A DNA stretch of 35,585 nucleotides from Opitutus sp. GAS368 (GTDB lineage Bacteria; Verrucomicrobiota; Verrucomicrobiia; Opitutales; Opitutaceae). The notes beneath the pieces are model-generated. The model made no database searches. It had not been told where the DNA came from and saw only the letters and a list, made by a program, of their open reading frames with translations. Both the position numbers and the translations under genes were made by a program. The stretch covers positions 1-35,585 of the forward strand of contig CAMBRG010000024.1 in NCBI GenBank assembly GCA_945869845.1, read 5' to 3'. This document shows positions 1 to 35,585 of this stretch, one piece after another (within the stretch, counting starts at the first letter, position 1; each line of letters begins with the position of its first letter).

Positions 1-2506
1 CACCTGCCGACGTGAAGGTTGCGGCCAGACTCGAGCCACCTCCCCAGTTATCGTTGGAGGTAACCAGGCTTGAACCGCTATACAGATCGAGCTTCGGATC
101 CGCCATGGTCCCAGACACTCCGAACGTGCCGAGCGTGGGGCCCACCGCGCGGAGCAGCACGTTCTTCGCTCCGCCTGACATGGTGAACCCAACGATCAAG
201 ACTTGATCGGCCTCGAGCGCCGTCCGCACGGCGAGGCTGTACAGGCGAGGAAGCGCGCTCACCGTCAGCACGGTTGGGTTACTGGTCACGGATCCGGCGC
301 TATTGGTCACCACCACCGTGTAACTGCCGGCATCAGAATTCTTGGTTGATGCAATGGTGTAGGTCGAAGACGTCGCGCCACTAATCGCGACCCCGTCTTT
401 CCTCCATTGATAGCTGAGTGGCGCCGTTCCACCGGCTACGACCGAGAGGCTCGCTGCGCTCCCTACAGCGACGGAACTTGCGCTTGGCTGCGATGTGATC
501 GTCGGGGCGGTGGCCGCAACCACCGTGGCATCAAAGCTGTAGATACTAATCCCGACCTCTTCCGACAAATCCATATCTCTGCTCAATACAATAATTCTCT
601 TACCATCTTCCGACCAATAAGCCCATTGCGATTGCTCCCCGCCTGTCTTGGTCAGATCTGAACTGTCGTAATGATTAGATTTACCGCTAATATCGGCAAT
701 TCTATCGCCAATACTGTTCATGATTGTAAGGGCGTTATCACTCTCGCCTCGGTTGGTAAACTCCACTCGATCCGCTTGCATCAAATAATTTCCGTCTGGA
801 GAAAAAAACGAAACGCCAGCCCGACCGGTCGTACCCAAAAAAACTCCGTCTAGAGTTCGGTAGATGTAGCCACCAAAGGTTGCGATCCGGTTTGCGTCCG
901 GAGTAAAGGCCACATCGAAATTACCGGTAAACTTAGACCATAACACCCGCCCGGTTGCAGCCTCTATAATTGTCTGATCCTTTGATTTTGTTCCTAAACC
1001 TAAATACAGGCCGTTTTTACTCACTGAAAACCCGTTAATAAAACCCCAGCCTCCGGCATAAGCTTTCCAAACAAGCGTTACCGATTTCTTGTCGCTGGCC
1101 AGCGCGTACCTGTAAACACTTCCGTCGCCTGTACTGATCGCGATCGAGCTATCCGCGTCCAGCCATTGCAACTCGCGGTTTTGACCGGGAACCGCCGAAC
1201 CAGCACTCCTCAGAATCAAACTCTTGTTCGCAACATCATAAACGTGAAATGTCCCGCTCTGATCTCCGATTGCGAGGAATTTTCCATCTGACGAAAACTT
1301 AACATTTCTACTTGCGATCCCTTCTAAAATCACGTCGTAAACACTCCCATCTGCTCCGTTGAGGATTGCAATAAAATCACCCCCTTGATTCCGGTTTAGC
1401 TCTGTGCGAACCGTCGCTCCGTTGCTGGCAACAGCCACCAGTTTCCCGTTCGCCGACATATCTCCACCCCAGGCTTCCCAGCCAATATTCCTCGTCCATT
1501 GAACGTTCCCATCAAAATCTATTTTATAGAGTTTGCTGGCTGATTTTGCAGAAGAAGTTGTGGCCCAATTCTCTTGACCGGGGATACACACAAAGCTGCG
1601 CGTTTGCTCCGAAACGGCGCCCCGCCAAAAGCCTGTTGGGGTTTTAATCGACTTGATCAGGCTTACGGCATAATTTCCCGCAAGCGCCTCTTCGGCCAAT
1701 TTTATAGTGATATTTGACTGGGTGGTATCTAAGAAAAAGTACTCTGATTTTTTACCCTGTTTTCTTATTTTCACCACCCAATCGCTGCGCGACTCTAGAG
1801 CAAAATTGAAAATGTAAGGAGTGGAACCATTTCCGCGCTGAACCAGTGTTGGGGCAAAGATATTATTCTGTTTAAAGCCACCAGATTCGGTGAAAAGTTG
1901 CATTTCAAAGTCTCCGGCGGATTTGGCGTTCACCGAGAGCCGAACCGGTTTATTTCCAGAATTATAGAGATTTACAGCGTCATCATTGGCAAAAGTTATT
2001 GATACCGGGAGATCAAGGACGGTAGCCGGATTTTTAGGGTAGGGGCCTTGGAGGGCCGACTCTGATTCAGAAAACAAAAAATGGAATTTGTAGGTCTTGG
2101 AAGTATTCGATGCAGGCGGCTGGTTCCCCATGACATTTTCATAAACCCCTTGGGTCCACGATTGAGCAAAGCTCACCTGCCCCCTAGGAATCTGCAAAGC
2201 ACCCCCGTTAGGAAATTTCGCCCACCCGAATTCTCCATGCAAATTTCTTTGGGCACTTGGGGCGATCAGCCCTTCAATATACAAATCGAAATAAATCGGG
2301 GCAGCTGCAGTGTTGCTGATGTTTTCAACCCGTATTTTTGTATTCGAATTTCCGTCCATCGCCTTACTGATGGTCGTCTTGCCGACATAACTTATTTTAT
2401 AACCGTTCCAAGTCACCTCCTGTGCACTTGAACTATGCGCAAACAATACTAACAGAGCTAAATACGATAGCTTGATAATAGATTTCATCATAAAGATTCC
2501 TGTCAT
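1..2506 (-). CDS. Exported WD/YVTN-like propeller protein with Ig-like and shared C-terminal module (partial)
   Basis: The frame is open from ATG 2506 to the window edge (835 codons seen; the C-terminus is outside). The chosen start has GGAGGA eight bases upstream. A start 18 bases further in, which begins directly with MKSIIKLS, is also possible. Residues about 1-27 form a signal peptide ending in SSSAQ. Residues 28-320 are beta-rich and unrecognised. About 320-650 contain repeated propeller-like strands such as KFSSDGKFLAIGD and FFSPDGNYLMQAD, typical of WD40/YVTN or quinoprotein-like folds. About 655-745 are Ig-like (YQWRKDG, DAGSYTVVVTNSAGS). From about 747 begins the module also found in the next two genes (LAVRTALEADQVLIVGF). 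The protein is probably secreted or on the cell surface; its function is unknown. The gene is AT-rich relative to the rest of the window, except its Ig and module part. Confidence 0.85.
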   Translation of the reverse strand, partial: MTGIFMMKSIIKLSYLALLVLFAHSSSAQEVTWNGYKISYVGKTTISKAMDGNSNTKIRVENISNTAAAPIYFDLYIEGLIAPSAQRNLHGEFGWAKFPNGGALQIPRGQVSFAQSWTQGVYENVMGNQPPASNTSKTYKFHFLFSESESALQGPYPKNPATVLDLPVSITFANDDAVNLYNSGNKPVRLSVNAKSAGDFEMQLFTESGGFKQNNIFAPTLVQRGNGSTPYIFNFALESRSDWVVKIRKQGKKSEYFFLDTTQSNITIKLAEEALAGNYAVSLIKSIKTPTGFWRGAVSEQTRSFVCIPGQENWATTSSAKSASKLYKIDFDGNVQWTRNIGWEAWGGDMSANGKLVAVASNGATVRTELNRNQGGDFIAILNGADGSVYDVILEGIASRNVKFSSDGKFLAIGDQSGTFHVYDVANKSLILRSAGSAVPGQNRELQWLDADSSIAISTGDGSVYRYALASDKKSVTLVWKAYAGGWGFINGFSVSKNGLYLGLGTKSKDQTIIEAATGRVLWSKFTGNFDVAFTPDANRIATFGGYIYRTLDGVFLGTTGRAGVSFFSPDGNYLMQADRVEFTNRGESDNALTIMNSIGDRIADISGKSNHYDSSDLTKTGGEQSQWAYWSEDGKRIIVLSRDMDLSEEVGISIYSFDATVVAATAPTITSQPSASSVAVGSAASLSVVAGGTAPLSYQWRKDGVAISGATSSTYTIASTKNSDAGSYTVVVTNSAGSVTSNPTVLTVSALPRLYSLAVRTALEADQVLIVGFTMSGGAKNVLLRAVGPTLGTFGVSGTMADPKLDLYSGSSLVTSNDNWGGGSSLAATFTSAG

Positions 2507-3165
2507 TACAATGCTCCTCCAAGGCTCATAATCATTTCCCATGCCGGTCAAGATTTTTTCGATAGAAGGATGATTGAAAATGCATCGGTTAATTTTGTTG
2601 GTGTAACGGAATGACTATGGTCTTCGTCTCCGACTCACGGCTGTCCAGTTAAGGGCGATTGAGGATTTTTTAAATGCCTAATCGGTAACGCTAAAAGAGA
2701 GTTCAGCGGTGTCCTCGATTTGGATTGGAATCTGCACTATCCGGCGGATTTGTCCGCGGGATGAACCTTGGACCAACCATTTTCTCGCCGATCCTTGGCG
2801 ACATAGAACATCGCGAAGTCTCGCGTGCGTTAGGGGCGTTCCCGATGCCGCGAGCCTCGCGCCCGCTGAGTGTTTAAGATCATTTTGCGGCGATGGTTTT
2901 TGCCTAACTGACTTATCAAGAGAGCCTGCGGGGCCTCGAGACGGGTATGATCCGGCCGAGCCAGTCCGACCCGATAAAATCTAGCTGTTTTTTGTTAGTT
3001 TTGGTTGAGTTGATCGGTGAGAGAGGGCGAGGCAAAGGGGGCATGGTACGAAGAATGCGGATCGACTTTCCAAGGAGACCGCACCGTTGATTTGATGGCA
3101 GGACGACCAGCGGTAATAGAGCCTACGCGAAATAACAAAGCCCTAGGCGAGAGGAAAGGCGCTGA
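2507..3165. other. Intergenic stretch without a supported gene
   Basis: This 659-bp gap lies between two co-oriented propeller genes. It holds the leader of the leftward gene, including its GGAGGA ribosome site at about 2515-2520, and one copy of a dispersed repeat (listed separately). A GTG-started 91-codon frame on the plus strand shows no recognisable domain and an implausible Arg/Pro/Cys-rich composition. A TTGACC box on the minus strand sits upstream of the leftward gene, but its spacing to a TATGAG box is only 15 bases, so a promoter cannot be asserted. Confidence 0.5.
2995..3073 (+). repeat. Dispersed intergenic repeat, copy A
   Basis: This 79-nt stretch matches 11815-11891 in the same orientation. 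Of the first 38 positions, 34 are identical, including GAGAGAGGGCGAGG, and both copies end in a conserved TTTCCAA. The two copies lie in unrelated gene contexts and contain no open frame. Their flanks do not align convincingly, so the element seems to be about this long. Its class is unknown; it could be the end of a mobile element or a non-coding repeat. Confidence 0.6.
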
Positions 3166-5292
3166 TTACGGCAATTCGTAAATCTCAACCAGCGCTTCAC
3201 CCACACCGCCATCAACGCCGGAAACTTGAACGGTGTAACCACCAGCGGGCAAAGAAATCGTGATGGCGGCATCTTTGCTGCCTTGGGTGAGCAGAAACGC
3301 TCCGACTGAGGAAAACGTGGCCGCGAGGGTTGAAGCCCAATTATCGTTTTCGCCGATCTTGGTGGAACCTTGGTAAATTTCTAGTTTAGGGTCGGACAAT
3401 ACATTCGGCACCCCGAAGACGCTCAAGGTTGGCCCAACAGCGCGGATCAATAGGTTTCGATTACCTTCACCTGAAAGGCTGAAACCCGCGATCAAGATGT
3501 TGGCTCCTGTGCCCACCCGATTGCGAGCAGACAGACTGGTAAATTTTTGGGCGTCACCACTGCCCACGTCATAACCCTCGACCAGTACCGCTCCAGCAAT
3601 CGGACCATAAACGTGAGCGGTCCTGCCGCCGTTGATCGAGGCCACCAAAGCAGCATCGAGGCTCGTGGTAGAGGCGTAAGCAAATGCGCCCGCTGATTGG
3701 AAGGTTGCCGCGAGACTGGAGCTACCGCCCCAATTATCGTTAGACGTAATCAGGGTTGAGCCAGTGTACAGTTCGAGCTTCGGGTCAGCCATGGTCTCAG
3801 GCACTCCAAACGCGCCAAGCGTAGGACCGGCTGCGCGGAGTAGAACGTCCTTAGCTCCGCCCGACATGGTGAACCCAACGATTAAGACTTGGTTGGCCTC
3901 CAACGCAGTTCTAACCGCAAGGCTATATAGCCTCGGCGCTTGCACTGCCACAGCAACGGGTTTCGATGTTGCCGAACCTAGCCAGTTAGTAATTTCTACG
4001 GTGTACGATCCTGCTGATGATGTGTTTGCTGTACTGATAGTTAATTTTGACGTAGTTTGACCACTAAGTAATACACCGTCTTTGTACCATTGATAAGTTG
4101 GACTGTTGGAACCGGAAGCCGTTACACTCAAACTGAGTCCAGATCCAGACTTAATAGTTTGAGTAACGGGAGCCGCGGATATTGCAGGCGGCGCCAATTC
4201 AATTGGTTTGTTTCTTTCAATTTGGGTTCCGTCTCCCAGTTGACCAGATGTATTAACGCCCATCGCCCATACCGAACCATTTTTTTTACTATAAAGAGAA
4301 TGGTATTTCCCAGCACTTGCGGTCTTAACATCTGTGTCAATTAGAACCGGCGTTAATCTGTTAATAATCGAACCATCTCCTAATTGGCTATATTCATTCT
4401 GGCCCATGCCCCACAAAGTATCATCATTTTTTACAAATAAAGCATGATTATAGGAAGAAAACACAGCACGTACATTGGTTGCAATTTGTTTTGGAGATCT
4501 CGCTGTAGTTAATGAACCGTCGCCAAGCTGGCCATAATTATTAAGACCAGTCGCCCACAGACTGCCATCCGATTTGACAAACAATGAATGCCTAAATCCA
4601 GCTGCGATCGATACGACATTAGTGGAAATTGGAATAGGTGTTGTTGAATCAGTGGTCGTGCCATTCCCTAAAGCACCGGTACCGTTAGCTCCCATAGCCC
4701 ACAATGCACCATCTTTTTTCACAAACATACTATGATATTCTCCGGCCGAGATTGAAATCACATCCTCGTAGATTTTAAAAGCTCGTGCAATCGATCCGGT
4801 TGAACCATTACCAAGTTGACCTTTAGTATTATCACCCTGCCCCCACAACGAACCATCCGTTTTGATGTACAGTGAGTGGCGTCCACCTAGTTGAACTTTT
4901 AAAACACCTGATTCCACTTGGGTAAACTTCCGCATTACATCATAGCTTATACTAGACCCCAGCTCTCCAGTATAATTGTAACCAGCCCCCCACATTGTAC
5001 CGTCTTTTTTTACAACTAAAGTTGATAAATTTCCCGAAGAGAAAGAAATTATATCATTAAATATTTTTAGCGGCGTTAAGTTTGCATAAGAGTTAGTACT
5101 AGAATACGTAAAGTTTTCGCCTAATTTATAATAGTCATTCTTTCCTGCCCCCCACAATTCGCTTCTAGAGTTCAATATTAACGAATAATCGCTACCAGCT
5201 GATAATATCAATTCGCCAGAACCGGTTTGTGCGTTAGCAACGCAACTTATGAATAACGCAGAAGCAATCAAGGGGTAATATTTTTTATACAT
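3166..5292 (-). CDS. Exported RCC1-repeat seven-bladed propeller with Ig-like domain and shared C-terminal module
   Basis: This 708-residue protein has a signal peptide of about 22 residues (ending CVANAQ). Seven RCC1-type blades follow at about residues 24-366, each with a [LMV]W-x-x-G-x-N signature and most with a QLGDG-like loop. Next come an Ig-like domain at about 367-453 (YQWYKDG, SAGSYTVEI) and a duplicated C-terminal module at 454-708. Both module units contain LIRAVGPTL-type and NDNW motifs, and the protein ends in EIYELP. RCC1 propellers are interaction scaffolds, so a cell-surface or secreted binding role is inferred; no catalytic site is seen. It lies 47 bp downstream of the second RCC1 gene on the same strand and may be cotranscribed. 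The propeller DNA is strikingly AT-rich while the C-terminal module is near 55% GC. No Shine-Dalgarno sequence is evident. Confidence 0.9.
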   Translation of the reverse strand: MYKKYYPLIASALFISCVANAQTGSGELILSAGSDYSLILNSRSELWGAGKNDYYKLGENFTYSSTNSYANLTPLKIFNDIISFSSGNLSTLVVKKDGTMWGAGYNYTGELGSSISYDVMRKFTQVESGVLKVQLGGRHSLYIKTDGSLWGQGDNTKGQLGNGSTGSIARAFKIYEDVISISAGEYHSMFVKKDGALWAMGANGTGALGNGTTTDSTTPIPISTNVVSIAAGFRHSLFVKSDGSLWATGLNNYGQLGDGSLTTARSPKQIATNVRAVFSSYNHALFVKNDDTLWGMGQNEYSQLGDGSIINRLTPVLIDTDVKTASAGKYHSLYSKKNGSVWAMGVNTSGQLGDGTQIERNKPIELAPPAISAAPVTQTIKSGSGLSLSVTASGSNSPTYQWYKDGVLLSGQTTSKLTISTANTSSAGSYTVEITNWLGSATSKPVAVAVQAPRLYSLAVRTALEANQVLIVGFTMSGGAKDVLLRAAGPTLGAFGVPETMADPKLELYTGSTLITSNDNWGGSSSLAATFQSAGAFAYASTTSLDAALVASINGGRTAHVYGPIAGAVLVEGYDVGSGDAQKFTSLSARNRVGTGANILIAGFSLSGEGNRNLLIRAVGPTLSVFGVPNVLSDPKLEIYQGSTKIGENDNWASTLAATFSSVGAFLLTQGSKDAAITISLPAGGYTVQVSGVDGGVGEALVEIYELP

Positions 5293-5339
5293 AAAGGATT
5301 TTATATTTAAATTAGCGACTGTATTGTAACGAGGTCAAA

Positions 5340-7178
5340 TTAAGGCAGCTCGTAAATTTCAACAATCGCTTCGCCAACGCCACCGTCTGCGCCTGAAACT
5401 TGAACGGTGTAATTGCCTTGGCGCAAAGCTACCGTGAGGGCGGCGTCTTTGCTTCCGGTTGTCAGACCAAAAGCCCCAACTGATGAAAAAGTCGGCGCAA
5501 GTAAACTAGACCAATTATCGTTTTCTGCGACGATCGTAGAGCCGCTGTAAACTTGTAACTTGGGATCCGACAACGTGCCAGCTACGCCGAAAGCGCCTAA
5601 GGTTGGTCCCACCGCACGAATCAACAGGTTGCGCGAGCCTTCGCCGCTCAGCGTAAACCCTGCGATTAAGATGTTGGCGCCTGTGCCAACTTTGTTGCGA
5701 GCGGCCAAACTCGTAAACTTCTGCGCCGTACCACTTCCAGCATCATAAGCCTCGACAAGCACAACTCCACCCGTTGGGCCGGAAACGTGGGCTGTGCGAC
5801 TTCCATCAATCGATGCCACCAAGGCCGCATCCAGACTAGTCGTTGAGGAGTAAGCAAAAGATCCCACAGCTTGAAACGCTGCAGCCAGAGCTGAAGAACC
5901 GCCCCAATTATCGTTGGTCGTTACTTTGGTTGAACCGCTATAAAGATCGAGTTTTGGATCAGCCATTACATCCGGAACGCTAAAGGTCGATAGGGTTGGT
6001 CCAACTGCTCGCAATAATACGTTTTTAGAACCGCCCGACATCGTAAAGCCAACGATCACGATTTGATTAGCATCTAAGGCGGTTCTAACAGAAAGGTTGG
6101 ATAGTCGTGGATAAGATTTCTTCAGGTAAAAACTGTGGTTGGACCCAGCGGATACAGCCAATACGCCACTCGCGACTTGAACAGGCGTGCTCCGTTCAGT
6201 TTTTGTTCCATCGCCCAATTGGCCAAAGGTGTTACCGCCCATAGCCCACAATGAGCCATCGGTCTTTACGAAAAAACTATAGTAGCCCCCAGCGGTTGTA
6301 GCTGACACGCCGCTCGCGACTTGAATAGGGGTGCTGCGATCAATCTTGGAACCATCGCCTAATTGACCGAAATTGTTAAAACCCATGGCCCAAAGAGATC
6401 CGTCTGATTTAAGGTACAAACTATGAGACCCTCCAGCGGCCATTGCCGATACGCCGCTCGCGACTTGAATAGGGGTGCTGCGATCAATCTTGGAACCATC
6501 GCCTAATTGACCGTAATTGTTAAAACCCACGGCCCAAAGAGATCCGTCTGATTTAAGGTACAAACTATGAGACCCGCTAGCGGCCACTGCCGATACGCCG
6601 CTCGCGACTTGAATAGGGGTGCTTCGATCAATCTTGGAACCATCGCCTAATTGACCGTAATTGTTCAAACCCATGGCCCAAAGAGATCCGTCTGATTTAA
6701 GGTACAAACTATGAGACCCTCCAGCGGCCATTGCCGATACGCCGGTCGCGACTTTAATAGGTGTGCTTCGACTAGTCGTCGTTCCATCGCCTAATTGACT
6801 GCCGTAATTATAACCCATGGCCCAAAGAGAGCCGTCGGTTTTAAGGTATAAGGTGTGACTAACTCCGGAGGCTACTGCCGATACGCCACTCGCGACTTGA
6901 ACAGGCGTGTTCCTTTCAGTCGTTGTTCCATCGCCCAATTGACCGTAATTGTTCCAGCCCATGGCCCAAAGAGAGCCGTCGTTTTTTAAGTAAAAACTAC
7001 TAAGGTCACCCGCGGCCATAGCGGATACTCCGATGGCTACTTGAACTGGCGTGATTTGATCGGTCTTTGTCCCATCGCCTAATTGACCGACCCTATTAAA
7101 TCCCATGCCCCACAACGTCTGACCAAAGCTCACGGTGACCGACGTTAAAAAAACCAAACAAAAAAATACGAGCTTCAT
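5340..7178 (-). CDS. Exported RCC1-repeat seven-bladed propeller with shared C-terminal module
   Basis: The chosen ATG at 7178 gives 612 residues and begins directly with a signal peptide (MKLVFFCLVF, ending VSFGQ). An in-frame ATG at 7232 would place 18 hydrophilic residues ahead of that signal, so it is less likely. Residues 22-357 are seven RCC1 blades of exactly 48 residues, each starting LWxMG or LWAVG and containing QLGDG. Residues 358-612 are the same duplicated module as in the neighbouring gene, again ending EIYELP. Unlike its two neighbours it has no Ig-like domain. Three blades are almost identical at DNA level, which indicates recent repeat expansion or conversion. It is probably a secreted or surface binding protein; the ligand is unknown. 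Confidence 0.9.
   Translation of the reverse strand: MKLVFFCLVFLTSVTVSFGQTLWGMGFNRVGQLGDGTKTDQITPVQVAIGVSAMAAGDLSSFYLKNDGSLWAMGWNNYGQLGDGTTTERNTPVQVASGVSAVASGVSHTLYLKTDGSLWAMGYNYGSQLGDGTTTSRSTPIKVATGVSAMAAGGSHSLYLKSDGSLWAMGLNNYGQLGDGSKIDRSTPIQVASGVSAVAASGSHSLYLKSDGSLWAVGFNNYGQLGDGSKIDRSTPIQVASGVSAMAAGGSHSLYLKSDGSLWAMGFNNFGQLGDGSKIDRSTPIQVASGVSATTAGGYYSFFVKTDGSLWAMGGNTFGQLGDGTKTERSTPVQVASGVLAVSAGSNHSFYLKKSYPRLSNLSVRTALDANQIVIVGFTMSGGSKNVLLRAVGPTLSTFSVPDVMADPKLDLYSGSTKVTTNDNWGGSSALAAAFQAVGSFAYSSTTSLDAALVASIDGSRTAHVSGPTGGVVLVEAYDAGSGTAQKFTSLAARNKVGTGANILIAGFTLSGEGSRNLLIRAVGPTLGAFGVAGTLSDPKLQVYSGSTIVAENDNWSSLLAPTFSSVGAFGLTTGSKDAALTVALRQGNYTVQVSGADGGVGEAIVEIYELP
6108..7115 (-). repeat. Seven tandem 144-bp coding repeats (RCC1 blades)
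   Basis: A landmark resembling CGCCGCTCGCGACTTGAA recurs at 6164, 6308, 6452, 6596, 6740 and 6884, with a weaker copy near 7028. The spacing is 144 bp (48 codons) each time. By direct comparison, the units starting at 6308 and 6452 differ at about 5 of 144 positions, and those at 6308 and 6596 at about 3. The outer units are more diverged. The repeats keep the reading frame and each encodes one propeller blade. Confidence 0.93.
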
Positions 7179-7573
7179 GGGTTGAGAACTGTTTGGCGCG
7201 CAGGAGCAGTTAGATTTCAAGAGCCGATCCATCAGTATAACTATGACTCACAGGTAGCCCAACGGCAGCAAAGCCAAAATTATTCGGCCAAATTTCGCCT
7301 CAACCAACACTCAACCCCAGCAAATCCCAGCGCTCAAGATACGCGTCTGTCTTGTCGGAGAAATTTCTGATCTGCGAATCCTTGCGCGGTTTTCCAGACG
7401 CACTCGGCGCTTTTAGCCAGTCGCTGCGGCGGTGGACCCCGTCCGTCGGAAGGCGGACCGCTGGACGGGGAACGGTTCGAGTTAGCCTTATCGAGCCGGG
7501 ATCGGGCGCGGGGTATTTTTGAGCAAGGAAGCCGCCACCTGCCGCCGCTTGGACCGGGGAATCGGTCAAAAAA
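7179..7573. other. Intergenic stretch with one hairpin
   Basis: No supported gene is seen. This is where base composition shifts from the AT-richer left part to the high-GC remainder. It contains an inverted repeat CCCCGTCC (7437-7444) / GGACGGGG (7463-7470). That repeat lies about 100 bp past the stop of the TBDR gene and could end its transcript, but no U-tract follows, so it is not called a terminator. Confidence 0.45.
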
Positions 7574-10500
7574 TCAGAACGTGCCCTTGATCCCGAGCGT
7601 GAGCTGGACGCCGGTGGTGAGGACTTGGGAGACGCGGGCGTAGCCTGGGGTTTGCGAACCAAAACGCAGGAGCGTTTCCGGGATGTCGAAGACGTTTTGC
7701 GCGCTCGCATAAAAAAAGAGATTCGCGCGCACCTGATAGTCGAAATTCGCGTCGAGGCGCGTGCGAGCTTTGGCGTATTCGTAGGCATCGGCGCCAAGCG
7801 CAGCGATGCGGCCGAGGCGTTGCTGGCCGCGGTAATTCCATTTGAGCATGGCGCTGAACTGCTTTCGGTTGAAATCGAGGCCCCAGTTGGCGCTCTCAGG
7901 AATAAAGCCGCTGAAATCGGCGTCGCTGCCGCCCTGCAGCTTGAGCTTGGTGCCATTGGCAAAGGCACTGAAGTAACGGCCCCACGAGCCGATCGGCCGG
8001 AGCGAATGGCGCGCGTTGAACTCCACGCCATCGATACGAGCGGTGCCGGGTAGGTTGTAGGCGGTAGTGATCTGCCATCCGACATAGCGCGGGTCGAGTT
8101 CGAGGAGCTCAAGATCGGCGACGGTAGCGACCCTCACGGAATCGGCGAAGAAGTTGCTGATTACTTTGCGGAACGCACCGGCGCTGAAAATGCCGCCCTG
8201 CGGGGTGTAATACTCGATGGAGAGATCGTAGTTGTCGCCGGTCCACGGGCGCAGGCCGGTGTTGCGCGTGATGATGCGGCCCGGGATTTGCGAGGGGTCA
8301 GGCGTGACGTTGCCGAAGTCGGTTTCGTCGACGGTGGTATTGGGGACGATGGCGGAGAAATCGGGGCGGCCGTAGGTCTTGGCGTAGGCGGCGCGCGCGA
8401 GGAAATTTTCTTTGATCTGATAAGTAAGATGCACGCTCGGGTAACTGCCGTCGTAGGTGCGCGAGGCTTTGGTGCCGCGCTCTTGACGGGTGACGGTGAG
8501 CTCCTGCAACGAGCCGACGACGCCGGCTTCGGCGCGGCGGATGCGGGCGCCGGTGGAGGTGCGGGCGAACGTGCCGTCGGCGTTGCGCGCCCAGACGGCA
8601 TTGGGGTCGTTGCGGATACCCTGGCCGTCGGCGTCGGTTTTTTCGTAACGGACGCCGGTGAGAACTTTGAGGCGGTTGTGGAAGAGTCCGAATTCGCCTT
8701 GGACGTAGCCGGCGCTCACGGCTTCCTGCAGCCACTCGGAGTTGTTGAGCCGGAAAAGTTCCTCGGCCGTCGTTTGGGCGGCGGTTTTGGCGAAGAGGGT
8801 CGGGTTGGCTTGAAACGCGCGCAGGGCATTGGTCGTGGAGACGAAGGGCATGTTTCGGAAACCGAAGTTTTCGCTCTGATTAACGTAGACGGTGTTGCGG
8901 AAGAGCGCGGGCGAATCGGGGGTCGCAGGATTTCCATCGGGGCCGTTGTAGTTCCAGTTGATACTCTCACGGCGGACATCGCGGATCTGCACGCGGCGGA
9001 GTCCGCCCACCTGAATCGCGGCGGGGAACGACAGCGCCGGCAGGGTTTTGCGCACGTCCAGTTTGCCGTTCGTGAGACCGTCGCGGATGACGCGCGGCGT
9101 GGAAGTGGCGGAGTTGAGCTGGTAGTTGTCGAGATTGGACAGGTCGAAGGGACGCTCGGCGTTGTCGAAGACTTGGATGGACTGTGGGCGGATGTCGTCG
9201 ATCTTCGCGAAGCTCACACGGACGGGAATGCGATTAGCGATCACGAGGGCGCGGAAGCGGCCGTGGATCGTGTCCTGATAACCACCGGAGGAACTCGATT
9301 GGCCGAGGGCGGCGACGATGCGCCAGTTGCCGTTGTCGAAGCGATAGCGCAGGCCCACGGCTTCGGTGTCGAGTTGTTGGCGGACACCGGCGCCGCCGTT
9401 GCCGATGGTGATGGCGCCACGGCCGGTGGCGCCGGAGGTGAAGTCGTCGCCGAACGTGAGCGGCACGCCGGTGGCGGGGTTGGGCACACCGTTGGTGCCG
9501 GTCGAGAGGGAGATCGAGGCGTTGGAGCGATCGGAGACGAATCGGCTACGCTCCACGTTGAGCGAGAGGACGCCGTTCGGTGTGGCGCGCCAATCGGCTT
9601 TGAGGCCGACGGCGTTGCGGGTGTTAGCGCGCGGGACGCTATTGAGTTGAAAGGATTGCAGGTAGGGGCGGCTGAGTGAAGCGCTGGGGACGCCGGTCGC
9701 GGTGGGGCTGAAGCCGCGCGGCACCCATTGCATTTCGATGAAGCGATTCTGACTCTGGCCGGTGACGACGAGGCCGAAGTTTTTTGTGACCGGGAGCGTG
9801 TAGTCGAACGTGAAGCTCGGCAGGATTTTGTAGACGCGCTCGTCCGTGGTGTGCGGGACCTTTTGGAAACTTCCCGTGCGCTGGTTGCCGGAGATGCCAA
9901 CGCTGTATCGGAGCTGGGCGTTTTTGCGCTCGAAGGCGCTTTTGCTCACCATATCGATCGAGCCGGCCATGGAGTCGGCGGGGGTTGAGGGAGTGGGGAC
10001 CTTCGTCACTTCGAGGCGCGCGATGTTGTTGATGGAAACTTGGGTGAATTGAAACACGCGCGACGAGCCCTGCGGGTTGCCGGTGTTGGCCATCTGGAGA
10101 CCGTCGCCGGAGACGACGGCTTGCGCCGTGGGGAAGCCGCGCACGGAAACGGAGGCGACAGACCCGCCGGACTCGCGATCGTATTCGGCGGTAATGCCCG
10201 GCATAAATTTGAGGAACTCGCCCACATTGCCATCCATGACGTCACCCAGCGCGTCGGCGGAGACGACGTTTTTGATGTTCGGGGCGAATCGCTGCTCGTT
10301 GATGGCGATGGCGGCGCCATCGGTCTCCCGCGCGGTGGCGACGACGAACGAATCGAGTTTCACCGTGCCGGAGGCGTCGGTGCCGTAGCGCGCGGCGTTG
10401 GTGAGGGAGATGTCCTGCTCGGTAACTTCGCCCGCGCGGATCGTCACAGGAAGCGTGAGCGGATCGAGACCGGTGAAGAAGACTTCAAGCACCGCCGTGC

Positions 10501-10729
10501 CGGTGGGTAAACCGGAGAGGCGGTAGCTGCCGGTTTGATCGGTGAAAACGATCTGGTCCGTGCCTTTGACGGCAACGCGGGCGTTGTTGAGGTATTGGCC
10601 GATGGCGACATTTTGGACACGGCCGGAGATCGCGCCGGTGGCCTGGGCGGCGGCGGCGCGGTGCGGCGCAGTAAGCAGGACGATCAAGCCGGCAGCGGCG
10701 CAGGCAAATAGGCGGAAGGGGATTTTCAT
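7574..10729 (-). CDS. TonB-dependent outer-membrane receptor
   Basis: The protein has 1051 residues from the ATG at 10729, where a classic signal peptide begins (MKIPFRLFACAAAG, cleavage near AAAAQ). The frame stays open a further 163 codons upstream, but that part is a Gly/Glu-rich antisense-type translation with no signal sequence. Residues about 32-110 are a carboxypeptidase-regulatory-like domain (ISGRVQ, GSYRLSGLPTG). The plug follows (DVMDGNVGEFLKFMPGI, SVRGFP, GSIDMVSKSAF), then a large beta-barrel ending in the aromatic residue typical of outer-membrane proteins (LGIKGTF). It resembles the large TBDRs of the TonB-Xanth-Caul type. It should import a substrate using TonB-ExbBD energy; the substrate is unknown. 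No sigma/FecR or degradative gene adjoins it. Confidence 0.93.
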   Translation of the reverse strand: MKIPFRLFACAAAGLIVLLTAPHRAAAAQATGAISGRVQNVAIGQYLNNARVAVKGTDQIVFTDQTGSYRLSGLPTGTAVLEVFFTGLDPLTLPVTIRAGEVTEQDISLTNAARYGTDASGTVKLDSFVVATARETDGAAIAINEQRFAPNIKNVVSADALGDVMDGNVGEFLKFMPGITAEYDRESGGSVASVSVRGFPTAQAVVSGDGLQMANTGNPQGSSRVFQFTQVSINNIARLEVTKVPTPSTPADSMAGSIDMVSKSAFERKNAQLRYSVGISGNQRTGSFQKVPHTTDERVYKILPSFTFDYTLPVTKNFGLVVTGQSQNRFIEMQWVPRGFSPTATGVPSASLSRPYLQSFQLNSVPRANTRNAVGLKADWRATPNGVLSLNVERSRFVSDRSNASISLSTGTNGVPNPATGVPLTFGDDFTSGATGRGAITIGNGGAGVRQQLDTEAVGLRYRFDNGNWRIVAALGQSSSSGGYQDTIHGRFRALVIANRIPVRVSFAKIDDIRPQSIQVFDNAERPFDLSNLDNYQLNSATSTPRVIRDGLTNGKLDVRKTLPALSFPAAIQVGGLRRVQIRDVRRESINWNYNGPDGNPATPDSPALFRNTVYVNQSENFGFRNMPFVSTTNALRAFQANPTLFAKTAAQTTAEELFRLNNSEWLQEAVSAGYVQGEFGLFHNRLKVLTGVRYEKTDADGQGIRNDPNAVWARNADGTFARTSTGARIRRAEAGVVGSLQELTVTRQERGTKASRTYDGSYPSVHLTYQIKENFLARAAYAKTYGRPDFSAIVPNTTVDETDFGNVTPDPSQIPGRIITRNTGLRPWTGDNYDLSIEYYTPQGGIFSAGAFRKVISNFFADSVRVATVADLELLELDPRYVGWQITTAYNLPGTARIDGVEFNARHSLRPIGSWGRYFSAFANGTKLKLQGGSDADFSGFIPESANWGLDFNRKQFSAMLKWNYRGQQRLGRIAALGADAYEYAKARTRLDANFDYQVRANLFFYASAQNVFDIPETLLRFGSQTPGYARVSQVLTTGVQLTLGIKGTF

Positions 10730-11014
10730 AGGGTAAGGGACCGGCGGATTACGCGCGCGGGTGGCTGCATCAACCGGAGCGGAGGAGGTAGCTGCGGCAG
10801 GGTGCTGCAACAAGCGCAATTTTGTGCCTGCGAGGCGACTGCCCTGAACGAGCCGCCCCTCGCCAGCCTCGACGCCAATACCACCGGTGAAGCCACCACC
10901 CGCATCGACCTCGACGCTCCCGCGTGGGACGCCGCCTGGTTCGCTGGATGCCCGCAAACCAACGCCACTCTCCCCCCCCTTGACTCTGCCGGACAATCGC
11001 CGGACAACGTGCCC
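10730..11014. other. Divergent intergenic region
   Basis: This region separates the leftward TBDR from the rightward toxin-antitoxin pair, so it should hold promoters for both. Apart from direct repeats next to the antitoxin start (separate entry), no clear -35/-10 pair is recognised in this GC-rich sequence. Confidence 0.4.
10988..11007 (+). promoter_or_regulatory. Direct repeats upstream of antitoxin, candidate operator
   Basis: GCCGGACAA occurs at 10988-10996 and again at 10999-11007, a period of 11 bp or one helical turn. The second copy ends 7 bp before the antitoxin ATG. Phd-type antitoxins commonly repress their own operon by binding repeated sites at the start, so the position fits. 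The role is inferred only. Confidence 0.3.
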
Positions 11015-11374
11015 ATGAGCATCGCCTTTATCACGACCCGCGAACTTTCGAAACAGCCCGCCCGCGTCCTCGCCCGGGTCAAAAAATTGGGTCCCCAGAT
11101 CATCACCGTCAACGGCCAGCCGACCGCCTACCTCGTCGGCGCCTCCCCCCTGGGCATCGAAGCCGATATCGACATCCTTCGCGCCCTCCGCCTCCGCCAA
11201 GCCCTCGCCGCCGCCCAAGCCGAATCCCTCCGCGCCGGCACCGCCGATCTCGACCTTGCCGCAATTGACGCCGAGATCGCCGCCGCCCGCGCCGCTCGGC
11301 CCGCTCGGCCCGCTGAGAAAGCCAAATCCCCTCGCCCCGCCCGCAAATCCACCGCCACCAAGCGCTCCGCATGA
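11015..11374 (+). CDS. Phd/YefM-like antitoxin
   Basis: This 119-residue protein starts MSIAFITTRELSKQPARVLA. Its N-terminal half, with a 'set reminder of self, then TVNGQPTAYLVG' layout, matches the DNA-binding fold of Phd/YefM antitoxins. The C-terminal half is a helical Ala/Glu-rich segment followed by a basic Ala/Pro/Lys tail, a plausible toxin-binding and flexible region. The frame continues upstream, but ATG 11015 is where the family's sequence begins. The stop codon overlaps the toxin start by four bases (ATGA), indicating translational coupling. It should neutralise the PIN toxin and autoregulate the operon. Confidence 0.8.
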   Translation: MSIAFITTRELSKQPARVLARVKKLGPQIITVNGQPTAYLVGASPLGIEADIDILRALRLRQALAAAQAESLRAGTADLDLAAIDAEIAAARAARPARPAEKAKSPRPARKSTATKRSA

Positions 11375-11775
11375 AACCGCGCTGGGTGCTTGATACCAAC
11401 GTGCTCATCTCCGCGGCCCTCACCCGCGGCGGCACCTGCGATCTCCTCTTTCAATCCCTCGCCGACGGTCAGTTCGCCGCCGCCTGGGACTACCCCCTGC
11501 TCGCCGAATATCGCGAAGTCCTAGCCCGCCCGCGCTTCCGCTTTTCCCGCCCGGTCCAAGCCGAAATCATCGCCCTCTTCAACTTGGCGTGGCACACCCC
11601 TGCCGCCAGCCACGCGCCGCCCCTGCCTGATCCGCACGACCAGCCCTTTCTCGCCGTCGCCCTCGCCACGCCCGACCGCGTGCTCGTCACCGGCAACATC
11701 AAGCACTTCCCGCCCCCCTGCCGCGCCGGCGTCACTGTGCTCACCCCGCGCGAAGCCCTCGCCCGCCTCACCTAA
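11371..11775 (+). CDS. PIN-domain toxin (putative ribonuclease)
   Basis: This 134-residue protein is a single PIN domain of the COG1569-like toxin family. Candidate metal-binding acidic residues are D8 (VLDTNVLISA), E46 (LLAEYREVL) and D90 (DPHDQPFLAVAL), with N109 in VTGN at the fourth position. Such toxins are Mg-dependent RNases that cut cellular RNA when the antitoxin is degraded. The start ATG is embedded in the antitoxin's stop (ATGA). The length is normal and no key residue is obviously missing. Confidence 0.85.
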   Translation: MKPRWVLDTNVLISAALTRGGTCDLLFQSLADGQFAAAWDYPLLAEYREVLARPRFRFSRPVQAEIIALFNLAWHTPAASHAPPLPDPHDQPFLAVALATPDRVLVTGNIKHFPPPCRAGVTVLTPREALARLT

Positions 11776-11814
11776 AAAACCGTGGCCGGACCGAGGGGAG
11801 CTGGCCGTTGCTGA

Positions 11815-11891
11815 TTAGTTTTTGTTGAGCCGATCGGCGAGAGAGGGCGAGGTCGAGGGCCCGGGGCGAAGAACTCAGCTCGATTTTCCAA
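11815..11891 (+). repeat. Dispersed intergenic repeat, copy B
   Basis: This is the second copy of the element at 2995-3073, in the same orientation. Shared blocks are TTAGTTTT, GTTGAG, GATCGG, GAGAGAGGGCGAGG, CGAAGAA and TTTCCAA. It lies in the 318-bp gap between the PIN toxin and the thioredoxin-like gene. This copy contains the perfect palindrome GCCGATCGGC. The rest of that gap shows no supported gene. Confidence 0.6.
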
Positions 11892-12093
11892 TAACCCTGA
11901 ATCCGCCGCAGCCCAGCCCTCCAAATTTATTAACCACGGGTGCACCCGAATAAAGCCGGGGAACCGGTCTCACCTCATGCCCCCGCGCTTTTTTTCGCCC
12001 ACCCCGCGCCCAACGAAAGCAAGCCAAGCCCTTCACCAACCGCCCGCCCCAAGAAATATCGCCTACAGCCCAAAACCTCTGAACGCTTCCCGG

Positions 12094-13320
12094 ATGCATT
12101 TCCTGCCCCCACGGCTTTCCGTCCTCCTTGCCCTTCTCGCCTTCCTTTCACCGTGCGTGTCAGCCGCGGAGCCGGTGGGCAAAGTCGAGGCCGCCGCCGA
12201 CCTAGATTGGGCGGCGTTCCAAAAGGCGATGAACCCCCCGCCTTCCGCCAAGGACACGGATTATTCGGGGCGCATCCGCTGGGGCATGATGTTCGTCCAA
12301 GGCATTCTCACGACGGGCCAGAATTTTTACGACCGCCACCCCACCGACCCCCGCCGCTGGGACTGCGTGACGCAGATGGTAAAACAATTCGGCAGCTGGA
12401 CCGGCGGCATCAACGGCCGCGAGGACGGGAAAAAAGCCGCCAACGCCGTGTTCAACGAGGCGGCGCGGGCGCAGTGGGCGATCAAGCTGGAGGTGCTGCG
12501 GGCCGCGGGCATCGCGGCGCCGGACATTTCTGCAACCAACCGGCTCACACTCGAACAGGAGACCTTGGTCGGCCTCCGCAACGTCGCGGCCAAGGCCGCC
12601 CCGACCGAGCGCGTCGCCGCGCTGGCCGCGGTCAAGGCCGAGGTGGACCGGCTCGCGGCCAAGTATCCCGACGAGCCGCTCATGGGCTCCCTCGCCAGCG
12701 GCTACATCAAGTCGATGGAGCGTGCCGGCGCCACCCGCGAAGAGATCCAGGCGCAGTGGGCTGCGTTCGCCGCCTATCCGGGAACGGCGCTGGCCAACGC
12801 CGCGCCCGCGGGCGCTCGTGAAGCGGCGGCGCGGCAACAGCTCGGCGATCGGTCAAAGCTGCCCATCGAGCTCGCATTCACCGCGGTCGACGGCCGTAAG
12901 GTCGACCTCCGGGACCTGCGCGGAAAGGTCGTCCTCGTGGAGTTCTGGGCCACCTGGTGCGCCCCTTGCAAAGAGGAGATTCCTAACCTCAAAAAGATCT
13001 ACGCCGCCTACCACGGCAAGGGCTTCGAGGTCGTGGGCATCTCGCTCGAGAACGCCGGGCTCGCCGACGCCGACACCGCGGTCGAGCGAGAGAAAAAGCT
13101 GGCGAAGGCGCGTCAGGTGCTCGTCGGCTTCACCGCGAAAAACGAGATGCCCTGGCCGCAGTATTTTGACGGCAAGTATCGGCAGAACGCGATCGCGGTC
13201 GACTATCTCATCAACGCCATCCCCGCCATGCTCCTGATCGGTAAAGATGGCCGCATCATCAGGACCCAAGCGCGTGGCCCCCAGTTGGAGGCGGCCGTCG
13301 CGGCCGCCTTGGGCCTGTAA
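12094..13320 (+). CDS. Exported TlpA/ResA-like thioredoxin-fold protein
   Basis: The start at 12094 gives 408 residues and a signal peptide (MHFLPPRLSVLLALLAF, ending VSAAE). An upstream ATG at 11977 would add 39 Pro-rich residues before it. Residues about 30-230 are a mostly helical, unrecognised N-terminal region. The C-terminal ~150 residues are a thioredoxin domain of the TlpA/ResA/AhpC-TSA class. It has the redox motif WATWCAPCK (C-x-x-C near residues 250-253 of the mature start numbering), a GKVVLVEFW strand before it and a cis-Pro loop (NAIPAMLLIGKDG). It probably reduces or exchanges disulfides outside the cytoplasm; partners are unknown. It appears monocistronic. Confidence 0.88.
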   Translation: MHFLPPRLSVLLALLAFLSPCVSAAEPVGKVEAAADLDWAAFQKAMNPPPSAKDTDYSGRIRWGMMFVQGILTTGQNFYDRHPTDPRRWDCVTQMVKQFGSWTGGINGREDGKKAANAVFNEAARAQWAIKLEVLRAAGIAAPDISATNRLTLEQETLVGLRNVAAKAAPTERVAALAAVKAEVDRLAAKYPDEPLMGSLASGYIKSMERAGATREEIQAQWAAFAAYPGTALANAAPAGAREAAARQQLGDRSKLPIELAFTAVDGRKVDLRDLRGKVVLVEFWATWCAPCKEEIPNLKKIYAAYHGKGFEVVGISLENAGLADADTAVEREKKLAKARQVLVGFTAKNEMPWPQYFDGKYRQNAIAVDYLINAIPAMLLIGKDGRIIRTQARGPQLEAAVAAALGL

Positions 13321-13356
13321 GACCCATAGCAGTTGAATTTCAGGCCCCCATCTTTT

Positions 13357-13421
13357 TGACCCGATCTTTCTGACTTTCCCCGGCCTTTTCCGGCTAAGCG
13401 TAGGTCAGGAAAACGGGGTCA
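13357..13421. repeat. Imperfect inverted repeat, possible miniature element or REP
   Basis: TGACCCGATCTTTCTGAC (13357-13374) faces GTCAGGAAAACGGGGTCA (13404-13421). Reverse-complemented, the second arm agrees with the first at about 14 of 18 positions, around a 29-nt centre. It lies between the convergent thioredoxin-like and SDR genes, where it could also act as a transcript end for either. No U-tract is obvious. Confidence 0.45.
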
Positions 13422-13494
13422 TGAAAATGCCGAACATTCGATCTGCCCACCAGAAACAGCGAGGAGCTGAAATGCGGCTCTTTCCGGTCGGCCC

Positions 13495-14256
13495 TCAACC
13501 CCGGCCCACGTAAGGCATCTGCGTCGCCATCACCGTCATCGTCGGCACGTTCACCCCGAGCGGCAGCCCCGCGAGGTAGAGCACGGCGTCGACCACGTGG
13601 CGCAGATCAAACACCGCCTCCACCGCGACGGTGCCGTTGGCCTGCAACACGCCTTTACGCATCCCCGCCGCCATCGACGAATCCGTGTTGCCGATGTCGA
13701 TCTGGCCGCAGGCGATGTCAAACGCACGTCCATCGAGCGCCAACGACTTCGTCAGCCCCGTGATCGCGTGCTTCGTCGCACCGTAGGCGATCGCGTTGGG
13801 CCGGGGCACGTGCGCGGAGATGGAGCCGTTGTTGATGATCCGCCCGCCCCGCGGCTGTTGAAACTTCATCATCCGATACGCGGCCTGCGCGCAGAGAAAC
13901 GCCCCCGTGAGATTCGTGTCGATCACCCGCCGCCACTCGTCCACCGCGAGGTCCTCCAGCGCGACCGGCGGCGCGTTCACCCCGGCATTGTTGAACAACA
14001 CGTCGACGCGGCCAAACGCCTCGCCCACCCGCGCAAAGAGCGCGTTCACCGCCACCGGATCGGTCACATCCGTCGGTACCACGAGCGCCCGCCCGGCCGC
14101 CGCCCCGGCCTCGCTCGCGGCCGCGGCCAACGTCTCCGCCTTCCGTCCCGCCAACGCCACGCGGTAGCCCGCCGCCAGCAACCCGAGGGCACACGCCCGC
14201 CCAATCCCCGAACCCGCGCCCGTGACCACCACCACCCGCCCCGTTTTGGTTTCCAT
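13495..14256 (-). CDS. Short-chain dehydrogenase/reductase (SDR)
   Basis: This 253-residue classical SDR has normal length. The NAD(P)-binding motif TGAGSGIG is at residues 12-19 and NNAG at 89-92. The catalytic set is N115, S145 and YGATK (Y158, K162). R38 after the second beta strand (AGRK) favours NADP(H) over NAD(H), a weak inference. The enzyme is cytoplasmic and would oxidise or reduce a hydroxyl/carbonyl substrate that cannot be named. It stands 82 bp from the toxin gene upstream on the same strand, with no obvious functional link. Confidence 0.92.
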
Positions 14257-14338
14257 GCCGCCCAGCGTCCAAACTCACCCGCAGTTTGCCGAGGCAATTC
14301 TCAATGCCGCAAAGATCCCAAGACCGCGAGATTCTGCA

Positions 14339-14656
14339 CTAACCCTCGCCAATTTCCCGAATGAGGAGCTGCGCCTGAATCATGTCGGGATCCTGCACCG
14401 TCGATATCACCGCCGCGATCAACCAGAAATCCGGCGCTTCCCGATAGAAAAGTGCATAGCTCGACCGCGGAATCGGCCGTTGCCTCCAGCCACTGGGCCG
14501 CACGCGGCAAATCTCAGGATGCAGCTGCACTGCCCGCATCGCTTCCTCGTAGCGGATCAGAAAACGCTCCGCCGCGGTCGATCCGCCACGTTTAAAATAG
14601 TCGTAGGCCTGTTGAAGGTCCGCCGTCATCGCGGGGGCAACCTTCAATGGCTTCAT
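14339..14656 (-). CDS. ParE/RelE-type toxin
   Basis: This 105-residue protein has the layout of the RelE/ParE superfamily: an N-terminal helical hairpin (ADLQQAYDYFKRGGSTAAERF), then a beta-sheet with PSGWRQRPIPRSSYALFYR and a C-terminal strand (WLIAAVISTVQDP). Such toxins either poison gyrase (ParE) or cleave mRNA on the ribosome (RelE); the sequence does not decide between them. Its ATG overlaps the antitoxin stop by four bases (ATGA), so the pair is translationally coupled in antitoxin-first order. Confidence 0.85.
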   Translation of the reverse strand: MKPLKVAPAMTADLQQAYDYFKRGGSTAAERFLIRYEEAMRAVQLHPEICRVRPSGWRQRPIPRSSYALFYREAPDFWLIAAVISTVQDPDMIQAQLLIREIGEG

Positions 14657-14862
14657 CGCTGCAGGCGCTGCACCACGTTTTCCGGTGCCAGCAGGCTTTC
14701 CGGCTTGGCGAGGGCCTCGGCGTAGCGGCGATCAAGCTCTGCGTGCTGGGTCTCCGACGGCTCAGAGTTTTTCTCGGCGTGCATCACCAGAAAATCCGCT
14801 AAAACCAACTGCTCCTGCGGCGAGAGCTTGCTGAGTTCGGTCTGCAATTGAACCAACGACAT
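14653..14862 (-). CDS. Addiction-module antitoxin
   Basis: This small 69-residue acidic, helical protein (LSKLSPQEQLVLADFLV, then AELDRRYAEALAKPESLLAPE) resembles the 'putative addiction module component' antitoxins found next to ParE/RelE toxins. It precedes the toxin and overlaps it by 4 bp, which strongly supports the assignment. No separate DNA-binding domain is obvious in so short a protein. Confidence 0.8.
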   Translation of the reverse strand: MSLVQLQTELSKLSPQEQLVLADFLVMHAEKNSEPSETQHAELDRRYAEALAKPESLLAPENVVQRLQR

Positions 14863-15266
14863 GGATCAAGCCGTGATACAGTCGCCAACTTCTGGCAAGC
14901 GGGGTTTGTTCGATCTCCCGGTCGTAAGTGCACCTCCGACAACGCGCCCCACCCCATCTTCGGCCAACCACCCGAGCCCCAACGTTGACCTTAACTTAAC
15001 CCATTCCTCGCCGGCATCTGCCACGCCCGCGGGGAGCACGCCGATTTTCCTCCGCAATGGCTGGTATTACATCACCGGGCCCAGTCTCGCCAAAAGCCTG
15101 TGTCGCCAGGGGCGGCACCCTTGTGCAGCCCGCCAAATCCATGGGTGGCGCGCGCATGGCGGTCGGCCGCAATCCGACCGGTGCGGCCGCCGCTTTATTT
15201 CAACCGGCGAAGCCCAACGCACCCGCCGCCGGCAAAAAGAAGTAGCCGCCGGCCCACGCCCCTCGG
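14863..15266. other. Intergenic stretch with a doubtful small ORF
   Basis: This 404-bp region between the antitoxin and the kinase-like gene has no recognised gene. Two overlapping plus-strand frames are open. A 62-codon one at 15057-15245 is listed separately; the other is Pro/Ser/Thr-rich and unlike a real protein. Confidence 0.4.
15057..15245 (+). CDS. Doubtful small ORF, hypothetical
   Basis: This is a 62-codon frame with an ATG start. The product is rich in Gly, Ala and Pro and ends in a basic KKK tail. No domain, signal peptide or membrane segment is seen, and no good ribosome site precedes it. It is reported only because it sits in an otherwise empty gap. The high-GC background easily generates open frames of this size. 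Confidence 0.2.
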   Translation: MAGITSPGPVSPKACVARGGTLVQPAKSMGGARMAVGRNPTGAAAALFQPAKPNAPAAGKKK

Positions 15267-16244
15267 CTAGAGTTCCTCGTCCCGCGCCCCCGGCAACGCG
15301 CTCGCCGCCGGGTCATGCCGCACGCGCGCCAGCCAATCCGCCACCGCCGGCTCCCGCACCGTGAGCGTCGCCGGCCACGGCGCCGCCACCAGGTCGATCA
15401 CGCGGAGCGCTCCATCCACGCAGCGGACAAAATTCCGCGCATGCAGGTCCGCGACCAAATACGGCCGCGTCGTCCCGGCGTCGCTCGACGCCAGAAAAAA
15501 CAACCGCGGGTGGTCGCGATTCGCCCGCAAAAAACGCGAGGGGATCTCGATCAAGCCCACCGGCAAAGAACCCGACATATCGTCGCCCTGCGCCAACGGC
15601 TCCCCGAGCGCCTGCTTCGCGACCACGATGCCTTCCGGCGTCACCGCCACCACTTCGGTCGCCATCCCGCCGAGGGCATGCACGAGCAGCAGTTTCTCCA
15701 AAAGCCCGCGGTAGCTGCCGAGTCCCGCCTCGGCCCGCAGCGTGGTTTCTTCACCCCGCCGAAAACCAAACTCGCTGCCGATCCGCCCTTCTTCGCGCGG
15801 CAGATAAAATTTATAAACGGAGCCGTCTCCCTCCGCGGCAAACGCCCACGCCTCCACGCCGCCGCCGATGCGCCGCAGCCGCGCGTTGGACTCCTCCAAC
15901 GGATTCGCTGCCGCCTCGCCCTCGGTCTCCGCCAGAGGCGTGCCCGGAAAGCCAAAATCCTCCAGCGATCGCAGCGGCAACAATCCGCGCAGGTCCCGGA
16001 TCGCCGCACCGAACCGCGCCCACTCGGCGCCCGTGGCCTCGAGCAGGCTTACTTCGTCTTCGGCGAGGAGGACGAGATCGCGGTCCGAATCTGCGCGGAG
16101 ACCGCATTCGGTTGCCGCCGCGCCGACGCGATCGAGCGCCGCCAATCTTCGCTCGTGATCGTATTGAAGACCGCGTCGCGCTTCGGCCCCCGGGAGGAGG
16201 CGGCCTTGGATGCGGGTGAGTTGGCCGGTGAAGTGGTCTTGCAT
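15267..16244 (-). CDS. Kinase-fold protein resembling kinases of polyvalent proteins
   Basis: The start at ATG 16244 gives 325 residues (MQDHFTGQL). A TTG-started extension upstream is less likely. The kinase core is readable: a glycine-rich loop RRIGGGVEAWAF at about 125-135, the nucleotide-binding lysine in VYKFYLP (K145), a helix with EKLLLVHALGG (E183), a hinge-like IVVAKQALGEPL, a catalytic loop ADLHARNF (D266, N271) and a metal-binding D284 in RVIDLVA. This order and wording are close to the kinase domain seen in phage/plasmid polyvalent proteins. The N-terminal 120 residues are unassigned. No signal or membrane segment is present, so it is probably cytoplasmic. The substrate is unknown; a small-molecule phosphotransferase is the alternative. 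Confidence 0.65.
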   Translation of the reverse strand: MQDHFTGQLTRIQGRLLPGAEARRGLQYDHERRLAALDRVGAAATECGLRADSDRDLVLLAEDEVSLLEATGAEWARFGAAIRDLRGLLPLRSLEDFGFPGTPLAETEGEAAANPLEESNARLRRIGGGVEAWAFAAEGDGSVYKFYLPREEGRIGSEFGFRRGEETTLRAEAGLGSYRGLLEKLLLVHALGGMATEVVAVTPEGIVVAKQALGEPLAQGDDMSGSLPVGLIEIPSRFLRANRDHPRLFFLASSDAGTTRPYLVADLHARNFVRCVDGALRVIDLVAAPWPATLTVREPAVADWLARVRHDPAASALPGARDEEL

Positions 16245-16423
16245 GGTTCCGCCATGGCGCGAACGTCCGGCGCGCTCGTCACCTTGGCAACGGGTTTTTG
16301 CCCACAAGTTATTCGGACGGGCGGGATGAAAATTATGCAGCGGAAATCATCGGCGATGTCTAGCCGGCGGCCGGAGAGGGCCGGCGCGAACGCGGTCGGC
16401 CTCGTGACCGCGGACTCGGCGCG

Positions 16424-17752
16424 TCACGCGCCGCTCTTCACCGCCACGGGCGCGCGGGCGATCAGCACTTTATCCACGCGGCGCTTGTCCATATCGACGA
16501 CCTCAAAACGCCAGCCGGCCCAATCGAAATAATCCCCCGCCGTCGGAATGCGCGCGAGCTGCGTCACCATTAGGCCGCCCACCGTCTGGTAGTCGGCGTG
16601 GCCCTCTTGGGGCAGCGCCGAATCGAGGCCGAGCAAGGTCTTCAACTCGCCCGTCGGCAGCGTCGCGTCGATCAGCCACGAGCCGTCCTCGCGTTGCTTC
16701 ACCTCCGGGTTGGCGCGATCGCCCGGCGAGGGCAGGTCGCCCACGATCGCCTCGAGCACGTCGATCAAGGTCACCAGGCCCTGCACCGCGCCGAACTCAT
16801 CCGTCACGACCGCGATGTGTTTGCCGGTTTTTTTGAACTGTTCGAGCAACTGGCTCGCCGAAAACGTTTCCGGCACAAACAGCGGCGGCAGCAGCAAATT
16901 CTTGAGCGTCGTCGGCAAGCCGATCGCCGAGTGCGCCCACAACGCCTTCACCGCCACCATGCCCACGATTTTGTCGCGCTGCGTCTGATAAACGGGGAAA
17001 TACGAGTGCCCGCTCGTCACGATCTTCCGCCAATTGGCCTCTTCCGGATCGTCCAAATTGAGAAACACGATCTTCGGCCGGGGCGTCATCACGCGCATGA
17101 TCGAGAGTTGGTCCAGCGCGAGCACGCCCTCGACCATTTCCTTCTCCGCCCGTTGAAACACGCCCGCGTGCAGGCCTTGTTCCACCAGCGCGCGCACTTC
17201 GTCTTCGCTCACGTTGTCCGCCGCGGAGCGTGGCTTGATCCCGAGCAGCTTCACCAGCAGCTCCGTGAAAAATTCAAACAGCCTCAGCAGCGGCGCCGCC
17301 AGCCACGCCAGCGCCCGCATCGTGCCGGCGAGCAGCGACGCCACCTTCTCCGGATACGCCAGCCCCACGCGCTTCGGCACCAGTTCGCCAAAAACCAACA
17401 TCAGCGAGGTCAGCCCGAGCGTCACCGCCGTCAGCGACACCCAGCCCGCGTGCGTCGCCCACTCCGGCCATCGCGCCGCCAACGAGAGGGAAAGCTGCGC
17501 CGCGAGTTTCGCGCCGGCGAGCACGCCCGCGATCATGCCCGAGAGGGTCAGCCAAAACTCCACGAGCGCCAGAAACCGCGCGGGATGCTCCGCCAACTCC
17601 AGCGCTTGCCCCGCGCCGACATCACCCTTGGCCGCGAGTTTCCGCAGCTTGGTTTTCTTAGCCGAGACGACGGCGGTCTCGGCCATGGCCAACACGCCGT
17701 TGGCGCCGACCAACAGACCCAAAATCATTAGCTCTAGCGGCAGGTTAAACAT
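16424..17752 (-). CDS. CorC/HlyC-type CNNM-CBS membrane protein
   Basis: The start at ATG 17752 (MFNLPLELMILGLLVGANG) gives 442 residues; a TTG-started extension adds 21 residues without function. Residues 1-185 are a CNNM (DUF21) membrane domain with about four hydrophobic segments. Next are paired CBS domains at about 195-335 (MRVMTPRPKIVFL, FPVYQTQRDKIVGMV, HIAVVTDEFGAVQGLVTLIDVLEAIVGD region). A CorC_HlyC domain follows at about 350-435 (WLIDATLPTGEL, YQTVGGLMV, GWRFEVVDMDKRRVDKV). The family is linked to magnesium/divalent cation efflux and to haemolysin-like annotations; the inner membrane is the expected location. The stop codon lies inside the palindrome GGCGCGTCACGCGCC (16419-16433). 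Confidence 0.92.
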   Translation of the reverse strand: MFNLPLELMILGLLVGANGVLAMAETAVVSAKKTKLRKLAAKGDVGAGQALELAEHPARFLALVEFWLTLSGMIAGVLAGAKLAAQLSLSLAARWPEWATHAGWVSLTAVTLGLTSLMLVFGELVPKRVGLAYPEKVASLLAGTMRALAWLAAPLLRLFEFFTELLVKLLGIKPRSAADNVSEDEVRALVEQGLHAGVFQRAEKEMVEGVLALDQLSIMRVMTPRPKIVFLNLDDPEEANWRKIVTSGHSYFPVYQTQRDKIVGMVAVKALWAHSAIGLPTTLKNLLLPPLFVPETFSASQLLEQFKKTGKHIAVVTDEFGAVQGLVTLIDVLEAIVGDLPSPGDRANPEVKQREDGSWLIDATLPTGELKTLLGLDSALPQEGHADYQTVGGLMVTQLARIPTAGDYFDWAGWRFEVVDMDKRRVDKVLIARAPVAVKSGA

Positions 17753-17900
17753 GACGACCCGGCACCATAAGCCCGCCCCGCCCCCGCGCAATCCTTTGCT
17801 CCACTCGCCCACCAAACCTCACCGCGGCCTGCTCTTAAAAAACCGGGGCGTCTTCTTACCGGTCAGTCATTTCCGCTCGGTTCGATTCTCCACTCAAACC

Positions 17901-17919
17901 CACGGGCAAGATGCCCGTG
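17901..17919. repeat. REP-like hairpin
   Basis: CACGGGCA-AGA-TGCCCGTG is a perfect 8-bp stem with a three-base loop. On the minus strand it is preceded by GTGG, similar to the GTAG foot of REP elements. It lies in the 261-bp gap between the TBDR stop (18014) and the CorC-like start (17752). The rest of that gap shows no gene. Confidence 0.55.
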
Positions 17920-17973
17920 CCACCTCGGAACCCGCCGTGATACCCATCGCCCGATCCTTTCGTATCTATGTGG

Positions 17974-17994
17974 GGCCCGACCTCGGGTCGGGCC
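17974..17994. repeat. REP-like hairpin
   Basis: GGCCCGACC-TCG-GGTCGGGCC is a perfect 9-bp stem with a three-base loop, preceded on the plus strand by TGTG. It lies 20 bp beyond the stop of the leftward TBDR, so it could protect or end that transcript, but no U-tract follows. Confidence 0.6.
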
Positions 17995-18013
17995 GAAGGT
18001 GGCGATTTCTGGC

Positions 18014-21000
18014 TCAGAAGCGGCCGTTGATGCCGGCCGTCACCGTGACGAAATTGATGATCGTGCGGCGCGTCCGGTCCTTGAAACCGACGTACCAACG
18101 CTGGGGCTCGTTGAGGATGTTGGAGGCGTTGAGCGTGAAGCCGAGATTGGGCCGATACTGGTATCCCGCACTGACGTTCAACGTCTTCATCGAGTAGCGG
18201 TATTGGTTCAGTGCCGGCGACAACACGCTGATCGCGGTCGGGTGCTCGCCCGTGAAATTGTAGAGCAGACTGGTGTTAAACTTCCGGTAGCGCCAACTCA
18301 GCGAGGCATTCATCGCCGCCGGGATGAAGTTAGCAATGTCGCGACGGGAAAAATAGACCGCCGGCGTGCTCGCCGTTGGCTCACGGCCCAAGATTGGCGT
18401 CCCGCCCGGAGTGGCTGCGCTGCCCACGCCATGCTGGTTGATCCGGGTATAGTTGAACGAGGCGGAAAGCCCCTTGAGCGCGCCGGGCAAAAAGGTGAAC
18501 TGCTGATTGTAGGCAAACTCCCAGCCCTGCACGTAGACGGTGCCCGCATTCATCGACGTGCGCTCAATGTAACCTACATATTGGCCGTCGTAGCCGTTGT
18601 CCGGTCCGTCCGCAATAAAGCCGCGGTCCAATCCGGCGACGATGTAGTCGCTGATGGTTTTGTGAAACCAGCCAAAGGTGAGGCTGCCGACCGGCTCGAA
18701 ATAGTATTCGAGCGTGGTATCCCAATTCGAGGCCTGCTGGGGCTTGAGGCCCGCGTTGTTCACCGTGAGGACTTGGGTGGTGTCGTTGGGCGTTTCCCCC
18801 GGCAACAGGCTGCCCAGCGGCGCGCGGCCATAACCCGTCGACCAACTGGCCCGGGCCTTTAAGTTGGGGGTGATGTCATGGAAAACATGGGCGCTCGGAA
18901 ATTTTTGCGTGAACGCGCCCGGGAGGGTGCGGTAATTCACGCCGTAGTCGGCAGCGGCAGCGCCGACCGGATCCGCGCGCTGCTGCGCGGCCGTGCTAAG
19001 AATCCGGGAGCGGACCCAGCCCCAACTTTCCGTGCGCACCTGCTCGAAACGCACTCCGGTCAGGTAACCGGTGCGGCCCAAGAGACCGCCTCGGCCGAGC
19101 CGGCCCTGCGCCATGATGTAGGTCGCCGGGATCCACTCGGTGACGCCATTCGTGCCGATAAATTTTTGGCTTTCGTTGAAGTAGAAATCTTCGTTCCACA
19201 GCGCGGGGTCGGCTGGCCGGCCGTCCTTGGTGATGCCCTCGGCCTGCCAGATCGGAATTTTGCGCCCGGTCTTCACGCGGTCGTAGCTCAAGTAGCTATC
19301 GTCGGGGGCGAAGCGGAACGCGGGATCATAAGCGGCGGTGGCTTTGGGCACCCACCGTTGCCGTTCCTTGCCCCACTGGTCCATCTGGAGGGAGCGCCAG
19401 TGAAAGCCTGCCTTCAACGTGGTCGGGGCGGCGACGGGCAACTTGTAGCGAACGTCAAAACGGAACTGTTTTAGCAGCTGGTCCTGTTCGTTACGCTGCC
19501 GAACCAGGCCGTCGGTCGCGCGCGGGAGGTAGTTGCGGGCGTCGGTAAAATCGGGTCCGCCGTTCTGGATAAACTTGGGGTGGAGTTCGTTCTCGCTCTG
19601 GTCGATTATCCAACCGGCGCCGCCAAAGAACACGGCCCGGCCCGGCACCTGGGCGGCCGGGTCGAAGAGCCGCATGTTGAGCTGGCCACCCCGGCCCGTG
19701 CCGTTGTTGAGCGTCGTGCGCGAGATGCCGGCCGTGTATTCGATGTTGAGGTTCGAGTAGGTGTGCTCGCCGGTGAAATCGACGCGGCCCATGCGCACGT
19801 AATAGTTCAGCGGGCCGTCCATCTGCACATCGATATTGTTCGTGTTCGTGCCCGCGGCCGAAGTGCTCGGGATCGCGCGCAACACCGTAACCCGGTTGGT
19901 GAACGCTCCGGGCACGATCCCCGTGGTGGCGCTCGGCACCTGCGTATTGCTGTTGCCGGAGGCTGCGGCCGACAAGCGCACGCGGCGGCGGAGCCGCTCG
20001 AAATTGTCGTTCTCGGTCACCGCAAGGGAGAACTTCGTCGTCGGCGACCATTTGTAATCGGTCCGCAACGCGATGCTCTTCTGCTTACGATTGTTGGCGT
20101 TGTCCCAGGTCTGGTAGTTGAACACCGGCGCCGGACCGGTGCCAATGTTAGTGCGGTCAAAAACCGACTCGAAGCCGCCGACCGCGTTTTCCGAATAAAA
20201 GAGATTCACCGAGGTGCCGAGGTTGCGCGAACCGCCGAACACGCTGAACACCTGCTGGTGGGTCACGTTGAGAATCGGGTGCGAGCGGTGCTGTGAGCGC
20301 AGCGGCGTTTGCTCGAAAAACGGCGGTGCCATCCGCACGCTGAAATTGTAGGTGGTCCGGCTGTCTTCCTTCATACTGAAGGTCGAGCGGGTCTTGAAAT
20401 TGATCGTACCGCCGAGCGAGTCGGCGCCTTTGTCGGGCGTCTGGCCCTTAATCAGCTCCATGCCCTCGAACATCGCGCCGGTGATCGACTGGAGCTCGAA
20501 GCTCCGGTTGGTCCCCAGCGTCGTCAGCGACCCGCCGTCCACTGTGACGTTGTTGAGCGTGGGATCCATGCCGCGGATGTTGAAGCGGTAGGCGAGCCCT
20601 TCGTCGGTCGGGCTGCCTGCCACGCCCGGCAGGCGCATCACGACTTCGCCTGCGCTCATGTTGGGCAGGTAGCCGAACGCATCCATCGCGATCACATCCT
20701 TCACATTATCCGCGTTCTTCTTTTCCGTGATCATCGCCGCGTTGCCCTCGCGTTCGCCCGTGACCTTAAATGAGGCGAGTTTGTAGATGGCCGCCGTCAG
20801 TTCGAAATCGCGCACCGCCCGCTCGCCCGCGCCGACCGTGACCGTGCGCCGGATAGGATCGAGACCGATGTAGGTCACCTCGAGCTCGTAGGTGCCCGGA
20901 GGGACATTCGAAATCACGAAGCGGCCGGAGTTGTCGGTGAGCAGACTTACGCTCAACCCCGGCGCCGTCACGGCGGCCCCTTGGAGGGTGTTGCGGGTCG

Positions 21001-21160
21001 CGGCATTGCTGACGGCACCGGTGATGGTGCCTGTCGCCTCCGCGCCAACCGCACTCAGCGGATCTGACAGGAGCAGGCCGAGGAGTGCCGACAACGCGAT
21101 GCCGGACCACGTGCGACCGCGCGAAACGAATCGACTGAGAGTGAGCCATTCTTGCTTCAT
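18014..21160 (-). CDS. TonB-dependent outer-membrane receptor
   Basis: The start at ATG 21160 (MKQEWLTLSRFVSRGR) gives 1048 residues with a long signal peptide ending SAVGAE. Residues about 45-125 are a carboxypeptidase-regulatory-like domain (GTITGAVSNAATR, NSGRFVISNVPPGTYEL). The plug contains NMSAGEVVMRLPGV, NIRGMDPTLNNVTVDGG and ADSLGGTINFKTRSTF. The beta-barrel ends in the aromatic NGRF. It is read away from the sulfatase cluster across a shared 358-bp promoter region, so it is probably the import receptor of that locus or co-regulated with it. Confidence 0.93.
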   Translation of the reverse strand: MKQEWLTLSRFVSRGRTWSGIALSALLGLLLSDPLSAVGAEATGTITGAVSNAATRNTLQGAAVTAPGLSVSLLTDNSGRFVISNVPPGTYELEVTYIGLDPIRRTVTVGAGERAVRDFELTAAIYKLASFKVTGEREGNAAMITEKKNADNVKDVIAMDAFGYLPNMSAGEVVMRLPGVAGSPTDEGLAYRFNIRGMDPTLNNVTVDGGSLTTLGTNRSFELQSITGAMFEGMELIKGQTPDKGADSLGGTINFKTRSTFSMKEDSRTTYNFSVRMAPPFFEQTPLRSQHRSHPILNVTHQQVFSVFGGSRNLGTSVNLFYSENAVGGFESVFDRTNIGTGPAPVFNYQTWDNANNRKQKSIALRTDYKWSPTTKFSLAVTENDNFERLRRRVRLSAAASGNSNTQVPSATTGIVPGAFTNRVTVLRAIPSTSAAGTNTNNIDVQMDGPLNYYVRMGRVDFTGEHTYSNLNIEYTAGISRTTLNNGTGRGGQLNMRLFDPAAQVPGRAVFFGGAGWIIDQSENELHPKFIQNGGPDFTDARNYLPRATDGLVRQRNEQDQLLKQFRFDVRYKLPVAAPTTLKAGFHWRSLQMDQWGKERQRWVPKATAAYDPAFRFAPDDSYLSYDRVKTGRKIPIWQAEGITKDGRPADPALWNEDFYFNESQKFIGTNGVTEWIPATYIMAQGRLGRGGLLGRTGYLTGVRFEQVRTESWGWVRSRILSTAAQQRADPVGAAAADYGVNYRTLPGAFTQKFPSAHVFHDITPNLKARASWSTGYGRAPLGSLLPGETPNDTTQVLTVNNAGLKPQQASNWDTTLEYYFEPVGSLTFGWFHKTISDYIVAGLDRGFIADGPDNGYDGQYVGYIERTSMNAGTVYVQGWEFAYNQQFTFLPGALKGLSASFNYTRINQHGVGSAATPGGTPILGREPTASTPAVYFSRRDIANFIPAAMNASLSWRYRKFNTSLLYNFTGEHPTAISVLSPALNQYRYSMKTLNVSAGYQYRPNLGFTLNASNILNEPQRWYVGFKDRTRRTIINFVTVTAGINGRF

Positions 21161-21345
21161 GGATGTGCGGGGTAACAAGTGCGGCCGCGCGCGCATTCCC
21201 CAAGGGTCGGGGGTAGAACGGCATGGCCTTAGCTTAGGTTGGATGAAAACGGGGAGGGAGGAGGGCGGGGAGCCCTGACCACCGCACGTTCGAAAGCGAC
21301 CGCGCGCGAGGCAAACCCGAAATCAGCCAACCGCAGAAGCTCCCG

Positions 21346-21362
21346 CACAAACTCCGTTTGTG
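21346..21362. promoter_or_regulatory. Palindrome in divergent TBDR/sulfatase intergenic region
   Basis: CACAAAC-TCC-GTTTGTG is a perfect 7-bp dyad with a three-base centre. It lies between the starts of the leftward TBDR (21160) and the rightward sulfatase (21519). Its position fits a regulator site for one or both genes; the cognate regulator is not in the window. Confidence 0.4.
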
Positions 21363-21387
21363 TGCCGGCCCGGGCTGCCGCGGACCA

Positions 21388-21419
21388 CGATGTCGTCGCC
21401 CAAACCTGCAACGACATCG
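21388..21419. promoter_or_regulatory. Spaced inverted repeat in divergent intergenic region
   Basis: CGATGTCGT (21388-21396) and ACGACATCG (21411-21419) are perfect 9-bp inverted arms around 14 bases. The arm starts are 23 bp apart, about two helical turns. Together with the dyad just upstream this suggests a compact control region, by inference. The remainder of the 358-bp gap shows no gene. Confidence 0.4.
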
Positions 21420-21518
21420 GCGGCGGACCGCCCGCCCGCCGGGCCTCACGACCGCGCGCTTTCGGCCGCAACCTCCACACCCGCCCGCCGTCTTCTCCCC
21501 GCTCGCTCACCCTTCCCC

Positions 21519-22865
21519 ATGAAATCATCCCTCCTTATCCGTCTCTTCTGCCTCCTCGCGCTCTTCGCTCCGGTTTTCACCCGCGCCGCGACTTCACCCA
21601 ACGTCATCATCTTCTACGCCGACGATCTCGGCTGGGGTGAAATCGCCGCGCAGGGCTTCACCAAAGATATTCCGACTCCCCACATCGACTCCCTCGCCCA
21701 AAACGGCCTGCGTTTCACCAACGGCTACGTCGCCGCGACCTATTGCAGCCCCTCGCGCGCCGGCCTCGTGACCGGTCGCTACCCCACCCGCTTCGGCCAC
21801 GAATTCAACACCGTCGCCAACGCCGTCGGCCTCCGCGCCGACCAGACCACGATGGCCTCGCGCCTGCGGTCCCTAGGCTACGCCACCGCCGCCGTCGGCA
21901 AGTGGCACCTCGGCAATCAGCCGGAAAACCGCCCGACGAAGCGCGGCTTCGACGAATTCTACGGCACGCTCAATAACACCCCGTTCTTCCACCCGACCAA
22001 CTTCATCGACTCGCGCCTCTCCGACGAGGTCCGCGAAATCACCGACCCCAAATTCTACACCACCGACGCCTACGCCGCCCGCGCCGTCGATTGGTTGGAG
22101 AAAAACAAAGCCAAGCCCTGCTTCCTCTACCTGCCCTTCAACGCCGTCCACGCCCCGCTCGAGGCGACCCAAAAAAATCTCGACCGTTTCCCCAACATCA
22201 CCGACCCGAAACGAAAAACCTTCGCCGCCATGATAGCCGCGATGGACGACGCGGTCGGCGCCGTGATGGCGAAGATCCGCGCCCTCGGCCAAGAGGAAAA
22301 CACGCTCGTCTTCTTCATCTCCGACAACGGCGGTCCCACCGCGAGCACCAGTTCGGCCAACGGCCCGCTCCGCGGCTTTAAGATGACCACGTTCGAGGGC
22401 GGCACGCGCGTCCCCTTCATCGCCCAGTGGAAAGGTAAAATCCCCGCCGGCAAAACCTACAACTTTCCCGTGCTGAATCTCGACGTCCTGCCCACCGCGA
22501 TCATCGCCGCCGGCGGCAAGCCCGAGGCGTCGTGGCAACTCGACGGCGTCGACCTGATGCCCTACCTCACCGGCCAGCAGACCACCCGTCCGCACCCCAC
22601 CCTCTTCTGGCGCTACGGCCCGCAATGGGCGATCCGCGACGGCGATCTGAAACTCGTCGTCGCCCGCGGCGGCAGCGGCCAACCCGAACTTTACGACCTC
22701 GCCGCCGACATCGGCGAATCGAAGGACCTCGCCGCCGCCCAACCCGCGAAAGTGAAGGAACTGCAAGCGAAGTGGGACAAGTGGAGCGCCGCGCAAGCCC
22801 CCGCCAGCGCCCCCGACTCCGTTGCCGGCCCCGCGAAGAAGAACAAAAAGAAAAAAGCCAACTGA
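21519..22865 (+). CDS. Exported type I sulfatase
   Basis: The start at ATG 21519 gives 448 residues with a signal peptide (MKSSLLIRLFCLLALF, ending FTRAA). It belongs to the formylglycine-dependent sulfatase family. Metal-binding D35-D36 are in IIFYADDLGWG. The modification motif C-x-P-S-R is CSPSR at 76-80, where C76 becomes formylglycine. GKWHLG (K128, H130) and the metal-binding SDNGG (D269, N270) follow. It ends in a Lys-rich tail (KKNKKKKAN). It hydrolyses a sulfate ester in the periplasm or outside the cell; the substrate is not predictable. It needs a separate formylglycine-generating enzyme, not found here. An upstream start at 21360 would bury the signal peptide. Confidence 0.93.
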   Translation: MKSSLLIRLFCLLALFAPVFTRAATSPNVIIFYADDLGWGEIAAQGFTKDIPTPHIDSLAQNGLRFTNGYVAATYCSPSRAGLVTGRYPTRFGHEFNTVANAVGLRADQTTMASRLRSLGYATAAVGKWHLGNQPENRPTKRGFDEFYGTLNNTPFFHPTNFIDSRLSDEVREITDPKFYTTDAYAARAVDWLEKNKAKPCFLYLPFNAVHAPLEATQKNLDRFPNITDPKRKTFAAMIAAMDDAVGAVMAKIRALGQEENTLVFFISDNGGPTASTSSANGPLRGFKMTTFEGGTRVPFIAQWKGKIPAGKTYNFPVLNLDVLPTAIIAAGGKPEASWQLDGVDLMPYLTGQQTTRPHPTLFWRYGPQWAIRDGDLKLVVARGGSGQPELYDLAADIGESKDLAAAQPAKVKELQAKWDKWSAAQAPASAPDSVAGPAKKNKKKKAN

Positions 22866-22908
22866 GCGTTTTTTTTGGGGGGCCAAACCTCCCTGATTCC
22901 GCCCCGGC

Positions 22909-23174
22909 GGACCGCCCTCCGCGCTTACCTCAACGGGCCGTTCAAGCCGTCCGCGATCGACGGCCTCGGGCAGAAAAACTACGCCCGTATCCTCCGCGCC
23001 CGCGAGCGCGGGCCGATCGAACACCGTTGGCTTCGCGGCGTCTCCGTGCGCATTGCCGGCAACAAACTCCTCGACGTGGACCCTCCCATTACCGAGGAGA
23101 CCAACGGCTACACCGCCGGCACCGCCAAATTCCGCGGTCGCCAGTTCGTCCTCGATCTCACCCAACGCTTCTGA
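22909..23174 (+). pseudogene. Relic: ECF sigma factor start fused in frame to TBDR C-terminus
   Basis: The frame translates as ALRAYLNGPFKPSAIDG ... YARILRARERGPIEH up to about 23024. This matches ALRAYLHGLVKPSDIDD ... YARLLRARERGPVEH of the intact sigma factor at 31733, with clear DNA similarity. It then switches to RWLRGVSVRIAGNKLLDVD ... RGRQFVLDLTQRF, the pattern of the last strands of a TBDR barrel with terminal Phe. The junction is near 23025. The piece has no signal peptide, lacks sigma region 4 and lacks the plug and most of the barrel, so it cannot work as either protein. It is best read as the scar of a deletion that removed the rest of a sigma-fecR-TBDR module between the two sulfatases. 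Confidence 0.75.
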
Positions 23175-23194
23175 ACGCTGGTCGCTTCTTCGCC

Positions 23195-24844
23195 ATGCTT
23201 TCACCGATTCGCCGGTTCGCCGTCCTCCTCCTGCTCGCCGTCACCGCCTTCGCCGCCGAACGCCGGCCCAATGTGATTGTCGTCCTAGTCGACGACATGG
23301 GCTGGGCCAACCTCGGCTGCTACGGCGGGCCCGTGGAAACTCCCGTCCTCGACCGCTTGGCGGCCGACGGCGTGCGCTTCACCCAGTTCTACAACTACGC
23401 CCGCTGCTGCCCCAGTCGGGCCGCGCTCCTCACCGGCCTCCATCCGCATGAGACCGGCCTCGGTCACATGACCTTCAAGCGCACCGGCACGAGTCCATCG
23501 AAACTCTCCGAACGCCTGAAAATGCCCGCCGCCTACCGCGGCTGGGTGCGTCCGACGGTGCCCACGTTGCCCGAGATGCTCCGCACGGCCGGCTACGGCA
23601 CCTACATGACCGGCAAGTGGCACGTCGGTAACAGCGACCCGGCCACCTGGCCCCTCCAACGCGGCTTCGACCGTTTCTACGGTTTCCTCGAAGGCACCTC
23701 GGATTTTTTTCGCCCGGACGATCTTCATCGCGGCAACGAAAAGATTTCGCCGGACGGTGAGGGCTATTACACCACCGATGCGTTCACCACCGAGGCCATT
23801 GCCAATCTCCGCGATCACGCGACCCGTAAACCCGACGCCCCGTTCTTTCTCTATCTGTCCTACAACGCCCCCCACTTCCCCATGCAGGCCAGGCCGGAAG
23901 ACTTCGCCAAATACCGTGGCCGCTTCAAAGAGGGCTGGGATGTCCTCCGCATGCGCACGTTGGAGCGCCAGCAGAAACTCGGGTTGATCCCGGCCTCCAC
24001 CGCCCTCAGCCCGCGCCCCGGAGCCACCGACCGGCTCGGCACCGAGGGCGGCGAAGTCCCGGCTTGGGCGAGCCTCACGCCCGAGGAGCAGGACCGCATG
24101 GATGCGATCATGGCCACCTACGCCGCGATGATCGACCGCGTCGACCAAAACCTCGGTCGCCTCGTCTCCCACCTCCGCGAAAGCGGCCAGCTCGAAAACA
24201 CCGCGATTTTTTTCCTCTCGGACAACGGCGCCGAAGCCGAAAGCCCGCCCTTGGGGCAATTCCAACTCGCCAATCTCGGCCACTACGGCCGCGCTTGGGC
24301 GACCGCCTCCAACACGCCCTTCCGCGAGTATAAACATTTCACCCACGAGGGCGGGATCTTGACGCCGCTCATCGTGCACTGGCCCCAGGGCATTTCCCCC
24401 GCACAGCGCGGCACCCTGAGTCACCAAAACGGCTTCCTCCCCGATCTCGTGGCCACCTGCCTCGACCTCGGCGCCGCGACCCGCCCGGCCACGATGGAGG
24501 GCCGGCCTGCGCCCGTGGTCGACGGCCGCACCCTGCGCCCGGTCCTCGCCGGCGCCACCGCCCCGCTGCACGACGCACCCATTTGCCTCGAACACGAGGG
24601 CAACCGCATGGTTCGCGACGGCCGCTGGAAACTCGTCGGCTTCTTCCGCGAACCTTGGGAACTCTACGACCTTGAAACCGACCGCGCCGAAGCCCGCAAC
24701 GTGGCCGCCGCGCACCCCGACATTGTCCGGCGTCTTGAAGCGGCCTACGCGACGTGGGCGACCCGCGTCGGTGCGCTCCCGTGGGACGAGGCCCAACACC
24801 ACTCGGTCTACGACGCCGATACGAAATACGGCATCCGGCGTTAA
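23195..24844 (+). CDS. Exported type I sulfatase
   Basis: The start at ATG 23195 gives 549 residues with a signal peptide (MLSPIRRFAVLLLLAVTAF, ending FAAE). The frame is open far upstream, but only as an Arg/Pro-rich shadow of the first sulfatase and the relic. Metal residues D33-D34 are in VVLVDDMGW. The modification motif CCPSR at 71-75 has C71 as the formylglycine precursor. GKWHVG (K141, H143) and SDNGAE (D343, N344) follow. It is about 100 residues longer than its neighbour, with an insertion in the middle (RTLERQQKLGLIP region), so it probably has a different substrate. It is of the arylsulfatase A-like type. It lies upstream of a TBDR on the same strand, 136 bp away. Confidence 0.93.
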   Translation: MLSPIRRFAVLLLLAVTAFAAERRPNVIVVLVDDMGWANLGCYGGPVETPVLDRLAADGVRFTQFYNYARCCPSRAALLTGLHPHETGLGHMTFKRTGTSPSKLSERLKMPAAYRGWVRPTVPTLPEMLRTAGYGTYMTGKWHVGNSDPATWPLQRGFDRFYGFLEGTSDFFRPDDLHRGNEKISPDGEGYYTTDAFTTEAIANLRDHATRKPDAPFFLYLSYNAPHFPMQARPEDFAKYRGRFKEGWDVLRMRTLERQQKLGLIPASTALSPRPGATDRLGTEGGEVPAWASLTPEEQDRMDAIMATYAAMIDRVDQNLGRLVSHLRESGQLENTAIFFLSDNGAEAESPPLGQFQLANLGHYGRAWATASNTPFREYKHFTHEGGILTPLIVHWPQGISPAQRGTLSHQNGFLPDLVATCLDLGAATRPATMEGRPAPVVDGRTLRPVLAGATAPLHDAPICLEHEGNRMVRDGRWKLVGFFREPWELYDLETDRAEARNVAAAHPDIVRRLEAAYATWATRVGALPWDEAQHHSVYDADTKYGIRR

Positions 24845-24980
24845 GAGAAACCGACCCGCGTCGCGTTAGAATTCTTTCGAACGGGCCGCGTAGGACTCGG
24901 GGCTTGCACGGTGTTCGCACGCCGGATTTTCTCCCGACTCGCGCTCGGTCTGCATTCCCTGTGCCCGGCGCGGCCAACCC

Positions 24981-27900
24981 ATGTCCACCCCACCCGTCGC
25001 CCTCGCTGTCCTTGCTGCCCTCGCGCTCGCCGTTTCCCTACCCGCGCAGACTGACCCTGCCAGCGGCACTCCCGTTTCGGCCGCCGCTCGCAGCGGCAGC
25101 GTCGCCGTCGGCACCGTCACCGGCCGCGTCTTCAACCCCGCCACCGGCGAGTATGTTCGCAACGCCCAGCTTCGCCTCGTCGAGACCGGGGCCACCACCG
25201 TCTCCGAAGCCGAGGGCGCGTTTCGCTTCGGCTCGGTCCCGGCCGGGCGGCTCACTCTCGTCGTCACTTACACCGGCTACCGCTCCGTCACCGCCGCCGT
25301 CGATGTCGCCCCCGGCGCCACGGCGACCAAGAACATCGAGCTCGTCAGCACGCTGCAAGAAGCCAGCACCACCGCGGCCGACGGCACCGTTAAGCTCGCC
25401 GCCTTTGCCGTCTCCTCCGAGCGCGAGGGCAGCGCCAAAGCCATCATGGACCAGCGCAATTCCATGAACATCACCAACACCGTCGCCTCCGACGCGTTTG
25501 GCGACAACGCCGAGGGCAACGTCGGCGAATTCCTCAAGCACCTCCCTGGCGTCGAGCTCGACCTTTTCTACGGCGAGGTCCGCACCGTCCGCCTCGGCGG
25601 CCTCGGCTCCGAATACACCTCCGTCACCATGGACGGCATCGCCCTCGCCAGCACCGATGCCAATAACTCCGGCTCCGGCGCCGCCCGTTCCTTCACCATG
25701 GAGATGGCTTCGCTCAACAGCATGGAGTCCATCGAGGTCAACAAAACCGTCAGCGCCGATGTCGATGCCAACGCCCCCGCCGGCACCATCAACCTCCGCA
25801 CCAAACGCGCCTTCGACCGCGTCGGCCGCCGCGTCTCTTGGCAGGCCAACGTCGAGGCCCACTCCGAGGCCATGAAGTTCGGCCGCTCCCTCGGGCCCGA
25901 CGAAGACCGGGCGAACTACAAAATCCGCCCCGGCGGCATCTTCGAATACTCGGATCGTTTCTTGGACAACCGCCTCGGCGTCGTGGTGAACGTCAGCGAG
26001 TCCAACGTCTACCAAGAAGCCCTCATCACCGGCTCCGCCTACAGCACCGCCGTTTCCGCCACCGATACGCGCCCGCTCGTTCCTACCACCCTCAACTTCC
26101 AGTGGGCGCCCCGTTTCAACAAGCGCTTCGCCACCACGCTCACCACCGACTACCGCATCACCCCCTACCTCGATGTCGGCTTGGTCACGATCTACAACTA
26201 CGCCGATCTCTGGACGCCCCAGCGCACGGTCATTTTCAACTCCAGCAGCGGCGCGCGCAGTCAGGTTGTCGGCGACGATCCGCTCCTCAGCTTCACCTCC
26301 GCCGCCTCCGGCACCGTGCAGGTCAATCCCGTCGCCGTCTCCAAAATGGGCGAGACGTTCACCTTGATCCCCCGCGCCCTCTTCAAACGCGGCAACTTCG
26401 AGCTCGAGGCCAAGGGCGCCTACTCCGATTCCTCCAGCTGGTATGATCCCATGGGCCGCCACCAGTCCATCCGCGACACCAACTCGCCCACCGCCACCGG
26501 CATCACGTATCGCGCCGAACGCTCGTCCCTGATGTCGAGCGATTGGAAACTTACCCAGATCGGCGGACCCGACATCGCCCTCGGCTCCAGTTACACCAAC
26601 CCCACGTTGACCGCCAACGACGGGCGCTTCGGCCGCACGGTCCTCTTCAGCGGCGAACTCATCGGCACCCTCAAGACCAACCAATGGCTCCCCGTCACGT
26701 GGAAGACCGGCCTCAAGACCCGCCAGCAAATCCAGAAGTTCGAGGACGACCAACTCGCCAAGCGCTACGACTACGCCCCCGGCGGCGTGATCCCGGCCCG
26801 CGGCGCTTGGGATGCCTACCGCTCGCCTTGGGACTACTCCCTCGCGATGAACGACGGCAGCGCCACCTCCCTCTCCGGCGCCACCGTCTTCATGCCCAAC
26901 CTCCGCGCCATCGGCGATCTCTACAACCATAGCCGCGCCGACTTCCGCCAAAACTGGGGCACCAACGCCGACAACTACTACCAATCCTACGTCGCCCGCC
27001 GCCGCCGTTACTACGAGCGCATCGACGCCGGCTTTTTGATGGGCACGACCAAGTTCCTGCGCTTCACCGCCCGCGCCGGCCTCCGCTGGGAAGAAACCAC
27101 CACCGAAGCCAGCGAAGCCGATACCCGCCCGCCCGCCGAGGTCCGCGCCGCCGGCTTCCCCGTCAGCGCCGCCGGCGTCGCCACCACCATCCCCGGCATC
27201 GACTACCAGTTCCTCTCGCAGCCCCGCGTCAAACGCACCGGCCAATACGACAACCTCTTCCCCAGCGCCTCGCTGAAATACAACGTGGCACCCAACCTCG
27301 ACGTGCACTTTGGCTTCAGCTCGACCATCCGCCGCCCCTCCTACGTCAACCTCGCCGGCGTCTGGACCATCAACGACCAGGCCCTCACCGTCACCACCCC
27401 CAATCCGCGCCTGAAGCCGGAAACGTCGGAGAACTACGCCGCCCGCATCGCCTACTACTTCGAGCCCGTTGGCCAGCTCGCCGCCACGTTCACCGAGCGC
27501 AGCGTCGAAAACCTCTTCATCACCGACCGCCTCAGCGCGGCTGAATTCGGCTACACCGGCGACGATGAGCTGCAGGGCTACGAATTCATCACGACCGAGA
27601 ACGGCCCCGGGCGCATCAAGATCCGCAGCATGGAGCTCGAGTATAACCAGAGCCTTTCCTTTCTCGGCCCGCTCTTTCGCCGACTCTCCGTGCGCGGCAG
27701 CTACACCCGCCTCTACGCCGAGATCGCCCGCGCCAATCTCACGCCCCACCTCGCCAGCGGCGGCCTCAACTACACGCTCAATAAGTTGAACCTCTACACC
27801 AACTGGAACTGGTCCGACGACGTGAACACCAACCTCGCCGGCACCACCTACCGCCGCCACCGCACCAACCTCGACGCCGGCGGCGGCTGGCGCTTGAACC

Positions 27901-28046
27901 AGACCTACAGCCTCTCGCTCAGCGTCCGCAACCTGCTCGATACGCCGTATATCAACATGCAGAAATTCATCACCGGCCCCACCGCGATCACCCGCAGTGA
28001 GACCGTCGGCCAGTCTTGGACCTTCGCCATCAAAGCCGCCTACTGA
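24981..28046 (+). CDS. TonB-dependent outer-membrane receptor
   Basis: This 1021-residue protein starts with MSTPPVALAVLAALALAVSL, a signal peptide nearly identical in DNA to that of the FAD oxidoreductase at 28112. Residues about 35-115 are a carboxypeptidase-regulatory-like domain (GTVTGRVFNPATGEYVRNA). The plug has NVGEFLKHLPGVELD, TVRLGGLGSEYTSVTMDG and ANAPAGTINLRTKRAF. The barrel includes FGFSSTIRRPSYVNL and RLKPETSENY, which are common in large TBDRs of this type. It ends in WTFAIKAAY, an aromatic outer-membrane terminus. It is probably the receptor for the substrate handled by the sulfatases and FAD enzymes around it. Confidence 0.93.
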   Translation: MSTPPVALAVLAALALAVSLPAQTDPASGTPVSAAARSGSVAVGTVTGRVFNPATGEYVRNAQLRLVETGATTVSEAEGAFRFGSVPAGRLTLVVTYTGYRSVTAAVDVAPGATATKNIELVSTLQEASTTAADGTVKLAAFAVSSEREGSAKAIMDQRNSMNITNTVASDAFGDNAEGNVGEFLKHLPGVELDLFYGEVRTVRLGGLGSEYTSVTMDGIALASTDANNSGSGAARSFTMEMASLNSMESIEVNKTVSADVDANAPAGTINLRTKRAFDRVGRRVSWQANVEAHSEAMKFGRSLGPDEDRANYKIRPGGIFEYSDRFLDNRLGVVVNVSESNVYQEALITGSAYSTAVSATDTRPLVPTTLNFQWAPRFNKRFATTLTTDYRITPYLDVGLVTIYNYADLWTPQRTVIFNSSSGARSQVVGDDPLLSFTSAASGTVQVNPVAVSKMGETFTLIPRALFKRGNFELEAKGAYSDSSSWYDPMGRHQSIRDTNSPTATGITYRAERSSLMSSDWKLTQIGGPDIALGSSYTNPTLTANDGRFGRTVLFSGELIGTLKTNQWLPVTWKTGLKTRQQIQKFEDDQLAKRYDYAPGGVIPARGAWDAYRSPWDYSLAMNDGSATSLSGATVFMPNLRAIGDLYNHSRADFRQNWGTNADNYYQSYVARRRRYYERIDAGFLMGTTKFLRFTARAGLRWEETTTEASEADTRPPAEVRAAGFPVSAAGVATTIPGIDYQFLSQPRVKRTGQYDNLFPSASLKYNVAPNLDVHFGFSSTIRRPSYVNLAGVWTINDQALTVTTPNPRLKPETSENYAARIAYYFEPVGQLAATFTERSVENLFITDRLSAAEFGYTGDDELQGYEFITTENGPGRIKIRSMELEYNQSLSFLGPLFRRLSVRGSYTRLYAEIARANLTPHLASGGLNYTLNKLNLYTNWNWSDDVNTNLAGTTYRRHRTNLDAGGGWRLNQTYSLSLSVRNLLDTPYINMQKFITGPTAITRSETVGQSWTFAIKAAY

Positions 28047-28053
28047 TTCCCAA

Positions 28054-28078
28054 GCAGGTCGGGTCTCCGACCCGCCCT
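28054..28078. repeat. REP-like hairpin between TBDR and FAD gene
   Basis: CGGGTC-TCC-GACCCG (28060-28074) is a perfect six-base stem. The same GGTCTCCGACCCGCCCT core recurs after the next two genes. Here the foot reads GCAG instead of GTAG. It lies 8-32 bp after the TBDR stop. Confidence 0.7.
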
Positions 28079-28111
28079 CTCACCCCACGTCACGCTCCCT
28101 CCCCTCCCCCC

Positions 28112-29779
28112 ATGTCCACCCCACCCGTCGCCCTCGCCGTCCTCGTTGCCCTCGCCCTCGCCGTTTCCCTTCGCGCCGCCGAGACCTACGATCTCGTCAT
28201 CTACGGCGGCACCTCCGGCGCGGTCGCCGCCGCCGTCCAAGCCAAGAAAATGGGCAAGACCGCCGTCATCGTCTCGCCCGACAAACACCTCGGCGGCCTC
28301 TCCGCCGGCGGCCTCGGCTTCACCGACACCGGCGACAAATCCGTCATCGGGGGCGTCGCCCGCGATTTCTACCACCGTATCTGGCAGCACTACGACCAAC
28401 CCGCTGCGTGGCGCCAGCAGCAGAAATCCGAATACGGCAACAAGGGCCAGGGCACGCCCGCCATCGACGGCGTAAACCGCACCATGTGGATCTTCGAGCC
28501 CCACGCCGCCGAGAAAGTCTTCGAAGACCTCGTCCGCGAACATCAAATCCCCGTCCTTCGTGACGAATGGCTCGACCGCGCCAAAGGCGTGAAAAAAACC
28601 GGCGCCCGCATCACCGCGATCACCACCCTCAGCGGCAAAACCTACGCCGGGAAAATGTTTCTCGACGCCACCTACGAGGGCGACCTCATGGCCGCCGCCG
28701 GCATCGACTACCACGTCGGCCGCGAATCCCGCGCCCAATACAGCGAAGAACTCAACGGCGTGCAGACCGGCGTCCTCCACCACCGCCACCACTTCGGCGT
28801 CCTCAAGGAAAAGGTCAGCCCCTACGTCGTCCCCGGCGATCCCAAGAGCGGCATTCTCCCCCGCATCAACCCCGACCACCCCGGCGAGTTCGGCGCCGCC
28901 GACAAAAAACTCCAGGCCTACTGCTTCCGCATGTGCCTCACCGACGACCCGTCGAATCGCGTGCCCTTCGCCAAACCCGCCGGCTACGACGCTTCCCAAT
29001 ACGAACTCCTGCTGCGCATCTACGCCGCCGGTTGGACCGAGACGTTCGGCAAGTTCGACCCCATTCCCAACCGCAAAACCGACACCAACAACCACGGCCC
29101 TTTCAGCACCGACAACATCGGGATGAACTACGATTACCCCGACGCCTCCTACGCCCGTCGCCGCGAGATTATCCGCGAGCACGAGACCTACCAGCAGGGC
29201 TGGCTCTACTTCATCGCCAACGACCCGCGCGTCCCCGCCGACGTCCGCGAAAAAATGTCCCGCTGGGGCCTCGCCAAAGATGAGTTCAAGGACAACGGCA
29301 ACTGGCCGCACCAGATCTACGTCCGCGAAGCCCGCCGCATGATCGGCTCCTACGTGATGACGGAAAACGAACTGCTCAAACGCCGCCCCACCCCCGAGTC
29401 CATCGGCATGGGCAGCTACGCGATGGATTCGCACAACGTCCAACGCTACATCACCCCCGAAGGCTACGTGCAGAACGAGGGCGACATCGGCGTCTCGACG
29501 AAAGGCCCCTACGCCATCGCCTATGGCTCGCTCACGCCGAAAAAAGCCCAGTGCGAAAACCTCCTCGTGCCCGTCTGTGTTTCGAGCACGCACATCGCCT
29601 ACGGTTCGATCCGCATGGAGCCCGTCTTCATGATCCTCGGTCAAAGCGCCGCGACCGCCGCCGTGATGGCGATCGATTCCAAAATCGCCGTGCAAGACGT
29701 CCCCTACGCCGCCCTCCGCACCCGCCTCCTCGCCGACGGCCAAGTCTTGGAAACTCCGCCCAAACCCACAAAAAAGTAG
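28112..29779 (+). CDS. Exported FAD-dependent oxidoreductase (FAD_oxidored family)
   Basis: This 555-residue protein from ATG 28112 has a Sec-type signal peptide (MSTPPVALAVLVALALAVSL, then RAAE) and no twin-arginine motif. An N-terminal FAD-binding Rossmann fold follows (VIYGGTSGAVAAAVQAKKMG, G32, G33, G36), with HLGGLSAGGLGFTDTG and FLDATYEGDLMAAAG. The C-terminus SIRMEPVFMILGQSAATAA returns to the FAD domain. The family is annotated FAD_oxidored (PF12831-like) and its reaction is generally unknown; oxidation of a sugar-type hydroxyl is only a suggestion. It forms a tandem pair with the next gene. The TAG stop lies within a REP-like repeat. Confidence 0.88.
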   Translation: MSTPPVALAVLVALALAVSLRAAETYDLVIYGGTSGAVAAAVQAKKMGKTAVIVSPDKHLGGLSAGGLGFTDTGDKSVIGGVARDFYHRIWQHYDQPAAWRQQQKSEYGNKGQGTPAIDGVNRTMWIFEPHAAEKVFEDLVREHQIPVLRDEWLDRAKGVKKTGARITAITTLSGKTYAGKMFLDATYEGDLMAAAGIDYHVGRESRAQYSEELNGVQTGVLHHRHHFGVLKEKVSPYVVPGDPKSGILPRINPDHPGEFGAADKKLQAYCFRMCLTDDPSNRVPFAKPAGYDASQYELLLRIYAAGWTETFGKFDPIPNRKTDTNNHGPFSTDNIGMNYDYPDASYARRREIIREHETYQQGWLYFIANDPRVPADVREKMSRWGLAKDEFKDNGNWPHQIYVREARRMIGSYVMTENELLKRRPTPESIGMGSYAMDSHNVQRYITPEGYVQNEGDIGVSTKGPYAIAYGSLTPKKAQCENLLVPVCVSSTHIAYGSIRMEPVFMILGQSAATAAVMAIDSKIAVQDVPYAALRTRLLADGQVLETPPKPTKK

Positions 29780-29801
29780 GGCAGGGTCTCCGACCCGCCC
29801 T
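29776..29801. repeat. GTAG-footed REP-like hairpin overlapping a stop codon
   Basis: GTAG is followed by GGCAGGGTC-TCC-GACCCGCCCT. Arms GGGTC (29784-29788) and GACCC (29792-29796) pair, and outer AGGGC pairs with GCCCT. The TAG stop of the FAD oxidoreductase (29777-29779) lies inside the GTAG foot. The rest of the 91-bp gap is C-rich with many CCCACGC-like words and no gene. Confidence 0.7.
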
Positions 29802-29870
29802 CCACGCCCACGATCTCCGCCCACGCCCGCCCACGCTCCACGCCCGCCCTCCACGCCCGCGCCCAAGCCC

Positions 29871-31541
29871 ATGCCCACGCCCCTTCGCTCCCACGCCACG
29901 CTCATCCTCGGCGCCCTCCTAGCCCTCGCCACCGCGCCCCTCCTCCCCGCCGCCACCGCGCCCGCGCTCCCCGCCCCCACCACGCCCAACCCCGGCCTGC
30001 GTTACTATTATCCGTTGCCCGCCGATCCCGCCGCCAAACCGCAGACGCTGCGCGTGGACATCTGCGTTTACGGCGGCACGCCCGGCGGCGTCGGCGCCGC
30101 CGTGCAGGCACGCCGCCTGGGCAAGACCTCCGCCCTCGCTGTCTTCCGTCGTCACGTCGGCGGGCTCACCGCCGCCGGCCTCACCGCCGTCGATCTCGGC
30201 AAAAAAGAATCCATCGGCGGCATGGCTGCCGAATTCCTCGACCGCATGGGCCAATGGAGCGGCTTCCGCGCCGCCGATGCCGAGCGCACCATGCGCGCCA
30301 TGCTCGCCGAGGCCGGCGTGCCTGTGTGGTTCGAACACCGCCTCGCCCGCGTCGAAAAAGACGGCAACCGCATCCGCGCCCTCGTCTTTGAAAACGGCGA
30401 CCGCATCGAGGCCGCCGTGTTCATCGACGCCACCTACGAGGGCGACCTGCTCGCCCGCGCCGGCGTCTCGTTTCACGTCGGCCGCGAGGGCAACGCCGCC
30501 TACGGCGAGGCCTTCAACGGCACCTTCATCGCCGACAAGCACCAGTTCCGTTTCCCCGTCGACCCCTACCGCACGCCCGGTGATCCCAAGAGCGGCCTCC
30601 TCCCCGGCATCTCCGCCGAGCCGCCCCGCACCGAGGGCTCGGGCGACAAACTGGTCCAAGCCTACAATTTTCGCATGTGGCTCACGACCGCCGCCGCCGG
30701 CCGCCCGTTTCCCCAACCCGCCGGCTACGACCGCGGCGACTACGCGCTGCTCGACCGCTTCCTCAATTCTGCGCCCACCGATTTTGAGTGGGATTGGACC
30801 TACCGCAAAGGCCCGCTGAAACTCAACCTCGGCGACTGCAACAACGCCGGCCCCGTCTCCACCGATTTCATCGGCGGCAGCAACCGTTGGCCCGAAGGCG
30901 ACTACGCCGAGCGCGAAAAGATTTTCCAAGCCCACGTCACCTACCAGCAAGGTTACATGTGGTTCCTCGCCCACGACCCCGCCGTGCCGGAAAAACTCCG
31001 CGCCCACGTGCAGACCTTCGGCCTCCCCCGCGACCAGTTCGAGGAAACCGACGGCTGGCCCCACGAGCTCTACGTGCGCGAAGGCCGCCGCATGGTTTCC
31101 GACTACGTCATGACCGAGCACAACTGTAAGGGCAAAATCGTCGCCGCGGACAGCGTTGGCCTCGCGAGCTACACGATGGATTCGCACCACACCTCTCGCG
31201 TCGTCGTCAACGGGGTCGTGATGGCCGAGGGCAACGTCGAGAAATCCACGCCCCAGCCCTACCCCGTGAGCTACCGCGCGCTCGTCCCCCGTGAACGCGA
31301 ATGCGCCAACCTGCTCGTGCCCGTGGCCGTCTCCTCGTCGCACATCGCCTTCGGGAGCATTCGCATGGAGCCCGTCTTCATGCTTCTAGGCCAAAGCGCC
31401 GCCACCGCCGCCGCGCTCGCGATCGACGCCAAGACCTCCGTGCAAGCCGTGGACTACGCCGCCCTCCGCACCCGCCTCCTCGCCGCCGGCCAGAAACTCG
31501 CCTGGACCCCACCCGCCAAACCCGCCGCCGCCAAAAAGTAG
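29871..31541 (+). CDS. Exported FAD-dependent oxidoreductase (FAD_oxidored family), paralogue
   Basis: This 556-residue protein has a signal peptide (MPTPLRSHATLILGALLALA) followed by an Ala/Pro-rich linker. The FAD-binding motif VYGGTPGGVGAAVQARRLG is at 67-85, then HVGGLTAAGLTAVDLGKKE and FIDATYEGDLLARAG. The C-terminus SIRMEPVFMLLGQSAATAA is almost the same as in the preceding gene. The two are clear paralogues from an old tandem duplication, collinear over their whole length but well diverged. Unlike its partner it carries an extra ~35 residues between the signal and the Rossmann fold. Its role is presumably a related oxidation in the periplasm; the substrate is unknown. Confidence 0.88.
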   Translation: MPTPLRSHATLILGALLALATAPLLPAATAPALPAPTTPNPGLRYYYPLPADPAAKPQTLRVDICVYGGTPGGVGAAVQARRLGKTSALAVFRRHVGGLTAAGLTAVDLGKKESIGGMAAEFLDRMGQWSGFRAADAERTMRAMLAEAGVPVWFEHRLARVEKDGNRIRALVFENGDRIEAAVFIDATYEGDLLARAGVSFHVGREGNAAYGEAFNGTFIADKHQFRFPVDPYRTPGDPKSGLLPGISAEPPRTEGSGDKLVQAYNFRMWLTTAAAGRPFPQPAGYDRGDYALLDRFLNSAPTDFEWDWTYRKGPLKLNLGDCNNAGPVSTDFIGGSNRWPEGDYAEREKIFQAHVTYQQGYMWFLAHDPAVPEKLRAHVQTFGLPRDQFEETDGWPHELYVREGRRMVSDYVMTEHNCKGKIVAADSVGLASYTMDSHHTSRVVVNGVVMAEGNVEKSTPQPYPVSYRALVPRERECANLLVPVAVSSSHIAFGSIRMEPVFMLLGQSAATAAALAIDAKTSVQAVDYAALRTRLLAAGQKLAWTPPAKPAAAKK

Positions 31542-31620
31542 GGCGCGGTCTCCGACCCGCCCTTCCGTGTAGGGGCGTCGCTCGCCGACGCCCGTTCCGT
31601 AGGCCGCATGCTTGCAGGCG
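31538..31620. repeat. Cluster of three GTAG-footed hairpins
   Basis: Three different palindromes, each preceded by GTAG, stand in a row. The first (31538-31563) is GGTC-TCC-GACC inside outer arms AGGGC/GCCCT, and its TAG is the stop codon of the FAD gene. The second (31569-31593) is GGGCGTCG-CTCGC-CGACGCCC. The third (31599-31620) is CGCATGC-TT-GCAGGCG, with six of seven pairs. A GTAG tetranucleotide beside a hairpin is the known hallmark of REP sequences mobilised by RAYT transposases. None is encoded here. The 191-bp gap holds no gene. Confidence 0.7.
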
Positions 31621-31732
31621 CTTTTTGGCTGTAGCCAAGGTCGCCGCCCCCTCAGGTCGAATCACCCATCCGCCACCCCAAGACACCGACCGCGGCCTTG
31701 ATTTTCCCCGCGACCTCTTCATTTCTCCCGCC

Positions 31733-32257
31733 GTGGATTCACCCCGATCCGATACGACCCAGTGGTTTACCGCCGAGCTCGCCCCACACGAGCCCGCCCT
31801 CCGCGCCTACCTGCACGGCCTCGTCAAACCCTCCGACATCGACGACATCGTGCAAGAAACCTACGCCCGCCTCCTCCGCGCCCGCGAGCGCGGGCCCGTC
31901 GAGCATCCCCGCGGCCTCCTCTTTGCCACCGCCCGTAACGCCGCCCGCGATCTCTTCCGCCGCCGCGCCACCGCCAACACGATTCCGATAACGGAAATGG
32001 TCGAATCGCGCGTCTTCGACTCCGCGCCCAACGCCGCCGAAACCGCCAGCCGCCAGCAGGAGACCGACCTCTTGGCGACGGCGATCGCGGAACTGCCGCC
32101 CCGCTGCCGCGAAATCCTCGTCCTCCGCAAATTTGAAAATCTTTCCCACCGCGAAATCGCCGAGAAACTCGGCATCTCCGTGCACACCGTCGAGGTGCAA
32201 CTCACCAAAGCGCTCCACCGCTGCGAAGAATTTTTTGCGCGCCACGGCCTGCCCTGA
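31733..32257 (+). CDS. ECF-type RNA polymerase sigma factor
   Basis: The chosen start is GTG 31733 (174 residues, MDSPRSDTTQWFTAEL), the first plausible start before region 2. The open frame continues far upstream as a shadow of the FAD gene. Region 2 includes DIDDIVQETYARLLRARERG (about 36-55) and the following FATARNAARDLFRRR. Region 4 includes LPPRCREILVLRKFENLSHR with the helix-turn-helix IAEKLGISVHTVEVQLTKAL (about 120-160). It is FecI-like: it precedes fecR by 3 bp and then a TBDR with an STN domain, the standard cell-surface signalling arrangement. It should activate the downstream receptor and perhaps the sulfatase locus. Confidence 0.93.
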   Translation: MDSPRSDTTQWFTAELAPHEPALRAYLHGLVKPSDIDDIVQETYARLLRARERGPVEHPRGLLFATARNAARDLFRRRATANTIPITEMVESRVFDSAPNAAETASRQQETDLLATAIAELPPRCREILVLRKFENLSHREIAEKLGISVHTVEVQLTKALHRCEEFFARHGLP

Positions 32258-32260
32258 ACG

Positions 32261-33352
32261 ATGAGCGCGCCCTCGTCCCAAATCTCGCCCGAAGAAGCGA
32301 TCCGTCGCGCCGCCGCGCGCTGGACGATTCGTCGTGATCGCGGCCTCTCCTCGGCCGAATCAATCAACTACGAGCTCTGGCTTGCCGCCGATCCGCGCCA
32401 CGCCGCCGCGATGCAGCGCTCCACCGGCGCTTGGTCCCGCCTTGATCACCTCAATGAAAGCGCCGCCACGCCCATCCTCGCCGCCGCCACTCGCCGCCGA
32501 TCCTTCTGGCGCCGCACCGTCACGCTTGGCTCCCTTGCGGCCGCCGCCGCGCTCGCCGTCGGGTTATTCACCTGGAGTCGTCCCGCTCCCGTCGCACCCC
32601 CGCTTCCTCTTGCTTTCACGGCGACTAACTCGGCCCGCACCGTCACCCTTTCCGACGGCTCTGTCGTCCAACTCAACACCGGCGGCGAAGTCGTCGAACA
32701 ATTCACCGCCACCGCCCGCCACGTCAGTCTCACCCGAGGAGAGGCTCACTTTGCCGTCACCAAGAATCCCGCCCGCCCCTTCATTGTCCGCGCCGGCAAC
32801 GTGGACGTCCGCGCCGTCGGCACCGCGTTCAACGTCCACCTCCAGTCCGCCGCCGTCGACGTGCTTGTCACTGAAGGCAGAGTCTCTGTTTCCGAGGTGG
32901 AGCGCGTTGTCCCCAACGCGCTTTTGGCCGCCTCCGCGGCAAATCCAACGCGTGGGGAGCAACGCGTTCCACCCACGAACACCGTGCTGAGCGTCAACGA
33001 ACGCGCGGTCGTCTCTCTCAAAGTCGCGTCCTCCGCCGCAGCGAAAAGCGCCTCCGTCGTCGTCACCACGGCCACTCCCGAAGAAATCTCCCGCACCCTC
33101 GCGTGGCAGGCCCCCCTCCTGCGCCTCGGCGGCGCGACGCTCGCCGAACTCATCCTCGAGTTCCAACGCCGCTCCGGCCAGCGCGTCATTTTGGCTGATC
33201 CTGCGCTCGCCTCACTGCGAGTGGGCGGTCGTTTCCGCGCCGACGACCTCGACGGCTTCACCCACCTGCTCGCAACCACGATGGATCTGGACGTAGAACG
33301 CACCGATGACGGCACGCTCGTGCTGCGGAAAAAAAAGTTGGAAGCTCGATAG
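32261..33352 (+). CDS. FecR-family transmembrane sigma regulator
   Basis: This 363-residue protein starts three bases after the sigma stop, so the two are probably cotranslated. Residues 1-60 form the cytoplasmic sigma-binding domain (DUF4880-like, NYELWLAADPRHAAAMQR). A single membrane helix is at about 86-105 (LGSLAAAAALAVGLFTW). The periplasmic FecR domain is at about 125-205 (RTVTLSDGSVVQLNTGGEV, HFAVTKNPARPFIVRAG, VRAVGTAFNV). The C-terminal DUF4974/STN-like domain is at about 290-360 (LAELILEFQRRSGQRVILAD). It senses the state of the TBDR and controls the sigma factor. A 78-nt palindrome is built into the linker at codons about 212-238. Confidence 0.93.
   Translation: MSAPSSQISPEEAIRRAAARWTIRRDRGLSSAESINYELWLAADPRHAAAMQRSTGAWSRLDHLNESAATPILAAATRRRSFWRRTVTLGSLAAAAALAVGLFTWSRPAPVAPPLPLAFTATNSARTVTLSDGSVVQLNTGGEVVEQFTATARHVSLTRGEAHFAVTKNPARPFIVRAGNVDVRAVGTAFNVHLQSAAVDVLVTEGRVSVSEVERVVPNALLAASAANPTRGEQRVPPTNTVLSVNERAVVSLKVASSAAAKSASVVVTTATPEEISRTLAWQAPLLRLGGATLAELILEFQRRSGQRVILADPALASLRVGGRFRADDLDGFTHLLATTMDLDVERTDDGTLVLRKKKLEAR
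32896..32973. repeat. 78-nt palindrome inside the fecR coding sequence
   Basis: The outer arms begin GGTGGAGCGCGTTG at 32896 and end CAACGCGTTCCACC at 32973, and pair with few mismatches. Next come CCCCAACGCG facing CGCGTGGGG, then TTTGGCCGC facing GCGGCAAA around the centre CTCC. Both ends carry GTGG on their own strand, resembling REP feet. The element keeps the frame and encodes the linker between the FecR domain and the C-terminal domain. Confidence 0.75.
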
Positions 33353-33419
33353 CGGGAATCGCCGATCACCGCGTCTTCCTCCCGCCGTCGGCCTCCGGGC
33401 CGATGGAAAAACCTCATCC

Positions 33420-35585
33420 ATGTTGCCCCTCAAACGTCAGGTCGGCTGGCTTCACCGCCTCCGCCTGACGCTCCCGCTGATCCTCTTTTTCGCGCTGCTT
33501 CCGCCCAACCTCCGGGCGGTGGAGGCGGCCCGGGGTTCGTTCGCCATTCCGGCGGCGGACGCTGAGGTGACGCTCGAGACGTTTTCCGATCAGGCCGGCG
33601 CCCAACTCGTCTATCTGATCGATGACGTGCGCGGTGTGACGACCAATCCCGTGCAAGGCACGTTCGCACTCCGCGACGCGCTCGAACGGCTGGTCGAGAA
33701 CACCGTGCTGCGGGCCACGCGGGATGAGAAAACCGGAGCTTTTCTGATCAAACGCACCACCCCGGTGCCGACGGTCACAGAAGTTCCGACCAACCCCGCA
33801 ACCAGTGCAGCCCTCCCGATGAAAAAATCCATCCCCGCACGCCTTGCCGCCGCGTTCGTCGCCTTCGCCACCGCCGATCTCCCGGCCCAGACGGCCACGC
33901 GATCCGCTACCAGCACGACCCCGCCGGAGACCACCGTGGTAATGTCGCCTTTCCAAGTCTCGACTGATAAAGACGAAGGATTCGTTGCGACCTCATCATT
34001 GGCCGGCGGCAAAATGTCCACCGATCTGAGGGACACCCCGCTGGCCTATTCGGTCATCACCAAGGAATTCATTCAGGCGCTCAATCTGATCGATACCGAA
34101 AAAGCCATGGAGTGGGCCGTGAATTCCTCCGTCGTGCGCGACGATGGGGCCGACCGCATTTTCAACGGCGACGGCGGCTCCCGCACCCGCGTCCGCGGTG
34201 TGGTGACCAAATCCCTCCGCAATTTTTTCGAGCTGGGCAGGTATACCGATACCTACAGTCAGGAACGGATTGATTTCGCCCGTGGCACCAACGCCCTGCT
34301 CATCGGCAACGCCGGGTTGGGCGGCGCATCCATCGCATTGACCAAGCAAGCCCAATTCGGCAAGCGCTCGGGCGAAGTCGGCTTGAACCTGGACAGCTAC
34401 GGAGGGAAACGGGTGACCCTTGATGTCAACCAACCGCTCGGGGACAAATTGGCCGTTCGCGCCAGCCTCCTGTGGCAGAACTCCGATTCGTGGCGCGACC
34501 GCGTCTTTGATCGCCGCGAGGGGGCGTATCTTACGGCTTCCTACCGCCCTTGGAGGAAGACGCAGCTTCGCGTGGACTTTGAAAACTACCGGCAGGAGGA
34601 GCTGCTGGCTCTGTCGCATCTCAACGACCAAGTTTCTGGCTGGGACGGCGTGACCGTTTTCTCGGCGCCGACCCCAACCTTTGCGACCGCCAACGCCACC
34701 GGCGTGACGCGCTTGGGTAACGCCGCCAATGAATTTAACCTGATCGTTCCCGGTGCCACCGGCCTTAACACCGTGGTCAATTACCTCAACCAATGGAGAA
34801 CCTTGGGCGGGGCCGCGACCACTTCGACCCCGGTCAACGGCGTCATTCCCGTAAATTTTAATCAACTGGGCGCCGGCGGCTCCTACATGATCGATATTCC
34901 CAACGAACCCGCCAACCGCTACACCATCGCGACGAGCAAATCCAATTTCTTCGTCCCCACCCGCAAGACCGTCACGATGCCGACGAATCTGCCTTCGTTC
35001 ATTCAGCTCTTGCAGAACTTCTCCGCCTTCGCCGATCAGCAAGTCGGCGAACATCTCTTTCTTCAGGCGGCCTTCAGCCACACCTATTCGGGGCGCAGCA
35101 CCAACTCACTCGCGATCGATTTGGCCAACGTCTATATCGACATCAACCGCAACCTGCCCAACGGCCAAGCGAACCCGTTCTTCTTGGAACCCTACTCTGA
35201 AAACACCCGTATCAATATTCGGGATGGCTACGATTGGTTCAATGAGACCCGCGTGGCCGCCGCCTACGTCAGAGACAATACGCGTTGGGGTTCTTTCCGC
35301 CTCAACGTGCTTGCCGGTCACACCACGCGGGACACCGACGTCCGCATTTACGCCCCGAGCATGGCCCGGAATCCCGACATCCGCCAGCGCCCGACCTTTG
35401 ATGGCTTTGGTTACCGGTATTATCTCCGGGATTCGGAGCAGACGTATGCGCCCCCCGCCCAAGTATCCTATTACAACGCGCCCACGAACACGACGACCAG
35501 CTACCCGGTGGAGAACTACCTCGCGCTCTACGCCGCCGATTCCGACAACCGCACGGCCAAGCGCACTTTCGACTATTTGCAAACC
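33420..35585 (+). CDS. STN-domain TonB-dependent receptor (partial, 5' end)
   Basis: The frame is open from ATG 33420 to the right edge (722 codons). A signal peptide comes first (about 1-40, LTLPLILFFALLPPNLRAV). An STN domain is at about 42-115 (GSFAIPAADAEVTLETFSDQ, LERLVENTVLRATRDEKTG), which in this setting contacts FecR. At codon 134 the chain continues MKKSIPARLAAAFVAFATAD then LPAQ, a second signal-like segment. The plug follows (DTPLAYSVITKEFIQALN, GSRTRVRGVVTK, GNAGLGGASIALTKQ) and then barrel strands. It lies 67 bp after fecR and should be the substrate-sensing receptor of the sigma/FecR relay. The C-terminus is outside the window. Confidence 0.92.
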   Translation, partial: MLPLKRQVGWLHRLRLTLPLILFFALLPPNLRAVEAARGSFAIPAADAEVTLETFSDQAGAQLVYLIDDVRGVTTNPVQGTFALRDALERLVENTVLRATRDEKTGAFLIKRTTPVPTVTEVPTNPATSAALPMKKSIPARLAAAFVAFATADLPAQTATRSATSTTPPETTVVMSPFQVSTDKDEGFVATSSLAGGKMSTDLRDTPLAYSVITKEFIQALNLIDTEKAMEWAVNSSVVRDDGADRIFNGDGGSRTRVRGVVTKSLRNFFELGRYTDTYSQERIDFARGTNALLIGNAGLGGASIALTKQAQFGKRSGEVGLNLDSYGGKRVTLDVNQPLGDKLAVRASLLWQNSDSWRDRVFDRREGAYLTASYRPWRKTQLRVDFENYRQEELLALSHLNDQVSGWDGVTVFSAPTPTFATANATGVTRLGNAANEFNLIVPGATGLNTVVNYLNQWRTLGGAATTSTPVNGVIPVNFNQLGAGGSYMIDIPNEPANRYTIATSKSNFFVPTRKTVTMPTNLPSFIQLLQNFSAFADQQVGEHLFLQAAFSHTYSGRSTNSLAIDLANVYIDINRNLPNGQANPFFLEPYSENTRINIRDGYDWFNETRVAAAYVRDNTRWGSFRLNVLAGHTTRDTDVRIYAPSMARNPDIRQRPTFDGFGYRYYLRDSEQTYAPPAQVSYYNAPTNTTTSYPVENYLALYAADSDNRTAKRTFDYLQT

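Follow-up and report, generated by a model that had tools for sequence, protein, structure and literature searches.

Between two sulfatase genes of the window (the whole stretch of 35,585 nucleotides that was analysed) lies a short reading frame that begins like an ECF sigma gene and ends like a TBDR gene. This raises the question of whether a complete sigma-fecR-TBDR module, like the one at 31733-35585, once stood here and was cut down by an internal deletion, as the original prediction proposed, or whether the two pieces came together in some other way. The part of that deletion-scar reading which describes a decayed composite of sigma head and TBDR tail stands. The idea that a single module of the kind at 31733-35585 was cut down from within is not supported, and we modestly favour a join between the remnants of two loci.

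Architecture of the scar

The frame is open across 102 codons, between the stop of sulfatase A (22865) and the start of sulfatase B (23195), and the scar itself comprises 263 bases between the two genes (Table 1). The start at 22909 given earlier is one base out of frame, as in-frame codons start at 22908 or 22911. As originally predicted, the first part matches the intact ECF sigma gene of the window both as DNA (22912-23023 against 31794-31905, 80% over 112 nt, E 6.0e-23) and as protein (61% over query residues 2-52, E 7.5e-12). The second part is likewise the end of a TBDR: 23025-23163 matches the 3' end of a TBDR gene in genome G116 (74% nucleotide identity, E 1.5e-16), and three further genomes of other genera match the tail DNA, the weakest at E 2.2e-9, in a search that scored about four candidates in each of 150 family genomes and says nothing on absence. 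At the protein level the tail matches 50 places besides the scar, with 39-55% identity. Within the scar's own genome, a protein search with the head retrieves ECF sigmas and one with the tail retrieves TBDR C-termini. The homology of both head and tail is far beyond chance.

Table 1. Features of the scar, its flanking genes and the intact module, in window coordinates.
Feature	Position	Strand	Basis
Sulfatase A (PF00884), upstream flank	21519-22865	+	Pfam E 3.7e-58 on ORF 21360-22865
Scar reading frame	22875-23174	+	Mechanical ORF, TTG start, 99 aa
Spacer with T8-G6 run, no recognisable sigma N-terminus	22866-22911		Sequence; shuffle test not significant
Sigma remnant, ECF sigma residues ~21-57	22912-23021	+	Nucleotide match to 31794-31905; codon comparison
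Junction codon (His), shared by sigma ...EHPRG and some TBDR ...HRWLRG	23022-23024	+	Alignments
TBDR remnant, last ~49 codons and stop	23025-23174	+	Nucleotide and protein matches; neighbourhood survey
Sulfatase B (PF00884), downstream flank	23195-24844	+	Pfam E 5.3e-65 on ORF 22532-24844
Intact ECF sigma, paralogue of the head	31733-32257	+	Pfam Sigma70_r2 and r4_2 (ORF 31301-32257); TIGR02937 above cut-off
Intact FecR-type sigma regulator	32261-33352	+	Pfam FecR E 3.9e-19
STN-bearing TBDR, cut by contig end	33420-35585	+	STN E 0.0017 and Plug E 0.0031, below gathering scores

About 37 of the 174 sigma residues are retained in the head. The tail keeps about 49 of some 1100 TBDR residues, corresponding to the last barrel segment only, and STN and plug are absent. 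The sigma side reads ...RERGPIEH and the tail side (H)RWLRGVSVRI...RGRQFVLDLTQRF-stop; the two abut in frame at 23022-23024, with no FecR gene between them. Since some relatives of the tail have HRWLRG while the sigma has EHPRG, we infer that the join lies at the His codon. Short homology at the junction, a possibility raised in the original prediction, would come down to this codon, which holds the only bases common to both sides in alignments of relatives.

Upstream of about 22908, no significant sigma homology was found in four comparisons of the 46-nt spacer with sigma sequences, in which the gapped local scores were equalled by 130, 527, 1149, and 1327 of 2000 shuffles. Given this lack of homology, the sigma start codon and first 20 or so residues are missing as well, a loss that the original prediction does not mention. 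A two-base frameshift, with sigma homology continuing upstream of 22908, was considered and is unsupported by the shuffle test.

The 99-codon product has no match in Pfam at E up to 1 or in NCBIfam at E up to 1e-4. Rfam gave nothing in 22700-23300 (E up to 1), and a scan of 22750-23300, which covered one promoter type, found no sigma-70-type promoter or terminator-like site. With these searches empty, an RNA or promoter role for the scar was dropped. The G+C content of the scar (0.657) falls inside the 0.64-0.67 range of its neighbours and is still gene-like by codon position (0.67, 0.48, and 0.84).

The sigma head and the intact module

The head belongs to the same clade as the intact sigma of the window, to which the clade relatives compared are 66-92% identical. 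At synonymous sites the scar is as distant from the window's sigma (pS 0.41) as that sigma is from its counterparts in G067 and G091 (0.39-0.42). The head therefore looks like an old paralogue of the intact sigma rather than a fresh duplicate, and the same values rule out a recent duplication of the intact module. The ratio pN/pS between the scar and the window's sigma is 0.34, not near 1, as most of their shared history would have passed under selection.

The TBDR of the intact module probably continues in G000:C143:3-1166, which would supply its C-terminus and is 58% identical to the receptor of G123 (an own-genome search with the G123 receptor). This receptor end scores 16 against the tail of the scar, whereas 29 distinct tail-type ends, themselves picked for likeness to that tail, score 113-150. 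Nor was a tail-type end found in the modules of this sigma clade from 15 relatives, the TBDR frame being closed by a stop in 14 of them and running off the contig in G205. The receptors behind this clade are very diverse and of many kinds.

A separate feature of the receptors behind this sigma clade, the intact one here included, is a second signal-peptide-like segment (PMKKS...AQT) that follows the STN-type N-terminus in the same ORF (33420-33893 in the window, with an internal start at 33819). A script run on the window's module, those of the 15 relatives and that of G152 recovered this segment in 14 of 17 modules, beginning with ATG in 13 and GTG in one; it missed the segment in G248, G106, and G152, the last of which has it by eye. 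The conserved initiation codons suggest either an internal translation start or the addition of an STN prefix to a complete receptor precursor.

The receptor tail and its subfamily

Most of the 50 places matched by the tail (45) sit in open frames of at least 1014 aa; the remaining five are in shorter frames, several of them at contig edges (G126:C189, G183, G143, G156, and G192). Matches at E up to 1e-8 occur in 45 of 252 genomes, the scar's own included. The gene neighbourhoods of 44 places were surveyed, leaving out those in G126, G183, G043, G156, G184, and G192. A homologue of GlpD, GlpT, or GlpQ lies downstream on the same strand at 38 of the 44, and at 14 of them a sulfatase gene of the same orientation occurs no more than about 5.7 kb away. 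The Glp names derive from one or two members of each group that were matched to Pfam and NCBIfam models. The GlpD-like gene has a DAO/DAO_C match, with glycerol-3-phosphate dehydrogenase models below cut-off. For the GlpT-like gene, TIGR00712 is just below cut-off and the transporter subfamily TIGR00881 above it, while the GlpQ-like gene matches a glycerophosphodiester phosphodiesterase model above cut-off. The tail belongs to a glycerol-phosphate- and sulfatase-linked TBDR subfamily, whose neighbours hint at the uptake of glycerophosphodiester-containing, perhaps sulfated, compounds. Loci of this subfamily include L340-L379, L124, L125, and L037.

Upstream sequence of at least 4.7 kb is available for 36 tail-type TBDRs. 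Sigma and fecR genes stand in front of two of these (G116 and G140) and are not detectable in front of the other 34, at a search threshold of E 1e-6 that may miss divergent members. The G116 and G140 sigmas are just 38-43% identical to that of the window. Within the window's own genus, a tail-type TBDR gene in G126:C189 (L169, 6118-9374) is split over two or three frames and is either a pseudogene or the product of a sequencing error.

Decay of the fusion

Conservation of the fusion in several species, which would have counted against the original prediction, was not found. An 88-residue in-frame query matches 58 of 252 family genomes (E up to 1e-6) and, among the matches listed, the halves are joined in one of the 252, the window's own. 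The other listed matches are sigma heads, none of which extends past residue 56, or TBDR tails, none of which starts before residue 29; the join itself is at residue 39. Up to 21 first-look candidates were scored per genome in this search, with some large genomes giving up to 40. Neither the fusion nor the tail has a match at E up to 1e-5 in the 80 listed named loci that contain a relative of sulfatase B.

Both halves have lost conserved residues. The head differs at 3 of the 11 columns on which all 20 intact clade members compared agree; none of these members differs at more than one of 12. For the tail, columns were counted as conserved when at least 90% of a set of 29 distinct tails agree, and the scar has lost 5 of 19 such columns, against a maximum of 4 of 20 for an intact tail. 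Changes specific to the scar's head number eight nonsynonymous to three synonymous, or 10 to 5 when a looser outgroup is used, close to the 74% nonsynonymous expected without selection. The branches of the window's sigma and of G067/G091 together carry no nonsynonymous and seven synonymous changes (Fisher p 0.004 against the scar); the intact G126 sigma branch carries eight and two, and its inclusion removes the significance of the contrast (p 0.25). The contrast is thus no more than suggestive of relaxed selection, as the stretch is short and an intact branch behaves alike. On this comparative evidence, the scar is very probably a dead, decayed, and non-conserved remnant rather than a conserved gene.

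The flanking sulfatases in relatives

Orthologues of sulfatase A are present in G150 (97% amino acid identity over 386 residues), G091 (85%), and G062 (82%). The contig of G150, the nearest relative, ends inside the gene (G150:C92), and in G062 no sigma follows the orthologue within the stretch examined. In G091, the orthologue is followed after 2.2 kb by a sigma gene of the same strand whose product is 92% identical to the intact sigma of the window; a cytochrome c-like gene of opposite orientation separates the two. The G091 contig is 4.3 kb long and ends after the sigma, and this is the sole genome in which the pairing of sulfatase A and sigma was seen. Elsewhere in the scar's own genome, a paralogue of sulfatase A survives as a frameshifted 3' remnant (80% nucleotide identity over about 335 bases) next to a TBDR gene (3018-3355 of locus L118, from contig G000:C39).

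The nearest orthologues of sulfatase B are found in other genera: G106 (69%), G006 (65%), G007 (63%), and G082 (61%). Among 12 other genomes of the window's genus, a relative at E up to 1e-120 is present in G062 only (50%). In G007 and G082, which belong to one genus, a tail-type TBDR gene is followed by a GlpD-like gene and then by the sulfatase B orthologue. The neighbourhoods of G106, G006, and G078 contain no tail-type TBDR, so that the pairing occurs in two of five orthologue neighbourhoods inspected, both of the same genus. In the 80 named loci, scanned at E up to 1e-5, a sigma-fecR pair was found in L308 only and a partial sigma match in L313. The L308 pair, from a named Opitutales genome, lies directly upstream of a relative of sulfatase B (8356-11569; sigma 40%, fecR 33%, sulfatase 43%).

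In the window, sulfatase B is followed by TBDR, FAD, and FAD genes. G126 has a sigma-fecR-TBDR module of the clade directly upstream of the equivalent genes, and G152 has a fecR (65% identical to that of G126 and 61% to that of the window) in a comparable place. The receptor ORF directly after the G152 fecR (1134-4373 of locus L132, from contig G152:C614) joins an STN-type N-terminus to a TBDR body that is 91% identical over 908 aa to the window's TBDR at 24981, which has no STN. Pfam reports no STN for the G152 receptor at E up to 1, the label being based on similarity to other receptors. In this sister lineage, the receptor has perhaps become a transducer.

Two further features were seen in the window. 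The signal-peptide coding starts of the TBDR gene at 24981 and the FAD gene at 28112 are alike at 62 of 69 nt (24978-25046 against 28109-28177), with differing flanks. The counterparts of these genes in G088 and G126 have different N-termini, and the signal peptide seems to have been copied from one gene to the other. On the minus strand, 3166-7232 holds two adjacent genes rich in RCC1 repeats, one of them with an Ig-like domain.

It is plausible from these neighbourhoods that a sigma of the clade stood near the sulfatase locus, and likewise that a tail-type TBDR stood before sulfatase B. An intact module between orthologues of both sulfatases was found in none of the relatives' loci examined, and none of the genomes examined has a clade sigma and a tail-type TBDR in one module. 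A former signalling module of the sulfatase locus itself, as originally proposed, is a possibility for which these loci offer no intact counterpart.

Origin of the scar

We propose that the scar is probably a join of remnants of two loci. The head would be the leftover of a sigma gene once located beside sulfatase A, and the tail that of a glycerol-phosphate/sulfatase-type TBDR gene that once preceded sulfatase B. Everything between them, and the sigma N-terminus too, would have been lost by illegitimate deletion in one or more events, perhaps coinciding with the acquisition of sulfatase B. The in-frame join would then be chance, at one in three. The resulting scrap most likely yields no working protein and would now serve as a spacer between the sulfatase genes, whose regulation, if any, would come from elsewhere, for example from the intact module at 31733. 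Two sources are supported by the company of tail-type TBDRs (Glp genes in 38 of 44, a sulfatase in 14 of 44, sigma-fecR in 2 of 36), by the TBDR-GlpD-sulfatase B order in G007 and G082, by the sulfatase A-sigma pair of G091, and by the clade module of G126 and the related fecR of G152 upstream of the TBDR/FAD genes. The pairings come from one genus for sulfatase B and, for sulfatase A, from one 4.3 kb contig with an opposite-strand gene in between, which counts against the proposal.

Somewhat doubtful, though well worth weighing, is the original explanation, in which a single sigma-fecR-TBDR module between the sulfatases suffered one deletion from inside the sigma gene to the last TBDR strands. 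The order and strand of the pieces fit, and a clade module occupies a comparable place upstream of the TBDR/FAD genes in G126. The receptors behind the sigma clade differ so widely that a module with a tail-type receptor is possible, and G116 and G140 demonstrate that sigma and fecR can precede such a receptor; both points also speak against a two-locus join. The tail, however, is of a TBDR subfamily seen neither in the 15 clade modules nor in the intact module here (a score of 16 against 113-150), and the few tail-type modules have distant sigmas. The loss of the sigma start would in addition call for more than one event, or a larger one.

A less likely view is that sigma, fecR, and an STN-bearing N-terminus form a cassette that has repeatedly been joined to a downstream TBDR, and it is equally conjectural that the scar records a failed swap, in which the cassette's sigma became attached to the last part of a sulfatase-linked receptor from a foreign subfamily. 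The varied TBDR bodies behind one sigma clade and the foreign-subfamily tail would fit such a cassette, as would the STN prefix of G152 before a body that lacks STN in the window (24981).

An assembly or binning chimera, with unrelated pieces joined at the T8-G6 run or at the junction, is improbable. The genome is a draft of 219 contigs and 83% completeness, the nearest relative's contig stops inside sulfatase A, and sulfatase B has no near orthologue in the rest of the genus. Against this, the sequence is genus-typical on one side, where the TBDR at 18014-21196 and sulfatase A are 97-98% identical in G150, and the TBDR/FAD genes on the other side are present in several genomes of the same genus. 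The scar also has the G+C content of its neighbours, and its tail suits the adjoining sulfatase B, as in G007 and G082. That the fusion is expressed and yields a small protein, such as a region-2 fragment titrating a FecR-type regulator, is scarcely credible: its open frame and gene-like codon-position G+C would allow for it, but the fusion is not conserved and has lost conserved residues, the sigma N-terminus is absent, the TTG beside the T8-G6 run is the only start, no promoter-like site of the one type scanned occurs in 22750-23300, and inspection finds no signal sequence before the TBDR strands.

Significance and comparison with known systems

As a remnant, the scar is a case of ordinary gene decay, and it records how genes for sensing and uptake have come and gone beside sulfatase genes in the family. 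It also calls for caution, as an order of sigma followed by TBDR is by itself no proof of a former signalling module; here, the receptor type and the neighbourhood are what point to two sources. The comparison has in addition exposed a sulfatase-linked TBDR subfamily tied to genes of the glycerol-phosphate type, as well as a sigma clade whose receptors vary widely. A study on freshwater Verrucomicrobia describes TBDR carbohydrate-utilisation loci and many sulfatases (PMC5615132). In those parts of the literature that a search brought up, no scar of this kind was found, which is no proof of its absence from print.

Three kinds of known system bear comparison with the scar. Deletions in bacterial genomes leave gene remnants in the form of truncated or fused pseudogenes. 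Like these, the scar consists of partial, decayed, and species-specific gene pieces with a short junction, having neither the original start nor complete domains; it departs from the usual remnant in that its pieces seem to come from two neighbouring systems and are joined in frame. Cell-surface signalling of the FecI-FecR-FecA type employs an ECF sigma, a FecR regulator, and an STN-bearing TBDR. The head of the scar comes from an ECF sigma gene whose intact paralogue precedes fecR and a TBDR with a weak STN, but the scar has no fecR, STN, plug, or sigma region 4 and so cannot work as such a module. Finally, unlike the TBDR-GlpD/GlpT/GlpQ(-sulfatase) loci of the family, the scar keeps only the last 49 or so codons of the receptor gene and has no glycerol-phosphate gene before sulfatase B. 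Its tail is nevertheless of the same receptor subfamily and, as in G007 and G082, precedes sulfatase B.
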